Of a stretch of 64,000 nucleotides of DNA, positions 1-64,000 are shown one piece after another. The notes beneath the pieces are model-generated. The model made no database searches and was not told the origin of the DNA. It worked only from the letters and a program-made list of their open reading frames with translations. Source of the stretch: Burkholderiaceae bacterium (lineage in GTDB: Bacteria > Pseudomonadota > Gammaproteobacteria > Burkholderiales > Burkholderiaceae_C); contig SCRU01000059.1 in assembly GCA_004323695.1 (NCBI GenBank), forward strand, positions 1 to 64,000, in the 5' to 3' direction. A program made the translations under genes and the position numbers. The stretch's first letter is position 1; every line of letters begins with the position of its first letter.

Positions 1-11
1 CAATGAAGTGC

Positions 12-34
12 ATGGTGCCGATCCTCGGCACCAT
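12..34. terminator. Perfect 10-bp inverted repeat with 3-nt loop, terminator-like hairpin
   Basis: ATGGTGCCGA-tcc-TCGGCACCAT; no strong T-run. Confidence 0.35.
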
Positions 35-117
35 TTCAACAGACCGGGCCAACCCTCGCTTGCTTCGTCTGCTGGACAAGGCTGCTCAGCAACACGATGA
101 CCAGGTAATTGGAATCA

Positions 118-411
118 ATGAAACAGGTTATTCGCACTCCAGCTGCCGTCCCACCTGAACTCGTCATGAAAGCAGGACTGGCCAGACAACGCGCGCCAGG
201 CGCCGGCGTAAAGCCAATGGACGGCGTCGGGCAAGTGGCGCGCCGCAACGTCATGATCGACCCTGCGGGTCTGGAGATCCTGGAGAAGATCGGTGGCGGC
301 AATCTGTCGCTGGGCGTGCGCGAGGCCGCGCGACGGCTGCAAGAGAGCGGAGACACAGCCAAGTTCACGAAGAAGCGGCACGAGGCCCGCAAAAACAACG
401 TGAAAGGTTGA
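118..411 (+). CDS. hypothetical protein
   Basis: ORF with ATG at 118; small, no recognised domain. Confidence 0.4.
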   Translation: MKQVIRTPAAVPPELVMKAGLARQRAPGAGVKPMDGVGQVARRNVMIDPAGLEILEKIGGGNLSLGVREAARRLQESGDTAKFTKKRHEARKNNVKG

Positions 412-416
412 ATTGG

Positions 417-493
417 TGGTCGGCGTGAAAGGATTCGAACCTTCGACCCCTTGCACCCCATGCAAGTGCGCTACCAGGCTGCGCTACACGCCG
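417..493 (-). tRNA. tRNA-Pro(GGG)
   Basis: CGGCGTG...CACGCCGACCA, anticodon loop ATGGGGT, GTTCGAATC T-loop, encoded CCA. Confidence 0.93.
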
Positions 494-582
494 AGAGGCT
501 TTGAATTGTAGCGATGTCGGCCAGGTGTGTAAGCCGGTGCGAGTCGCCGCCTGTTCCGGTCGGCCGAACCATCAACCGATGC

Positions 583-1299
583 CTATCCCCGTACCCTGGT
601 CGTGTCGGTAGGCAAGACAATTTCGACATCCCCTTCGCGCGACAGATTCTCGGTGATTACACGAGCCCACTCGTTTACGCTCTGGTACGCCTTTACAAGC
701 CGGCCCTCGGTTGCGCGAAAAAGCAGTTTGGGCTCCCGGCCGTCCACTGAATTGTCATAGACGTATGAACGATCAGCCAACGTAGCGGCGATTATGCAGT
801 TGGCAATTGACTTGGAATACCGCGAGATAATCTTTGGAATCGGCACGTCATGGCCACCCTCCATCACTCGGCGGGCAACGCGAGCTGCATTGATGGATGG
901 GTTGTCGGTACCGACGAAAAACAACCGCACGAAGTAACCGGAGACCTTGGCCCTCTCGATGAAATCGAGCTTGTCGGGGGCTGACAGGACGGTCTCGAAG
1001 GCTATGCTCTCTTGGTGAGCCAGTGCATGTTCCCGCATCTGCACTGCCTTGTTTGCTGCAGCAAGGACAGCTTCGTTTGAGTTCCAGTCTCCATAAACAT
1101 CCCGAGCGATGTTGTCGGGATTGATGTAGGTGCAGCCGTCAATCCAGCGGTGCTGCAATACCTTGGTTGTCAAGGAAGTCTTGCCAGAGCCGTTAGGCCC
1201 AGCGACGACGATCAGGACCGGCCGCCGAGATGCCACGCTTGGCACATCATCCTTGGAAATCAGGCGAAGGCTGGCGCATCGCGAAAGCGGCCATGGCAT
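583..1299 (-). CDS. zeta-toxin-like P-loop kinase
   Basis: VLIVVAGPNGSGKTSLT Walker A, YINPDNIA and FETVLS motifs typical of zeta toxin/ZTL family. Confidence 0.8.
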   Translation of the reverse strand: MPWPLSRCASLRLISKDDVPSVASRRPVLIVVAGPNGSGKTSLTTKVLQHRWIDGCTYINPDNIARDVYGDWNSNEAVLAAANKAVQMREHALAHQESIAFETVLSAPDKLDFIERAKVSGYFVRLFFVGTDNPSINAARVARRVMEGGHDVPIPKIISRYSKSIANCIIAATLADRSYVYDNSVDGREPKLLFRATEGRLVKAYQSVNEWARVITENLSREGDVEIVLPTDTTRVRG

Positions 1300-1472
1300 C
1301 CGAGGCGCTCCTCGATCAACTCGGCCGCCTGGGCGCGCAGGCCGCGCATCAGCGCAGCATCTGAGACTGAAGCCTTGGCATTGGCTTCGGCGGCCACGCT
1401 GCCCATCAACTCCTCAAGCTGCTCGTCGGAAGGTTCCTGCGAGCAGTCCAGTAAATCGATCACTCCATTCAT
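1260..1472 (-). CDS. small protein, probable antitoxin partner of the zeta-like toxin
   Basis: 70 aa, overlaps start of the zeta-like ORF, same strand. Confidence 0.55.
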   Translation of the reverse strand: MNGVIDLLDCSQEPSDEQLEELMGSVAAEANAKASVSDAALMRGLRAQAAELIEERLGCHGRFRDAPAFA

Positions 1473-1574
1473 GATGCCACTCCTTGGCTTGTATGGTTCG
1501 ATTTTAAGGCACATTGAAGATTTCGGCGTGCTCTTATTTCTTTGGTGCTTCGCCGGGCCTGCTGGTTCTGCGAT

Positions 1575-2354
1575 TCAAGGGTGCATTCCACGCTCCCCTG
1601 TGGGCCATACCTCTGCGGTTGCTTCGAACGGAACCAGCATCTCTTCGGCTTCGAGCTCTCGGCTCTCGCTGTTGTGAATTGCGACATGCTCGATGGCGGC
1701 CATGGCGCTTTCTCGCGTAACGAAGTCGGTTGTCTCAGAACCGTCGGAGGTTGTATTGATTGTAGCGGCGCGAGGCTCGGCCTGAGCCTCAGTTTCAAGT
1801 TGGATCAGCGCACCACGCACTGCATCGCAAATTCGGTTCAGGCAGTCGTACTCAGGGTTGGACTCGCGTGCCTTTTCGTCCACAATGTGCCACCACTCCT
1901 CACAGAATATCTCTGACAGTAGATTGCCGTGATCCCAGCAGGAGATTGGAGATTCACAATGCCGAAGTTCATCAAGCGAATCGAAGAGTTGGCGCGCTTC
2001 GTCTTTGCCAAGAGACCCAAACTCGAGTGCAGATCCAGTTTGACCGCCACGACGTCGTTCGCGAATGGTTTCCCTTGCGAGCTTCTCCAGCGCCTCGGCA
2101 CTGAATCGAGTTGGCTCAAGGTTTTTCCCTGAGGCCAGGTTCTGAATGAGATAGTCGTTATCGCACTTGCAAAAAAACTGTGCGAGGGTATTGTTCCCCA
2201 TAGCACCCCAATAGGATGCCCAGGCCCTCCCCCAGCACTCGATATTGATGCGCCCTTTCCCAGGGTCAAGGTCGTCGAGCGTGACGCGGATTGGATCGAG
2301 TCTAGGCACAGCGGTGATGCGCACAATGCGGACCATGCCAGATTCGACCTTCAT
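1575..2354 (-). CDS. hypothetical protein, phage/plasmid type
   Basis: 259-aa ORF starting VRIVRITAVPRLDPIRVTLDDLDPGKGRINIECWG. Confidence 0.6.
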   Translation of the reverse strand: MKVESGMVRIVRITAVPRLDPIRVTLDDLDPGKGRINIECWGRAWASYWGAMGNNTLAQFFCKCDNDYLIQNLASGKNLEPTRFSAEALEKLARETIRERRRGGQTGSALEFGSLGKDEARQLFDSLDELRHCESPISCWDHGNLLSEIFCEEWWHIVDEKARESNPEYDCLNRICDAVRGALIQLETEAQAEPRAATINTTSDGSETTDFVTRESAMAAIEHVAIHNSESRELEAEEMLVPFEATAEVWPTGERGMHP

Positions 2355-2404
2355 AGCGCACCACCTTCAGAGTTCGTAACTTGATTCATACGCTGGATGA
2401 CACC

Positions 2405-4531
<2,127 letters not shown>

Positions 4532-4621
4532 TCAACACGGATTAATTACGTCTAGGTTAATTCCAACATCATTCAGAAATTGCGGGCATGACGCTTCGCC
4601 ATCAACTTTCGCCAAATTCAA

Positions 4622-4786
4622 ATGAACATTTCACACATGATCGTCTCATCGCTCATTCATGGGCTTGTCTATTCATCGATCTGGAAGGTGATGCGCGGCC
4701 TGCCCATACCGGTTGCTATTGCCGTGGCGGTTGTGGGCGTCGGCGCAACCTATGCGGTCACGCGCATCTTGTCCAAGCGCCGGTAG
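4622..4786 (+). CDS. 54-aa small membrane protein (not in ORF track)
   Basis: MNISHMIVSSLIHGLVYSSIWKVMRGLPIPVAIAVAVVGVGATYAVTRILSKRR, one hydrophobic segment. Confidence 0.5.
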   Translation: MNISHMIVSSLIHGLVYSSIWKVMRGLPIPVAIAVAVVGVGATYAVTRILSKRR

Positions 4787-4826
4787 CGAGAATCACCTGA
4801 CTCAACCGAAGGAACAGGAGTTTCAG

Positions 4827-5180
4827 ATGGAACAAACCACCCACACCAAAGGTCCGTTGGAGTTTCAAGTCCTTGGAACAGATGGCTCTCAGGCTTTGAT
4901 AGTCGAAGAAGACGGAACCACGGTTGCCTATCTCTCGGCAAGCCAGAACAGCACCGCCCACGCCTCTCTCGAAGCGAATGTCCGCCTTTTTGCGATGGCA
5001 AACGTCTTGCTGGATGAACTGACGTCGCTTGAGAAGGCCATTCGCGAGGCAAAACTCAGCGATGCCGCCGACTTGCTGGTCCATGCAAAAAAAGCAAGGG
5101 CGGCAATTGGCAGAGCGTTGGGGCCACAGAAATCCGAAGCGACTCCGACTCAAGACGAATTGCTCCGCAACTCGATGTGA
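4827..5180 (+). CDS. hypothetical protein
   Basis: MEQTTHTKGPLEFQVLG..., preceded by AGGAACAGGAG. Confidence 0.6.
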   Translation: MEQTTHTKGPLEFQVLGTDGSQALIVEEDGTTVAYLSASQNSTAHASLEANVRLFAMANVLLDELTSLEKAIREAKLSDAADLLVHAKKARAAIGRALGPQKSEATPTQDELLRNSM

Positions 5181-5222
5181 TGAAGTTGATTGGAAAAAAT
5201 GAACCACGCGCAGTAATTCGTC

Positions 5223-5621
5223 ATGATCGATTCCCCCCTTTTCGAACAACACGTGGAACCCACAGCCGTCCTTCGGGACGCCGCCGATATCCTGGCTGGC
5301 TTCAGGTTCCGCTTTGCCAGTGAAGTAGACCTTCAAGATGGAATTAACCAGGCTCTTTTCCTGCGTGGAATCGGGTTCACTCGTGAGAAGGCGTTAACCC
5401 AGCGGGACCGCCCCGACTTCTTGTTGTCCACTGGCGTGGCCATTGAAGTCAAAGTGGCCGGCTCACTCTCCGATTTGATCCGCCAATGTAGCCGGTACGC
5501 CGAGCACCCTGACGTGACAGCGGTGCTTGCCGTTGGGACGCCGAGTTGGCTCAATCGAGTGCCGCAGCAGCTGGCCAGCAAGCCATTGCTCGGCCTGCGC
5601 ATCACGGCCAGCCTGTTCTGA
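5223..5621 (+). CDS. putative PD-(D/E)XK-like nuclease-domain protein
   Basis: DRPDFLLSTGVAIEVKVAGSLSDLIRQ resembles a PD-(D/E)XK core; ends 2 nt before helicase start. Confidence 0.6.
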   Translation: MIDSPLFEQHVEPTAVLRDAADILAGFRFRFASEVDLQDGINQALFLRGIGFTREKALTQRDRPDFLLSTGVAIEVKVAGSLSDLIRQCSRYAEHPDVTAVLAVGTPSWLNRVPQQLASKPLLGLRITASLF

Positions 5622-5623
5622 TC

Positions 5624-7408
5624 ATGGCCAAGCAGGCGCAAAGACTGTTCGGGGCCATCACGCTGGAAGGTGGATTCTGGCGCATCGAGTGCGAGGCCCA
5701 TGTGCGCTCGCGGCTCAAGAGGATGTTCCCCCAAGTGAATCAGCGTGCCGGCGATGTAGTGATGCTGTCCGACAGCGACGAAAATTCCAGGGAGTTGCTT
5801 TGGTTCACCGAGCGTTTCCCGATGAAGGTGACGCCACTGAAGTGGATGCGCCAGCGCGCCGCAGGTCATATCGAGTCTGAGAACAGGGTAATCGAGCTGC
5901 TGGCGCACCGGCGCCTGCTTGAGGATTTCGAACTAGCCAAACCGCCCCGCGACTACCAGCGCGAGGCCATCATGCTGGCCATGCTCAAAGGAGGCCTGCT
6001 CCTGGCGGACGATCCGGGAATCGGCAAGACCGTGACCGCCATTTGCGGTATGTCGCGACAGCAGCATCTTCCCGCCCTGGTCGTAACCTTATCCCATCTG
6101 ACCAATCAGTGGCGGAAAAAAATCAGCGAATTCGCGCCTGGCCTGAATGTGCATACCCTCAAGAGCGGCCGGCCCTACGACCTGTTGCCCAAGGCAAAAT
6201 GCCGCCGCAAGCAACAGCCTGAACTCTTCGCTGATGACCCCACCACAAGCCCCAAGCTCCCAGACGTCATCATCAGCAACTACCACAAGCTCCATGGCTG
6301 GTCGGATGTGCTCGCCGGCCTGGTGCGCTTCGTTGCGTTCGATGAAGTGCAGGAACTGCGCCATACCGACTCGAACAAATACGCCGCTGCCCGCCATATC
6401 GCGAGCAAGGCCGATTTGCGCTTGGGGCTGTCAGCCACTCCCATCTACAACATGGGTGAGGAATTTCACAGCGTTATCGAAGTTCTTTTGCCGGGCGCGC
6501 TCGGCACACGGGAAGAATTCCTGCGCGAGTGGTGCGTTGACGATCAGCGTATCAAGGACCCCAAGGCGTTCGGCGCGCATCTGCGCCGCGAAGGGATCAT
6601 GCTGCGGCGCACTCGCAAGGATGTCGGGCGCGAGTTGCCACCTTGCCAGATCGTTCCGCACACGATCAACAGCGACCGCCGCGAACTGGAGAAAATCCGG
6701 AGCACAGCGGCCGAACTGGCTCGCGTGATCCTGGCAAGCCAACAAGCGTTCCAAGGACAGAAATTCAGGGCCAGCCAGGAGTTCGACGCGCTCATGCGCC
6801 AGGCCACAGGGATCGCCAAAGCACCCTTCGTGGCCGAGTTCGTGAAAATGCTCATGGCCTCCGAAGAGAAGGTGATCGTGTACGCCTGGCACCGGGAGGT
6901 CTACACGATCCTGCAAGAGCAGTTGCGTGAATTCAACCCCCTGATGTTCACCGGCAGCGAGTCCGCAAAGCAAAAGGAAGAAGCCAAGCAGGCTTTCATC
7001 CATGGCGATTGCCGGATCTTGCTGATGTCGCTTCGCGCCGGTGCCGGCACCGACGGCCTGCAAAGCGTCTGCAAGGTCGGTGTGTTTGCCGAACTCGACT
7101 GGAGCCCGAGCGTGCATCATCAGTGCATCACCCGCTTTTGGCGCGACGAGCAAGATGAGCCATCAATGGCCTATTTCCTGTTGTCAGAGGATGGCTCGGA
7201 CCCGATCGTCTCGGAAATCGTCGGTGTCAAGAAGGGTCAAGTCGAAGGGGTCACCGACCCAGATGCGGCGCTGATCGAGTCACTTGAAACTGACCCAGGG
7301 AACATGAAAATGCTTGCCCGTGCTTACCTGGAAAAATTGGGTGAGCCTATCCCCGCCGAATCGAAAAACCAATCCGTAGCTCAGGAATCGGCAGCGGAAC
7401 TCGTTTAA
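5624..7408 (+). CDS. SNF2-like superfamily II helicase
   Basis: RDYQREAIMLAMLKGGLLLADDPGIGKT (I), VAFDEVQ (II), LGLSATP (III), LMSLRAGAGTDGLQ and HQCITRFWRDEQ (V/VI). Confidence 0.88.
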   Translation: MAKQAQRLFGAITLEGGFWRIECEAHVRSRLKRMFPQVNQRAGDVVMLSDSDENSRELLWFTERFPMKVTPLKWMRQRAAGHIESENRVIELLAHRRLLEDFELAKPPRDYQREAIMLAMLKGGLLLADDPGIGKTVTAICGMSRQQHLPALVVTLSHLTNQWRKKISEFAPGLNVHTLKSGRPYDLLPKAKCRRKQQPELFADDPTTSPKLPDVIISNYHKLHGWSDVLAGLVRFVAFDEVQELRHTDSNKYAAARHIASKADLRLGLSATPIYNMGEEFHSVIEVLLPGALGTREEFLREWCVDDQRIKDPKAFGAHLRREGIMLRRTRKDVGRELPPCQIVPHTINSDRRELEKIRSTAAELARVILASQQAFQGQKFRASQEFDALMRQATGIAKAPFVAEFVKMLMASEEKVIVYAWHREVYTILQEQLREFNPLMFTGSESAKQKEEAKQAFIHGDCRILLMSLRAGAGTDGLQSVCKVGVFAELDWSPSVHHQCITRFWRDEQDEPSMAYFLLSEDGSDPIVSEIVGVKKGQVEGVTDPDAALIESLETDPGNMKMLARAYLEKLGEPIPAESKNQSVAQESAAELV

Positions 7409-7431
7409 GTGGCAATAACAGGAAAAGATCC

Positions 7432-7983
7432 ATGACTTCAACTGCCGCAACACCTCTCCAAACAGGCCAAATTGTCGAACTGCGATTTCCAACCATGCTG
7501 CGCAAAATGTGGTCTGGCGGCGAAGTGCAGGCTTGGCTTGATGCGCTGCCTCCGATGTACCACTCGCCTTTTGCAGCTGGCGTCCAGCAAACCAAGACTG
7601 CGAACGCCCCTGAACTGCCCGAAGCGTTCCACCCGGACGCCTCTCATGTGCCACCTGAATATCGCGATGGCTGGAATGCCTGCCACAAGGTGTTCACGGC
7701 TGCAAAGACCCGCCGGGCTTTTGAAATCGCCGACGAGGCGATGTTCGAACTTCTGCTCTGCCATTGCCTCGCCGCACACGAACGCCATGCATTGCTTGGC
7801 CTAGTCGAAAAGTCGGTGCTAGGACTGGTTGATGAATCTGGCGTGGAAACGCGAACTCTTGCCCAGGCCGATCCTGCCATCGTCGAATCTTTCAACTGGC
7901 TATGTGCCCGTGGCTATGTCGAGATTGGTCGCGACAACCACGGCGAACACATTGTGGTCCTGCACCGGCTTGGCGAAGAATGA
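7432..7983 (+). CDS. hypothetical protein
   Basis: 183-aa ORF in same-strand run. Confidence 0.6.
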   Translation: MTSTAATPLQTGQIVELRFPTMLRKMWSGGEVQAWLDALPPMYHSPFAAGVQQTKTANAPELPEAFHPDASHVPPEYRDGWNACHKVFTAAKTRRAFEIADEAMFELLLCHCLAAHERHALLGLVEKSVLGLVDESGVETRTLAQADPAIVESFNWLCARGYVEIGRDNHGEHIVVLHRLGEE

Positions 7984-8028
7984 CCCTACACAAAACCTCA
8001 CCTCCAAAACGAGCAAGGAAAGAAACGT

Positions 8029-8346
8029 ATGAACTTCGACATGGAAAAAGATATTTTTGCAGAGCAACCCTATGGCAAGTTGGCCTTAAAGAAATTGGCT
8101 CCTGTTCCAGCGAACTTTCGATTGTATGAAGCTGGGTGGCTAGGCAAACGCCATGAAGATTGGAATGTGATGGAAGTCACAGGAGCAGAGTTTCGTGTGG
8201 CGAAAACTGGTCCGAACAAAGGCAAGTTGTCGATCAAGGTCAAGGGAACGCAACGTAGCACACACGTCACTCGGGAAGAGATTGCTGTTGCAGCCACTGC
8301 CCAGACAGAAAAGGTGCCTGCAATCGGTTTCGGCTCGTTGCTGTAA
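8029..8346 (+). CDS. hypothetical protein
   Basis: 105-aa ORF preceded by aaggaaag. Confidence 0.6.
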   Translation: MNFDMEKDIFAEQPYGKLALKKLAPVPANFRLYEAGWLGKRHEDWNVMEVTGAEFRVAKTGPNKGKLSIKVKGTQRSTHVTREEIAVAATAQTEKVPAIGFGSLL

Positions 8347-9110
8347 TGTCGAGCGACCTTTATCACGGTGGTGGTCGAGTGGTTGGCGCACTTGCCTTAT
8401 CAGTTTTGTTCGCATTCACTGGTGCCCAGGCCTGCGCAGACTCGGTTCCCCCGCCCCCTACCAACGCTGAAGCCCAGGCAGCCTATGCCAGGTTCGCTGT
8501 GTCCTTTGTTACCCGACTGATCAAAACAGGGTTGCCGTACAAGATGACCAGCGAGCACCTGGCCGAGATCAACGCCTGGGCTCACAGCATGACGCTGGGC
8601 GACTGCGGCCCGCTCAACGATACGGACTCGGACCCTTTCGCGCCCGAAGGCACTCCCCCTCCTCCCCTGGTCTACAACTGCACGTGGGAAAACGGCGCGG
8701 GGGTGAGCTTCACCAGGGTTGCGAACACCGGGGCGTGGAGGATCAGCGACGACGCGACGGCAGCGCAAGGCGCCGGGGCAGTGCTGGACGGCAAGCCGCG
8801 CGAGGAAGAGAAAGTCGTGTCGGTACCAATTTTGCCGTCATCGACCGATGACGACTCCAACGGTTCCTCTTCCGGGTCAAAGCCAATACAGTCATCACAA
8901 CCTGAGGCGGCATCGCCACCAGCCCCCACCTACCTGACCGCAAGCAGATTCAATTCATTGCACTCGTTCTCGCCAGCGGAATTGATGGCCATGCCAAGCC
9001 CATACATCCCGCCAAGTGCTGCGCCGGCGGCGACGTCGCGGTTGCCTGGAGCGAATAGTCAGGGCAACGCAGGTCAGATGCCAACTCCATTCGCCCGCAG
9101 AGCGAAATAG
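8346..9110 (+). CDS. hypothetical exported protein
   Basis: N-terminal signal-peptide-like VVGALALSVLFAFTGAQACA, Pro-rich C-terminus. Confidence 0.6.
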   Translation: MSSDLYHGGGRVVGALALSVLFAFTGAQACADSVPPPPTNAEAQAAYARFAVSFVTRLIKTGLPYKMTSEHLAEINAWAHSMTLGDCGPLNDTDSDPFAPEGTPPPPLVYNCTWENGAGVSFTRVANTGAWRISDDATAAQGAGAVLDGKPREEEKVVSVPILPSSTDDDSNGSSSGSKPIQSSQPEAASPPAPTYLTASRFNSLHSFSPAELMAMPSPYIPPSAAPAATSRLPGANSQGNAGQMPTPFARRAK

Positions 9111-9211
9111 TCGCCGAGCCCCAGATATTCATGGTTTGAGAAAAATTAAGGTTTCGGTTCGTGTCAAAGTATCATCGCGGAATCATTTTGTAGATCAACT
9201 ACTATTCCATT

Positions 9212-9799
9212 GTGAGCTTGATAAGCGTCAAAACCTTGGATTTGGTCGATGCAGCCCTTGACTGGGCGGTCATCGTCGCCGAGCACGGGAGTTACGACCC
9301 GAACAAGCCAGAGCACGTTGCGCATTTCCTTGAATGTCGCAGTGGGCATCCGATGCACCAGCAGGCTCGGTATTCCGAGCGGTGGGACCACGCCGGCCCG
9401 ATCATCGCACGTGAAGGCATTGACTTCCATCAGATCAAGCACCACCCCTACGGAATCTATGAGTACCGAGCAGACAGAGCGGCGCTACCAGGCGCTGTGG
9501 TAGTGGCACGGCCAATGTTGCAGGGCCCTGGGCGCTGGGTACGGGTTCCAAAGCCGCCAGGTCCCAACGAAGGTAAATGGCTGGCACGAATGGCTGTCGA
9601 CCATCACCCCTTCGGTTGGTCAAAAAACGACTTCATGAGCCCAACCCCGCTCATCGCGGCCATGCGTTGCTATGTCGCGTCGAAATTTGGGGAATCAGTA
9701 CAAGTGCCAGAGGAGCTATTGAATGATGCCAGATCAATTCAGTTGTCTGATGAAGTAGTTTCAGAGAATGCGGAATCGCCCGCCGCGCCACGGCCGTAA
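9212..9799 (+). CDS. DUF2591 (NinX-like) family protein
   Basis: YSERWDHAGPIIAREGI... and SPTPLIAAMRCYVASKFGESVQVPEELL resemble DUF2591; ends AAPRP. Confidence 0.65.
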   Translation: MSLISVKTLDLVDAALDWAVIVAEHGSYDPNKPEHVAHFLECRSGHPMHQQARYSERWDHAGPIIAREGIDFHQIKHHPYGIYEYRADRAALPGAVVVARPMLQGPGRWVRVPKPPGPNEGKWLARMAVDHHPFGWSKNDFMSPTPLIAAMRCYVASKFGESVQVPEELLNDARSIQLSDEVVSENAESPAAPRP

Positions 9800-9828
9800 C
9801 GAATTAGCACCTTACAAGGAGCAAGAAA

Positions 9829-10245
9829 ATGGATGCCCCACACGCCCCACAAGAAGACTTCAAATACATGAACGCCGAGGAGGCGACAAAGGCGGTTGAA
9901 GGCGTTCTGTTGTCATCAATGAAAAAATCGTGGCCGCAGGCACATACTTGCTGCGTCGTTCTTTGGGGCGAGCGCCCAGGAGTCGGAGTCCGGGTGGCCG
10001 AAGTATCTTTCGTTTCGGAAGACGGGAAAGCCGGGATCTCCAGCATGGACTGCGACAGTTCAACACTTCTGTTGTGCGCTCTTGCTGAGCGGTCTATCCT
10101 CGCTCGCATGGTCTGCACTGGCTACAACGACAGTGAGCAAGCGCTGGAGGTGGAAGACGCCGACGCGGCCATGCTTGAAGAATTGAACAAGGATGCTCCG
10201 GCGAGCCCGGTTGCAGCGACTGCCGAAAGTGCCCCAACCAATTGA
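9829..10245 (+). CDS. hypothetical protein
   Basis: 138-aa ORF with SD-like aaggagcaag. Confidence 0.6.
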   Translation: MDAPHAPQEDFKYMNAEEATKAVEGVLLSSMKKSWPQAHTCCVVLWGERPGVGVRVAEVSFVSEDGKAGISSMDCDSSTLLLCALAERSILARMVCTGYNDSEQALEVEDADAAMLEELNKDAPASPVAATAESAPTN

Positions 10246-10253
10246 GAGAGCCC

Positions 10254-10859
10254 ATGGCGAATGACAAGCCGCGCGGCCCTGGCTATGAGCGCATCCACCT
10301 CATTCAAGATGATGTGCTGGAGAGGCTGGTCAGCCAATTCATGAATCGATCACCATTGGCATGGCCAGTGGTTTCTGCTCGCAAAGTACACCAGATCTGG
10401 AGTCAGTTCATCGACACCGGGCGTGTGAGTGACGAAATGCGGCTGCAGGAAGTTTTGGATACCATGCTGCAAAGTCTGGCTCACCTGCGCATTGCAAACA
10501 TCGTTTCCGGCCACGAACAGCAGAGTCCTGAATCGTTACTGGAGGATCGACTTCCAGCAGATCGGATCGAGGAATTTTGTGACTGGCTCATTGACGAAGA
10601 CTCAGGGCACTGGCGGATCAGCGACTACGGTGTTGGGCCATTGACCGACGCGATAGCGCTTGCCTTCGAAACTCGCACTCCAGAGGAGAGGCTGAAATAC
10701 ATGGATCGTGCGCTTCACGTCACGCACATGCGCGGAGACCTGTCGAGTCTCTTCATCGAGGGTGGCAGAGTAGCCATGATCGAGATCGACTGTTTGGTGC
10801 CGGGCGACGATGCGACCGATGAGTGTTCTGGCCGCGGTATCACCAGCGACAAACCTTGA
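10254..10859 (+). CDS. hypothetical protein
   Basis: MANDKPRGPGYERIHLIQDD..., follows previous gene closely. Confidence 0.6.
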   Translation: MANDKPRGPGYERIHLIQDDVLERLVSQFMNRSPLAWPVVSARKVHQIWSQFIDTGRVSDEMRLQEVLDTMLQSLAHLRIANIVSGHEQQSPESLLEDRLPADRIEEFCDWLIDEDSGHWRISDYGVGPLTDAIALAFETRTPEERLKYMDRALHVTHMRGDLSSLFIEGGRVAMIEIDCLVPGDDATDECSGRGITSDKP

Positions 10860-10882
10860 CTTGACGACGCTGGCAGTTGCCA

Positions 10883-12283
10883 TCATCCGCCTTGACGCTC
10901 TGCGTGCGAGCCATCATCCTCGGGCGGTTCGGATAAGAGTGGTGCAACAACCTGGCTGATGTGCGCCATGTTCTCTGAAGATGCGCGGCGCATGGGTGCC
11001 GATAGGCGATCATCCTTGCTGGCTCGCTCCCAGAAATCGTGAGCCGCCAGAAATGCTTGGTCCCAGATGTCGCCCCTCGCCCCAAGCGTCTGGAACGACG
11101 GATTCACGAGGTTAAGTTCTGGATCGATACCGCCGCCCATCTGAGCGTACATCATGGGCAGCATGTCGTACGCCGGCGCGAGATGCGTTGGGTGGCCGAG
11201 CTCATCGGTCATCAGCGACAAGTTCTCGAAGTGACGATCGTTATTGCCGATGAGCTCGGAAAATGCAGTAAGAACAAAAATGGTTCTCACCGCGCTGTCT
11301 TCAAGGATCCTGGACTGCTCACAGCGCTGCGCGAATGCCGGCCAGTTGTCCCTCCTACCAAACAACTCATCGTCAATGGCTCCAGCGGAGATCATCCCGC
11401 GTCGGCCAAATCGTCCAATGCGATCGAATCGACCCACCTCGAGGTATCCAAAGCCGGTGCTTTCGACATAGCGCGCTACGGCAGCAGGGACGCCCGTGTC
11501 TCTGAGTGCTCGAAGGGCCAACTCCTCCAGCACCAGCAACTCGGCAGATCTCGTCCCAGCTCTGGCGAACTTCACGATCAGGTGGCCTCGCTCCTGCGTC
11601 TCGCATGTGAATTTCGGCTGCTCGCCGCCGCTGCTACCGGAGCCGACCCTGGTGCGCGTCGTCTCGTTGGCCAGTTCCCAATAGGCTTGCTCGACCTTGC
11701 CGGGTGGAATTGGCACGCCTTGGCGCGAAGTCATGTGGGCTGCGAACGAATCTTGCCCCCAGATCAGAGATCCGGGCGTATCGGCTCCAAAGGCGCAAAG
11801 AAATTTGATCCGGTGATCGTCTGACCAGTCCCGCAGCGACGCCGGGACATCGATCTCGTTGGCCACGATCCTGGCCAACTTGGCACCAAGGTATCCGCTG
11901 GGGGCCGCGAAAGCCATTGCCGGCGGCAATCCCTCGTACAGGCGGTTTCCTGTATGACCAGATTCGACCCACGTTCCACCACCACGTAGGAAACTTGCCG
12001 CTCCAACCTGGGCCACATGGCCGTCTTCGCCTACGCGGTAAATCGGCTGGGGGGAGAAAACCACCTCCTGTCGCAGCAAGGCGTACCGCGGCGTGCGCAC
12101 GCCCGGCTCACGAAACCGGATGATGTTTGGGATTTTCTGAATAGTTCGTGAAAGAGTGGGCTGACTCGAATCCAGGAGCCGAAGCAATTCACCGCTTGAG
12201 CGAGGACCACGCCAAAGAGCTTCGCGAATCGCCGTGGCGCGCTCAGTCTCTTGTTCCCTTGCCAAGGTCTGTGAGGAATTCAT
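10883..12283 (-). CDS. HipA-family kinase-like protein with N-terminal wHTH-like region
   Basis: GSSGGEQPKFTC, HLIVKFA, LIGNNDRHFENLSLMTDE, APAYDMLPM motifs of HipA. Confidence 0.85.
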   Translation of the reverse strand: MNSSQTLAREQETERATAIREALWRGPRSSGELLRLLDSSQPTLSRTIQKIPNIIRFREPGVRTPRYALLRQEVVFSPQPIYRVGEDGHVAQVGAASFLRGGGTWVESGHTGNRLYEGLPPAMAFAAPSGYLGAKLARIVANEIDVPASLRDWSDDHRIKFLCAFGADTPGSLIWGQDSFAAHMTSRQGVPIPPGKVEQAYWELANETTRTRVGSGSSGGEQPKFTCETQERGHLIVKFARAGTRSAELLVLEELALRALRDTGVPAAVARYVESTGFGYLEVGRFDRIGRFGRRGMISAGAIDDELFGRRDNWPAFAQRCEQSRILEDSAVRTIFVLTAFSELIGNNDRHFENLSLMTDELGHPTHLAPAYDMLPMMYAQMGGGIDPELNLVNPSFQTLGARGDIWDQAFLAAHDFWERASKDDRLSAPMRRASSENMAHISQVVAPLLSEPPEDDGSHAERQGG

Positions 12284-12386
12284 TTTGCGTAAATCGAATC
12301 GTTCGATGAATAGTTGAAAGTATAGTTGACCCCAAATAAGCTACCAAGTTCACGGAAGCGCCACACCAGCGGGCGTGTGATTTATA

Positions 12387-12402
12387 CTGGATGGATGACC
12401 AG
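12387..12402. promoter_or_regulatory. candidate LexA box CTG-N10-CAG
   Basis: taCTGgatggatgacCAGtg; overlaps the likely umuD start. Confidence 0.45.
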
Positions 12403-12844
12403 TGTCAGTTTCATCTCCATCCCAGCCGCCCTAGCGCCGCCCCCGCTTCGTCTGCCGATGGTGGAGGGCCGGCTGCCCGCGGGCTTCCCGTCGCCCGCCG
12501 ACGACTTCGCCATGAAGCGGCTGGACCTGAACGATCTGCTCATCACGCACCCGCTGGCCACCTTCTACTGGCAGGTCAGCGGCAAGTCCATGGTCGAAGC
12601 CGGCATCGACGATGGAGACATCTTGGTCGTGAACCGGGCGCTGCGGCCCGCCCACCGCAGCATCGTGGTGGCCCAAGTCGATGGCGGCTTCACCGTGAAG
12701 TACCTGCACAAGCGGGCTGATCGCGTCAAGCTCGTGCCAGCGAACCCGACCTACCCGGAAATCGTGCTCAAGGAAGGCCAGGAACTGGTGATCTGCGGCG
12801 TGGTGACCAGCGCGATCAAGCGGTTTGTCGGTCACGAGAAATAA
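12395..12844 (+). CDS. umuD: UmuD-like polymerase V accessory protein (S24 peptidase)
   Basis: AGFPSPADDFAMKRLDLNDLLITHPLATFYWQVSGKSMVEAGIDDGDILVV; A-G cleavage site and S/K dyad region. Confidence 0.9.
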   Translation: MTSVSFISIPAALAPPPLRLPMVEGRLPAGFPSPADDFAMKRLDLNDLLITHPLATFYWQVSGKSMVEAGIDDGDILVVNRALRPAHRSIVVAQVDGGFTVKYLHKRADRVKLVPANPTYPEIVLKEGQELVICGVVTSAIKRFVGHEK

Positions 12845-13377
12845 TGCTTAGACTTCTGACCATGGATTCATTTGTGAGTATTGGGAACAGTGTGAGGTCA
12901 TTGCGCAAGGCCAAGAGCCTGTCGCAAGGACAACTCGCGAGCGATGCCAACGTCAGTCGCACGACTCTCGTTCAGATCGAGCAAGGGAAGAGTGCACAAC
13001 TCTCAAGCCTGGGATCTGTTCTTCGGGTTGTAGGCGGCCACTTGAACATATCGAACGATTCGCCCGAAGTCTCTAAGCGGCGGCAAGCGCGTGCAGCGAA
13101 TGAGCTCAAGCTCGCAGCGTCCAGAGAAAAGCACTTGAAAATTGCACTCAAGTTCGCCCTTGGAGACGCGGATTCCGTGGCCTTGAAGGAGGACGCTTTG
13201 CGTCTGGTCGACATGTGGCAGCAGCAGGAGCTTTGCAGCCTGGTCTACATTGAAAAGTGGCGGCAGATCCTGAATGCTGAGCCAAGTCAGATTGCTCGGA
13301 ACCTTGCATCGTCGATGGACGATGAGTGGGGCCCTGCGCTGCGGCAAAACACGCCATTTGCGATGTCGGCCGCGTGA
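12844..13377 (+). CDS. XRE-family HTH regulator
   Basis: VRSLRKAKSLSQGQLASDANVSRTTLVQIEQGK; start overlaps umuD stop (TAATG). Confidence 0.82.
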   Translation: MLRLLTMDSFVSIGNSVRSLRKAKSLSQGQLASDANVSRTTLVQIEQGKSAQLSSLGSVLRVVGGHLNISNDSPEVSKRRQARAANELKLAASREKHLKIALKFALGDADSVALKEDALRLVDMWQQQELCSLVYIEKWRQILNAEPSQIARNLASSMDDEWGPALRQNTPFAMSAA

Positions 13378-13378
13378 A

Positions 13379-14068
13379 ATGTGCAACCTCTACGAATCTC
13401 CCACACCCGAGCAGATCGCCGTTGAGTTTGGCGTGTCCGCCCCAGTGCAGGGCGATCTGTGGGCCAAGACCATCGCCCCCCTCAAGCCCGGCCCGTTCAT
13501 CCCGGCGAATGGCGTCATGCGAGTCGGCCAGTGGGGCATGATCCCGCCCGGTTCTGCCACGCGCCGGCCTGTGAACCCCAGAACCGTCCGCCCGCTCTCC
13601 ACCAACAATGCCCGCCGCGAGGGCATGGCTACCGCGATGACCTATCGCGGGCCGTGGAAGGCGGGACAGCGCTGCCTGATCCCCGCGGTGTCCTTTGACG
13701 AACCCTACTGGGGCACCGGCAAGAACATCTGGTGGCGCTTCTGGCGCGCCGACGGCAAGCCCTGGGCGCTTGCCGGCCTGTGGTCCGAGTGGACTGATCC
13801 GGCCACCGGCGAGGTCGTGCCCAGCTACACCATGATCACGCAAAACTGCGACGCGCACCCGCTCTTGCGTCTCATGCACCGGCCTGACCCGCAGCTGGCG
13901 CACGACCAGCAGGACAAACGCGCCGTGGTGCCCATCGAGCGCGATCACTGGGACCAGTGGCTGGGTGGCACCCAAGCGCAGGCCGAGCAGCTGATCCGCC
14001 TGCCGGCCATCGAGTTGTTTCGGCACGGCGCGGCAGACCCTGAGAAGCAGGTAGCGCTGCCAGTTTGA
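13379..14068 (+). CDS. SOS response-associated peptidase (SRAP/YedK/HMCES family)
   Basis: Starts MCNLYESPTPEQIA (catalytic Cys2), MIPP, NARREG, RCLIPAVSFDEPYW, AGLWSEW, HPLLRLMHRP. Confidence 0.92.
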   Translation: MCNLYESPTPEQIAVEFGVSAPVQGDLWAKTIAPLKPGPFIPANGVMRVGQWGMIPPGSATRRPVNPRTVRPLSTNNARREGMATAMTYRGPWKAGQRCLIPAVSFDEPYWGTGKNIWWRFWRADGKPWALAGLWSEWTDPATGEVVPSYTMITQNCDAHPLLRLMHRPDPQLAHDQQDKRAVVPIERDHWDQWLGGTQAQAEQLIRLPAIELFRHGAADPEKQVALPV

Positions 14069-14082
14069 GGGCGGGCCGCGCC

Positions 14083-15378
14083 ATGTACGCTCTCGTCGAT
14101 GGGAACAACTTCTATTCCAGTTGCGAAATCGTGTTTCGCCCCAGCCTGCTGGGCGTCCCGCTGATCGTTGCGAGCAACAATGACGGCTGCGCGATCTCGC
14201 GCAGCGACGAGGCCAAGTCCTTGGGCATCAAGATGGGCCAGCCCTTGTTCGAGGTCCGGCGCCAGTTCCCGGACGCCGGCGTGGTCATCGTCTCGGCGAA
14301 CTTCGCGCTGTACGGCGACATCTCCAACCGCATGATGGGCATCGCGGCGGGGCTGGGCCCGCAGCAGGAAATTTACTCAATAGATGAGTGTTTCTCCAGC
14401 TTGGCCGGCATGAGCGGCGATCTGAGCCAGCGCGCGCGGCGCATGCGTGAACGGATCTTGCAATGGATCGGGATCCCAACGGGCATCGGCATCGGCCCGA
14501 CGAAGACCCTGGCAAAACTCGCGAACCACGTCGCCAAGTCCGCGGCGCGCAAGCCCGGCAGCTACCCGGGCGAGTTCGCCCACGTGTGCAACCTGGCCGC
14601 CCTGCCATCGTCCGACTTCGAGGCCTTGCTGGACGCGACCGACCTGGGCGAGATCTGGGGCATCGGCCCGCGCATCGGGGCGCAGCTGCGCGGCGAGGGC
14701 CTGAACACCGCCCTGGACGTGGTCCGCATGGATCCAGCCATGGTGCGCCGGCGCTGGTCCGTGGTGCTGGAGCGCACGGTGCGCGAGCTGCAGGGCCAGC
14801 CATGCATCGCGCTGGAGGATGCGCCGCCACCTAAACGCGAGATCGCCTGCACGCGCAGCTTTGGGCACCCGGTCACAGCCCTGGAGCCCATGCTGCAGGC
14901 GGTGAGCGAGTTCGCGGCCCTCGCCGGCAAGAAGCTGCGCTCGCAGGGGAGCAGGGCCGGCCAGATGCTGGTGTTCGCCCACACCAGTCCATTCCGGCCT
15001 GGCAGGAGCTATTCCAAGGCCGTGACGCTAGCGCTGCGCCGGCCCAGCAGCAGCACGCTGGACCTGGTGGCCACCGCCGCGCGCGGCATGCGCACGATCT
15101 ACCGGCCTGGCGTGCAGTTCATGAAAGCCGGCATCATGCTGCTCGATCTGGTGCCAGAGGGCTGCCAGCAAGGCGAGCTGGCGCTGGACAGCGACGCCCA
15201 GGCGTCAGGACGATTGATGAGCGCCGTCGACGCGATCAACGACCGCTACGGCCGCGGTGCGATCCGGGTGGCCAGTGCTGGCGTGCAGGCGCGGGTGCGC
15301 GAGTGGGAGATGCGCCAGGAGATGCGCACGCCGGACTACACCACCAGGTGGAAGGATCTGCCGGTGGCGCGGGCGTGA
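14083..15378 (+). CDS. umuC: UmuC-like Y-family DNA polymerase
   Basis: MYALVDGNNFYSSCE, VASNNDGCAISRSDEAK, YSIDECF, GIPTGIGIGPTKTLAKLAN. Confidence 0.95.
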   Translation: MYALVDGNNFYSSCEIVFRPSLLGVPLIVASNNDGCAISRSDEAKSLGIKMGQPLFEVRRQFPDAGVVIVSANFALYGDISNRMMGIAAGLGPQQEIYSIDECFSSLAGMSGDLSQRARRMRERILQWIGIPTGIGIGPTKTLAKLANHVAKSAARKPGSYPGEFAHVCNLAALPSSDFEALLDATDLGEIWGIGPRIGAQLRGEGLNTALDVVRMDPAMVRRRWSVVLERTVRELQGQPCIALEDAPPPKREIACTRSFGHPVTALEPMLQAVSEFAALAGKKLRSQGSRAGQMLVFAHTSPFRPGRSYSKAVTLALRRPSSSTLDLVATAARGMRTIYRPGVQFMKAGIMLLDLVPEGCQQGELALDSDAQASGRLMSAVDAINDRYGRGAIRVASAGVQARVREWEMRQEMRTPDYTTRWKDLPVARA

Positions 15379-15408
15379 TGGTCCAAACACCGAGTGGCTA
15401 ACCTCGCG

Positions 15409-15642
15409 TCATGGCCGAGGCATTGGAGCTCGGTCAGAAGCATCATGTGCTTCGGCATCGCCGTCCAGCGGCAGAATCAGGATCCCCGCCGCATCGGCGG
15501 CGATGCGCAGGTCGGCGCGCAGGCTCTCGGCGCTGGCCTCGGACCAGCCGGGCATGACGTACCGGTACATCACGGACTCGATGCGCGTTGCCGTGGGCAG
15601 GTCGCAGTTCAGCAGACCGGCAATGACTTTGGGTGTGCTCAT
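15409..15642 (-). CDS. hypothetical protein
   Basis: 77-aa ORF, same strand as DUF262/AAA genes. Confidence 0.4.
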   Translation of the reverse strand: MSTPKVIAGLLNCDLPTATRIESVMYRYVMPGWSEASAESLRADLRIAADAAGILILPLDGDAEAHDASDRAPMPRP

Positions 15643-15660
15643 GTTTCTCCTCGTCGATAG

Positions 15661-16593
15661 TCATGCCCCGGAATAGGTGGGGCGCAGTGATGGCTCGTTC
15701 TGCGTCTCTTCCGGGCCTGTGGCTCTTGCTGCAGGCAAGGCGTATTCAGCTGCAATTGCAACACAGTGCTGATTCGCTTGCTCGACCAATTCCGGCTGAT
15801 TTCGAATCCGATTGTGGAATGCAGTCGCCTCGTTCTCAATGAACGCAAAGAACATTGGATGCACACTTTCGCCACCAAGAATCTTCTTGGCGAGGGTTGC
15901 ATTTTCCATCTGAAACCCCAAGCGCTCGCCGGCCAGTACCATGACTGCTTGCGATTGTCCGTAGTTCATGTTTTCACTCCTTCTTGTTTGATCGCGCAGC
16001 CGCCGCACCCGATCCAATTCATCGGAACCATGGACGGTTCCTCCAGAGTTGAGGTCGATATAGAACTGCAAGAGGTCGGCCCGATTTTCGAATTCGTACA
16101 CGGATATTTTTAGCGTGTAGCGCGACGGATCGAAAGGCGAGCCTTTTAGGTTCGAGGCACACAAATCGCCAAACACTTGGGAATTCCCATTCATGAACTT
16201 ACGGACGGCAGTTAATCGCTGAAGTCCATCGACGCATTGAAATGTATTCGGGGGAATGTCACCAGACTTTGTATCGCGGCTCCACCCTGGGCAGTTGAAA
16301 ATGATGGAGCGCGGCGCAATGCCTCGCAGGAGAGATTCGACGTACCTGACTTGCTGCTCATCTGTCCAAACGTGCCCACGCTGGAAATCAGGCTCCAATT
16401 CCAGGGTGCCGCCCATTTCTGCCATATCCGAGCTTTGACGGGTTATGAACTCTTCGACATGGCTTAACTGGACATCGACCTCGTAGGTAGCCTTGGCCAA
16501 TGGCCGCACGAGAGCGTACAGGGCTTTATGCGCATCGCTCAGTGAGAGCCAATGCTTATCAGACAGGTGATGTGGTTTGTTCGGGCGGGTCAT
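15661..16593 (-). CDS. DUF262-domain protein
   Basis: PDFQRGHVWTDEQQVRYVESLLRG, FQCVDGLQRLTAVRKFMNG, LNSGGTVHGSDELDRVR. Confidence 0.85.
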   Translation of the reverse strand: MTRPNKPHHLSDKHWLSLSDAHKALYALVRPLAKATYEVDVQLSHVEEFITRQSSDMAEMGGTLELEPDFQRGHVWTDEQQVRYVESLLRGIAPRSIIFNCPGWSRDTKSGDIPPNTFQCVDGLQRLTAVRKFMNGNSQVFGDLCASNLKGSPFDPSRYTLKISVYEFENRADLLQFYIDLNSGGTVHGSDELDRVRRLRDQTRRSENMNYGQSQAVMVLAGERLGFQMENATLAKKILGGESVHPMFFAFIENEATAFHNRIRNQPELVEQANQHCVAIAAEYALPAARATGPEETQNEPSLRPTYSGA

Positions 16594-16606
16594 TGTGCTG
16601 TCCTTT

Positions 16607-17884
16607 CTAACCCCTTGGCGCCCCAACAGGCTCATCCTCTGGAACATCATCGCGCAGCGTGGAAACGCCCTGCCCCGGCTCTTGGGCTTGAATGGTTGCA
16701 CGGCTGTCCCAATTCACGAGCTCCTCCTGAAGCCAGTCCAGGTAAAACGGATCCTCTATCTCATACTCGCCTCGGCCCTTGGAGACAACCAGCTGAATGT
16801 CGTTGCTCATCAGGCGGCGCAACGATCCCTGGATCTGCGCTGGCGTGGGAGTCATACCGATCTCGGCCTTGAATTTGGCGCGCGAAGGTGCGGAAAAGAG
16901 CTGAAGAACCTTGGGATTGCGGCCGTCACGATGCTCGATCGCATCGACCACAATCTCGCGTAGCACAGCCAGGTCCAGCACGGAGAGCTCCGCAAGGCGC
17001 TGACGCATACCCGAGTTTTCCCCCGTCGCCTGCGCAGCCTTTTGGGCAAACGCGACAATGTCGGTGGCGTTGGTCTGGATCATGTCCATCACGGCGGTCC
17101 AGAAGATTCGCGGGTTCCGATCGGTCAGCGCAAAAGCCTCACGCATGTGCTTGAGGCTCAGCTTAGGGACGCCTCCCATGATGCGGTCGATGTTGAGCCG
17201 CCAGTGTTCCAGGAAGGCATCTCCAAGGGGCGGGAATTCCTGCTGCTGGGCGAAGTTGTAAAGCGGTGACTTGATGCGGCTGAAGATCTCGGTCAGGCGC
17301 GATTGAGATGACCCCGTGAATACCGAGCAGACCTTGTCTCGGCGCTCGTCCAGCAGCGTGCGCAGCGATCGGATGAAGGTCTCGTGTTCAGGCTTGAGCG
17401 CCAGTGTCTGTACTTCGTCGAAAACGAAGAGAATCTTTTTCCCGCCATGCTTGCACACGGCATCCGTGAGCTGGCGCAGATTGAACAGGATCGATTCCTC
17501 GGCCTGGGGCTTGTCCAGTGAGCCTTTGACGTCGAGCTTGGCGACGCCTATGTTCACCCCGAAAGTCACGTCTGCCTTGCCGCGTGACATCGCCTCACGC
17601 ATCTTTGCAAGCAAGTTGGACTCTCCTGCCGCACGCAGGATCGCATAGCGCATGCTCAGAGCGGGCGACTCGTTGTTGTCCCAGAAGTTGACATAGATGG
17701 GGAACAGCCCGGCCGCATCCGCAGCAGGCAGGACGTCCTTTGTCATGAACTCCGTCTTGCCTTTGCCGCGCGGGGCAAACAGCACCATGGAGTGCGCACC
17801 TACGACCTCGAACATCCGGATGTAATGCTGGGCCAGGTCGGTGCGCGGCCAGTGCCAATCGACGGGTTTGCGGGCGGTCGCCAT
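16607..17884 (-). CDS. AAA-type ATP-binding protein; ends GAPRG
   Basis: MVLFAPRGKGKTEFMTK Walker A-like, KKILFVFDEVQTL Walker B; 13-nt gap to DUF262 gene. Confidence 0.82.
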   Translation of the reverse strand: MATARKPVDWHWPRTDLAQHYIRMFEVVGAHSMVLFAPRGKGKTEFMTKDVLPAADAAGLFPIYVNFWDNNESPALSMRYAILRAAGESNLLAKMREAMSRGKADVTFGVNIGVAKLDVKGSLDKPQAEESILFNLRQLTDAVCKHGGKKILFVFDEVQTLALKPEHETFIRSLRTLLDERRDKVCSVFTGSSQSRLTEIFSRIKSPLYNFAQQQEFPPLGDAFLEHWRLNIDRIMGGVPKLSLKHMREAFALTDRNPRIFWTAVMDMIQTNATDIVAFAQKAAQATGENSGMRQRLAELSVLDLAVLREIVVDAIEHRDGRNPKVLQLFSAPSRAKFKAEIGMTPTPAQIQGSLRRLMSNDIQLVVSKGRGEYEIEDPFYLDWLQEELVNWDSRATIQAQEPGQGVSTLRDDVPEDEPVGAPRG

Positions 17885-17946
17885 GTTCTATGCCATCACC
17901 TGCGCTAACGCCGGCGTGCTGGATTCAGAAGGAGCCTGCATTGCTT

Positions 17947-18300
17947 TCAACTCCTTCGGGCCTCCGAGGTCGGATTGTCTGCCCCAACCTGCTCCTGGGC
18001 CTTGTGAACTTGATCCCAAATCTTTGCGGGAATGACGTTCCAGCCGCCGTAGATTTGCGCCCAGGAGGCGCTTTGAGGTTGCAGCTTGAGCAATGCCTCG
18101 AAGCAGTCGTTGTAGGTGCCACGAGCCCTTTCCTGCCACGCGCAATCCTGAGCGACCACATACTCTTCGTACCCCGGGACAGGCGCACCCTCCTTCCAGC
18201 CGCAATCCCGCAGTGCCTCGGCCAGCCCGGCTGGGGCGGCCAGCACGCGGTACCCGGTATCCGTAGTGAAACTGCGTTTCATGTCTCTGAGTGAACTCAT
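17947..18300 (-). CDS. hypothetical protein
   Basis: MSSLRDMKRSFTTDTGYRVLAAPAGL... Confidence 0.55.
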   Translation of the reverse strand: MSSLRDMKRSFTTDTGYRVLAAPAGLAEALRDCGWKEGAPVPGYEEYVVAQDCAWQERARGTYNDCFEALLKLQPQSASWAQIYGGWNVIPAKIWDQVHKAQEQVGADNPTSEARRS

Positions 18301-18529
18301 GGTCGGAATCTCCTGGTTGCTCGTCCTCAGCGGAATCCGCTGATTAGGATGAATTATTCCACGGAAACTAATTAGCAGAACGAAAATAATTCCCAATAAA
18401 GCTGGGCCACAAACATGGCTTGCGCTGCCTCGGTTGATCGTCTTGTATTGGACTAATTTTCCCGGATGGGAAAGTAAATTCTTCACGGGCCTTGACGTAA
18501 ACGAGTCAAAATTGCAATAATCCTTATGT

Positions 18530-18553
18530 TTCGTATCATAACCTCATCACGAA
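18530..18553. promoter_or_regulatory. operator-like palindrome TTCGT-N14-ACGAA
   Basis: TTCGTatcataacctcatcACGAA upstream of ParB-like gene. Confidence 0.55.
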
Positions 18554-18594
18554 GCATATTTCTTGATCAAACTCGACGAGAACAAGGACACCAA

Positions 18595-19554
18595 ATGAAA
18601 AATGACAGCACAGAATGCACCGACATCGATCGGCAATTCCAGGGTGTCCTGGAATTCCAGACCGAGATCGTCCCCGCCTCGCACAAGACGCTCATGAACT
18701 CCATCGTGGCCGTGAAGGCAGAGATGTTGATGGTGGATGTGAACGATCTACGAGTGCTGGATGGTTTCAATCCCCGCATCCAGGACGAGCGGTACCACGC
18801 TCACGTTCGGACCATTGCCGACTCCATCAAGGAAAACGGCTACTACCCGGACAAGCCCTTGGCCGGGTACGGTGGGCTGGACGGCCGCAAACCGGTGATC
18901 TACGTCACCGATGGTTTTTGTCGCACGGCAGCCCTGAAGTTGGCAATCTCCGAGGGCGCCCCCATCAGCGAAGTGCCTTTGGTTCTCAAGGATAAGTCCA
19001 CCACCATGGAGGACCTGACGGTCGCCTTCGTGGTGAGCAACAAGGGCAAAAACCTCACACCGATGGAACTGGCCATCGTGTGCAAGCGACTGGTTGGCTT
19101 CGGCTGGACGGTTCAACGCATCGCCGAGAAGGTCCAGATCACTGTCGAATACGTGAGCCAGCTGCTCACGCTCGCCGGCGCACCGCGGCACATCCGTGAA
19201 ATGGTGCAAAGCGGCGAAGTAACCGCCGCGCTGGCGATCGAGACCATGCGCAAGCATGGCGCCGATGCTGGCGAGGCCCTCAACGCCGGTCTGGCAGCGG
19301 CCAAGGCTACGGGCAAGACGCGGCTGACCAAGAAGTTCATGCCAGCACAAGTCCAGCGCAAGTTCTTCATCAAGAATGCGCCACAGATGTTCAGTGTGAT
19401 GGAGCGCATTCGCGCCCTGGCGTCCTACGGCGCCATGCCACCCGACATTCGATCTGCTATCGATGACCTGGTGAAGGGCGCCGCGATTGCGGCTGAACCC
19501 AAGAGCGAGCCCGGTGTCAAGGGCAACACTTCCGGCTCGGAAGCCAACCCGTGA
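18595..19554 (+). CDS. ParB-like DNA-binding protein
   Basis: NPRIQDERYHAHVRTIADSIKENGYYPDKPLAGY, YVTDGFCRTAALKLA, VQRIAEKVQITVEYVSQLLTLAGAP. Confidence 0.8.
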   Translation: MKNDSTECTDIDRQFQGVLEFQTEIVPASHKTLMNSIVAVKAEMLMVDVNDLRVLDGFNPRIQDERYHAHVRTIADSIKENGYYPDKPLAGYGGLDGRKPVIYVTDGFCRTAALKLAISEGAPISEVPLVLKDKSTTMEDLTVAFVVSNKGKNLTPMELAIVCKRLVGFGWTVQRIAEKVQITVEYVSQLLTLAGAPRHIREMVQSGEVTAALAIETMRKHGADAGEALNAGLAAAKATGKTRLTKKFMPAQVQRKFFIKNAPQMFSVMERIRALASYGAMPPDIRSAIDDLVKGAAIAAEPKSEPGVKGNTSGSEANP

Positions 19555-19560
19555 CATATC

Positions 19561-19848
19561 ATGGAGCGCGGCCATAACTGGGGTGCAGGATGCACTGTAG
19601 GCGCTGTAGTCGTCAGCGGGTCCTACATAGGCAAGATTGTCGCCGTTCGTCCCCGTTCATTCGACGCTGAGTTCGAGCACACGCAGCCATTGACGACCTC
19701 TGTGCCAAAAATCACTGGCGGAGAGATTGTTGTGACCATTACGCACTTCAAACGTCGCTTCCGCCGGCGCGACGGCCGCAGCATGGGCGGCAAAATTTGC
19801 TACTGGGCCAACCCTCCTGCACCAGGTATTCAAGGAGAGCCCAAATGA
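19561..19848 (+). CDS. hypothetical protein
   Basis: 95-aa ORF just after ParB-like gene. Confidence 0.45.
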   Translation: MERGHNWGAGCTVGAVVVSGSYIGKIVAVRPRSFDAEFEHTQPLTTSVPKITGGEIVVTITHFKRRFRRRDGRSMGGKICYWANPPAPGIQGEPK

Positions 19849-19866
19849 GCATCGCTTACTGAACCC

Positions 19867-20337
19867 TTACGCCGCGAGGGCCAGCTCGAGTTCAGCAAAC
19901 TCCTTGGCCCCGACTGTGGCCCGCACCTGTCCTATCAGTCCTTCAAGCTGCTGGACGTCGCAGGTGGCCTCAACCGCCAGGTTGAGTCTGAAGCCAGACA
20001 AGCCAAGACGGGCCGTCAATCGCACAGCAACTGGATACGCAGTGTTGAAGCGCTGCCACTCGGTGGCCGGCGATCTGGTTCTTTGGGGCCCTTCACCAGA
20101 CCCCGCATAAACCGTTTCGTGCAGCGACGCCAGAATCGGCTCGGCTACTTGGGAAATCAAGCCAAGCTCGAGAAGACGGTCAATGTCGCCCTGCGGAACA
20201 TCAAAGCCGCAGCCACGCAGATCTTCAATGGTCCGGGTGCCATCGAGCACGATGAAGATTGAACGCTGACGCACGCTGAGCGCGAGCGACCGATCCTTCA
20301 GTGCAGTTTGTGCTGCAGCCGCTTTTGTGTACCTCAT
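19867..20337 (-). CDS. hypothetical protein
   Basis: 156-aa ORF, possible wHTH-like N-terminus. Confidence 0.55.
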   Translation of the reverse strand: MRYTKAAAAQTALKDRSLALSVRQRSIFIVLDGTRTIEDLRGCGFDVPQGDIDRLLELGLISQVAEPILASLHETVYAGSGEGPQRTRSPATEWQRFNTAYPVAVRLTARLGLSGFRLNLAVEATCDVQQLEGLIGQVRATVGAKEFAELELALAA

Positions 20338-20414
20338 GCAGATCCCCCACTAGAACTTTTAGGCTCCTTGCTTGATATAGATATTCCTGTTACAACCGAA
20401 AGGTAGTTGTATGT

Positions 20415-20438
20415 TTCGTTTTGACAGTATGGCACGAA
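20415..20438. promoter_or_regulatory. operator-like palindrome TTCGT-N14-ACGAA
   Basis: TTCGTtttgacagtatggcACGAA. Confidence 0.55.
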
Positions 20439-20500
20439 CCATTGAATTTGAAAACCATGACACCAGCCTATGACATAGCGGGTGTTCGAAAGACGACAAC

Positions 20501-21202
20501 ATGAGTTTTGGTTTTACATTGAGTTCTAGCGCAGGCCAACAGGAATACCGGGTTGTAAACCGCAACGGCTGCAAGCTCATTTACGGAGCAATCTCGATTG
20601 ACGATTTCAATGCTTTGGCGAAATCAAAATCACTTCCACCAGGCGCCATTCTTTCTCACGACCTCGCACGCGCATGTGGCGCCAATATCGCCATGGGGTC
20701 GAAGTCGGATGTGAACGCCTTGATTCAACTGGAGACACCTGCCGCAATCGTGACTGCCAGGTACAAATACTTCGGCTTCGGCCGTGATCTTCGAGAAGAA
20801 GACCTTGGTGTGGAGGCTGTCCGCTGGCTCGCTGTTGGGCAAATCGGCCAAAGCTCGTTGGCCTTGTTCGCCATGCTCAGCGGGTGGCGCAGACCATTCG
20901 ATGAAGATCTCAAAATCGTCTTGCCATGCGACCCAAGCGACTTTGGTCGTTGCCGGCTCCTGATCGAGGAAGTTCCGGTCATGGCGACACGCCTGAAGGG
21001 GCTGGCCGATGATCCGCGGGCTATGCAAAGCGGCTGGTCAATTCTGATCGGCGAATGGGACGATCTGTGTGCCCTGCACGATGCGGAGGCGCCCAACTGG
21101 CGCAGCGACGATGGACGTGCGCCAAAGCTTTACAAGCGGCTGCAGCTGCTGGCGCATCCTAAAGATGACGAGAGAGAATTTGGCAAAGAAGGAATGAGAT
21201 GA
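20501..21202 (+). CDS. hypothetical protein
   Basis: 233-aa ORF. Confidence 0.6.
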   Translation: MSFGFTLSSSAGQQEYRVVNRNGCKLIYGAISIDDFNALAKSKSLPPGAILSHDLARACGANIAMGSKSDVNALIQLETPAAIVTARYKYFGFGRDLREEDLGVEAVRWLAVGQIGQSSLALFAMLSGWRRPFDEDLKIVLPCDPSDFGRCRLLIEEVPVMATRLKGLADDPRAMQSGWSILIGEWDDLCALHDAEAPNWRSDDGRAPKLYKRLQLLAHPKDDEREFGKEGMR

Positions 21203-21277
21203 CCTCTCGCACCCTGGAGAAGCCATCTGACCGCTTTTCGACAAACCGCAGGCCACCCTTTCTGGCAGCCTGGTCGT

Positions 21278-21520
21278 TCAGGCCTTGAGCGGCGCGAACC
21301 TGAAATCCTTGGCCACCAGCACGATGCTCTGTCCGTAGTTGATGAGCATCGAGAGTTTACGAAGATCGCTGGCCAGGTTCTCCTTGAAAGTCTCCTTGAT
21401 GCGTTCGCGCTCGGCGACATCGTAAAACTCTGCCCAGGAGAATGTCACGACATCCTTGGACCCCTTGTGCATCAGTGCCTGGATCTTTTCTGCGATGACC
21501 CGTCGATGGATTGTTGCCAT
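21278..21520 (-). CDS. hypothetical protein
   Basis: 80-aa ORF, TTTCTAA-N5-TTAGAAA palindrome upstream. Confidence 0.5.
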   Translation of the reverse strand: MATIHRRVIAEKIQALMHKGSKDVVTFSWAEFYDVAERERIKETFKENLASDLRKLSMLINYGQSIVLVAKDFRFAPLKA

Positions 21521-21562
21521 TTCTAAGCTCCTTTTATGGTGGTGTAAGCATATTGTAAGGCC

Positions 21563-21581
21563 TTTCTAAGGAAGTTAGAAA
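21563..21581. promoter_or_regulatory. inverted repeat, possible operator
   Basis: TTTCTAA-ggaag-TTAGAAA. Confidence 0.35.
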
Positions 21582-21732
21582 TTTCTTTCAAGTCCCGTTT
21601 TCAGTACAAATCCGGACGGTTAACTCATCCGACTGGTCGTTGGCTCGTACCTGAAAATATCTATTCAACATCTGTTCAGCATTGCTTATACTTCCTACAG
21701 CAGGTATGTTGCGAACCATTGGACTTCACACC

Positions 21733-22740
21733 ATGACACCACTCGATTTCCCATCGCTTCGCGCCTCGGTAAGGAACGTCGAACGCTTCGACCTGACAAT
21801 TGCCGCGATAGCAAAAGGCGTTGAAGATGGGGCCATCAGGAACACGGTACTGATCGAGGCAAAATTCGATTTAGGCCGTGCGCTTGAACAGGCCTGGAAT
21901 CGACTCGTAGACAAAACTTTCATGCAGCCGGGTGCGCAGCACGACAAGCCGACCATGGATTTCTATTTCGATGTAAGCGTTGGGAATCTGCATGAGGTCC
22001 ACGCAGCTGCCAAAAAGGTCTTGGCAACAAAGCTAAAAGTGCCGATGGTTGAGGCCGCCAAGGCCTTGATTCTGGAAGCTCTGCCTCTGGCGCAGGCTGT
22101 ATCGAGTCTGAAGGACAAGGTAGTCAAGGGCCGAGCACCATCACCACAGACAGTACCAGTCAACCCCAACAAGCTCGTCATGAGCTGTGGCTGCTGTTTG
22201 CGCCCCATTGCGGTCCTTGGCGGGACCCCACGCGGGCACATGGCGCTGCACGGCTATCGCCGCCCAGGCACTGGTTGGCAAACCGCCAGTTGCCCGGGCG
22301 CCAGGTTCATGCCGCTGGAGACATCTATCGACGGGCAGGCCTATCTGCTTAACGCACTGAAAGCTGAAATCAACATGACCAAGGCCGCGTTGAATGCAGC
22401 TCCAGATCTGAAATCGCTCAACGAGATTGTGCGCGGCCCGCTTGGGACCAAATCGCTGAGGGCAATTACGCCTGACATGCCGGAGTGGAAATCGCATTAC
22501 CGACGGCATGTTGGCAAACTCGAAAGTGACCTGGCTTCCTTTACTCGCGAATTTCGTGATTGCAAGGACAGGATAACCAAATGGCGCCCGCTCACTGACG
22601 CGGCCAAGGAGGTGTTGATCGAGAGGCATGGTTGCATACCACAGCATCTGCTCGATCCCGTAACAGGGCCTGGCATTGATGCTTACACCGAACAATGCCC
22701 TGAAGACCAGGAACGTTCCGCCGAGCGTTCAGGCCAATGA
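21733..22740 (+). CDS. hypothetical protein
   Basis: MTPLDFPSLRASVRNVERFDLTI... Confidence 0.6.
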   Translation: MTPLDFPSLRASVRNVERFDLTIAAIAKGVEDGAIRNTVLIEAKFDLGRALEQAWNRLVDKTFMQPGAQHDKPTMDFYFDVSVGNLHEVHAAAKKVLATKLKVPMVEAAKALILEALPLAQAVSSLKDKVVKGRAPSPQTVPVNPNKLVMSCGCCLRPIAVLGGTPRGHMALHGYRRPGTGWQTASCPGARFMPLETSIDGQAYLLNALKAEINMTKAALNAAPDLKSLNEIVRGPLGTKSLRAITPDMPEWKSHYRRHVGKLESDLASFTREFRDCKDRITKWRPLTDAAKEVLIERHGCIPQHLLDPVTGPGIDAYTEQCPEDQERSAERSGQ

Positions 22741-22755
22741 CTAAAGGCCGTCAAC

Positions 22756-23109
22756 ATGACGCAAGCTACCGTGTTCCATCGCTTCTGGCTGCCTTTCAGC
22801 TATCTGCAGCGCATCGGCTGCGACGATCCTGACCAGGTCAGGCGCGCCAAGGTCCGCCACAACAGTAGATGGTTGTCCAAGTGGCTACCAAAGTACATCA
22901 TCCGCTGGGTCATCGCCTGGGTGGCATTCCAGTGGGTTGCCGCACTGGGCGTGGACCTTGGGTTTCAGCCGCTCGTCGCACTATCGATGACCGCCTATGT
23001 AATTTGTTCTGTAGTCGTCGTCTACTTCTTCATCATGCTTTACTTCGCAAGGCGAAATATGTCATCCATGGGGAGTCGACCACCAACGAATGGCTCCAGT
23101 GAGAATTGA
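22756..23109 (+). CDS. small membrane protein
   Basis: hydrophobic IIRWVIAWVAFQWVAALG and ALSMTAYVICSVVVVYFFIMLYF. Confidence 0.55.
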   Translation: MTQATVFHRFWLPFSYLQRIGCDDPDQVRRAKVRHNSRWLSKWLPKYIIRWVIAWVAFQWVAALGVDLGFQPLVALSMTAYVICSVVVVYFFIMLYFARRNMSSMGSRPPTNGSSEN

Positions 23110-23135
23110 GTTGGAAGCAAGAGGGTGGAAGTCAA

Positions 23136-24656
23136 ATGAACTGGTTTGACGTTGACAAGAAGGGCCTCGCCCAACTGCTCGAGCGCAAGGGCAAGGAGTT
23201 CGTTTTGCTTGAGCTACTACAAAACGCCTGGGACGAAAACTGTACCAAGGTGACTGTGAGCCTTACCAGAATCCCGAATTCCGTCTACGCTCGTCTCACT
23301 GTCGAGGACGACAACCCCGACGGCTTCGCCGACCTGACTCACGCTTTCACGCTTTTCGCAGCTTCCGCGAAAAAGGCAGATGCGCAAAAGCGCGGGCGAT
23401 TCAATCTTGGTGAAAAGCTGGTGCTGGCGCTATGTGAAGAGGCGTCAATCGTGTCAACCCGGGGCACTGTTGATTTTGACGATGGGGGCAGGAAGATCCA
23501 TCGCACGCAAGGATCACGGCGTGAATCCGGTTCGGCGTTCAATGGCATCCTGCGCATGACAACCGAGGAAATGCAGCGCTGCCTGGAAGTGGCCAGGACG
23601 CTGCTCGTGCCTCCATCCATTGAAACAACCATCAACGGTGAGCAATTGCAGGCCCGCTCTCCTGTCACGAGCATCTCGGCCTCTTTGCCCACCGAGATTG
23701 CAAACGCTGAAGGGTACATGGTGCGCACGAGGCGCACATCCAGCATCGAGGTGTTTGAAACCCTGCCCGGTGAAGTGGCCCAACTCTATGAACTTGGAAT
23801 TCCGGTCGTCGAAACCGGCGATCGCTGGCACCTGAACATCTGCCAGAAGATCCCCCTGAACTTCAATCGTGACAATGTGCCTCCGTCCTACCTCGCCCAA
23901 GTGCGTGCCTTGACCGTGGACCACATGGCCCAGAAACTGTCCACAGACGATGCCAATTCGGCCTGGGTTCGCGAGGCCGTGCAAAAGCACGGCGCTGCGA
24001 TGGCCAACGACACCATAGATCGGCTGACAACGCTGCGCTTCGGCGCCGATCGCGTCGCCTTTGATCCCTCCGACCCCGAGGCGAACCTGCGCGCCGCCGC
24101 GCACGGGTATACCGTGGTGCACGGCTCGCAACTGTCCAGGTCCGAGTGGGATGCCGTGAAACGTGCTGGCGCGATACTGCCTGCCGGGCGGGTCACCCCC
24201 AGCGCGAAGCCCTATGGAGAGGGCGGCGCGCAACTGAAGGTCATACCGAATGGCGACTGGACCCTCGAGATGCGCAAGGTTGTCGAATACATCGGGCGAG
24301 TGGCGCCGGCGCTGACCGGACGTCAGAACATCCCGGTGAACATCGTTCGTGAGATTGGATGGCCCTTTGCGGCCACATACGGTCCTCAGAGCCCCTTGGT
24401 GCTCAATCTTGGTCGGCTGGGCCATAAATGGTTTGCCGGGCCTCTGGAGCCGATCAACAACCTGCTACTGCATGAGCTCGGCCATCACTTCAGTGGAAAT
24501 CATTTGTCCGAGGAATACCACGATGCGCTAACTTCACTTGGCGCCAGGCTTGCCAATCTCGCGCTGAGTCAGCCTGAGATCTTTGCGCCTATGTTGTCCT
24601 GTGCAGACGCCGATCAAGGCGATGAGCCGCCCGTACATAGTCCGGTACACACCTGA
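23136..24656 (+). CDS. GHKL-type ATPase with C-terminal HExxH metallopeptidase-like region
   Basis: FVLLELLQNAWDE, VEDDNPDGFADL, RGRFNLGEKLVLALC; C-terminal NNLLLHELGHHFSGNHLSEEYHD. Confidence 0.75.
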   Translation: MNWFDVDKKGLAQLLERKGKEFVLLELLQNAWDENCTKVTVSLTRIPNSVYARLTVEDDNPDGFADLTHAFTLFAASAKKADAQKRGRFNLGEKLVLALCEEASIVSTRGTVDFDDGGRKIHRTQGSRRESGSAFNGILRMTTEEMQRCLEVARTLLVPPSIETTINGEQLQARSPVTSISASLPTEIANAEGYMVRTRRTSSIEVFETLPGEVAQLYELGIPVVETGDRWHLNICQKIPLNFNRDNVPPSYLAQVRALTVDHMAQKLSTDDANSAWVREAVQKHGAAMANDTIDRLTTLRFGADRVAFDPSDPEANLRAAAHGYTVVHGSQLSRSEWDAVKRAGAILPAGRVTPSAKPYGEGGAQLKVIPNGDWTLEMRKVVEYIGRVAPALTGRQNIPVNIVREIGWPFAATYGPQSPLVLNLGRLGHKWFAGPLEPINNLLLHELGHHFSGNHLSEEYHDALTSLGARLANLALSQPEIFAPMLSCADADQGDEPPVHSPVHT

Positions 24657-25398
24657 CACCAACGAGCAAACGCGTACAAAGGCCATGCGCCACATCCAGT
24701 TAATCCGCAAAGCAGAAGGTTTCATCATCGCTGGCACAGAAGCCTGGGCTCAAGCATCAACGCCTCGCATGGTGCTTCACGATGTGTTCCACCATGCCAG
24801 CGAAGACGATGGGTCAATGGCATGCGAGATCATGAGCTACGGCACCCAAGCCTGGATAGAGCATCACACAGATGAACTCCATCTTGGGGTATCCTATGAT
24901 GAGCTATCGGCCGTGATTGAAAGCACAGCTGAGAGCAGGGCCGCGGCCGAGGCCATAGCAATCTTCAAGCTGGCCCCGCCTCCAATCCATCCCTCCATCG
25001 AGGAACGATTTCTTTCCAGGTTCAAGGAAATTGTCACTCAGGCCTTCCAAGAATCTGCCCTCACAGAGTCTCTGGCCAAGATCCCCGACATCGAGATGTC
25101 GTCGATTTGCGACGAACCCAACCTTGACCGGTGCGCAGCATGGATGAGCTTCGGTTTTACTCGAGCTCAAGAACGTTTCCCGGATCCAGAGGCCACGCGC
25201 GAGCTCTTCAATAGACTACACACAGCCATGAAGAAGTGGTCGAAGCTGGACAAGACCGACTTGCTGATCATTCTTGATGAAAGACGCTCGACAGTCACGA
25301 GCCCAGATATCGACTTTGTCGACATCCTTCTTGGCTGCTGCCCCGATGAGAATTTGAGCCATGAGGCGCAGGAGCAGCCATTCTCTCCCAGCGCTTAA
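24622..25398 (+). CDS. hypothetical protein
   Basis: MSRPYIVRYTPDTNEQTRTKAMRH... Confidence 0.6.
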   Translation: MSRPYIVRYTPDTNEQTRTKAMRHIQLIRKAEGFIIAGTEAWAQASTPRMVLHDVFHHASEDDGSMACEIMSYGTQAWIEHHTDELHLGVSYDELSAVIESTAESRAAAEAIAIFKLAPPPIHPSIEERFLSRFKEIVTQAFQESALTESLAKIPDIEMSSICDEPNLDRCAAWMSFGFTRAQERFPDPEATRELFNRLHTAMKKWSKLDKTDLLIILDERRSTVTSPDIDFVDILLGCCPDENLSHEAQEQPFSPSA

Positions 25399-26048
25399 AA
25401 GTGCAGGCGCGGGAGCTGGCCAGCTCGGGCACTCTCAGCAGCGCGATCTTCTGGCTCATCCTGAGCCAACTGGCGCCTGTACCGCATGCCAAGCGCCCCA
25501 AGATCGACATGCACGCGGTCGGTAGACTGCACTTGCCGCCACGTGTCCAGGGTGCCGCCGTCAGCCGGCTCATCGCCAGAATTGAACGTGTAGGCAAGTA
25601 TTGCATTGCAGGCATTAGCCACCTTCCGGTTGCGGGCAAACATTGCCTTGAACCCCGCGCTCGCAGGCTCGGCGTTGATTACGGCGCCATATTTCGCTGC
25701 CTCGGCGATCTGCGCCCTGGTGTCCTGTCTAAGTGCAGCCGAGAACCTCTCGTGGTAGTAGTTGGCCGCGCCTCCCGAACTCCTGGGGCCAAGTTCCTGG
25801 AATCGCCATCCCTTCTCTGTTTTGACCAATGGGGCCGGCAGATACAAGCGAATGCCTTGACACCGGAGGATCAAGAACGCCTGGACGGCAAGATGGTCGG
25901 CCCAGGCAGCGCCACCAGAAACAAGCGTGTCGTCGCTCCTTACGCGGTCGATAAAGTCTTCGAACATCGCATTCCAAAGCGACCTGTCCATGATCTTTGT
26001 CTTATCACGACCGGCTGTGCCGATCACGGCCAGAGTGCGAAGGCTCAT
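25395..26048 (-). CDS. SLOG-like (Rossmann nucleotide-binding) protein
   Basis: LAVIGTAGRDK...TLVSGGAAWADHLAVQAFL resembles SLOG/YspA-type motifs. Confidence 0.65.
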   Translation of the reverse strand: MSLRTLAVIGTAGRDKTKIMDRSLWNAMFEDFIDRVRSDDTLVSGGAAWADHLAVQAFLILRCQGIRLYLPAPLVKTEKGWRFQELGPRSSGGAANYYHERFSAALRQDTRAQIAEAAKYGAVINAEPASAGFKAMFARNRKVANACNAILAYTFNSGDEPADGGTLDTWRQVQSTDRVHVDLGALGMRYRRQLAQDEPEDRAAESARAGQLPRLHF

Positions 26049-26488
26049 ACTCCATGCCTTTCAGTATTGAGTTGTGGCGATTCCCCTGTATCGCTCGGCA
26101 TCTGGCGAGCACGGCGCGTGACCGGGGCACCTGGGTGGCGTCGCATGAGGAGTTCATCACCTTCGGCGCTGATGAATCCAAACTCGCGATACCAATTGAG
26201 GAGTCGCCCCTCTTCTTCGCAAGGACGCACGCGAAGTGTGATCGACCATCCAGCCTCGTCTGCTGCGGCCACAACCTCTTGCATGGCCAGCGTTCCGGCG
26301 CCGGCGCCACAACTGGCAACATCATTCACGGAAATCCATTCGAGATAAAGTTCTCGCATCGAGAAAGTAGGGTGTGAACTTATCCGCACGTCATGTTTTT
26401 CCATGATGCGAGCCAACTGAGCATTCAAACACGTCCACTCATCCAGTGCATGCGAGTCAAGCCCGACTGACTTTGCGAAATCGGTCAT
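26045..26488 (-). CDS. GNAT-like N-acetyltransferase
   Basis: GAGAGTLAMQEVVAAADEAGWSITLRV...LLNWYREFGFI. Confidence 0.65.
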   Translation of the reverse strand: MTDFAKSVGLDSHALDEWTCLNAQLARIMEKHDVRISSHPTFSMRELYLEWISVNDVASCGAGAGTLAMQEVVAAADEAGWSITLRVRPCEEEGRLLNWYREFGFISAEGDELLMRRHPGAPVTRRARQMPSDTGESPQLNTERHGV

Positions 26489-26491
26489 GGC

Positions 26492-27772
26492 TTACGGAGC
26501 CTCACTTTGATTGATGGTCGGTTGTGTGGGGTCGCTATCGACAAGCCAGCTGCGCGGGCGCGGATGCTCGCCGGCCACGCTTCGAGCCTTGTCCCATAGA
26601 TGAATGACCGCCAGCTCATCAATGTCCTCAAGCGAGGATGCGGCCATCTTCACGGCGGTGCCCATTTGAACTTGCGATCCGCCATCGATGGGCTTGACGC
26701 CGTCAACTACCGCCCAGGCAACAACGAAAGGCTCTGGCTGGATTTTTTCACCGAAATTGCCATGACGATCAATTGCATAATGAGGGGCATCCTCTTCCTC
26801 TTCCAATACGCGGTGATCGATTGAATCTACGACGTCAATCACAAAATCATCCAGCATCGAGATCGCGATGGTCGAGTGAAAGGTGTCAAGGGCCACGCTT
26901 GCATGAACCTTCATGGAAACGGCTTGATCGACGTAAACGGTGTAAACCCCTGCGACATTTTCATCTTCAAGGTCCAATTCGTTCGCGTCGACAAGTGGGC
27001 TGACATTCACAAGCAGCTCTCTCATCCCAGGGTGTGTATCCAGCTTCTCGTTTTGAATTTGAAGCGGCTCGTTCGCGTCTGCCAAGGCCTCTTCGATCAG
27101 CAGCCGCGGCCAGCGCTCTCCGGGTTGATCGTGCCTGAGGACATACGGGTACAGCTCACGCAGAGCATCAGCCATTCCAGTTGCCTTTGTGTGGCTACCA
27201 ACCCCATTGTCATAGCCCTTTTGCTCAGCATCTTCCTGAGTCACGAGTTCTGGCCACACGTCACGGGCATGATGAATGAATGTAGCGAAATGCCACGAAG
27301 CAGAATGCCCACGAACTGAAAACTGCAATGACGCATTGCTATCACGCGCACCGGCCTTATCCAGCTTGCTGAAGCACAGCGTTGCACCGCCTACAATCGG
27401 CCCATCCTCACCGTCGTAAATTGCACAGTCATCGCGGTGATCAGCGCGTTCACCATCGGGGTCGATATTCTTGAGATCCTCAGATGCCCAAACGTCGGCA
27501 CCTTCCGGCATCCAGTCCAGGCCTGTCTCTCCATCTTTGACGGATGCCAGGTTCCCATCGGATAAAAATCCCACCATCCCGATCCAGCGCATTTCTTGCG
27601 GCCGGATCTGGATTTCCATACTCTCGAAATCATCGCTACGCATGAGCTCGAGAGAACGGCGGACACGTGAATAAAGAGAGTCATCGACACGCAAGATGAC
27701 AGCGGCGGGAGGATCTACCTCGTAGTTCTCATCGCCGGCGATCTCCATCGCCATGTATTTCACTTTTCCCAT
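26492..27772 (-). CDS. hypothetical protein
   Basis: 426-aa ORF in minus-strand run. Confidence 0.65.
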   Translation of the reverse strand: MGKVKYMAMEIAGDENYEVDPPAAVILRVDDSLYSRVRRSLELMRSDDFESMEIQIRPQEMRWIGMVGFLSDGNLASVKDGETGLDWMPEGADVWASEDLKNIDPDGERADHRDDCAIYDGEDGPIVGGATLCFSKLDKAGARDSNASLQFSVRGHSASWHFATFIHHARDVWPELVTQEDAEQKGYDNGVGSHTKATGMADALRELYPYVLRHDQPGERWPRLLIEEALADANEPLQIQNEKLDTHPGMRELLVNVSPLVDANELDLEDENVAGVYTVYVDQAVSMKVHASVALDTFHSTIAISMLDDFVIDVVDSIDHRVLEEEEDAPHYAIDRHGNFGEKIQPEPFVVAWAVVDGVKPIDGGSQVQMGTAVKMAASSLEDIDELAVIHLWDKARSVAGEHPRPRSWLVDSDPTQPTINQSEAP

Positions 27773-27786
27773 TTCAAATTTTCCTT

Positions 27787-28500
27787 TTACGACGGCCGAT
27801 TCAGCTTGGCATTGCTTCTAGCGTTCTCATCTCGAGCCTCGTCGATTTCTTGAAACAGACGAGTGACACGATCAGGATCGTGGCTCACTATCCGTGAGAT
27901 TTCTGCCGGGACGGCCCCAAGGCCGTCAGGTTGCGACAGTGACAAGATCAGATTGCCGGGCCCAGCCTCATCTGGCTCAGATGCGTCGTAATCCGCTGTT
28001 ATGACGTCCAGTTCCACCCCAGACGGAACAGCACTGGAAACAGATTGAACGACACCCCCACTCACCTCAACGAGGACGCGCACCACGGCGGGGGTGGAGC
28101 TGAAGGACGGGCGCTCGGGTTGGAGCACGCCGAGAGCGCGAATTTCAGTCTGCCTGGAGTATTCGCGTGCCTCCGTTTCGGAACAGTCGCACCACCGCCC
28201 AGAAATCTTGACTTGCCAGGCCACGGCCTTGCCAACTTGCTGCTCAGACTGCCTCTGTTGCTCCAGTTTTCGCGCGATCACTGCGGCCCCCAATGCCAAA
28301 CTTGGTGGAATCTTGGCGAAAAGGTCGCCACAACCGGCACCCAACTCTTGCGATTTAGTCGAGCTTCCAAGAGCCGTCTTCAACTCCTTGATCTGAGCCT
28401 CAAGCTGGATGATTTCATTGCATACCCATGGCGCGGCCTCGACGTCAGGGCGAATTCGCTTCGACAGAGGGGGGTTTTCGGGAGAGGTTTGTGTGCCCAT
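27787..28500 (-). CDS. hypothetical protein
   Basis: 237-aa ORF, coiled-coil-like region. Confidence 0.6.
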   Translation of the reverse strand: MGTQTSPENPPLSKRIRPDVEAAPWVCNEIIQLEAQIKELKTALGSSTKSQELGAGCGDLFAKIPPSLALGAAVIARKLEQQRQSEQQVGKAVAWQVKISGRWCDCSETEAREYSRQTEIRALGVLQPERPSFSSTPAVVRVLVEVSGGVVQSVSSAVPSGVELDVITADYDASEPDEAGPGNLILSLSQPDGLGAVPAEISRIVSHDPDRVTRLFQEIDEARDENARSNAKLNRPS

Positions 28501-28572
28501 TGAGTAGCTCCGATTCGAAGCGAATATTACTTCGAAATAGAGTCACGGCACGGATTATTTAACAAACTATAT

Positions 28573-29319
28573 TCATGACGTCAGGGCCCAGGACCTCTGC
28601 GCTTTTTTCTTCGATTTCAGGTAATTCGCATAGGCCCAGCGGTTTCTGATCTTTGGCTTGCGTCCACGCCCGGCTGAAGACTTTCGCGACGTACCTGGCG
28701 CGCTCCCTGCACGCCCCTTGCCGCAAGCCCTGGCCGCCCTTGGCGAGCCAGGGCTTGCGGACAAGCCGGCCTTCGCCCCTGTCCAGCGCAGGCTTCCCTC
28801 GGCCGGTGTGAGGCCCAGCAGTTCAGCCCTCAAAACCGCAGGGGTCAACCAGTCAAAGCGATCGGCCACGGCTTTCGCCGCGGACGCGATACGCTCATGC
28901 AGGGACCGCGGTTGAGCGATCAACCAGGTCAAGTCGGCAACACAGTCCGCATTTGGCACTGTTATCCCGAGACCCCTTGCCAGCTCGAACTCAGCCCGCA
29001 GATCCGGCCCTGAACGCATGGCGTCGAGCAGCTCGTAAGGCATGCGATTTTCGCTCGCGCTGCACCTGGCGATCACATCCTGCATCGGAATGCCGGATAG
29101 CGCCATGGACATGACCTCCACCCATTCCTCACTTCCATCTTCATACTCGAACAACCCCAATTCACTGGCGCGCGCCACCACCAGCATCGGCTCGCGCTGC
29201 AAGACGCCAGCCGTGTCAAGCGCGGATTCCCCCGCTTCAATGGCTTTCAAAAGGGCTTTGTCATCTGATTTGGTCCAGACGTTCAAGGACCTTGGGTACC
29301 GAATGAATGCATGCTCCAT
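28573..29319 (-). CDS. hypothetical protein with basic C-terminus
   Basis: C-terminal GKGRAGSAPGTSRKSSAGRGRKPKIRNRWAYANYLKSKKK. Confidence 0.55.
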   Translation of the reverse strand: MEHAFIRYPRSLNVWTKSDDKALLKAIEAGESALDTAGVLQREPMLVVARASELGLFEYEDGSEEWVEVMSMALSGIPMQDVIARCSASENRMPYELLDAMRSGPDLRAEFELARGLGITVPNADCVADLTWLIAQPRSLHERIASAAKAVADRFDWLTPAVLRAELLGLTPAEGSLRWTGAKAGLSASPGSPRAARACGKGRAGSAPGTSRKSSAGRGRKPKIRNRWAYANYLKSKKKAQRSWALTS

Positions 29320-29347
29320 GAGACTCAGTATCCGCACTTGATTTGAT

Positions 29348-29371
29348 TTCGTCAAGGTATACTGTCACGAA
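29348..29371. promoter_or_regulatory. operator-like palindrome TTCGT-N14-ACGAA
   Basis: TTCGTcaaggtatactgtcACGAA; spacer contains -10-like TATACT. Confidence 0.55.
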
Positions 29372-29393
29372 CGATTTAACACCCCCGTGAATC

Positions 29394-29744
29394 ATGACCA
29401 CCCCCAATATACCCAACAAACGGTACAACTCCCAGGAACATAAGGCCTGCTGCAATTGGGGAACATTTTCCGAAGGCTTCACCGATCATTTCAAGAAACT
29501 GTTTGGTAGCCCGGCAAGCGAAGAGAACTGGAAGATGGCAATCCGTGATTGGCGAGCAGGAAATACAGGCTATGAAGCGGCCCATAACGCCCGGGCACGA
29601 GAAAAGGATGCGGCTGAAAAGGCCTCAGCGCCCGCCTGGGTCTGGATTGGCGGAAGGAACTACGCCCTGGAGGGCTCTGACCTGGCGAAGCGGTTTGGCA
29701 GGCCTAAGCCACAAAATTCGCATTTATCGCCATCGTCGCCATAA
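29394..29744 (+). CDS. hypothetical protein
   Basis: 116-aa ORF. Confidence 0.55.
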   Translation: MTTPNIPNKRYNSQEHKACCNWGTFSEGFTDHFKKLFGSPASEENWKMAIRDWRAGNTGYEAAHNARAREKDAAEKASAPAWVWIGGRNYALEGSDLAKRFGRPKPQNSHLSPSSP

Positions 29745-29750
29745 AATTGA

Positions 29751-29774
29751 TTCGTACCAAAATTCAGTTACGAA
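29751..29774. promoter_or_regulatory. operator-like palindrome TTCGT-N14-ACGAA
   Basis: TTCGTaccaaaattcagttACGAA, 11 nt before ATG. Confidence 0.55.
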
Positions 29775-29785
29775 ACAGGATTTCC

Positions 29786-30625
29786 ATGTCTTGCCAACTC
29801 TCTTCCCACGCAACGGTCGATGTTGTCGCCAGTGAACTGGAGCGCCAGGGAATGGGCAACGCCGCAGAACTTGGGCTCGCTCTACGCGTGGCAAATTTGC
29901 AAGCGGTCCATGCTCGATACTCGGCCTCGAAAACCCTCCCCTCCCTCGGTGAGGATGTATACAGCTTTCGCCCTCTTCAACCCCTTTCTCCAGAGACTAC
30001 GCTCAAGCAAATTCGTCATTTTGAGTATCAGGTCTCCAGTCTTCGGGACTACGAGAAATCGGATCTTGCCCCAATGTTGGCCAAAGCAAAGCTCAACCTG
30101 AGCAGGGAGATCATTTCGCAGTATTTCACCAAGGAAGAGTTGCAGGCAATCGAATCGAAAGGTAAGAGGGGCGCTGTGATTCGAGCAGTATTCTTGCTGA
30201 TGACTCACCCGCATGCCTCAAATGGCTCGATGGCTGTTCGTGCTGGGGCACGTTGGCTGGATCTACACAATCGCAGCCAGGCCGGAGATTGCGCCCGAAT
30301 CGCCAGCGGCGACCATTCAGCAAGGCTTAGTGGATTCACGCTGACATCCTCGGCCTATCCCAAGGCTCTGGAGCAGGCAGCACTGATGTTGTCCATGGCA
30401 GATCGACCAACTTACGAGCATATCGACAATGACTTTTCAAGGGAAATCGCCAAGGCATGCTTTGACGATCTTTTACAAAAGGTGATGGCAGAAGCCGTCG
30501 CAATTTCACCGAGCAGTGCCGAGTTCGAACTAGCTCCGTGGGGGCTTCATGAGGCCGATGTTGAGCGTGTCTACGAGTCACCCATTCAGGCTCCCAGCCC
30601 GATGGGTTCGGCGTGTAATTTCTGA
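29786..30625 (+). CDS. hypothetical protein
   Basis: MSCQLSSHATVDVVASELERQG... Confidence 0.6.
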   Translation: MSCQLSSHATVDVVASELERQGMGNAAELGLALRVANLQAVHARYSASKTLPSLGEDVYSFRPLQPLSPETTLKQIRHFEYQVSSLRDYEKSDLAPMLAKAKLNLSREIISQYFTKEELQAIESKGKRGAVIRAVFLLMTHPHASNGSMAVRAGARWLDLHNRSQAGDCARIASGDHSARLSGFTLTSSAYPKALEQAALMLSMADRPTYEHIDNDFSREIAKACFDDLLQKVMAEAVAISPSSAEFELAPWGLHEADVERVYESPIQAPSPMGSACNF

Positions 30626-30714
30626 TTCGGGCGCAACATCACCAACTTGCCTGCCCGCCGCCGAAACTGTTACGCTGCCAAATCCTCGCCCAATAAATCG
30701 CCGAATACAGAACC

Positions 30715-31353
30715 ATGATCTTTTATGTCATCGACGATCACCCCATGATGCGCGACGCCATCGTGATGTCACTTCGGCGCATGCGTCCGGGCGCTACTAT
30801 CCTGGAATTCGATCGAATCGATGCACTTGAAAAGGCAAACTCAAAAGGCCAGTCAACTCAGCCGCCCGATCTGATTTCCATCGACATCAACCTCCCGGAC
30901 AATGACTCTTCCTCAGGGGTACAGCGAATCCGCTCTTTGTACCCTTCATCGCCCATCGCCGTCTTCTCCAACCTCCCGGCGGCCGAGATGGAGGATGATT
31001 GTGTTGCGTCTGGAGCTGACATCTACATCGAAAAGTCGGCGGGTGCGGGTCACTACCGCGAGGCCCTGGAGGCATTGCTGACGGCAGATACGACGGAATC
31101 GGAATTACTACCCGGCGAAATCAATGCGCAGGAGGTGCAGGCTACCGGAGTGGCCGGCGCCAAACTATCCAAACGACAAAAGCAGCTGATAACTATGATC
31201 GACCGCGGCCTGACGAATCGTCAGATGTCGGTGGAGCTCGGCCTGTCGGAACAAACGGTGAAAGTGCATTTGTGGCGCATGTTTCGCCGCATTGGTGTGA
31301 ACAACCGGACTCAGGCCCTGCACTTCGCCCGGGAACACGGACTCTACATCTGA
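30715..31353 (+). CDS. LuxR/NarL-type response regulator
   Basis: FYVIDDHPMMRDAI receiver start, SIDINLP phosphoacceptor; LSKRQKQLITMIDRGLTNRQMSVELGLSEQTVKVHLWRMFRRIGVNNRTQAL. Confidence 0.9.
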   Translation: MIFYVIDDHPMMRDAIVMSLRRMRPGATILEFDRIDALEKANSKGQSTQPPDLISIDINLPDNDSSSGVQRIRSLYPSSPIAVFSNLPAAEMEDDCVASGADIYIEKSAGAGHYREALEALLTADTTESELLPGEINAQEVQATGVAGAKLSKRQKQLITMIDRGLTNRQMSVELGLSEQTVKVHLWRMFRRIGVNNRTQALHFAREHGLYI

Positions 31354-31421
31354 TCCGCTTCAGGATGGGCCAACGTAAAACTGGCCATGATTTTGCGCCC
31401 AATATGCCTTGAGCCCAACTG

Positions 31422-31453
31422 TACGAATTTTTACTTTGCGTAAAAATCTCGTA
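31422..31453. promoter_or_regulatory. inverted repeat just upstream of 31465 start
   Basis: TACGA ATTTTTAC-tttgc-GTAAAAAT c TCGTA. Confidence 0.45.
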
Positions 31454-31464
31454 TCCTCTGGGCG

Positions 31465-33408
31465 ATGCAACACAAGCTACTCCCATTGGCCCCTGGCATT
31501 GCCTACGGACTGCCTTGGCGGTTCAACTTTCGCTCCGGGCGTCGTCCGGAGAGCCTATCGAGGTTCTCTGATCCGGTATTCATTGCAAGCTTGACGGCCG
31601 AGGAGCTCAGGCAATGCGAAGCATCTATCGAGGGACTTCTTGAAAAGTTACTCGAACGCAAGTTGCTTCCTGCCAGGATAACGCGCCACGTAGTCTCCGA
31701 CAAGGTAGCCGAGAAGATCGTTGCTGAGCAAACGGGGGCCGGCGTCAGGGTTGGCAGGGGTTCGAGCCATTTCACTGTCGCTGAAGCGTCCGAATGGATA
31801 GGTCGAAGCGTCAACCGGTTGATCAAAGCTCTGGAGCCAGCGCCGGGCGCTCAGCGCGGGTACATGGGCTTTCGGGAAAGTGACCTGGAGGACATCGGGC
31901 GACACGGGATGGTCCCAAGCCTTTTGGGCAACAAAGCCCAAATCAAAAGAACTGATTCAAGAGGACGCAGGGCCCAATCGACATTTGTCGTTGATCTCTG
32001 CGATCCCGTGACCGAGGCCCAAAGACGATCCAGGATCAATCGCTCACTGCGCCTGATAAGTCCAGATGGCATTATTGCCGGCGATGATTTCAGGTTGGGC
32101 TGGCTCTTGTTTGAGGCACACCGTTTCATTGCGCTCGATCAAAAACCAGCCAGAAGTTCTGAGCAAGTCGTCAAGGCACTTCTGGAAAATAAATCAAGGC
32201 CGGCCCAGGCTCTTGGGAACTTGCTGCGCTCAAGGCTGGAGGAGATTTCCAATAGCAAGGTCTCGGACGAAATCCGGTGGATATTGGCCGTGACGACAAA
32301 AATGTCATCGAGGCCTTTGGCGCTACCAGATGACATGCTGCAAGAGATCTACGGCCTTGGCGGCATTGCCCACGGGCTCGATTCGCTGCGTTGGGCCAGC
32401 GAGCAAACAGGCCTTGGCTACCAGAGAGTTCAATCGAGCCTGCAATTGCTGATCAAGAGAACGTTGGGCATGTCCATTTACTCTCCTGCGTTGCACTGGA
32501 TGAGAGATGAGTTGAAAGTAGCTCAATTCATGGCTGCCAGCGGACTTCAGCACAAATTGGCTCCAAGAATTGGCAAGGTGCATGTAGTCGGGGCGTGCAA
32601 ATTCATAAATGAATTCCTTGGATGGAGACTCCCTGGGCAGGTGATCGGTTTGATCCCTTCAGTTGCCGACGATCCAAAGGAGCCGCTGTTTTTCTGGAGC
32701 AAGGCGATTCCAACGGAGGCTGTCTTGGACGTTTGCAGGAAAGCACTGGACCAAACCATTTTCTCTGGCGCATTCAGCCTGGAGGCGATATCCATTCCCA
32801 ACAGACTGAAGCGAACGTCCTTGACCCGGGAACAGTGTGCTTGTGTCATCGATGCGTGGCCAGCCGCGAGATGGGTTGGAAAGTCTGAGCACGAGTGGGG
32901 AGTCATCCAGACACGAAAATCCGGAAATTTCAGAGAACTACGTCGCGCTCAAGAAGTCCTTGAACAAATACTTCATGTGGCTTGGCCGAAGGCACTTTCC
33001 ATATCAAGTGTCAGGTCTGTTTTACAGAAACCGCTTACCAATGGTCAAGGGAAGGTGCGGCAATTAGCGCCAGACACCGTCCTATTGCAGGCTTGGGGAT
33101 CAGAAGAAGGGATCAAACGAGAGGGAATAAGCCTGAAGCTGGCAAAAGCACCGCCAAATAGCTATTGGCGCGATCGCCAGATGGAGCGGGCCACACTTAA
33201 ATTTCTCCGCAATCGCGGAGGCCAGGCTACCCGCAGCGACCTGATCAAGCATCTACGTTCTGTCGGGAATCCCCAATTTTCATTACACAGAGATCTGCTT
33301 GCACGGGTACGCAATCTTCCATACGTGCTCGAGCCTGACAAGAGCAACTTTGCCTTGCCATCATGGGCGCTTGCTACCGCAAAAGAGGCGGCCCAAACAA
33401 CCGCCTGA
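31465..33408 (+). CDS. large protein of unknown function, possible wHTH regions
   Basis: 647-aa ORF, basic, no confident motif. Confidence 0.65.
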   Translation: MQHKLLPLAPGIAYGLPWRFNFRSGRRPESLSRFSDPVFIASLTAEELRQCEASIEGLLEKLLERKLLPARITRHVVSDKVAEKIVAEQTGAGVRVGRGSSHFTVAEASEWIGRSVNRLIKALEPAPGAQRGYMGFRESDLEDIGRHGMVPSLLGNKAQIKRTDSRGRRAQSTFVVDLCDPVTEAQRRSRINRSLRLISPDGIIAGDDFRLGWLLFEAHRFIALDQKPARSSEQVVKALLENKSRPAQALGNLLRSRLEEISNSKVSDEIRWILAVTTKMSSRPLALPDDMLQEIYGLGGIAHGLDSLRWASEQTGLGYQRVQSSLQLLIKRTLGMSIYSPALHWMRDELKVAQFMAASGLQHKLAPRIGKVHVVGACKFINEFLGWRLPGQVIGLIPSVADDPKEPLFFWSKAIPTEAVLDVCRKALDQTIFSGAFSLEAISIPNRLKRTSLTREQCACVIDAWPAARWVGKSEHEWGVIQTRKSGNFRELRRAQEVLEQILHVAWPKALSISSVRSVLQKPLTNGQGKVRQLAPDTVLLQAWGSEEGIKREGISLKLAKAPPNSYWRDRQMERATLKFLRNRGGQATRSDLIKHLRSVGNPQFSLHRDLLARVRNLPYVLEPDKSNFALPSWALATAKEAAQTTA

Positions 33409-33437
33409 GCTGAAATCGTTTTGCGCCTGCAGTTTCG

Positions 33438-33572
33438 ATGGAAAAGGTGGCGGCCGGGCGCACCTGCCCATGCTGCCGTCGAGGCAACGCGATGGACCTC
33501 TCGGTCCAATCCCCTGGTGGATTGGCAAAAAAGTGCCGCTACTGCGGGCATGAGAAAAGCAGTGGAGTCTAG
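33438..33572 (+). CDS. 44-aa zinc-ribbon microprotein (not in ORF track)
   Basis: MEKVAAGRTCPCCRRGNAMDLSVQSPGGLAKKCRYCGHEKSSGV; close match to the protein at 61152..61352. Confidence 0.7.
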   Translation: MEKVAAGRTCPCCRRGNAMDLSVQSPGGLAKKCRYCGHEKSSGV

Positions 33573-33663
33573 TCGTTGCAGGTGCACCCGCAACATCGGA
33601 AAACCATGCTGAATCGCCACTAACACTGAACACAGTACCGAAAACATTTCAACCGATTGATTC

Positions 33664-33711
33664 TTGGCGTATTACCATTGCGAAACATTATTCGCGCTAG
33701 TAATACGCCAA
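33664..33711. promoter_or_regulatory. 12-bp perfect inverted repeat with nested palindrome, ending 1 nt before ATG
   Basis: TTGGCGTATTAC-N24-GTAATACGCCAA, inner GCGAA-acatta-TTCGC. Confidence 0.6.
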
Positions 33712-33712
33712 A

Positions 33713-35089
33713 ATGAACCAATCCAAACATGCAACCAACTCGAATCCACCCCAGTTCGGCGGATTTTCCAACGCGGCAACTCTAACGGCGGCGGAAACCC
33801 TGTGCTCAGACAGGGACACATGGGACGTCATCCGCGATCGCTGGCTGACCGATAGCACCTTCAGCCTTGCGGTTGGGCGGTCAGTGATTTTCGCCAGCGA
33901 AATTCTCTTGAAGTGCGAAGAGGCGACCGTTGTCCGAAAGATCCAACGGGTATGCAAGTCAGGTGATGCATACGAATTTCAATGGGAGGTGCTCGCCTCC
34001 GATAGAACTCTGCACCTGGCCAAAGACAGCGAATTGAGCCAGCCGCCGTACGTGCCATGGGCGATATTCAAGTCCCTCTTCAAGACCAAGCTCCAAGGTT
34101 TTGGCATCAACGTCGATGAAGTCGATTGGCAGGAGGTAGCCGAGCAGTTCAGCAAGTCGAACGATCCTGGCCCGCGCCAGGCTCAAACGACCAAACAAGA
34201 TGACACTCAGGTCGATGTAGGCGAAGAAATCGATTCGAACGCCCGCGCCATCGATCCTGATGTGCTTGCTGTGCTCAGGGAAGGCAACTGTAACGGCACG
34301 AACTACTTTTTGCCACCCAGGCAGCTTGATCGCAAGCTCTATGAACGCACAAATGCGGTTTTGACCGAGCTGGGTGGAAAATGGAAATCCGGCAAGACCA
34401 AGGCGCATGTCTTCGACATACCTGCCGAAGAGGCTCTATATGCAGCACTTGCGACTGGTCATTACGTCAACTCGAAGGATTTCGGCTTCTTTCCGACTCC
34501 TGAAAACCTGGCCAGGCAAGCGGTCAAACTCGCTTGCCTTATGCCAGGCATGATCGTTCTGGAGCCAAGCGCCGGCCGCGGCGCACTTGCACTGGAGGCA
34601 GCCAAGATCGTCGGCCAGGACAATGTTTATTGCTACGATCTGCTAACGAGCCATGCCGAAACCCTTCGCGAGGCCGGATTCAAAAACACGACGCAAGGGG
34701 ATTTTCTCAAGGCTGAGCCCGTACGCCGGTTCGATGCCGTGGTCATGAATCCGCCATTCGGGCGGCTTCAGGATATAGCTCACGTCGAGCGCGCCGCTCG
34801 ACTACTCGAGCCAGACGGCGTGCTTGTCGCAATCATGGGGCCAGGCTTCAAGTACCGAAGCACGGCTGCAGCGACGAGGTTCCGTGAATTCGCTCAAGAC
34901 TGCGGTGCACGTATCGACGACATCGAAGCGGGGGCATTCAAGAGCGCTGGTACCAATGTTGCAAGTGTCATGGTCCGCATGGAGGCAAAGAATTTCCCCT
35001 GGAATAAAGACGCGCAGGCACAGGCAGACGACCTTACCGATATGTCCGATTCGAACGATCTGCTGCCGATTGAGCGCATGCGCGCATAA
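33713..35089 (+). CDS. SAM-dependent (N6-adenine type) DNA methyltransferase
   Basis: GMIVLEPSAGRGALALEAA (motif I), FDAVVMNPPFGR (motif IV). Confidence 0.85.
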   Translation: MNQSKHATNSNPPQFGGFSNAATLTAAETLCSDRDTWDVIRDRWLTDSTFSLAVGRSVIFASEILLKCEEATVVRKIQRVCKSGDAYEFQWEVLASDRTLHLAKDSELSQPPYVPWAIFKSLFKTKLQGFGINVDEVDWQEVAEQFSKSNDPGPRQAQTTKQDDTQVDVGEEIDSNARAIDPDVLAVLREGNCNGTNYFLPPRQLDRKLYERTNAVLTELGGKWKSGKTKAHVFDIPAEEALYAALATGHYVNSKDFGFFPTPENLARQAVKLACLMPGMIVLEPSAGRGALALEAAKIVGQDNVYCYDLLTSHAETLREAGFKNTTQGDFLKAEPVRRFDAVVMNPPFGRLQDIAHVERAARLLEPDGVLVAIMGPGFKYRSTAAATRFREFAQDCGARIDDIEAGAFKSAGTNVASVMVRMEAKNFPWNKDAQAQADDLTDMSDSNDLLPIERMRA

Positions 35090-35102
35090 CCCGGAACTCA
35101 AT

Positions 35103-35585
35103 ATGGCTAACGTTGACCAAGGCAAGAAGGCGCTCATTGCGGCCGCACTCAAACAGGTCGTCCCTGCTGGGTGGAAGTATTCCCTCTCCGTAGACCGCCA
35201 CAGTACGATCGTCATGACGATTTCGGCCGCCCCCGTGGACTTTTTCGAGGTTGTGCACACCAAACGGAAGGCCCGCAACCCCGAGTCCAATCGCGCATCG
35301 GGCAATATGTCGCTCAACCACTTCCACCTGGGTCAGGTGTTTGATGGCGAGCTCCTGGAAGTTTTCAAGCGAATCACGGCTGCCCTCAACACCGGGAACC
35401 ATGACAGGAGCGACCCCATGACCGATTACTTTGACGTTGGACATTACGTCGAAATCAACGTAGGACGCTGGAACAAACCGTTCGTGTGCACGGCTCCCCC
35501 GCATACAGCAGAGACGGTCGAATCTGCAACTGAGTATTTCCGCGATGAGGATGGGCAGTCTTCATCCGAGACCCCGCGCGGATGA
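35103..35585 (+). CDS. hypothetical protein; ends ETPRG
   Basis: MANVDQGKKALIAAALKQVVPAGWKYSLSV...SSSETPRG. Confidence 0.6.
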   Translation: MANVDQGKKALIAAALKQVVPAGWKYSLSVDRHSTIVMTISAAPVDFFEVVHTKRKARNPESNRASGNMSLNHFHLGQVFDGELLEVFKRITAALNTGNHDRSDPMTDYFDVGHYVEINVGRWNKPFVCTAPPHTAETVESATEYFRDEDGQSSSETPRG

Positions 35586-35631
35586 TGCGACCTTAGGCGA
35601 CTTTCCATTTCACCAGAGAGGAGATCCCAGA

Positions 35632-36318
35632 ATGTCATACGACGCCCGAGTCACATTTGAAGCTTGCATTCGCGATGACGTCACCCGCGAGCAAGTCGCA
35701 GCGGCGGTTCGCCCGCTACTGGACTATTCCGGCACGGAGCTTCGTGTCACAGAAGACCCCATGGCAAGCAAGATGGTCGCTCTCGAAGGGGGGCTGCTCA
35801 TCGTGTCGATTGATGATGCTGTTGGTTACTCGTTTCAACAAGAAATTTTCCAGCCAGTTGTTCAAGCTGTCGGGCTTCTGGTCAGCGAGCCATTCGAGGC
35901 TTGCCTGGAGAACCAAGACACCGGCGACGCTGACGAACGGTATATGACCCTGATTGGCGGGCCCAAGGGAATGATCCCTGAATACCTTTCAAAGTGTACC
36001 AAGGAGGAGATCGACGGCATGCTCTCTCGGATCGTCTTGCCGCCGGGGACCGGTGGCATTTCCATTGACGAGATGGCACACACCAATTACGTTCGCCTCT
36101 CCACCATCGCGAGTGGTTCAGGAGATCAGGAGCCGGTCGACCGGTTTGTCGTGAACCTGGACGGGCTCGTTCTTGACGAGCACAAGCGTGGTCGGATCGC
36201 AAGGCTCACAGCCTTGCTGGCACGAGAAATAGCAAGCGAGGAACACTCCATCAACTTGGCCAGTGCTGTCGACCAGGAAAGACCAGTCGATGAAACAGCG
36301 CAATACCCAATGGGGTAA
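35632..36318 (+). CDS. hypothetical protein
   Basis: MSYDARVTFEACIRDDVTREQ..., SD-like gagaggag upstream. Confidence 0.6.
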   Translation: MSYDARVTFEACIRDDVTREQVAAAVRPLLDYSGTELRVTEDPMASKMVALEGGLLIVSIDDAVGYSFQQEIFQPVVQAVGLLVSEPFEACLENQDTGDADERYMTLIGGPKGMIPEYLSKCTKEEIDGMLSRIVLPPGTGGISIDEMAHTNYVRLSTIASGSGDQEPVDRFVVNLDGLVLDEHKRGRIARLTALLAREIASEEHSINLASAVDQERPVDETAQYPMG

Positions 36319-36381
36319 TTCCTCGAGCTCGTCTAGTCCATCCCCACAAGCATTCAAGAGCAATTTCCGAAAGAGCACAAA

Positions 36382-36750
36382 ATGTCCACAAAGAACCTAC
36401 CCTCCATGTCTCCCACAATCCTGCCCCAGATCCAGGATGTTCACGACCTCATTGATGCGGCGCGCGAGGCGAGTTCCGTGATTGTCGATCCGGCATTGAA
36501 GGCAAAATTGGACAGCGCCATCAACGCTTTCACAATGACGAGAACTACTCAGGCATGGGCCATCGAAGACGTCATAAACCAGGCTGAAAATTGGGCAGAG
36601 GTAGATCTGACCGAAGATCAGGCCAGGGCAATTCTTTTCAAAATGGGAGGTTTCGATGAGCTCTTCGATCAAGAACTCGAGTCGTTCCGCAGCGAAGTAA
36701 CTTCAGCCATCGAATCAGGAGCCGACGAAACCAGTCCAGAAAAGTTATGA
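36382..36750 (+). CDS. hypothetical protein
   Basis: 122-aa ORF. Confidence 0.5.
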   Translation: MSTKNLPSMSPTILPQIQDVHDLIDAAREASSVIVDPALKAKLDSAINAFTMTRTTQAWAIEDVINQAENWAEVDLTEDQARAILFKMGGFDELFDQELESFRSEVTSAIESGADETSPEKL

Positions 36751-36775
36751 GGACCGGCGGCTTCTGAGTACAGCC

Positions 36776-37255
36776 TTAGTCGTCGGCACGCTCTTGCACC
36801 AACTCAATTTCCATAAGATGCGTTCGAAGGGCCCTCTTCCCCTTTGAGTTGCTCGCGCGCCAGACGCGGGCCGCAAGTTCAAGGAAGCGCTGCTCGGCTG
36901 CATCGGCGGCCGTCTTCTCCTGTTCATCGCGCTCGTAGTCGAGCCATCCCACGGGCCGGCGACAATGTTTCTCGATCTGTCGCGCGAGCTTGTCGTTGAT
37001 AATCCTCACGCCCTTGATCTGACTCCACATGGTGGGGTGCACCTGGATGTGAGCGGCAAACGCCTTCTCAATGCCGTTGGGCGGAGTGTCCGCGGCGATC
37101 GCTGCTCGAGCGAACTCCTTGAATAAAAACTGCACATTGTTCTTGCGGTGCAGGACAATATCTTGATCTGAGGTGGTCGTGTTCACTGGAGTCGTGTGAT
37201 TCAGTCTGTGATGAAATTGCAACGCGAAAATTATTTTCAAAAAAGATTGTCTCAA
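36776..37255 (-). CDS. putative HTH DNA-binding protein
   Basis: GIEKAFAAHIQVHPTMWSQIKGVRIINDKLARQIEKHCRRPVGWLD resembles phage/plasmid XRE-like regulators. Confidence 0.6.
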   Translation of the reverse strand: MRQSFLKIIFALQFHHRLNHTTPVNTTTSDQDIVLHRKNNVQFLFKEFARAAIAADTPPNGIEKAFAAHIQVHPTMWSQIKGVRIINDKLARQIEKHCRRPVGWLDYERDEQEKTAADAAEQRFLELAARVWRASNSKGKRALRTHLMEIELVQERADD

Positions 37256-37268
37256 ACCTTGCGCACTG

Positions 37269-37314
37269 AGTAAAGAACGTTTACTATTCCCCGTATCGAC
37301 GAAATAGCTTCGTC
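37269..37314. promoter_or_regulatory. two 6-N5-6 palindromes
   Basis: AGTAAA-gaacg-TTTACT and GACGAA-atagc-TTCGTC. Confidence 0.4.
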
Positions 37315-37571
37315 AAATTTTTCAACCAACACAAACTGACCCAACAGGAACCATCGTGAAAACCAGACTGACCGCAACAAGCATTCGACCCGCATCGGGC
37401 CGGGCGTTGGCGCACGTCACGATGTGTGGCGGCTTTGGGCGGTCCAGTTCAAACCTGAATCAGCACCCGAGGTCCCAATCCATGCCAGCCACGTTGTGGC
37501 TCCAAGGTTATGAGGATCAGGTGCAGCCGGGCGGAGGCAGCGCATAAGCGCAACCCTTCAAAACTCTCTCA

Positions 37572-37608
37572 AAAGAGGCCCGGGCACCGAAAGGTTCCGG
37601 GCCTCTTT
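37572..37608 (+). terminator. Rho-independent-like terminator before tRNA array
   Basis: AAAGAGGCCCGG...CCGGGCCTCTTT then gttttg. Confidence 0.75.
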
Positions 37609-37799
37609 GTTTTGTTCAACCCGAGTCGTGCCAGTCACGACTCACCAACCGCAGGACAGTGTGATACGTCGCCGCCCTGCCCTCGCAGTGATCGCGCTGC
37701 GTTGTACTCACCCGCCGTGTGGCGCCGGTGGGTGATCGTTAAAAATTCGCAGCGGCTTCGAGCCCCTCACTGGTGGGGCCAACGAGGCCGCAAAAACAA

Positions 37800-37874
37800 G
37801 CAGATGTAGCTCAGTGGTAGAGCGGGACGTTGCCAACGTCCAGGCCGCGAGTCCGATCCTCGCCATCTGCTCCA
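37800..37874 (+). tRNA. tRNA-Gly(GCC)
   Basis: cloverleaf, loop TTGCCAA, CCA encoded. Confidence 0.9.
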
Positions 37875-38044
37875 TTTCGGGTGTGCCTACGCAACACCGC
37901 CGATCAAGCCTGGCTGATGGCTCGTCGGGATGTGCGTGCCTGAAGCCCGTGCAGCGAGATCTCCAGTGCGTTCGTGGGACTTGACCCTTGTGGTTTAGCG
38001 GGCGCTGCTCTCGCGTGTGGACACAACCGAAATGGACATTTTTT

Positions 38045-38121
38045 GCCCCGGTGGCGGAATTGGTAGACGCACTGGTCTTAGGTATCAGCAGCTGAGAGTT
38101 CGAGTCTCTCTTGGGGCACCA
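38045..38121 (+). tRNA. tRNA-Leu(TAG) with short variable loop
   Basis: Leu-type D-arm GCGGAATTGGTAGACGC, loop CTTAGGT, only 5-nt variable region CAGCT. Confidence 0.85.
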
Positions 38122-38140
38122 GCTTCATCGTGAATTCAAT

Positions 38141-38216
<76 letters not shown>

Positions 38217-38255
38217 CTCATTTAATTTGTGTCGTAATATCTACACGTCCTTTTC

Positions 38256-38332
38256 GCCCCTGTAACTCAATTGGCAGAGTAACTCCCCTGTAAGGAGTAG
38301 GTTGACCGTTCGAAGCGTGTCCGGGGGCACCA
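38256..38332 (+). tRNA. tRNA-Thr(TGT), C33, weak T-stem
   Basis: stem ACTCC/GGAGT, loop CCTGTAA. Confidence 0.75.
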
Positions 38333-38343
38333 ATTTTTAGTTT

Positions 38344-38420
38344 GTCGCGTTCGTCTAGCGGCTCAGGACACGAGGTTTTCATCCTCGTAGACGCGGGTTC
38401 GAATCCCGGACGCGACTCCA
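38344..38420 (+). tRNA. tRNA-Glu(TTC)
   Basis: loop TTTTCAT. Confidence 0.92.
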
Positions 38421-38431
38421 GTACAAGTTAG

Positions 38432-38507
38432 CGCAGGGAGTCTGTTGGTTGGCCGCGTGGTTTCATACGCCACTGCGACGCGAGTTCGATTCTCGCCCCT
38501 GCAACCA
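38432..38507 (+). tRNA. tRNA-Met(CAT), initiator-like C1:A72
   Basis: CGCAGGG...CCCTGCAACCA, loop TTCATAC; D-arm irregular. Confidence 0.75.
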
Positions 38508-38514
38508 AATTTTT

Positions 38515-38591
38515 TGGCCTTTAGCCAAGTGGTCTACGGCACCGGGTTTTGATCCCGGCATTCCAAGGTTCGAATCCTTGAAGGCCTGCCA
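38515..38591 (+). tRNA. tRNA-Gln(TTG)
   Basis: loop TTTTGAT. Confidence 0.9.
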
Positions 38592-38596
38592 GTTTT

Positions 38597-38673
<77 letters not shown>

Positions 38674-38781
38674 ATATCAAAGAGACCCAAGCGGGACAGG
38701 GCGATTTCGATCGTTCTCCCGTGGAAACCGGACGCAAAGATTGGGCGTCGCCGGAACTCGTAACCGGACACTATATTTTCA

Positions 38782-38870
38782 GGAGCATTGGCCGAGAGGT
38801 CCAAGGCAATGGATTGCTAATCCATGGTCGCGCAAGCGGCCCGCTGGTTCGAATCCAGCATGCTCCGCCA
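38782..38870 (+). tRNA. tRNA-Ser(GCT)
   Basis: class II, loop TTGCTAA. Confidence 0.92.
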
Positions 38871-38877
38871 TTTTTTT

Positions 38878-38954
38878 GGGGATGTAGCTCATTTGGGTAG
38901 AGCGGCCGCCCTGCAAGCGGCAGGTAGTCGGTTCGAAGCCGACCTTCTCCACCA
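38878..38954 (+). tRNA. tRNA-Ala(TGC), C33
   Basis: stem GCCGC/GCGGC, loop CCTGCAA. Confidence 0.82.
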
Positions 38955-38959
38955 GTTTT

Positions 38960-39036
38960 TCCCTTGTAGCTCAGTTTGGTAGAGCGCCGCACTGTTAATG
39001 CGGATGTCACATGTTCAAGTCATGTCTGGGGAGCCA
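38960..39036 (+). tRNA. tRNA-Asn(GTT)
   Basis: loop CTGTTAA. Confidence 0.9.
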
Positions 39037-39049
39037 GTTTTGAGGTTGT

Positions 39050-39127
39050 TGGGGCGTGGTGCGAGTGGTCCAAGCCGTTGCGTTCTGAGCGCAAATTTCG
39101 TCGGTTCGAATCCGACCGCCCTTACCA
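39050..39127 (+). tRNA. tRNA-Gln(CTG)
   Basis: stem TTGCG/CGCAA, loop TTCTGAG; D-arm and acceptor atypical. Confidence 0.6.
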
Positions 39128-39134
39128 AATTTTT

Positions 39135-39210
39135 GTTCCGCTAACTCAGTGGCCAGAGTGCCTCCCTGTCTAGGAGGAAGCCAGGGGTCCGACTCCCCTG
39201 CGGAACGCCA
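39135..39210 (+). tRNA. tRNA-Asp(GTC)
   Basis: loop CTGTCTA. Confidence 0.9.
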
Positions 39211-39216
39211 GATCAT

Positions 39217-39292
39217 GCCGTGATAGCTCAGTTGGTAGAGCGCTGCGTTGAAGGCGCAGGCGTCGATGGTTCGAATCCATCTTGCGGCACCA
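39217..39292 (+). tRNA. tRNA-Phe(GAA)
   Basis: loop TTGAAGG. Confidence 0.9.
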
Positions 39293-39315
39293 GTTGTGCA
39301 ATCTTATGCGGTTAT

Positions 39316-39403
39316 GGAAGGTTGGGCGAGTGGCCAAAGCCGGCTGCCCTGAAAGCAGCAGTCCTTCGGGGCGCGCGAGTTCGAATCTACGCACCTTCCG
39401 CCA
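39316..39403 (+). tRNA. tRNA-Ser(TGA), C33, bulged T-stem
   Basis: class II, loop CCTGAAA. Confidence 0.8.
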
Positions 39404-39410
39404 GATACAT

Positions 39411-39502
39411 GGAGAAGTGCCAGAGAGGCCAAATGGCGCACGTTGGAAACGTGATGGTCGCAGCGATGCGGCACAGGAGTTCGATTCTCCTCTTCTCCGC
39501 CA
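39411..39502 (+). tRNA. tRNA-Ser(GGA)
   Basis: class II, loop TTGGAAA. Confidence 0.88.
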
Positions 39503-39515
39503 ATAAATTGAACAT

Positions 39516-39605
39516 GGATGCGTGCCGGAGAGGCCTATCGGCGCTGTTTCGAAAACAGATGGTCGCGCAAGCGGCACGAGCGTTCGATTCGCTCCGCATC
39601 CGCCA
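39516..39605 (+). tRNA. tRNA-Ser(CGA)
   Basis: class II, loop TTCGAAA. Confidence 0.88.
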
Positions 39606-39626
39606 GTCATTCAATTCAATGAATTC

Positions 39627-39703
39627 CCCGCGTTGGCTCAACTGGATAGAGCATTTGCCTACGAAGCAAAAGTGTGCACGTTCGAATCGTGTGCGCGGGG
39701 CCA
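39627..39703 (+). tRNA. tRNA-Arg(ACG)
   Basis: loop CTACGAA. Confidence 0.9.
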
Positions 39704-39872
39704 AGTTTGAGACTGGAGCATAACCCTGCAAGGCTGCGCTCCAGGCGCCGGGAGTGTGTTGGTCAGCACTCCGTCCCAGCGCAGCGGTGAACGGGCTTGC
39801 AGGCCCTTGTATCCGCCAGCAGGGAGGGCAGCCACGGTTCGAATCCGTGACGGCTTGCTCAATTCAATACCA

Positions 39873-39961
39873 GGATCGTGAGAAGCACTGGCGACTTCAG
39901 GTGGCTGTAACCCACCCCTCCTTCGGGATACCACTTCGTTCGACTCGAAGACGATCCACCA
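39873..39961 (+). tRNA. tRNA-Tyr(GTA)
   Basis: GGATCGT/ACGATCC acceptor, loop CTGTAAC, long variable arm. Confidence 0.82.
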
Positions 39962-39968
39962 CTATTTT

Positions 39969-40042
39969 GCGGCCTTGGCCTATCGGTTGGGCTTCTGCCT
40001 TCCAAGCAGATGAGGCGAGTTCGATTCTCGCAGGCCGCTCCA
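39969..40042 (+). tRNA. tRNA-Gly(TCC)
   Basis: loop CTTCCAA. Confidence 0.9.
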
Positions 40043-40060
40043 CATTTTATAGCATCAGAT

Positions 40061-40137
40061 GCCGCGTTAGCTCAGTGGACAGAGCCACCCCCTCCTAGCG
40101 GGTTAGGTCGGCGGTTCGAATCCGTCACGCGGCTCCA
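40061..40137 (+). tRNA. tRNA-Arg(CCT)
   Basis: loop CTCCTAG, C31:C39 mismatch. Confidence 0.82.
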
Positions 40138-40145
40138 ATTCATTT

Positions 40146-40233
40146 CAAGCAGTAGCCAAGAGGCCGAAGGCGATGGTCTGCAAAACCGTCGAGCGCATGC
40201 TCCGCGCGAGTTCGAATCTCGCCTGCTTGTCCA
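40146..40233 (+). tRNA. tRNA-Cys(GCA) with long variable arm
   Basis: loop CTGCAAA, 16-nt variable region with GAGC-GCAT-GCTC stem, discriminator T73. Confidence 0.85.
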
Positions 40234-40239
40234 GATTTC

Positions 40240-40315
40240 GCCTCTTTAGTTCAGGGGATAGAACGGCGGATTTCTACATCGCGCGTCGGCGGTTCGAATC
40301 CGTCAAGAGGCTCCA
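40240..40315 (+). tRNA. tRNA-Arg(TCT)
   Basis: loop TTTCTAC. Confidence 0.85.
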
Positions 40316-40402
40316 CACCAATGGCGTTTCGCTCACGCAAGAAATCGTCATCACCTTGTCGCGAATCAGCGCCAACATCAACTCAACTGAAAGGAGACCG
40401 CC

Positions 40403-40611
40403 ATGCGACTACGTGCCTATGATCGGCCCGCCCGCCCCATCACGCTGGCGGCCACCAAACCGCGCAACCCCGTCATCCAGGCCGCAATCAAGGGCTATGG
40501 CACGCTCTACGGGCAACGCCACGAGGACAAGCGCGCGCGCAGGCTGTCGTTGAACGTGAGCGATTCGAACGGCTCGACTACGACCAGCAGATCCGTGAGG
40601 TCGGCGAGTGG
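40403..40611 (+). pseudogene. frameshifted small ORF within tRNA array
   Basis: SD aaaggag; MRLRAYDRPARPITLAATKPRNPVIQAAIKGYGTLYGQRHEDKRA then frame change at (GC)5 into QAVVERERFERLDYDQQIREVGEW*. Confidence 0.45.
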
Positions 40612-40675
40612 TAGAACTTTGCCAAGTTCAACACCAATCAGGCGCAGCTGCAGTGTGCACGGCGCCATCCAATCC

Positions 40676-40751
40676 AGCCCTTTAGCTCAGTCGGTAGAGC
40701 ACACGCTCGATAAGCGTGGGGTCGGCAATTCGAATTTGCCAAGGGCTACCA
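40676..40751 (+). tRNA. tRNA-Ile(GAT), C33
   Basis: stem CACGC/GCGTG, loop TCGATAA. Confidence 0.85.
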
Positions 40752-40760
40752 GTTGATCGT

Positions 40761-40835
40761 GGTGCGCGTAGTTCAATGGTAGAGCAGCGGGTTGTGATCC
40801 CGCCCACATCGGTTCGATTCCGGTCGTGCACCCCA
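40761..40835 (+). tRNA. tRNA-His(GTG)
   Basis: G-1:C73, loop TTGTGAT. Confidence 0.9.
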
Positions 40836-41102
40836 ACCACAATAAATTACTGATAGGTACAGCGTGCGATTGATGAATTTGCACCAGCCTTGTACCCGTC
40901 TGGCAAGGTGTTGGCTCACAGGCTGCAGCAGCACGTCAACAGCATTGCCGACAAGAGCGCCGCGCGTTTCGTCGGCAATGCACCAGCCGATCCGTACGAA
41001 CTCAACAACCCACACCTGGACGATCTGCTGAACGAGCCCGTGCCAAGGCCCGCTTCGCCCACGGGCTGACGCGACGCACAAGATCGCGCCCCAATACTTT
41101 TT

Positions 41103-41190
41103 CTCTCCGTGGCGGAATCGGTAGACGCGCCAGACTCAAACCCTGGAGTTCGCGAGAACATTGTCCGTTCGAATCGGACTGGAGAGACCA
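41103..41190 (+). tRNA. tRNA-Leu(CAA)
   Basis: class II, variable arm GTTC-GCGA-GAAC, loop CTCAAAC. Confidence 0.88.
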
Positions 41191-41196
41191 CTAATT

Positions 41197-41273
41197 CGTC
41201 GTGTAGCTTAGTTGGTTTGAGCGCTCGCCTCATAAGCGAGAGGACGGTGGTTCGATACCACCCACGACGACCA
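41197..41273 (+). tRNA. tRNA-Met(CAT), elongator-like (or Ile2)
   Basis: loop CTCATAA. Confidence 0.88.
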
Positions 41274-41278
41274 TTTCT

Positions 41279-41354
41279 GCGCGTGTAGCTCAGCGGCGAG
41301 AGCATCCGACTTTTAATCGGAGGGTCGAGATTTCGAATATCTCCGCGCGCACCA
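41279..41354 (+). tRNA. tRNA-Lys(TTT)
   Basis: loop CTTTTAA. Confidence 0.9.
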
Positions 41355-41368
41355 CTTCCAAATTTCCC

Positions 41369-41444
41369 TGGTCGTTAGCTCAGCCGGTAGAGCGCTTTCC
41401 CTACAAGAAAGATGTCGGCGGTTCGAACCCGTCACGACCAACCA
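41369..41444 (+). tRNA. tRNA-Val(TAC), C33
   Basis: stem CTTTC/GAAAG, loop CCTACAA. Confidence 0.85.
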
Positions 41445-41471
41445 TTCGCTCGCACTCGAGGCGCAAAACAA

Positions 41472-41549
41472 GCGACCGAAGCTCAGCCCGGATTGAGCGC
41501 TGCCCTCCGAAGGCAGAGGCCAGAGGTTCAAATCCTCTCGGTCGCACCA
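41472..41549 (+). tRNA. tRNA-Arg(CCG)
   Basis: loop CTCCGAA. Confidence 0.9.
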
Positions 41550-41584
41550 TCTTCTTAACACAGTAGCCACGAAAGGAGGCAGTC

Positions 41585-42148
41585 ATGAACCCCCAAGTTC
41601 TGCAACTCGACATCCAGGGAACGCCGCAGGCCTGGATCTCGGTCGAGCAGGCTGTATCGCATTACGCCACCGGTTCCGTCGCCTGGGAAGACGGCTCGGG
41701 CCCGCTGGTGACCATGCGTGGGGGATTCAACGTGGCCCGCGGCGTTCAGTCGCGCATCGACGTCTCGCCGATCATCGCGCTGCACGGCTGCGCCAGGCTC
41801 AACCTGTTCGACGTTACACCGTCGTTCAGCAAGGCCAAGCTGCTGCGCCGTGACCGCTTCACCTGTGCGTACTGTGCGCAGCAGTTTCGTGAGCAGGATC
41901 TGACGTGTGAGCACATCCTGCCGGAGTCGCGCGGCGGCCTGTGGGTTTGGACGAACCTTGTGGCGGCATGCCGCGAGTGCAATCACGTAAAGGGAGCACG
42001 CACGCCAGAAGAAGCCGGCATGCCTCTGGTGTACCTGCCCTACGTGCCAAGCCGTTGGGAGGACTTCCTGCTCGAAGGCAGGAACATCCGCGCCGACGTA
42101 CACGACTGGCTGGCAAGCCGGCTGCCGAAAGGCTCCAGACTAAACTGA
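41585..42148 (+). CDS. HNH endonuclease
   Basis: RDRFTCAYCAQQFREQDLTCEHILPESRGGLWVWTNLVAACRECNHVKGARTPEEAGMPL. Confidence 0.9.
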   Translation: MNPQVLQLDIQGTPQAWISVEQAVSHYATGSVAWEDGSGPLVTMRGGFNVARGVQSRIDVSPIIALHGCARLNLFDVTPSFSKAKLLRRDRFTCAYCAQQFREQDLTCEHILPESRGGLWVWTNLVAACRECNHVKGARTPEEAGMPLVYLPYVPSRWEDFLLEGRNIRADVHDWLASRLPKGSRLN

Positions 42149-42149
42149 A

Positions 42150-42180
42150 AATGGCGACTCGAAAGGGTCGCCGTTTTTTT
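42150..42180 (+). terminator. Rho-independent terminator after HNH gene
   Basis: GGCGAC-tcgaaagg-GTCGCC followed by T-run. Confidence 0.85.
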
Positions 42181-42284
42181 TGGGCAACTGAGGAGATATG
42201 CGGCGAGCGTGATGCTCATCCCGGAGACCTCACCCACAGATCGATCTGGTGCCGGTCCGCTTCTGGCAAGTGAAATGAAACGCT

Positions 42285-43796
42285 TCAGGGCCTCACAGCC
42301 GGTGCTTGCGCCGGTGAACCGCCATGCAATTCATCATGGTCGCCGCTCAGTCCGCTCATAGCCACAGCCGCTTCGATGACATCCTCGCGCTTAGCGTATT
42401 CGGTACATAGACGGCCGGGCTCCGGCCTGACACCGACCCGCCCTAGATCGAGGCGGTCGGCATCCCAGCAAGCCTTTACCAGCGCATCCCCTTCGGTCTG
42501 GCCGTTGCTGTGCAACTCACAGGCCTTGGCCAGGGTCTCGATGTCGCCTTCAGACAGGAAGCCAAAAAGATCGCCGCGGTGCTCAAGCACAAAGGCGCCG
42601 GCCCTTGGGCCATGATCCGGATCCACCCCGTCATCCTGCCGCTGGCTGTCGTGCACCAAAGCAAAGATGTACGGCACCAACGGATCGATACCCAGGTAGC
42701 GAGAAACAGCCAGCGAATGCTTTGAAACCCGGTCCCAGTGATCCGGGCCGTGGAAGGTGCCACAAGCTTCGTGGTCGTAGTTTGCCTGCACGTGCTCTTG
42801 AATCGCCGCGATGGCCTCCTGGTGCTGACGAATGCTGGACATCTCCCCGTCACACAGCATTCGAAGCCGATCGGCGCTGAGAGCCTTGAGGTATTGCTCT
42901 GCACTGTCTGAAGGCCGGCGCCACGCCGCCGGCGCGTAGAAAAACTCGCTCTCATCGGTTCCCGCCCAGTAAACATCGGATGGGTGCACCATGGTCAGAG
43001 ACTTCACCTCGAATGGGCCGTCCGCGTGATTTAGCCTGACGTGCATCTTCGCGTATTCACCGCGAAGCGCTACCCAGTCGCCTGGTAAGACCTCGAACTT
43101 CTCGGGCATGCCGCGGTAGATCGACTGCGAGGCGCCGGTGACGCCCATCTTCTTGAAGTTTTCAGCGGGGACGACCTGGTGCACACGATCGAGCCTGAAT
43201 TCATCATCCAGGCTTCTCAGGCGGTTTATCCGCTCCAGCACGCTCGGTTGCTTGCGCTCCAGCCATCGCCTCACAGCCTCCCAAGGCTGCTGCGCGACTC
43301 GGGCGGCCAGTTCCTCGCCCAGGGTCGCCAGACGAATGACCTTGCGCTCCGAAGTGACCCACACTGGCACCCGCTGGTGATTCGTGCCGTCCGTGCAGTC
43401 GAGCACGCGCACTGCGTCGCACTGGTCCAGAGCGATGCGAAACAGTGTTTTCCAGCGATCCCCACTACCGGTGCCCTCATAGTCGTACAGATCTCCGCAC
43501 TCAAGGTAGCTCCAGGCATCACGCGGCTCGCCGCTGTACCGGCAGGTCCAGTCGTCGAATTCGGCCGTCAGCTCTTCGACAACCGCCTTGTGCCTCGGGT
43601 CATGCGGGTCGGGCTGCGTCAAATCGAGCACTTGCTCGCCCTGCAATACATAGGCGACCGGATCGCGACCAGACGCATAGAGTTTGGCCTGGCCAAAGTC
43701 CTCGGCAAAGTACCATGGGCGGGTCCACCCACCAGCTTCACGCAGCTGATCGTAGTTATCCTCGCCTCGGAAAATAACAGGGGAGATATCGCGCAT
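42285..43796 (-). CDS. multidomain protein: ART-like motifs plus C-terminal HD hydrolase-like domain; ends APAVRP
   Basis: VIFRGEDNYDQLREAGGWTRPWYFAEDFGQAKLYAS; SIYRGMPEKFEVLPGDWVALRGEYAKMHVRL; FHGPDHWDRVSKHSLAV...FALVHDSQRQDDGVD. Confidence 0.6.
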   Translation of the reverse strand: MRDISPVIFRGEDNYDQLREAGGWTRPWYFAEDFGQAKLYASGRDPVAYVLQGEQVLDLTQPDPHDPRHKAVVEELTAEFDDWTCRYSGEPRDAWSYLECGDLYDYEGTGSGDRWKTLFRIALDQCDAVRVLDCTDGTNHQRVPVWVTSERKVIRLATLGEELAARVAQQPWEAVRRWLERKQPSVLERINRLRSLDDEFRLDRVHQVVPAENFKKMGVTGASQSIYRGMPEKFEVLPGDWVALRGEYAKMHVRLNHADGPFEVKSLTMVHPSDVYWAGTDESEFFYAPAAWRRPSDSAEQYLKALSADRLRMLCDGEMSSIRQHQEAIAAIQEHVQANYDHEACGTFHGPDHWDRVSKHSLAVSRYLGIDPLVPYIFALVHDSQRQDDGVDPDHGPRAGAFVLEHRGDLFGFLSEGDIETLAKACELHSNGQTEGDALVKACWDADRLDLGRVGVRPEPGRLCTEYAKREDVIEAAVAMSGLSGDHDELHGGSPAQAPAVRP

Positions 43797-43806
43797 AGAT
43801 CGCCAG

Positions 43807-44628
43807 TCAGCCGCGGGGGGCACTTTGGGTATGGGTTGCTTCGCCCTGATCATCCCCGACATTCTTGAAGTCGCGGACGTATCCGGCAGCGATCGAAGCC
43901 TGGCGCCAAGCTTCCATCTCGGCGGCTCGCTCCCGTACGGCCGGAGCAACAAACTCCTCACAGCCTTCCTCGATCCTGAGCAGCTCGTATGGGCTGAAAT
44001 GCTCGAGGGAAATATCGGCCTTGGCGCGCGCCATCATGGCAACGCCAACTGCCACCGGATTCAGACATTGCTCCATGAGGAGTTGTCCTCGATCGCCAAA
44101 GAGAAGCCATCCGTGGGTAACCACTGGTGGGCGCCCATTAGGGGCTGGCTTGTCTCTTACGTGCATGACGCGAACCAAGGTGGTCTTCTCGTCAAATCCA
44201 TCCCTTGTCAGGTGATCGAGATAATCCCGAATACCGTTGAGTACAAACAGGTCCTCGGAGGAGTTGTACTTGCTCTCATAGACCTTGTTTAGATCGAACG
44301 CCCGCAAGTCACCAGGCTTGGCAACGACCAGCCCGTTGTTGCCCACATCCGAGTGAGCCCGGATAAAAGATGAGCTTTGGATGTCGGACATGACGTCGCC
44401 CGGCATAAAGCCACCCACCCTGTCAACCATGGCGTCGATGCGTTTGTTGCCGATTGGCTCACGCCGGGCAACTTTGCAGGCCTGCACAACAACATCCTTG
44501 TGCTTGTTGCGCCCAGAGCGAATGTCGCAGAGCCACTTGGCGGCCGTATCCACGGCTGGCTCGGACTTGTCAAGAAATCGCACAATCGGCGAAGAAAGCT
44601 GCACGTACGCGGCGTTAATCAGATCCAT
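43807..44628 (-). CDS. uncharacterised protein, paralogue of 44649..45416; ends SAPRG
   Basis: TTLVRVMHVRDK...VVTHGWLLFGDRGQ shared with neighbour; SD GAGG before ATG. Confidence 0.75.
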   Translation of the reverse strand: MDLINAAYVQLSSPIVRFLDKSEPAVDTAAKWLCDIRSGRNKHKDVVVQACKVARREPIGNKRIDAMVDRVGGFMPGDVMSDIQSSSFIRAHSDVGNNGLVVAKPGDLRAFDLNKVYESKYNSSEDLFVLNGIRDYLDHLTRDGFDEKTTLVRVMHVRDKPAPNGRPPVVTHGWLLFGDRGQLLMEQCLNPVAVGVAMMARAKADISLEHFSPYELLRIEEGCEEFVAPAVRERAAEMEAWRQASIAAGYVRDFKNVGDDQGEATHTQSAPRG

Positions 44629-44648
44629 AAATACCTCTGAAAAACCAA

Positions 44649-45416
44649 TCACCCGCGCGGCGCAGCCATGACCGTATCAGGCATGCGGTTCTGCCTGACA
44701 CGATCTTCTACTGCGCTATCCACGAACACCTCCACTCCATCCTCGATTTTAAGCAAGTCCCGACAATCGAAGCGCTCGAAGGAGAGATCGGCCCTTGCCC
44801 TGTCCATCATCGCGAGGCATATGCGAGAGTGGCCAATCATGACCTCATGACGGATCTGCCCGCGCTCGCCGATCAAAAACCATCCATGAGTGAAAACAGG
44901 GGACGGATGAGCATGCCTTGTATCCTTCTCGCGTAGATGCATCACGCGAACAAGTGTGGTCCCTTCATCGAGCCCACTCGCGTTACGAGTGGTGGTGGCG
45001 TAGCGTTCAAGGCGTTCCTGGATCTTGTCCAGGGCAAACAGGTCATCGACACTATTCCAGATGCTCTCCATCGCAGGCTTTAGATCGGATTGGCGTAGGC
45101 GGCCCGGCTCGAAGAGACGGCCATTGCACTCGGTCTGCCAGTAGGGTCGAATCATTTGTGAGACTTGAATATTGGTTGACCAGTTGCCACTGTGAAATCC
45201 ATTTTCCTTTTGTAGCATAGCGTCGACACGCCGGACTCCAACACTTGGCCGCTCTTGAACCTGGCAGGATTGCACAAGAACTTCTCTGTGCTTGAGTTCA
45301 CCATTGCGCGTGCCATCAAGCCAGCTCGCCGCTTCGTCAAGAGCAAGTCGATCTGTCATGATGGATTGCCCAAACTGGGGCGCCAGTTGGGTAAATACGG
45401 CATCTATGCGGCCCAT
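44649..45416 (-). CDS. uncharacterised protein, paralogue of 43807..44628; ends AAPRG
   Basis: GTTLVRVMHLREKD...VFTHGWFLIGERGQ. Confidence 0.75.
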   Translation of the reverse strand: MGRIDAVFTQLAPQFGQSIMTDRLALDEAASWLDGTRNGELKHREVLVQSCQVQERPSVGVRRVDAMLQKENGFHSGNWSTNIQVSQMIRPYWQTECNGRLFEPGRLRQSDLKPAMESIWNSVDDLFALDKIQERLERYATTTRNASGLDEGTTLVRVMHLREKDTRHAHPSPVFTHGWFLIGERGQIRHEVMIGHSRICLAMMDRARADLSFERFDCRDLLKIEDGVEVFVDSAVEDRVRQNRMPDTVMAAPRG

Positions 45417-45418
45417 GG

Positions 45419-46420
45419 CTATCCCCCGGTAGGCGCAGGCTGCGCAGACATCTCTTCAAGCAACGGGCCAAATGGATCTACCAACTCATGAGCCACGTAG
45501 CGCGCAGACAATGCCCGGAGATTGTCGATGACATTTTCGTTCTCAAGATCAGACCAGAGAACGGTTCGTGCTGTTGCCACCCGTTCGGGTGCCGACATGA
45601 CTTTCAGGAATTCCTCCTCGAAAGGATGTAGCCACTCGCCATCGCTGCCGGTCAAGTTGAAGACGGTGGCCATCTCCAGAACACGCTCGAGCAAAGCCTC
45701 GTCGGATTCATCGGCAATACCAGTGTGGCCGAACTTCGCAACCTCAATCCGCCATTCCTTGCTGTGCGCGTCCGCATCGTCTTCACTGTAGACATAGGCG
45801 TCCAGCAGTTTCCCGCGAAGACCATCACTGAACAAAATATGACGATCAATGCGCGTCGCATTCACAGCCGACATCAGCCGGCCTTCCAGCTCTTCAAAAA
45901 GCTTTGATCCTTTCGGCGGAGAGGCAAGCCCCATTTCGCGCACCACCGCGGCTAAAATCCGATCGCGGAACTGCTTTTCTTCCTGCTGATCCAGAATGCG
46001 CTTGGCCTGCACAGGATCGCCACCAGCTTGCGACAGCGCCTCGCCAGCTCGTTTGCGTTCGGCGTGCTTGTCCTCGATGGCGCCGATCAGACCCTGAATC
46101 TTCTGCACTTGCTCCTGCGCATAGTCCACGCCGTCAACGACGCGGACATCCATCTCTGGATAGAGCGCTTGGACGACCTTGCTCGCGCTATCGTGTCGCA
46201 TGAACAGGGCAACTTCCAGATCATGACCGAACTGCTCCAGTTCGTAACGGTCATCATTGGCCATCGTCAAGACACGATCCACGTTGTCGACGACGATAAA
46301 CCGCTCGCCCGACAGAGACAATTTCCCACGTAGAGCCAAATTCCCCCATTGATAGGCAGCCCGTTTGAGAATGTCGACTTCCTTTTGGTGATCAGGATCC
46401 AGCTTGTAATCGTTGCTCAT
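45419..46420 (-). CDS. uncharacterised protein; ends APTGG
   Basis: 333-aa ORF; C-terminal half resembles that of 46471..47502. Confidence 0.7.
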   Translation of the reverse strand: MSNDYKLDPDHQKEVDILKRAAYQWGNLALRGKLSLSGERFIVVDNVDRVLTMANDDRYELEQFGHDLEVALFMRHDSASKVVQALYPEMDVRVVDGVDYAQEQVQKIQGLIGAIEDKHAERKRAGEALSQAGGDPVQAKRILDQQEEKQFRDRILAAVVREMGLASPPKGSKLFEELEGRLMSAVNATRIDRHILFSDGLRGKLLDAYVYSEDDADAHSKEWRIEVAKFGHTGIADESDEALLERVLEMATVFNLTGSDGEWLHPFEEEFLKVMSAPERVATARTVLWSDLENENVIDNLRALSARYVAHELVDPFGPLLEEMSAQPAPTGG

Positions 46421-46470
46421 GTTCAGTCCTTTTCCTCTGGAGTGTTTTGGTCGAATGGTTCAAGCGGGCC

Positions 46471-47502
46471 TCAGCCGCGGGGCGGCTCGGCCGATTGAGT
46501 TGTTTCCTCGTCGGCCATCAGGTCCGAAAATGGGCTCTCCTTGCCGTGGGACAACAAGTGCCGATGGATGGCACGGAGCATCGCGCTTTGGCACTCTTTT
46601 GGCGTCGATCCGATAGCGGTCCTGATGGCCGTGATGCCGGCTGCGCTGGTCAAAGATGCCATCAGCTTCTGGACGGGATCCGTGCCCCAATCCATGCTGT
46701 TGAAAATGAAGCCCGGATCGCTTCTCATCAGCATGTCGCAGATCTCTTCGTCGGTTTCACCGCCATCGACTTCAAAGCCGTTATCGATGAGGAGCGACTG
46801 AATGTCGCGCCGCTGCTCCACATCGAAGATGACCAGCCTGTCCAAGCGAGTCGATTCGATCGCCTCGCCCAGTTTTAGACGAAAAGCAGCACTATCAGCC
46901 GATCCCCATTGCGGCGCACACTCGGGGCCCATTGCTACCAAAGCGGCCGTATAAACGCGTTGGAGCAGATCCTCCTTCTCAGCCGCCCTGTCCACACTCA
47001 ATTCCTTTGCTTCGACCCACGACACCCAGCGGCCGCGAGCGCTCGGGTTTTCCGTCATGAAATGTTCCGTTTCCGAATCGTGGTAAAGCGCGGCCTTTGC
47101 CGGGTCCGTTGTGTGTGGCGATCCTGCAGTCAACCTCTGATCGGCGAGATACCCTTTGCCCGGCACATTGAAGGCGCGCAGCTCAAAGATCACACCATCA
47201 ATGGGGATCTTTCGGTTGCCACGAACCTCTTGGGCATACGCAAGCGCTGCCTCTTTCGACGGAAGATCGGCAATGCATTGCGCCAGGCCATCGTCATGGC
47301 GGAGATACACCGAGCACATGGCCAAGGGCCCGTCAAGCGGGGAAGTGACAATGCGCGTCAGAAAATACTTCCCGTCCATCTCTTCTTCGATGGCGATGGC
47401 TTCGACCTCAATGGCCCTGAAGCCCTTCTTCGGGACATCGCCGATATCGGCATATAGCTTCCATGGAACCTGGGGCGCCGTTTTGGTAACTGCTGCTGGC
47501 AT
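46471..47502 (-). CDS. uncharacterised protein; ends EPPRG
   Basis: 343-aa ORF. Confidence 0.7.
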   Translation of the reverse strand: MPAAVTKTAPQVPWKLYADIGDVPKKGFRAIEVEAIAIEEEMDGKYFLTRIVTSPLDGPLAMCSVYLRHDDGLAQCIADLPSKEAALAYAQEVRGNRKIPIDGVIFELRAFNVPGKGYLADQRLTAGSPHTTDPAKAALYHDSETEHFMTENPSARGRWVSWVEAKELSVDRAAEKEDLLQRVYTAALVAMGPECAPQWGSADSAAFRLKLGEAIESTRLDRLVIFDVEQRRDIQSLLIDNGFEVDGGETDEEICDMLMRSDPGFIFNSMDWGTDPVQKLMASLTSAAGITAIRTAIGSTPKECQSAMLRAIHRHLLSHGKESPFSDLMADEETTQSAEPPRG

Positions 47503-47516
47503 GATTCAGTCCTTGT

Positions 47517-48008
47517 TCAAGCACGCGGGGCGCGGCCTTGTGCCTGTTCGGCTTCCCACTGAAAAATTTTGTCTCGAACCGACGTTGCGATGGCGGCGTG
47601 GTCCATCAAATGCACACGCCTGACAATCTCCTCGGGCATGCATGTTCCAACCTGTCCCGTGAAGTTGTAAGGAGACCACTGTCCAAGGAAAGAACCACCA
47701 GGCCCTGTCACTGTCATGAGCAGGCCGCATGCAGGCTTGTGTTCATCTCCCTCTTTCTCTTCGAGAGCAGTGAAGCCACGTTCATCACCATCCGTGAGCA
47801 GGAGCTCGATCGCAAAGGGTGTTTCAGCGCCGGCGCGATGGATCAGGATGCAGACTCCGCGCTCGACGTCGAGGTCGAGCTGCTCGACATCTTCGATGTC
47901 TTCGCCTTCGATGCCAAGTCGGCGCAGTTCCTTGTAGACGCCAATCATGGCGATCTTCATCGCCGGTACTGCCACGCGTTCAAACTTTTCGTACTTCTCG
48001 TTATTCAT
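47517..48008 (-). CDS. uncharacterised protein; ends RAPRA
   Basis: MNNEKYEKFERVAVPAMKIAMIGVYKELRRLGI... Confidence 0.65.
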   Translation of the reverse strand: MNNEKYEKFERVAVPAMKIAMIGVYKELRRLGIEGEDIEDVEQLDLDVERGVCILIHRAGAETPFAIELLLTDGDERGFTALEEKEGDEHKPACGLLMTVTGPGGSFLGQWSPYNFTGQVGTCMPEEIVRRVHLMDHAAIATSVRDKIFQWEAEQAQGRAPRA

Positions 48009-48028
48009 GGTCAAGTCGCCAGCGGTGG

Positions 48029-48454
48029 TCAAACGTGCGGGGCATTCATGGCCGCTTCTTCGTAGTCTTGCCGCGGTTGATTCGACATGCCGAGATCAAG
48101 CTTCGTGAAGCCACAGCGATCTACCAGCAATACGGCCCCATCGTCGCCGACCATGTAGTCGCCAACCGATGTGCTGCGCCGCGGGTTGCTAGTCAACAAG
48201 TGCACCCCCCTGTTTCGCCCCCAATCCCACTCGATGTGGTTCGTTTTTGCATAGGCTTCTTCCGGGTCATCGCAGTAGTTCACATCGGCTACGGCCTGAT
48301 AGCTCAGGCCAAGTTCAGTCCACTCATGCGGCGCCGCAAGAACCTGCTCGACACTGGAACGATCGGCACGAGTCAAGCGGAAATACATGTCACGTGTCAG
48401 CTCGTTTTCTGCGCCGGCCGGGCTCATGCAAAGGTGATATACGCGGATAGTCAT
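48029..48454 (-). CDS. uncharacterised protein, possible YodL-like domain; ends NAPHV
   Basis: MTIRVYHLCMSPAG...RSTSVGDYMVGDDGAVLLVDRCGFTKLD. Confidence 0.6.
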   Translation of the reverse strand: MTIRVYHLCMSPAGAENELTRDMYFRLTRADRSSVEQVLAAPHEWTELGLSYQAVADVNYCDDPEEAYAKTNHIEWDWGRNRGVHLLTSNPRRSTSVGDYMVGDDGAVLLVDRCGFTKLDLGMSNQPRQDYEEAAMNAPHV

Positions 48455-48456
48455 GA

Positions 48457-48480
48457 TTCGCACCGTAGTATTGTTGCGAA
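48457..48480. promoter_or_regulatory. operator-like palindrome TTCGC-N14-GCGAA
   Basis: TTCGCaccgtagtattgttGCGAA, abuts start codon of 48029..48454. Confidence 0.55.
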
Positions 48481-48642
48481 CATTATTCCGCGAATAATCA
48501 AGTTTTCGGAATTTTTTTGTGCCTAAATCGTGCAATGCTGTGGTCAATTGGCACCCTCTTGCCTGAAACAAGGGTTCGCCACTGCGTCCTTGAAGCGGAA
48601 TCCAGGTCTTCGCCGGCAGATGACGGCAGCCCGGCACGCATC

Positions 48643-49881
48643 TCAGCCTCTCGGCGCCGACGCGGCCTCCTCTTGCACGTCCAGTCCCTGCAGTGGAAAT
48701 CCGACGCCGAAGTCATTGACAACCACCATCCCGTGGTCCTGCAGTGCGTCATTGACCAGGGCATAAGAGCGGCCGACCTTGTCCGCCAGCGGGTCGTTCA
48801 CACGAATGATGCGCTGGCGGCTGCCTTCGCCTGCGTCATTCTTGAAGTCGTATGTCGACTCCTGCATCCACACTTCCCGTAATTTGTACGAGAACATGAG
48901 CAAATCGGCACCAGCTTCGGCCCCAGTCTTGGGGCTCTCGTAAGTGATCTCGAAAAATGGATTTTCTTTTGGAAACAGCGCCCTGAGTTCGAATGGCGCC
49001 GAGCGGCGCATCTGCTCCTGAACTGGACGATCGTTGTAGACCTTTACAGTTGAGGCTCTGATCTTGCTCAGAAATTCCAGGGGCGTCTCGAAAGGCCTGG
49101 CACAAAATACTGCTGCGCCAGCCAATCCAGGCTTACGCAAAACACACTCCTTGACCTCATCGGCGCTGAGGCCCGCAGGCAGGCGAACAGACGTCAGGTT
49201 TCTTTCTCCATACGTCAACCAGTAGGTGACTGGCTCAGCCTCCGCAAGGTCGGGCCCTGCAGGAGCGGTCCTGGGGCTCGCCGCCGGCAGCCCGTTCCCC
49301 TGTTGAGCCTTCTGTAACATCTCTTCGATTTGCGCCTGGGCGGCTTCCTTGGTTGCGTAGAACATGTCCTGTGTTCCACGGCACAACTTACCGTCCTCGT
49401 CCTTGAACAAGACGGAGATCTTGTCGCAGCCCAAGCCCCTGGAGATGTTCACCTCCTGCAATTGCACAGGCCTTGTGAGAGCCTCCAAAATAGCACCATC
49501 ACCATCCCTTTTGAGAGTTATCTCGAAGGCCTGGATTGGCAGCTTCATGGTGACCAGTTCCACATTGGTCATGTGACCTACTTTAGTTTTTATTGACTCA
49601 GCCATCTCACCCCCTGGAGCAGACGCGGCAGCTTGCCCCAAATACTCCAGAACACCTTGTTCCTGCAATTGCCTGGCTATTTCCTCGTATGCGTATCTGG
49701 TTTGCACGTCCAGTTCATCCCCATACAAAGCGGCTTTTTCGACTGCATCGCGATCGATCCAGTACAAAATCTCTGCCGCCAAAGATTCGAACGACTTTCC
49801 TTTGCTGTTGGCCACTCGAAGGCTGTGCTGACGCAAGACCGCTTCGACATCTTCCTCGTTGATTTCAAATGCTCGTCCCAT
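48643..49881 (-). CDS. uncharacterised protein; ends SAPRG
   Basis: MGRAFEINEEDVEAVLRQHSLRVANSKGKSFESLAAEIL... Confidence 0.7.
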   Translation of the reverse strand: MGRAFEINEEDVEAVLRQHSLRVANSKGKSFESLAAEILYWIDRDAVEKAALYGDELDVQTRYAYEEIARQLQEQGVLEYLGQAAASAPGGEMAESIKTKVGHMTNVELVTMKLPIQAFEITLKRDGDGAILEALTRPVQLQEVNISRGLGCDKISVLFKDEDGKLCRGTQDMFYATKEAAQAQIEEMLQKAQQGNGLPAASPRTAPAGPDLAEAEPVTYWLTYGERNLTSVRLPAGLSADEVKECVLRKPGLAGAAVFCARPFETPLEFLSKIRASTVKVYNDRPVQEQMRRSAPFELRALFPKENPFFEITYESPKTGAEAGADLLMFSYKLREVWMQESTYDFKNDAGEGSRQRIIRVNDPLADKVGRSYALVNDALQDHGMVVVNDFGVGFPLQGLDVQEEAASAPRG

Positions 49882-49919
49882 AAATTCCCTCCAACTTGTA
49901 GAAACAGTACCGCTGCGAC

Positions 49920-50588
49920 TCAGCCGCGTGGAGAATCCATCAACTGAAGATTTGGCGCTTCCGATTGCCCCCCTAACTCCCGGTTGAGAAGCTGCGAGGC
50001 CAAGTCAATTCGCCGAGTCTGAGTCCGCACCCCCACGGAGCCGTGGCGGTGATGGATTCGATCGGTCTTCATGTCCCATAAAATGTGGTTCTCGGACTGA
50101 AAGTCGGGCGTTCCTGATTCTTTGAGCACATCCCAGGTTTGCTGCGCGATATATATCACCGCGCGTTCGAGCATGCCAATGAGTCGGCCTTCGATGCCGC
50201 TTGCCTGCCAATCAATTTCTGGATCGGCTTGGTCATCAAACATCCCGATGGAGCCGATGCTGGGGTTACCGTCGGCGTCGCGATCGATGCGAACGCTCAC
50301 CCTGAGAACTTCTTCACGCAAAAAGTCGGCCGGCAATACCGAATAGTCGTCGAGCATTCCGGGCTCCAGAATCTGGATCATCTCGGAGCTCGCCATCAAA
50401 TCTGATCTCTGCTGTGCACTCATGCACCCCCAGGCCGCCCGTAGGGCGTCTTGTAGGTCACCGACCTCGTGATCAGGATCCTCGTCTTCGCCGTGCTTTT
50501 GCGCGGACCGGATGACCGTCTCTATGCGTTCATCCGGGGTGCAATCCAAAGTGACCAGGGTCTTGGAATCCGTGGGATTGATATTCAT
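49920..50588 (-). CDS. uncharacterised protein; ends DSPRG
   Basis: MNINPTDSKTLVTLDCTPDERIETVIRSAQ... Confidence 0.7.
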   Translation of the reverse strand: MNINPTDSKTLVTLDCTPDERIETVIRSAQKHGEDEDPDHEVGDLQDALRAAWGCMSAQQRSDLMASSEMIQILEPGMLDDYSVLPADFLREEVLRVSVRIDRDADGNPSIGSIGMFDDQADPEIDWQASGIEGRLIGMLERAVIYIAQQTWDVLKESGTPDFQSENHILWDMKTDRIHHRHGSVGVRTQTRRIDLASQLLNRELGGQSEAPNLQLMDSPRG

Positions 50589-50601
50589 TTTGTGTCCTCG
50601 T

Positions 50602-51321
50602 TCAGCAACGTGGGCTCGTTGTTTCTGACTCGTCAAGTCCCATGCGTTCCGCGAATTCCGCGCGCATCTCGGTCGGATCGGACAGGGCATAGCGAGCCAT
50701 CAACCGCGGGATTTCCTCAAGCTTGATGTTTCCGCTTTGGATCAAGTTGTCAATGAAGTCGGCGATTTGCTTTTCATCGAGCTCCGCGCCAGATGCATCA
50801 GCAAGTTTTTGACTCTCTTGAAGCAGCGGCCCCAATGAAAGGACCCGGTGCTCATCATTGAGACGAGTAGGCAGTTCAGGCATGATGACGAAGAAGGCCG
50901 TAGCATCCTCAAGATCACCCCACTGCTGGTCAGCTTCGTTCCAGTAGGCGCCTTCGGTCAGGGAATACAGCACCTTGGCCTGAAACGGCAAATCGGGCAG
51001 ATCCATCGCCGACTGGTTGCCCCGCAGCCACGCGCCGAACTCATCCACCAGGTCGGCGCCGTTGACATCTTCGTCTGTTTGGCCAGCCAAATCGCCAAAA
51101 CGGCTGTAGAAATCATCAAGAACAGCGAGAGGCTCCCCTTGTCGTGTAGAGACGACGGGCAGATTCCTTTTGATCTCACTTTTTCGACCTCGTATCCATT
51201 CACTCAGGTCATCGACCAGGTCCGCGGCGTCAATACCGCGGTCAGGGAACTGGAAGTCTCGAAACCTCTCGTAAAGAGAAACCAGGATCGTACGGGCGAT
51301 CGCATTCTTTGATCTGGACAT
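50602..51321 (-). CDS. uncharacterised protein with internal repeat; ends TSPRC
   Basis: RFRDFQFPDRGIDAADLVDDLSEWIRG / RFGDLAGQTDEDVNGADLVDEFGAWLRG. Confidence 0.7.
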   Translation of the reverse strand: MSRSKNAIARTILVSLYERFRDFQFPDRGIDAADLVDDLSEWIRGRKSEIKRNLPVVSTRQGEPLAVLDDFYSRFGDLAGQTDEDVNGADLVDEFGAWLRGNQSAMDLPDLPFQAKVLYSLTEGAYWNEADQQWGDLEDATAFFVIMPELPTRLNDEHRVLSLGPLLQESQKLADASGAELDEKQIADFIDNLIQSGNIKLEEIPRLMARYALSDPTEMRAEFAERMGLDESETTSPRC

Positions 51322-51354
51322 GGTGTTCCCTTCCTATTGTTGAGTGTTGCTTCC

Positions 51355-52359
51355 TCAGCCGCGCGGCGCTTCTGCAGCAATTTGCCCTGGCTCTTGCTCA
51401 TCCTGTTCCAAAGCCACGCCACTCGAGTCCGGCCCAACCCCCTTGACGGCGATCTCCGCACGCTTGCGAAATTCGTAAACACCAGCTCGAGCACCGGAAA
51501 TGGCCTCGGTCAGTGCCTCCTGAGCTCGGTCCAACTCTTGAGCGCAGACCGCTTCCCCACCCTCTTCTTCGATCTTCACGAGTAACTCATCTCTTGCGTT
51601 GAGGCATTCAAGAAGTCGGCCTACATCCTGTGCCATGTATTCACCAAATTCGACCGCCCGGCGAAGGCCGCCTTGGTTTTGAACGGGCTGCGTAGCAGGA
51701 GCGGGGGGTAGCGGCGGGGCCTCTTGGGCGCCTTGCGCAGCGGCCCTGGAGTCGACACTGTCTCGTATGGATCCGATCAGGTCATCACACAACCCGTTGA
51801 GCTGTGCGCTGGACATGGCGATTCGGACAAGGCCCACGGAGGAGTTTGCCGAGGTATTTTCCGGTTCGACGCGGCCGATCGCGATTAGCGGATTTCCATT
51901 CTCTGCCGTCAGGCAGTATTCCCGCAGCTGCATCCAATCGAATTTTCGAAGCTCAATGGCTGTCTTGCCGCCTCCCGCATCATTTGATCCGTCTTCAAGC
52001 GGCCAATTTCTCGCCTTTACCAGGATCGACGCCGCTTTTGCGGCAAGCCGTTCGTGAAAGCGTCGCATCGATTCCTCGAAATAAATTTCGAATGGCCCGC
52101 TCCACTCCCGAATCCACGGCGGAGCGTGAGTGACGTGGCGCAGATCGTCAGCCCCATAAGAGGCATCCTCAAGGCCCCCCTTCGCGCGCGCTTCGACGAC
52201 TGCATGGGTGACAAAAAACTCAGTGGGGCCCTCTGGATCTACCTCGATGGCGTGATCGTTCTGCCAACCCTGCGGAACAAAGGTCGCAACAATGCCGAGC
52301 GCTGGCAAGTCAGCAGGGCGAAAGTTTTGAACTGGGACTCGATCAGAAAAGGTTGCCAT
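51355..52359 (-). CDS. uncharacterised protein; ends EAPRG
   Basis: 334-aa ORF. Confidence 0.7.
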   Translation of the reverse strand: MATFSDRVPVQNFRPADLPALGIVATFVPQGWQNDHAIEVDPEGPTEFFVTHAVVEARAKGGLEDASYGADDLRHVTHAPPWIREWSGPFEIYFEESMRRFHERLAAKAASILVKARNWPLEDGSNDAGGGKTAIELRKFDWMQLREYCLTAENGNPLIAIGRVEPENTSANSSVGLVRIAMSSAQLNGLCDDLIGSIRDSVDSRAAAQGAQEAPPLPPAPATQPVQNQGGLRRAVEFGEYMAQDVGRLLECLNARDELLVKIEEEGGEAVCAQELDRAQEALTEAISGARAGVYEFRKRAEIAVKGVGPDSSGVALEQDEQEPGQIAAEAPRG

Positions 52360-52397
52360 CGCATCTGCTCCAAATTGTTGCCGATATTATTTCTCAT

Positions 52398-52453
52398 TTG
52401 ATTCGCATCATAGCTACAATAAAAAACATTGAGCGTTTTTTTATGCGAATCAA
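52398..52453. promoter_or_regulatory. 11-bp perfect inverted repeat between divergent genes
   Basis: TTGATTCGCAT-N34-ATGCGAATCAA, ends 2 nt before recD-like ATG. Confidence 0.55.
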
Positions 52454-52455
52454 TC

Positions 52456-55131
52456 ATGGCAATCCAAAACGATCTTGACGCTGAGCAATCCGAGAACAGG
52501 CCACGTCAACCCCTGCGTGGATTCACGCGAACTGCGACGCCAGTCCCCGGTGCAGCCGCCACCCCTCGCGCTTTCGGGTTCGGATTTCAGCGCCCTGAGC
52601 CCAAACCGGTGAAGCCGGCTGGTTTCGGTTTCAACATCTCCTCACTCCCAACGCTTCCAAAGGACTCGGACGCCGGCGTCGCCGAGCTGATGGAGGGTTT
52701 GTTTCCGGATGATGGCGAGCGCCCCGCCGCAAAAACACCCACTGTTTCGGCCGACGTGACTCACGTTGGCGTCATCGAGCGTGTTTCCATCTACTCAGAC
52801 TGGGCGGTTGGCTCCATGAACACCCAGGAGCGCGAGTCGTTGAAGATCACGGGCACAGCCGTGGCGCACCTGAAGGAGGGCTGCGAATACGTTCTGACGG
52901 GCCGCATGAAGACCCACCGGGAATATGGCGAGCAACTCGAAGTGATCAGCTTCGAGCCGCACATCAGGCCGGATGAAGCCTCCATTTTGAAATTCATCGT
53001 GAGCAACTTCACCAATGTCGGCAAGAAAACGGCTGAGCGCTTCGTCGCTCAAACGAAAGAGTCTGGCGGACAAGAAGGCCTGGAAGCCCTGCGCCTCAAA
53101 TTGATCTCTCAACCTTGGGAAGTGACCTTCGAGTCCGTATCGACGCGCTCGACGTCCTTCGCCCCAACCGGGGGCGCCCAGCCCGACCCCGATGGGTACA
53201 CCAATCCAGCTGCCACCTCCGAACCTCCTGAGCTACCCTATGTGCAGCGCATGCTGGCCACCAAATTCGGAGCCCTCAGAGACCTCAAGGCGTCGGTACT
53301 CAAATTGCTTGCTACCAGCCTTTTTGCCAAGGTTCGAGCTGCCGGCAAAAGCGATGTACCGGTCACAGATGCAGCTGCGGCTTTGCTTGCGCAAGACCCC
53401 TATAGCCCAATGCGAACAATTCCAGGGTATGGCTTTCGCAGCGCAGATGCCATCGGCACTGCGATGAATATCCCGCGGGATGCCCCTGTGCGCCTGAGTG
53501 CCCTAGCCTCGTTCCTCGTCAACGACGAGTGCGAGTCAAGCGGCCATGTATACCTCAGCGAGGCTCAACTTCGGATCAGCCTATCGCGTGCCGAGCCTAC
53601 GCTGGAGCTGCAAGCACTGCTTAAATATGGCGAAGAGTCAGGAGACCTGATCCTGGTGGAAGGCAAGCCGGGCGGGCGGCGCATCTACCCAGCCGCGTTA
53701 CATGCGACCGAGCAGCGTCTGGCACACGATCTGCATGACATGCTCACCGACGGCAAGCCGTTGCTTGTGCGCCGGACCTTTGCGCAATTCAAGGCCAAAG
53801 CCATCGAAGTCAGCAAGAAACTTCTTGGCTACGAACTCGATGAGGATCAGATCAAGGCCCTCCACGGCATAGCCACCAGCGAATCCAGACTACACGTCAT
53901 CTCCGCCGGCCCGGGCTGTGGCAAGACGGCCATCATGGAGGTCTTTTCCGCCATGATGAGGAGCAAGAAATTCGAATTCACTGCTCCGACGGGGATGGCG
54001 TCAAAAGTGCTCACCAGCCGTGTGCAGCGCCAAGGCTACCACGCCAGCACCATGCATTCGCTGCTCAAGGGCAGTCCCGATGGCGGATTCAATGTGAATC
54101 GCGAGGCTCCCTTGTCATGCGACATCCTGGTAGTCGATGAAGGCACCATGCCGACCCTGCAGCTGTTCGAGGCCGCGACGGCCGCGTTGCCGCCACGCGC
54201 GCACATGATCATCCTGGGCGACCCCGGCGTCGGGCCCTTGGCCGGACAGCTCCCCTCCATAGGGCCGGGTCGAGTCATGAGCGACCTCTTGCGCCTGCCC
54301 GGCGTCGACCACCACCATCTGACGGCCGTGAAGCGCAACTCCGGCGGCATTCTCGAGGTCGTCAACGAGATCCGCGCCGGCGCGCTCAATTGCGAGGATC
54401 GAGATGGTGTGACCTTTTCCAACACACTTCCAGACGCGACAACATATTTCCCCACGGTGGCAGCGAGATACATGGACTTGATCGCCAAAAAAGGCATTGA
54501 GAACGTGGTACTGCTCATATCGCGCCGCGCCGGCGAGCAGGATGTCCCGAGCTGGTGCTCCGACTATGCCAACACCCGCTTGCGCGACTTGGTGAACCCA
54601 GGTGGGCCAAAAATCCCAGGCACGCAGCTACACATCGGCGACCGCATCATCATTCGGGACAACATGGTGCTCGGCAAGGATAAAGATGGTGAAGATATCC
54701 GCGTGGTCAACGGCGACAAGGGCACCATCGCGGAATATCACCCCTTTGGCGATCCCAAGAAGAAGGGGGCGCAAGCACTGACCCTGATACTCGATGACGA
54801 ACGGACCATCATGTTTCCTGGGGATTCAGTCAATGAGCTTCAGCTGTCATACGCGACAACGGTTCACATGAGCCAGGGCAGCGAATACAAGGACGTCATG
54901 CTGGTCATGACCCCGGGTAGGCCCTCCTTCATGAACCAGAACATGTTCCTCACCGGCGCCAGCCGCCCGCGCGAGCACCTTTGGGTCTACGGCAATGACG
55001 CCGATCTCAAACGCATCGCCGCCACCCCGCTGCCGGCACGCAATACTTCTCTTGTCGAGTTCACGACCGAGATGCTGCAAGAGACGCTGCGCCAGATCGA
55101 ATCCCACGCCGATGAAACGCCAAAGGTCTGA
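52456..55131 (+). CDS. RecD-like ATP-dependent DNA helicase
   Basis: LHVISAGPGCGKTAIMEVF, DILVVDEGTM, ILGDPGVGPL, QLSYATTVHMSQGSEYKDVM, LTGASRPREHLWVYG. Confidence 0.9.
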   Translation: MAIQNDLDAEQSENRPRQPLRGFTRTATPVPGAAATPRAFGFGFQRPEPKPVKPAGFGFNISSLPTLPKDSDAGVAELMEGLFPDDGERPAAKTPTVSADVTHVGVIERVSIYSDWAVGSMNTQERESLKITGTAVAHLKEGCEYVLTGRMKTHREYGEQLEVISFEPHIRPDEASILKFIVSNFTNVGKKTAERFVAQTKESGGQEGLEALRLKLISQPWEVTFESVSTRSTSFAPTGGAQPDPDGYTNPAATSEPPELPYVQRMLATKFGALRDLKASVLKLLATSLFAKVRAAGKSDVPVTDAAAALLAQDPYSPMRTIPGYGFRSADAIGTAMNIPRDAPVRLSALASFLVNDECESSGHVYLSEAQLRISLSRAEPTLELQALLKYGEESGDLILVEGKPGGRRIYPAALHATEQRLAHDLHDMLTDGKPLLVRRTFAQFKAKAIEVSKKLLGYELDEDQIKALHGIATSESRLHVISAGPGCGKTAIMEVFSAMMRSKKFEFTAPTGMASKVLTSRVQRQGYHASTMHSLLKGSPDGGFNVNREAPLSCDILVVDEGTMPTLQLFEAATAALPPRAHMIILGDPGVGPLAGQLPSIGPGRVMSDLLRLPGVDHHHLTAVKRNSGGILEVVNEIRAGALNCEDRDGVTFSNTLPDATTYFPTVAARYMDLIAKKGIENVVLLISRRAGEQDVPSWCSDYANTRLRDLVNPGGPKIPGTQLHIGDRIIIRDNMVLGKDKDGEDIRVVNGDKGTIAEYHPFGDPKKKGAQALTLILDDERTIMFPGDSVNELQLSYATTVHMSQGSEYKDVMLVMTPGRPSFMNQNMFLTGASRPREHLWVYGNDADLKRIAATPLPARNTSLVEFTTEMLQETLRQIESHADETPKV

Positions 55132-55133
55132 AC

Positions 55134-55820
55134 ATGATCATCGACAGCCCCACCGGCCTTGGCATTGAAATGGCGCGGTTTCCAACTTTCGCGGTCGAAT
55201 TTGCCCTGTCGGAATCGCCCCTGGACCGCAAAACCTATGACGATCTCTTCGGCCCTGAAATCGGGAAGGTGATGGGCCATGTAGGATGGCATTACAAAGG
55301 AATGCCGATAAGGATCGACGCGCTTCTCGACCAAAAGCCAGTCGCAAGCGCCTGGGCAGGAGCAATCAGGACTCGGGACAAGCTCGAAGGCGTGAACATC
55401 TCCTACGCTGTTGGGTCTGCATGGCGGGGCAAGGGGCTTGCCGCGCTCTTGTCATATTGCGCCGTGGCAGAGCTCGCCGCAAAGAGTGACTTCGAAGTTG
55501 GTGGCGACAACCAGGGCGGATTTGTCAACATCCAGGCGCGCGACAGCAATCGTGCCTCCCTGTTTGTGGCACAGACAATGGGCGTTCCCCGCTGCGAAGA
55601 CGCTTGTTTCCAAGTGGAATTGCAGTCAGGGTTGGTTCAATACTCAGGTTTTCGTGAACCCATGGACAGTTTTTTACATCGATGTGTCCCGCTGATCCAC
55701 CAGCGCATTCATGGCTATCGACCGGGTCAGCTGAAGAGCGAGCGCGATCTCGATGAGGGCTCTCAACAGCGCTACGATGAGCCCACCAATAACGCCAGCG
55801 CGGAAGCGTTCCGCGGCTAG
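55134..55820 (+). CDS. GNAT-like acetyltransferase; ends EAFRG
   Basis: ISYAVGSAWRGKGLAALLSYCAVAEL and ARDSNRASLFVAQTMGV. Confidence 0.65.
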   Translation: MIIDSPTGLGIEMARFPTFAVEFALSESPLDRKTYDDLFGPEIGKVMGHVGWHYKGMPIRIDALLDQKPVASAWAGAIRTRDKLEGVNISYAVGSAWRGKGLAALLSYCAVAELAAKSDFEVGGDNQGGFVNIQARDSNRASLFVAQTMGVPRCEDACFQVELQSGLVQYSGFREPMDSFLHRCVPLIHQRIHGYRPGQLKSERDLDEGSQQRYDEPTNNASAEAFRG

Positions 55821-55863
55821 GAACTAACTGCCTTTTTACATCGACACATTGACACATTCGCGC

Positions 55864-56322
55864 ATGAATGCGTATGCTGGTCAACGAGGAACATTGCCCA
55901 TGACGTCCTACCCCATACCGCCCCAATCCAACCACCAAACCACGCCCGATCTGACAGCGGTCATTCAGGCGCGCAAGGAACGTCTCGCAATTGAACTTTT
56001 CGGGATTGACGACGTTTTGAGTCCTCGGGCCCGCATATTGCGCACCAGTCAATCCCTTCTGGAGAAAATCGAGTTGGCGCACCGGGACAATGCTACCTGG
56101 GTTGATTTGCAGTTCGAGGGGTATTTCGATCCTGTTGAAAACTCACTTTTCAGGTCCACAGCTTACGATCGTGATCTGGATTGCCACAACCGGGCACTGG
56201 AAACACTTGACGAATGCATTGCCTCGGCCCGCAATGCCGGAATCGATGTCCAAACCCAAGTAATTACACCCAATGACGATGAAGCACAAAAAATCCGCCA
56301 TGGCGAACGTCACGCGGGATGA
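55864..56322 (+). CDS. hypothetical protein
   Basis: MNAYAGQRGTLPMTSYP... Confidence 0.55.
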   Translation: MNAYAGQRGTLPMTSYPIPPQSNHQTTPDLTAVIQARKERLAIELFGIDDVLSPRARILRTSQSLLEKIELAHRDNATWVDLQFEGYFDPVENSLFRSTAYDRDLDCHNRALETLDECIASARNAGIDVQTQVITPNDDEAQKIRHGERHAG

Positions 56323-56545
56323 TCTCCAAAGCCGAATGCAATCGGCCAACACGGTGTTCCAGGCCATGCGTTCGCGCCAGCCTGGCCCTCGAATCGGCAT
56401 GCTCAACAAGACGCCGATCTACGAATACATCCAGGGGGAAGACGGCGAGCGGTGGCATTTCGACGGCGGTATGTACCCTGGCCGCAAACTGGCTGACAGT
56501 GACATCCTGTTGAAGAACGCCGCCGTCTACGCATTGGCGGGCTGA
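56273..56545 (+). CDS. hypothetical protein
   Basis: 90-aa ORF immediately upstream of primase. Confidence 0.55.
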   Translation: MTMKHKKSAMANVTRDDLQSRMQSANTVFQAMRSRQPGPRIGMLNKTPIYEYIQGEDGERWHFDGGMYPGRKLADSDILLKNAAVYALAG

Positions 56546-56548
56546 GAA

Positions 56549-58456
56549 ATGCAGCGACCAACTGGCGCCCAGCGTCATGGCTCCAGCGCATCTGGCACCA
56601 TCGACGCCGGTGTGATCGACCAAATCAAGCAGCGCGTCGATATCGTGGAGATCGTCGGGCGCCACGTCCAACTAAAAAAGGGCGGCCCTGACTTCAAGGG
56701 CCTGTGCCCATTCCATGGCGAGAAAACGGCATCTTTTTTGGTGTCGCCACAGCGTCAGACCTATCACTGCTTCGGCTGCGGGGTACATGGCGACGCGTTG
56801 CAATTCCTGATGGAGATGGAAGGCCTGTCCTTTCGGGAAACGGTTGAGGAATTGGCGCAGGCGGCCGGGATAGCAATTCCCCAGCCCGACCCATCGGCAA
56901 CTGCCGCCAAAAGACCTAAGGCAGACTCACGCGCAGCCATGTACGAGGCCATGGACGTTGCGGCGAGGTTTTATTCGTCCGAGCTGAGCCACGCCCTCAC
57001 CGCTTTGCACGATCACCCGGTATCCGAAGGGTTCGCCGCGCAAAGCGCGCGCTACGTGCGCGATACCCGCCGCCTGAGTGACGCCACTATCGAGCGCTTC
57101 CGGATCGGCCTGGCGCCGCCAGGCTGGGATTCCCTCAAATCCGTTGCCTGGCCTGCCCAGACTTATCTGCCCGGCACGAAGGATGCCGAGCAGACGCTGG
57201 TGGCGGTCGATCTGATTCGCCCACGAGAAGAGGACGGCGTAAAGTCTGCTTCTACGGCCACGGCTGGCATGTCCAAGGGCCAGAAGATCCAGCCACTAGG
57301 GTTCGCCCGCACGACCCTTCCTGCCCACCCCCTCGGCGTGCCTACTGCACCGGCAAAGTCTTACTACGACACCTTCCGCTCACGCCTGATCTTCCCGGTG
57401 AGGAATACCGCCGGGCACGTCGTAGCCTTCGGCGGGCGGCGCATGACGGATGACAAGAATTCGGCCAAATACCTCAACAGCGCCGAGACGGCGATCTTTC
57501 ACAAGGGCGAGGTGCTGTACGGTCTCTTTGAGGCTCGTGAGGCCATTCGCAAAGAGAAGCAGGCCCTGGTGGTCGAGGGCTACATGGATGTGGTCATGCT
57601 GGCCCAGAACGGCGTGGCCAACGCCGTGGCCGCCATGGGCACGGCAATGGGGGAGAGCCAGCTGCAAACGCTTCTGCGTTTCACCGAGAGTGTCGTGTTC
57701 GTGTTCGACGGGGATGCCGCGGGCCAGGCAGCTGCCCGCAAAAGCGCCGAAAAGATTCTGCCCCTGATCCGGACCGCACATGACATCCGTATCCTCACCC
57801 TGCCCGACGGCAAGGACCCCGACGAATTCGTACAGGAATTCGGGCGCGAGGCTTTTGCCGCCAAGGTACGCGAGGCCACTGCACTTTCATTCTTCCTTCG
57901 TGACCAGCTTCTGAATGAGTGTGGGGGCAACAAGACGCCCGAGCAGCGGGCCAAGTTCCAGCAGTGTTTTCAAGGCCTGCTCGCGCTCATGAGCGATGCC
58001 ACGCTCTCCAGGGAATACTGGAAGATGTTTCAGTCGGCTGTGAACGGCGTAGGCAGTGTTTCGTATGCCGGCGCCGGCTTCGGCTTTCGCAATGGAGCTA
58101 CCAGAGTGCCAGCCACCGGTGAATCCTCCATCATTGGGCGACTGCGTGAGGCAGCGAAGCTGGCCCCCGATGTGGCTCTCCAGGTCCGCAGTGCCATCAT
58201 CGATCTACTTGACGAGGAAGCGCCGGTGGAGCAGGAGCTTCAGATGGAATTGAGCTCGCTCAGCGAATCAGGCGCTACGCCCACGGCCGCAAACGACTCC
58301 ACGGAATACCTTTTCGCCAGGGATGCCTTGCTCGCCCATGCAGTATTGATTGAGCAGTATCGCAAGGAACAAGTTCGCGAGGAACTAAAGACGCAACGCG
58401 CCAAAGGCGAGATCTCGACATTTGAGTACATCCGCGAGCTCAGGGAAATTACCTGA
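56549..58456 (+). CDS. dnaG: DnaG-type DNA primase
   Basis: CPFHGEKTASFLVSPQRQTYHCFGCGVHGDALQFLM zinc finger; YGLFEAREAIRKEKQALVVEGYMDVVML TOPRIM; VFVFDGDAAGQAAA. Confidence 0.95.
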   Translation: MQRPTGAQRHGSSASGTIDAGVIDQIKQRVDIVEIVGRHVQLKKGGPDFKGLCPFHGEKTASFLVSPQRQTYHCFGCGVHGDALQFLMEMEGLSFRETVEELAQAAGIAIPQPDPSATAAKRPKADSRAAMYEAMDVAARFYSSELSHALTALHDHPVSEGFAAQSARYVRDTRRLSDATIERFRIGLAPPGWDSLKSVAWPAQTYLPGTKDAEQTLVAVDLIRPREEDGVKSASTATAGMSKGQKIQPLGFARTTLPAHPLGVPTAPAKSYYDTFRSRLIFPVRNTAGHVVAFGGRRMTDDKNSAKYLNSAETAIFHKGEVLYGLFEAREAIRKEKQALVVEGYMDVVMLAQNGVANAVAAMGTAMGESQLQTLLRFTESVVFVFDGDAAGQAAARKSAEKILPLIRTAHDIRILTLPDGKDPDEFVQEFGREAFAAKVREATALSFFLRDQLLNECGGNKTPEQRAKFQQCFQGLLALMSDATLSREYWKMFQSAVNGVGSVSYAGAGFGFRNGATRVPATGESSIIGRLREAAKLAPDVALQVRSAIIDLLDEEAPVEQELQMELSSLSESGATPTAANDSTEYLFARDALLAHAVLIEQYRKEQVREELKTQRAKGEISTFEYIRELREIT

Positions 58457-58603
58457 GCGAGGATGGGCGTTCTACGACACAAGCCCTTGTTGTCGATTTC
58501 TAGTGAGACCCTGGCGCACTGCTGCTGCGATCGTCCAGGCTGACACGCTCTGGCAGCATCTCGACCAGGTGCTCCACCAGGTGCTGAGGCAGGCGCCAAC
58601 CAA

Positions 58604-58864
58604 TCAACCGGGGATGCACGAGCTCCTCGAAAATCGTAACCGCTGCCGCGGCCGTGGATTCCCGGCGCTGTAGCTTCTGCGGATACGGCTCGCCCAATGC
58701 GCCCCAGTGAGGCGTTGGTTGTTCTCTATCAAAAAGCCGAAATCCACAACGGCCATGCGCAGGGACTCAAGATCAGCGGCACTGGCATCGTGGTCTCCTT
58801 CGGCCCAGATGCCGCGGATCGGATCGCGATAAACCACCGGGGCGCTAGTAAACATGTTGTTCAT
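58604..58864 (-). CDS. hypothetical protein, possibly frameshifted
   Basis: ORF 58604..58864 seems to continue in the frame of ORF 58500..58697. Confidence 0.35.
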   Translation of the reverse strand: MNNMFTSAPVVYRDPIRGIWAEGDHDASAADLESLRMAVVDFGFLIENNQRLTGAHWASRIRRSYSAGNPRPRQRLRFSRSSCIPG

Positions 58865-58883
58865 AGCCTCACACCCACCTCAG

Positions 58884-60227
58884 CTATTGTGGCCTTGGTC
58901 GATCGATGTACGAATCGCCTGGATCGGTCTCTTCGCCCGTTGAACCTTCACCGATTCGATTGGCCGAAACGACACGCTGCTCACCGGCGCGGGACTGCTG
59001 CGCCTGCATCTCTTTCAACTCGAATTCGGCCCAGCGCGGCTTGAGAAACGCCGCCACCGATTGGGCATTGAACCCAGAGACGCCGCGAGCCCTCATGGCC
59101 AGCGCAGCGCCCGGGTTGCTGTCCAACTCTGAGCGCAGATACCTCAAGAAGCTTGACGTGTCCTGCTGTGCGCCGCTGCTCGAGCGCCATGCTTCGATAC
59201 CGCTCCACTGGCTGGGTCCGAGCCGCCCTTGAGCGGTCATCGCCAACATCGCAAAACCATCTGCGTACCGATCGTTGGCCATGACCTCTTCATCGCTCTC
59301 GCGCGAGACGAGTGACGGATCCGGTCGTTGACCGGAAAGAATCACTTGCTGAGTGCGCGCATCGACCAGACCGGAGAATGCAATTCGAGTTCTGGCACGA
59401 CCCAGGTTGCCGCCCCAGGCGTCCAGTTCCGCCGCCTTGGTCTCAGCTTGCTGCGCGCAGCTCGCGCCATCGCGCATTACAGCAAAGTCCATGGCCTGCC
59501 TGATCGAGAGACCGCTTTGACGGGCCATCATCTGCGCATCATCGGCGCGGCCAGGGTACATCACGATCAGGCAGGCTGCGGAATCACCTCGACGAGAGAC
59601 GTAGGCCACACCCTGGGGCCCACCTGGCTGCTGCGTGGCCAGGACGTCGTGTCGCACACCGGACGCACCGATCGCAGGGGCGACTTGCGCCGACGCCCTG
59701 GCCACGGCTGCATTGACCTGTGCCTGCCCCCAGCTTGGCGAGACCATCACGGGGAACGGAGTAGACCTGAGCGTTGGTGTCGTCGCAACGATATCAGCCA
59801 AATCATCGCGGCGAACCAGGTCCGCGAGCGCGAACTGGTTTTGCGGGATGTCGCCCATGCCAGGGGTAGCGGGCTCAACATACCGCACGGGCTGCGGATT
59901 GGCATGAATGTACTGCACAGGTTGCTGGTAGACGACTGGGCGAGTCGCGGGATGGGCCGCCTGCCTGGCCTCCTGGAACGCATGGTTGACACCCATGGTC
60001 ATTGCAGTGGCTGCCGCGCCGACCATGATGCCGGTGAAGATGCCGTTCATGCCTGCATGCGCCGGCGTAACCGGTGCAAACGTCAAAGCGGCAGCAGACA
60101 GCAGTGAGCCGATCAACGCCCCCTTCCATTGGCGGTCTTCTCCGTGAACTTCGATCCGCTCGGGGTTTTCGAAAAGGGCCTGGAGCTGCAACGTCTCCTG
60201 CGCCGTCAATGAATTCGACTTTGCCAT
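58884..60227 (-). CDS. uncharacterised membrane-associated protein, paralogue of 60234..61079 by N-terminus
   Basis: SLTAQETLQLQALFENPERIEVHGEDRQW followed by hydrophobic segment. Confidence 0.65.
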   Translation of the reverse strand: MAKSNSLTAQETLQLQALFENPERIEVHGEDRQWKGALIGSLLSAAALTFAPVTPAHAGMNGIFTGIMVGAAATAMTMGVNHAFQEARQAAHPATRPVVYQQPVQYIHANPQPVRYVEPATPGMGDIPQNQFALADLVRRDDLADIVATTPTLRSTPFPVMVSPSWGQAQVNAAVARASAQVAPAIGASGVRHDVLATQQPGGPQGVAYVSRRGDSAACLIVMYPGRADDAQMMARQSGLSIRQAMDFAVMRDGASCAQQAETKAAELDAWGGNLGRARTRIAFSGLVDARTQQVILSGQRPDPSLVSRESDEEVMANDRYADGFAMLAMTAQGRLGPSQWSGIEAWRSSSGAQQDTSSFLRYLRSELDSNPGAALAMRARGVSGFNAQSVAAFLKPRWAEFELKEMQAQQSRAGEQRVVSANRIGEGSTGEETDPGDSYIDRPRPQ

Positions 60228-60233
60228 ATCAAC

Positions 60234-61079
60234 CTACTCCGTTCTTGTGGAAGAATCCGGCTTCGCCGGGATCGCCGCGGCCGGCGCTGTCGCTTCGCGC
60301 AATTTGCGTCCCGCCGCCATCAGTGCATCGTGCAAGTCCTCTCCGTTGAGCCGACGATGCTGGCGCTGGGCCTTCGCAAAATCTTGCATGGAAGACAGGA
60401 CATGCGAGTGGACAGCATCAACGCCTAGTTGCCCATTCCCGGCCTCTTGCATGAGATGCATCAGAAAGCCCGCATCACCTGAGACGCTTTGTCGCCATGC
60501 GATGATGTCCTTTGCCTGCTGTTCGTCCGCGCGGCCTTGTGCCAGAAGTGCCAGCAACGCGCACCCATCGGCAAAACGCTCAGAGGCCAGAAGCGTTGGC
60601 GAATCTGCAGCGTGCCCGAGGCCGGAGTTCACTTGTTCCTGCTTATCGGACTGCCGAGCGATCACCTCGGCGCGATGCGCGAAGTACGCACTCTCGCGTG
60701 TCGAACAGAAATCACGAGCCAGGTCTGCCGGCACGCCGCCTGCCTGCGCAAGAGACAACATATCCGAATCGATCGGCATTTCAAGCTCAACCATGCAATC
60801 GCTCTGGCCTTCGCCGTTGTTGCCCTTCGCGGCGTAGCGCCAGGACGATGCGAGATCCTGCCTGCAGTCGATCGCCTTGAATTCAAGCGCTCTGAGGCGT
60901 GGGCCCACCAGGCTCTTGAAGAACCCGAAGCTCATCCTGGCAGAAGTCATAACGCTACTCAGAACACCAGCAATCCAATCCCGATCGGAGCCATGAATTT
61001 CCACACGATCAGGTCGGGCAAAGAGTTGCGACAGTTTTTCGCTTTCACTGGCGCTGAGACTGGAGATTCTTGAACTCAT
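60234..61079 (-). CDS. uncharacterised protein, N-terminal motif shared with 58884..60227
   Basis: SLSASESEKLSQLFARPDRVEIHGSDRDW. Confidence 0.65.
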   Translation of the reverse strand: MSSRISSLSASESEKLSQLFARPDRVEIHGSDRDWIAGVLSSVMTSARMSFGFFKSLVGPRLRALEFKAIDCRQDLASSWRYAAKGNNGEGQSDCMVELEMPIDSDMLSLAQAGGVPADLARDFCSTRESAYFAHRAEVIARQSDKQEQVNSGLGHAADSPTLLASERFADGCALLALLAQGRADEQQAKDIIAWRQSVSGDAGFLMHLMQEAGNGQLGVDAVHSHVLSSMQDFAKAQRQHRRLNGEDLHDALMAAGRKLREATAPAAAIPAKPDSSTRTE

Positions 61080-61151
61080 GGCTCGATGATCGCCCAATAC
61101 ATGTGAATTTGCGCATTTTTTTTCCCGGTAGGGAATGCTCGCCGCGTTTGC

Positions 61152-61352
61152 TCACACCGAGGCGCCCTTTTCGTGTCCGCAGTACCTGCACTTTTTTGCC
61201 CATCCACCCGGGAAGTGGACCGTGCGGCCCATCGCGTTGCCACGATGGCACTCCGGGCAGGTGCGCCCGGCCGCTACCTTTTTCATCGAGACTGATATCT
61301 TGCGACGCCACCCGTTGATGGAGCCGGGGTCGGTTTGCTTGTAAAAGGCCAT
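61152..61352 (-). CDS. small zinc-ribbon protein
   Basis: MKKVAAGRTCPECHRGNAMGRTVHFPGGWAKKCRYCGHEKGASV core. Confidence 0.75.
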   Translation of the reverse strand: MAFYKQTDPGSINGWRRKISVSMKKVAAGRTCPECHRGNAMGRTVHFPGGWAKKCRYCGHEKGASV

Positions 61353-61397
61353 GGTGAATCCCTCCTACCCTTATAGTCGGGCGGTGGGACAGCAGCC

Positions 61398-61775
61398 TCA
61401 GCCCAGTTCGGAGCCGGCCCTTTCGATTACGACGGCCTCGACGTCGATCGTGTTCAAGTCGCCGGCAAGGCGGCTCAGGGCGTTTGCGTTCCCGCCAACG
61501 GCCTCATTCAAATCACGCAGATCGAACTTGCCCTGAACAAATCGGAGGTCGGCCGCCATCGTTTCACCGAGAGCGCCCATCGATGAGAACTTCTCCTTCG
61601 CGTTGACCAGCCACTTGTTCACCAGCTCGGGATCTCCATGCTTGTAGAGGATAAGACCGCCTTCACCATCACCGCCAACAGCCAGGCCGACTTCGTCTAG
61701 CGGACGCAAAACAGGCCGGCCGTCCCGATGCATGACGTACTGACCGCAATTCGTCTCGTAGCTGATGGTGGTCAT
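61398..61775 (-). CDS. hypothetical protein
   Basis: 125-aa ORF. Confidence 0.6.
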   Translation of the reverse strand: MTTISYETNCGQYVMHRDGRPVLRPLDEVGLAVGGDGEGGLILYKHGDPELVNKWLVNAKEKFSSMGALGETMAADLRFVQGKFDLRDLNEAVGGNANALSRLAGDLNTIDVEAVVIERAGSELG

Positions 61776-61784
61776 GGCTGCCCT

Positions 61785-62333
61785 TTAACTCAAATCTGCG
61801 TAATCAGTCTGGCCCAGCAAAGCATCGGCCGGGCGAGGGACTGGCGCAGCAGGCCGCTTCATAAGCGCAGATTTCGACATGCGCCAGTAGACCGAAACCA
61901 CCTCCAGGCCGTAACGATTGCGCGCCAAATTCGCGATCATGATTTCAGACTCCAGCTGCTGCTCCTCGCCTCCTCTCGGAGGCTGCGAGATGTCAAGCAA
62001 AACGGAAAATCTGTTTTCCTCCAGGCCATGGCTCAGGACCTTGAACTTGTAGCTCCCTGAGAGCATTTCGGCAACGAGTAGAGAGTCCTTCACGACCTTG
62101 CCAATGAGCATGCGATTCTCGTGCATGGTCTGGGCAGCCATCGCGCGCCGTGCGCGTTCCTTTTCGCGCTCTACCTTGGAAGCGCTTTCCTTCGGGCTCT
62201 CTCCAGCCACAAGGCGTCGGAAAAGGGCCTTCAAACCGCCGCTGGCTTGCGACTTGACCATCGACCCTTCAAGCACACTCGTCGGCTGGAAAGCTCGCTT
62301 CAAAGAATTGTGCACTTGTGATAAATCCTTCAC
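61785..62333 (-). CDS. hypothetical protein
   Basis: 182-aa ORF. Confidence 0.6.
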   Translation of the reverse strand: MKDLSQVHNSLKRAFQPTSVLEGSMVKSQASGGLKALFRRLVAGESPKESASKVEREKERARRAMAAQTMHENRMLIGKVVKDSLLVAEMLSGSYKFKVLSHGLEENRFSVLLDISQPPRGGEEQQLESEIMIANLARNRYGLEVVSVYWRMSKSALMKRPAAPVPRPADALLGQTDYADLS

Positions 62334-62376
62334 GTATCAGGTGTCTAGGCTCGCTGCACGAGCGCAGCATTCTTTC

Positions 62377-62721
62377 TCAGCTTCGCAGTGGAACGGCGAC
62401 CACATCCCCAGGTGAAACCTGCCCTTTTACGATTTCACCTGGACCACTAAACAGCGCGATGTAGACCTTCTCGGTCCACACCTTGCGGAAGCGATTCGAT
62501 ACGAAGAGCATGGAGCGTGCCGGTGGATTCTCAAACGTCAGCTCGATGGCTGTGGGCAGCCATCTGGCGCTGACAGGTGGCTTCTTGCCGCGTCCCGCCT
62601 TCACGATGAGAACCGCCATCTCGCCGCGCTCCATGGTCGCAAAATCCGTGACCACCAGCTTGTCGGCCACCCGCGGCTTCTGGGCGACTGACGGCCACCA
62701 GTTGGCTGTTACGGTGCTCAT
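62377..62721 (-). CDS. hypothetical protein
   Basis: 114-aa ORF, overlaps next gene by 4 nt. Confidence 0.6.
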   Translation of the reverse strand: MSTVTANWWPSVAQKPRVADKLVVTDFATMERGEMAVLIVKAGRGKKPPVSARWLPTAIELTFENPPARSMLFVSNRFRKVWTEKVYIALFSGPGEIVKGQVSPGDVVAVPLRS

Positions 62722-63989
62722 CGGTTGACCGCACGGGCGTGCGCCGCAATCAACTGGGGCATGAGCTCTGAACGGATTGTGGACTGAGCTGTCGAGGAGG
62801 CGATGACAGATTGCACGATCTGGCGTTCAAGGCCCAAACTCTTCAACCACGCATTCAAGGCCAGCATGCTCACGTTTTCACGCGCCAAGTCGGTGTCGCT
62901 CATGGTCAATAGCCGCAAATGCCACTGAGGGTTCATGTAGCGCCTCTGCACCTCCAACTCGATGAGGTCGGCCATGGATATCCCCTGGGTTGCCCAGTTG
63001 GGGACGTTGGAGCTCAGGTAGGTCTGAACAAACTGCGCATCATCGCTTTTGAGCATCTGCTGCACCAGCGGGATCAGTTCTGGTTTTGCTGCGAGCAAAT
63101 TGGCCTGCTCTTCCTGCGGGTACTGTGCCACGCTCATACGAGCCGTGTAGGAATCTTCAAGGGCCATAAACTGGCGCCCGGCGTCCGTTGCAAGCTGGGC
63201 CGGCGTCAGGGCCTTGAGCTCCAGCGGCGTATTCAGGTTACGTTCCAGAGCTCGGATTGCCGTGCCATCGACGCCAGCGAGGTCAACCGTCAGGCGGCGC
63301 TTCACCACGGTGCCGTCCGCCGAGGTTTGCGGTCCATCGAACAAAGTGGACGCCCGTGTGTCGGCATTCGGGAAACCCGATGTGTCCGACGGCGGGAAGC
63401 CAGCGGCGGTGCAATTTTGACCGCGCACGCCGCCATTGGCAAAGGTGGAACATGCCCCCTTGGCCGCCGTAGCCGCCTCGATCTCGGGGATTCCGGCCGG
63501 GATACGCCCTTCGGCCACGTTCAGCGCGTGGGCCATGCCGACGCCGGAACCTGGAGCACTGCGCGGAGCACCACCGCCACCGCCACCGCCGGCAGCCGTC
63601 ACCACCGACCTCGTGGCCGATGGAAGCCCAATCGTGGACACCAGGACGTTGCAGGGGTCCATCCCGCTGAAGCGCTGCTCGTTGCGAATGATCGCTTGCT
63701 CCGACGCGGTTCGCTGAGCCGACTCGCTCACCACCCGCGCGGCACCCGCCGACGCTGTACTTGTCGTCTGGGCGGCCCCCGCAATGGCGTTGGCCAGCCC
63801 GGCCTGCAGCGCGGTCAAGTTGCCAGTGAGCACCCCAGTCTGGGCGGTGATGGCCTGCGTAATTGCCGCTGAAGCCGAATTGACTGCGGCATACACACTC
63901 GGGTCAAAAACCCAGTCTGCCGACGCAGGAGCACAGGAAGTGATGGTCGCAAGAAAAGCGAGAACCTGAAGAATCCTGTTGTGTTTCAT
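62718..63989 (-). CDS. exported Ala/Gly-rich protein, possibly transfer-system associated
   Basis: Signal peptide ILQVLAFLATITSCAPASA; genomic context only for function. Confidence 0.55.
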   Translation of the reverse strand: MKHNRILQVLAFLATITSCAPASADWVFDPSVYAAVNSASAAITQAITAQTGVLTGNLTALQAGLANAIAGAAQTTSTASAGAARVVSESAQRTASEQAIIRNEQRFSGMDPCNVLVSTIGLPSATRSVVTAAGGGGGGGAPRSAPGSGVGMAHALNVAEGRIPAGIPEIEAATAAKGACSTFANGGVRGQNCTAAGFPPSDTSGFPNADTRASTLFDGPQTSADGTVVKRRLTVDLAGVDGTAIRALERNLNTPLELKALTPAQLATDAGRQFMALEDSYTARMSVAQYPQEEQANLLAAKPELIPLVQQMLKSDDAQFVQTYLSSNVPNWATQGISMADLIELEVQRRYMNPQWHLRLLTMSDTDLARENVSMLALNAWLKSLGLERQIVQSVIASSTAQSTIRSELMPQLIAAHARAVNR

Positions 63990-64000
63990 GAATTTCACTT

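Follow-up and report, generated by a model that had tools for sequence, protein, structure and literature searches.

Analysis of a 64,000-nucleotide stretch of DNA (the window) revealed a modular C-terminal signal of about 25–30 residues, formed by an acidic stretch rich in Glu and Asp followed by a nearly fixed Pro-Arg-Gly, with the consensus [E/D]-A-P-R-[G/A]-COOH. About twenty unrelated proteins per plasmid carry this tag in a rare family of conjugative megaplasmids. The tag itself is well supported, and its nature as a C-terminal peptide signal under selection is strongly supported. It resembles an address label, possibly one that sends its bearers through the secretion machine of the plasmid into the recipient cell. 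A described PRG tail was not found in the literature searched.

All eight coding sequences that an earlier note had listed as ending exactly in PRG were recovered among the 75 genes predicted in the window, where the internal frequency of PRG predicts 0.029 such ends (p = 8e-18). The excess extends beyond the window, as that note had proposed to check, and spans the whole element: on the complete contig (235 kb) 12–13 proteins have a PRG terminus, approximately 22 terminate in PR[GAC] or close variants, and P at -3 together with R at -2 was seen 21 times vs 0.77 expected (p = 1.8e-23). Neither PRG ends (0/382) nor PR[GAC] ends (0/382) were detected among genes sampled elsewhere in the same assembly, over 400 kb on other contigs, and the tail was absent from 47 genes in the sampled cargo region of one Variovorax plasmid. 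A composition artefact was ruled out by the internal PRG frequency, the other assembly contigs and the cargo region. After the last 25 residues were cut off, the 22 tailed proteins of the contig were distributed in 19 homology clusters, which ruled out inheritance of the tail from one ancestral gene. Three related pairs exist (43807/44649, 48643/51355 and 9212/69652), and thus the description of the protein bodies as unrelated is true for most of them, not for all.

Codon differences between the tails had also been pointed out, and they proved to be complete, since all four Pro, all six Arg and all four Gly codons and the three stops are on record. The use of every codon argues for selection on the peptide, and this diversity ruled out a copied DNA repeat as the origin of the tail. 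The explanation that the peptide has no function, and that a DNA-level gene-end element (e.g. CGCGGCTGA) was spread by recombination or that codon or composition bias is responsible, finds some support in CGC GGC TGA being the commonest spelling of the tail, but it is very improbable: it is contradicted by the presence of every codon for Pro, Arg and Gly and of each stop, by the lack of excess on other assembly contigs, and by the 0.03 PRG ends that the internal frequency predicts in the window vs the 8 found.

The tailed operon is opened, as gene 1, by an orphan located at 51355..52359 on the minus strand, with the end IAAEAPRG. Other tailed orphans, all on the minus strand, are those at 50602..51321 (end ETTSPRC; orthologue ends GPGPRA and EAGPRG), 49920..50588 (LMDSPRG; GERPRG in the Variovorax WDL1 orthologue), 48643..49881 (AASAPRG; related to 51355, with orthologues in RA8 and WDL1 ending in ERPRG), 47517..48008 (GRAPRA; QATPRG in WDL1), 46471..47502 (SAEPPRG; APAPRC in Variovorax WDL1), 44649..45416 (TVMAAPRG) and 43807..44628 (HTQSAPRG), the last two being paralogues. 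The best start of the gene at 49920 is at approximately 50588, its overlap with 50602 being an artefact of choosing the longest open reading frame. Degenerate tails are present on the same strand at 48029..48547 (NAPHV; AELPRC in the WDL1 orthologue) and in an orphan at 45419..46420 (QPAPTGG). The protein encoded at 16607..17884 (minus strand, 425 aa, end EDEPVGAPRG) is weakly AAA/ATPase_2-like; its previous assignment as an AAA ATPase is reduced to a sub-threshold Pfam match (25.2 bits vs a cut-off of 33.2).

On the plus strand, the 160-aa protein at 35103..35585 matches the whole of phrog_10415 with its residues 1–131 and has a 29-aa extension with the end SSSETPRG, and the gene at 35632..36318 has the variant tail AQYPMG (ASAPRG in the Variovorax RA8 orthologue). 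A RecD2-type helicase, divergent from the cluster, is encoded at 52456..55131 (DETPKV; RPKG in Variovorax orthologues). The product of 55134..55820 (AEAFRG) had been considered GNAT-like, an assignment without Pfam support. The gene at 9212..9799 encodes a NinX-family protein (Pfam E 5e-15) with an appended extension ending in AAPRP. The near variants AFRG, SPRC, APRA and APRP are as originally described, and APTGG (45419), APHV (48029), TPKV (RecD, 52456) and YPMG (35632) are additional variants of the same cluster. Tailed proteins with recognisable domains include a YqaJ recombinase encoded at 88522 of the contig, the RecD2 helicase, a WGR/ATP-dependent ligase and a methyltransferase; comparison of the tailed proteins with defence-system models gave a WGR-domain match for the ligase and nothing else. 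The AlphaFold2 model of a tailed candidate ssDNA-binding protein had a pLDDT of 45, too poor to judge its fold.

The lead-in of the tail is acidic. Residues -28 to -5 have a mean net charge of -4.0 vs -0.6 in genes without the tail on these plasmids (p = 2e-13), with a Glu content of 14% vs 8%, and this segment is probably disordered. None of 55 tailed proteins showed a membrane-like segment (0/55 vs 14%); one membrane protein of Cupriavidus, DotA, terminates in AMPRG. Homologues outside the element, whose comparison had been suggested, were found to lack the tail. A phage homologue of the 35103 protein is devoid of the 29-aa extension, and NinX proteins of phage and Cupriavidus stop before the tailed extension. 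Termination of the phage and Cupriavidus homologues at the domain boundary, without tail, indicates that the tail is a removable extension.

Two Variovorax megaplasmids, RA8 and WDL1, carry the tail at the same density as the contig of the window, and it is weakly present in Achromobacter pA82 and Cupriavidus p1; enrichment reached p = 1e-18 to 2e-23 in three plasmids and was weak in two more. Orthologous linkers are 24% identical, and about two thirds of the C139–Variovorax orthologue pairs whose C139 member is tailed keep the tail, the orthologues of 64509 and 55134 being among those without it. A survey based on YqaJ, which covered 400 genomes from the order, 369 from the class and 401 from the family, revealed no further plasmid with the tail. 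Among seven YqaJ loci in named genomes the tail was kept in Variovorax and one MAG relative, those of Cupriavidus and Pusillimonas being untailed, and the sole match to YqaJ in IMG/VR was remote and partial. The selection on a shared C-terminal peptide put forward in the earlier note is sustained by the enrichment relative to the assembly and the cargo segment, by conservation in diverged plasmids, by the use of all codons and by the removable character of the extension. Neither of the two outcomes that the note had named as speaking against it was encountered.

Every tail-rich plasmid encodes an IncI/Dot-Icm-like type IV secretion system (T4SS) with a DotM/TrbA homologue. The T4SS genes on the plasmids include those for DotA/B/C/D/G/H/I, IcmT and a DotL-like coupling protein, and in RA8 the gene directly downstream of the coupling protein encodes a protein ending in NDRPRG. 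The DotM homologue matched PDB 6exe with an E value of 4e-16. Basic patches are expected where a DotM binds the acidic peptide, and the C-terminal region of the homologue, with 41 K+R and 38 D+E, is not clearly basic. Legionella DotM is a receptor for acidic C-terminal signals (PMC5802825). The relaxase is an obligate substrate, and PF03432, PF08751 and PF07514 were unmatched on the contig and four relatives; in the same search relaxase-family matches were present on other contigs of the assembly.

It is quite possible, though somewhat short of probable, that the acidic stretch and the -PRG form a bipartite signal which recruits soluble plasmid proteins to the I-type T4SS for delivery to recipients. 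The putative cargo, all of it soluble and encoded on the plasmid, would comprise a recombination nuclease, a helicase, a ligase, a methyltransferase and many orphans. The tail would direct these proteins to the conjugation machine, which is of the I-type (Dot/Icm-like, type IVB), and there to its coupling complex, to be then delivered to the recipient alongside the DNA. The DotM/TrbA-type subunit may recognise the acidic part, and either this subunit or a partner of it may recognise the terminal PRG. Translocation by a conjugative T4SS, already suggested in the earlier note, has circumstantial support from the I-type system with its DotM homologue, the acidic lead-in and the exclusively soluble cargo; that the T4SS is the receptor of the tail, and that tailed proteins are translocated, is what we infer. 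A more novel reading, rather doubtful although possible, is that of a new intracellular zip code borne by about one tenth of the megaplasmid backbone proteins, with its own receptor, serving a plasmid-specific structure or transfer, and drifting by lineage (APRG in the contig of the window, R/APRG in Variovorax, ERPRG in Achromobacter).

The main alternative is that the tail docks its bearers to a plasmid-encoded hub in the cell, such as a condensate or a factor of replication, recombination or partition. The C-terminal tip of SSB, an OB-fold ssDNA-binding protein, is acidic, with a short fixed end that contains Pro and finishes in Pro-Phe, and SSB acts as one hub with many partners. The acidic lead-in and short Pro-containing terminal motif are similar to this tip, all tailed proteins are soluble, and the recognisable ones are DNA-metabolism enzymes. 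However, the tip is here client-borne, common to 19 unrelated families, and ends in Arg-Gly, not Pro-Phe; ParA/ParB, the replication initiator, the DnaB-like helicase, the primase and the topoisomerase, which belong to the replication and partition core of these plasmids, have no tail, many tailed proteins are orphans of one operon, and no candidate hub emerged. Docking is considered unlikely.

A C-degron or stability tag, which would set protein lifetime via an adaptor or protease so that, for example, early proteins are gone after establishment, would agree with the frequency of short protease-feeding C-terminal tags in bacteria and with the presence of the tail on unrelated soluble proteins. 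Yet ssrA and other known bacterial C-degrons, of the kind recognised by ClpXP or an adaptor, have hydrophobic or Ala ends, whereas the Pro-Arg-Gly/Ala terminus is not of the hydrophobic or Ala-rich ssrA type; moreover, the strong acidic lead-in would have no role, and a plasmid-encoded protease accompanying the tag was not noticed on casual inspection. Degradation is considered improbable. Another role of the selected peptide, in controlling phosphorylation or processing, in anti-restriction masking or in the binding of a chaperone, has a similarly low probability: selection is evident and the partner is not, but nothing specific favours any of these roles.

The choice of protein cargo by conjugation machines is an open question, and reported F-type substrates, as far as the available parts of those accounts extend, have diverse signals, not one motif. 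With a short, fixed and removable tag on about twenty proteins of a single plasmid, cargo choice can be put directly to the test. Should it be a T4SS tag, it would show which proteins the plasmid is set to place in the recipient, and might itself serve as a portable tag; should its receptor be something other than the T4SS, it indicates a plasmid-encoded sorting system, of which we know no described counterpart.

Substrates of VirB/VirD4 systems have Arg-rich C-terminal signals that are net positive; the PRG tail shares with them an Arg near the extreme C-terminus, but has a net negative charge and only one fixed Arg. The signals of Legionella have a hydrophobic end, unlike the Arg-Gly end of the tail. 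As in Dot/Icm-type signals, the tail lies in the last ~30 residues and is missing in homologues outside the system. The Glu-rich E-block signal of Legionella, read by DotM (PMC5802825), is, like the tail, C-terminal, acidic, of ~25–30 residues and borne by many unrelated soluble proteins, and a homologous T4SS with a DotM homologue is encoded by the plasmid studied here; the tail differs in its almost invariant terminal Pro-Arg-Gly, in being a signal predicted from sequence, and in its candidate cargo, which are bacterial DNA-metabolism proteins on a conjugative plasmid. A general type IVB signal was ruled out by R64, the model IncI plasmid: the R64 stretch that includes the NikB relaxase and the leading region contained no PRG-like tail, and so the tail is not general to the I-type T4SS class. 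In an F-type system, according to the available portions of the reports, the T4SS translocates ParA, ParB, SSB and PsiB of the plasmid (PMC8406263), and some of the signals used there are C-terminal (PMC11288057). The conjutome of pED208 outlined in these portions resembles our proposal in that plasmid proteins travel with the DNA, some by C-terminal signals, and differs from it in that they describe no common C-terminal motif and in the type of T4SS, IVA (F) there vs IVB (I) here.

Eight proteins of the window end in Pro-Arg-Gly (PRG), for which the earlier note, describing the end as recurrent on unrelated proteins, proposed a sorting, secretion or degradation tag; these ends and their near variants were confirmed, all positions matching exactly. 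They represent 8 of 75 genes, compared with 0.029 expected from the internal frequency of PRG (p = 8e-18). The contig, C139 (235,300 bases, the window being bases 1-64000; assembly of 3.8 Mb in 203 contigs), was examined over its full length, with genes called by a simple dicodon model and 400 kb from other contigs of the same assembly, presumed chromosomal, as background. An enrichment check of the kind that the note had proposed for the whole replicon gave 21 ends with Pro at -3 and Arg at -2 against 0.77 expected (p = 1.8e-23), and PRG or PR[GAC] ends were absent from the 382 background genes. Tailed genes outside the window lie at 64509 (GPVPRG), 67059 (DVSPRG), 69652 (NinX family, TSAPRA), 87661 (AAAAPRA), 88522 (YqaJ recombinase, AEMPRG), 114686 (1097 aa, AQAPRG), 189682 (WGR and ATP-dependent DNA ligase, QDQPRA), 200549 and 218161, and at 80523 (AAAAPRG), a gene present in an earlier gene call and missing from the later one. 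After removal of the last 25 residues, the 22 tailed C139 proteins were grouped into 19 homology clusters.

The same check in relatives showed a tail density equal to or above that of C139 on two megaplasmids, plasmid 3 of Variovorax RA8 (PRG ends in 12 of 160 genes; Pro-Arg enrichment p = 2.5e-23) and plasmid 3 of Variovorax WDL1 (10 of 126; p = 1.3e-18). The WDL1 tails are independent of our gene caller, since they were also read off publicly annotated gene coordinates. A 50 kb cargo segment of the RA8 plasmid (copper resistance, NRPS/PKS, transport) carried no tail in 47 genes. Enrichment was weaker on two more distant plasmids sharing this backbone, Achromobacter pA82 (8 versus 0.85 expected) and Cupriavidus p1 (6 versus 0.59), with endings including QERPRG, YERPRG, ESPRG and RPRG, and none of the 69 genes in a segment of a P. 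aeruginosa megaplasmid was tailed. A tail scorer, trained for each plasmid on the other plasmids, flagged at threshold 6 18/255 genes of C139, 16/160 of RA8, 12/126 of WDL1 and 0/451 controls. The element is rare: none of the other genomes examined, 401 from the family, 400 from the order and 369 from the class, contained its YqaJ marker.

The gene order HU, RecD-like helicase, CHC2 primase and tailed orphan cluster is common to the WDL1 and RA8 plasmids. In the window, two divergent operons start from about 52.4 kb, with tailed orphans on one side (42285-52359) and RecD/primase on the other (52456-58456), are conserved in Variovorax and may constitute an early (leading-region) module. Plasmid-borne genes for a GyrB-like topoisomerase subunit (2405-4447) and an SNF2-type helicase (5624-7408) lack the tail. 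Elsewhere on C139, the stretch 128631-134072 encodes a RecG-like helicase (872 aa) and, after it, a DndC-like protein with a PAPS-reductase domain (617 aa), and an AAA protein with weak likeness to the anti-phage ATPase IteA adjoins a large DUF3584 protein at 205266-211456, a possible defence module.

Tail anatomy was determined on 55 proteins from three plasmids, chosen by a pattern fixing the last three positions, so that only the letter mix of these and the upstream positions are informative: Pro at -3 (54), Arg (51) or Lys (4) at -2, and Gly (37), Ala (11), Cys (3) or Val (3) at -1. Upstream, Ala (28) and Arg (7) occurred at -4 and Glu/Asp (22) at -5, and Glu was most frequent at -12 to -9. 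Mean net charge from -28 to -5 was -4.0, versus -0.6 for the untailed genes that these plasmids carry and +0.5 on the other contigs (p = 1.7e-13); hydrophobic residues were rarer in this region than in comparison genes, and no tailed protein had a membrane-like segment, versus 14% of the others (p = 5e-4). A degron is a possible reading of the tail, but the tail is unlike known degrons.

Codon diversity within the PRG tails, put forward in the note, was complete (Pro 4/4, Arg 6/6, Gly 4/4, stops 3/3). Among orthologue pairs between C139 and Variovorax in which one or both members are tailed, identity was 50% in the body and 24% in the linker (-24 to -4); where the C139 member is tailed, the tail was kept in about two thirds of pairs (our count), as in the WGR ligase, QDQPRA in C139 and LEDRPRG in RA8. 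Residues 1-131 of the protein at 35103 match the whole of phrog_10415 and are followed by 29 extra residues ending SETPRG, while the Klebsiella phage homologue (131 aa) ends at the domain boundary. Phage and Cupriavidus NinX proteins likewise end ahead of the extensions of the two NinX-family proteins, 9212 (APRP) and 69652 (APRA); in these cases the tail is therefore an appendage gained by proteins of the element. That the tail is a genuine peptide tag under selection is almost certain.

Linkers of several C139 proteins, three of them tailed, share another short motif, [AGR]FGF or FGFGF (8 in 69,830 residues versus 5 in 119,185 on other contigs): 52456-55131 (residues 39-59), the window primase 56549-58456 (residue 510), 64509-65744, 114686-117979, 137842-138711 and 147753-148550. 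In two Cupriavidus proteins this motif is joined to the tail region (RFGFGARPRT, RFSFAARPRP), and it may represent a further docking signal.

Genes for an I-type (type IVB) T4SS and for a type IVB pilus are present on C139 and its relatives NZ_LR594664, NZ_LR594691, NC_014642 and NZ_CP080768, and relaxases of Pfam PF03432, PF08751 and PF07514 were found on none of them; this plasmid family may use a novel type of relaxase. Annotations in the relatives include DotA/TraY, a DotB-type ATPase, DotC-like, DotD/TraH, DotG, DotH, DotI and IcmT, and C139 has matching genes in similar order, among them one for a coupling protein that carries TrwB/TraG-D domains and, in the trbA position (156418-157926), a DotM homologue (PDB 6exe, E 3.7e-16). 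T4SS and pilus structural genes are tail-less, with the exception of Cupriavidus DotA (AMPRG). Directly 3' of the DotL-like coupling protein lies an orphan (C139 163185-164309; RA8 L064 38376-39590), possibly a transfer protein or adaptor, ending NDRPRG only in RA8. A 630-aa orphan adjoining dotD/dotC (C139 95010-96911; RA8 L016 8273-10156), without Pfam or NCBIfam match and ending in RA8 with a possible variant tail, QRAPRMAA, is a candidate unrecognised transfer gene.

Very probably, the tail is read by a receptor encoded by the element. Its identification with the T4SS coupling complex is tentative, at slightly below even chances, and is proposed on circumstantial grounds: the acidic lead-in, the soluble cargo, cargo types like known transferred ones and the presence of DotM. 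Several results count against this identification: such a tail is missing from R64 proteins, among them NikB and those of the leading region, none of the three relaxase families was found in this plasmid family, and the DotM homologue shows no marked basic character in its C-terminal region. A tag docking its carriers to a hub, a less likely role, accounts equally well for the DNA-metabolism bias of the tailed proteins but leaves the tail-less replication and partition proteins unexplained.

A text search of open-access papers yielded nothing that describes the PRG tail or any C-terminal tagging in this plasmid family, and we know of no counterpart to a plasmid-wide fixed tripeptide tag. As for reading by the coupling complex, DotM of Legionella binds C-terminal peptides that are acidic and rich in Glu, and translocation of proteins carrying them depends on it; DotM proteins elsewhere were proposed to have possibly co-evolved with other tails, and the function of TrbA was stated as unknown (Meir et al., PMC5802825). 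According to two further sources, plasmid SSB, ParA/B and PsiB are delivered by F-type conjugation (PMC8406263), and its signals are C-terminal or internal and of diverse kinds (PMC11288057). Viewed as a conjugative element's C-terminal signal, the PRG tail is a variant form of an already known sort.
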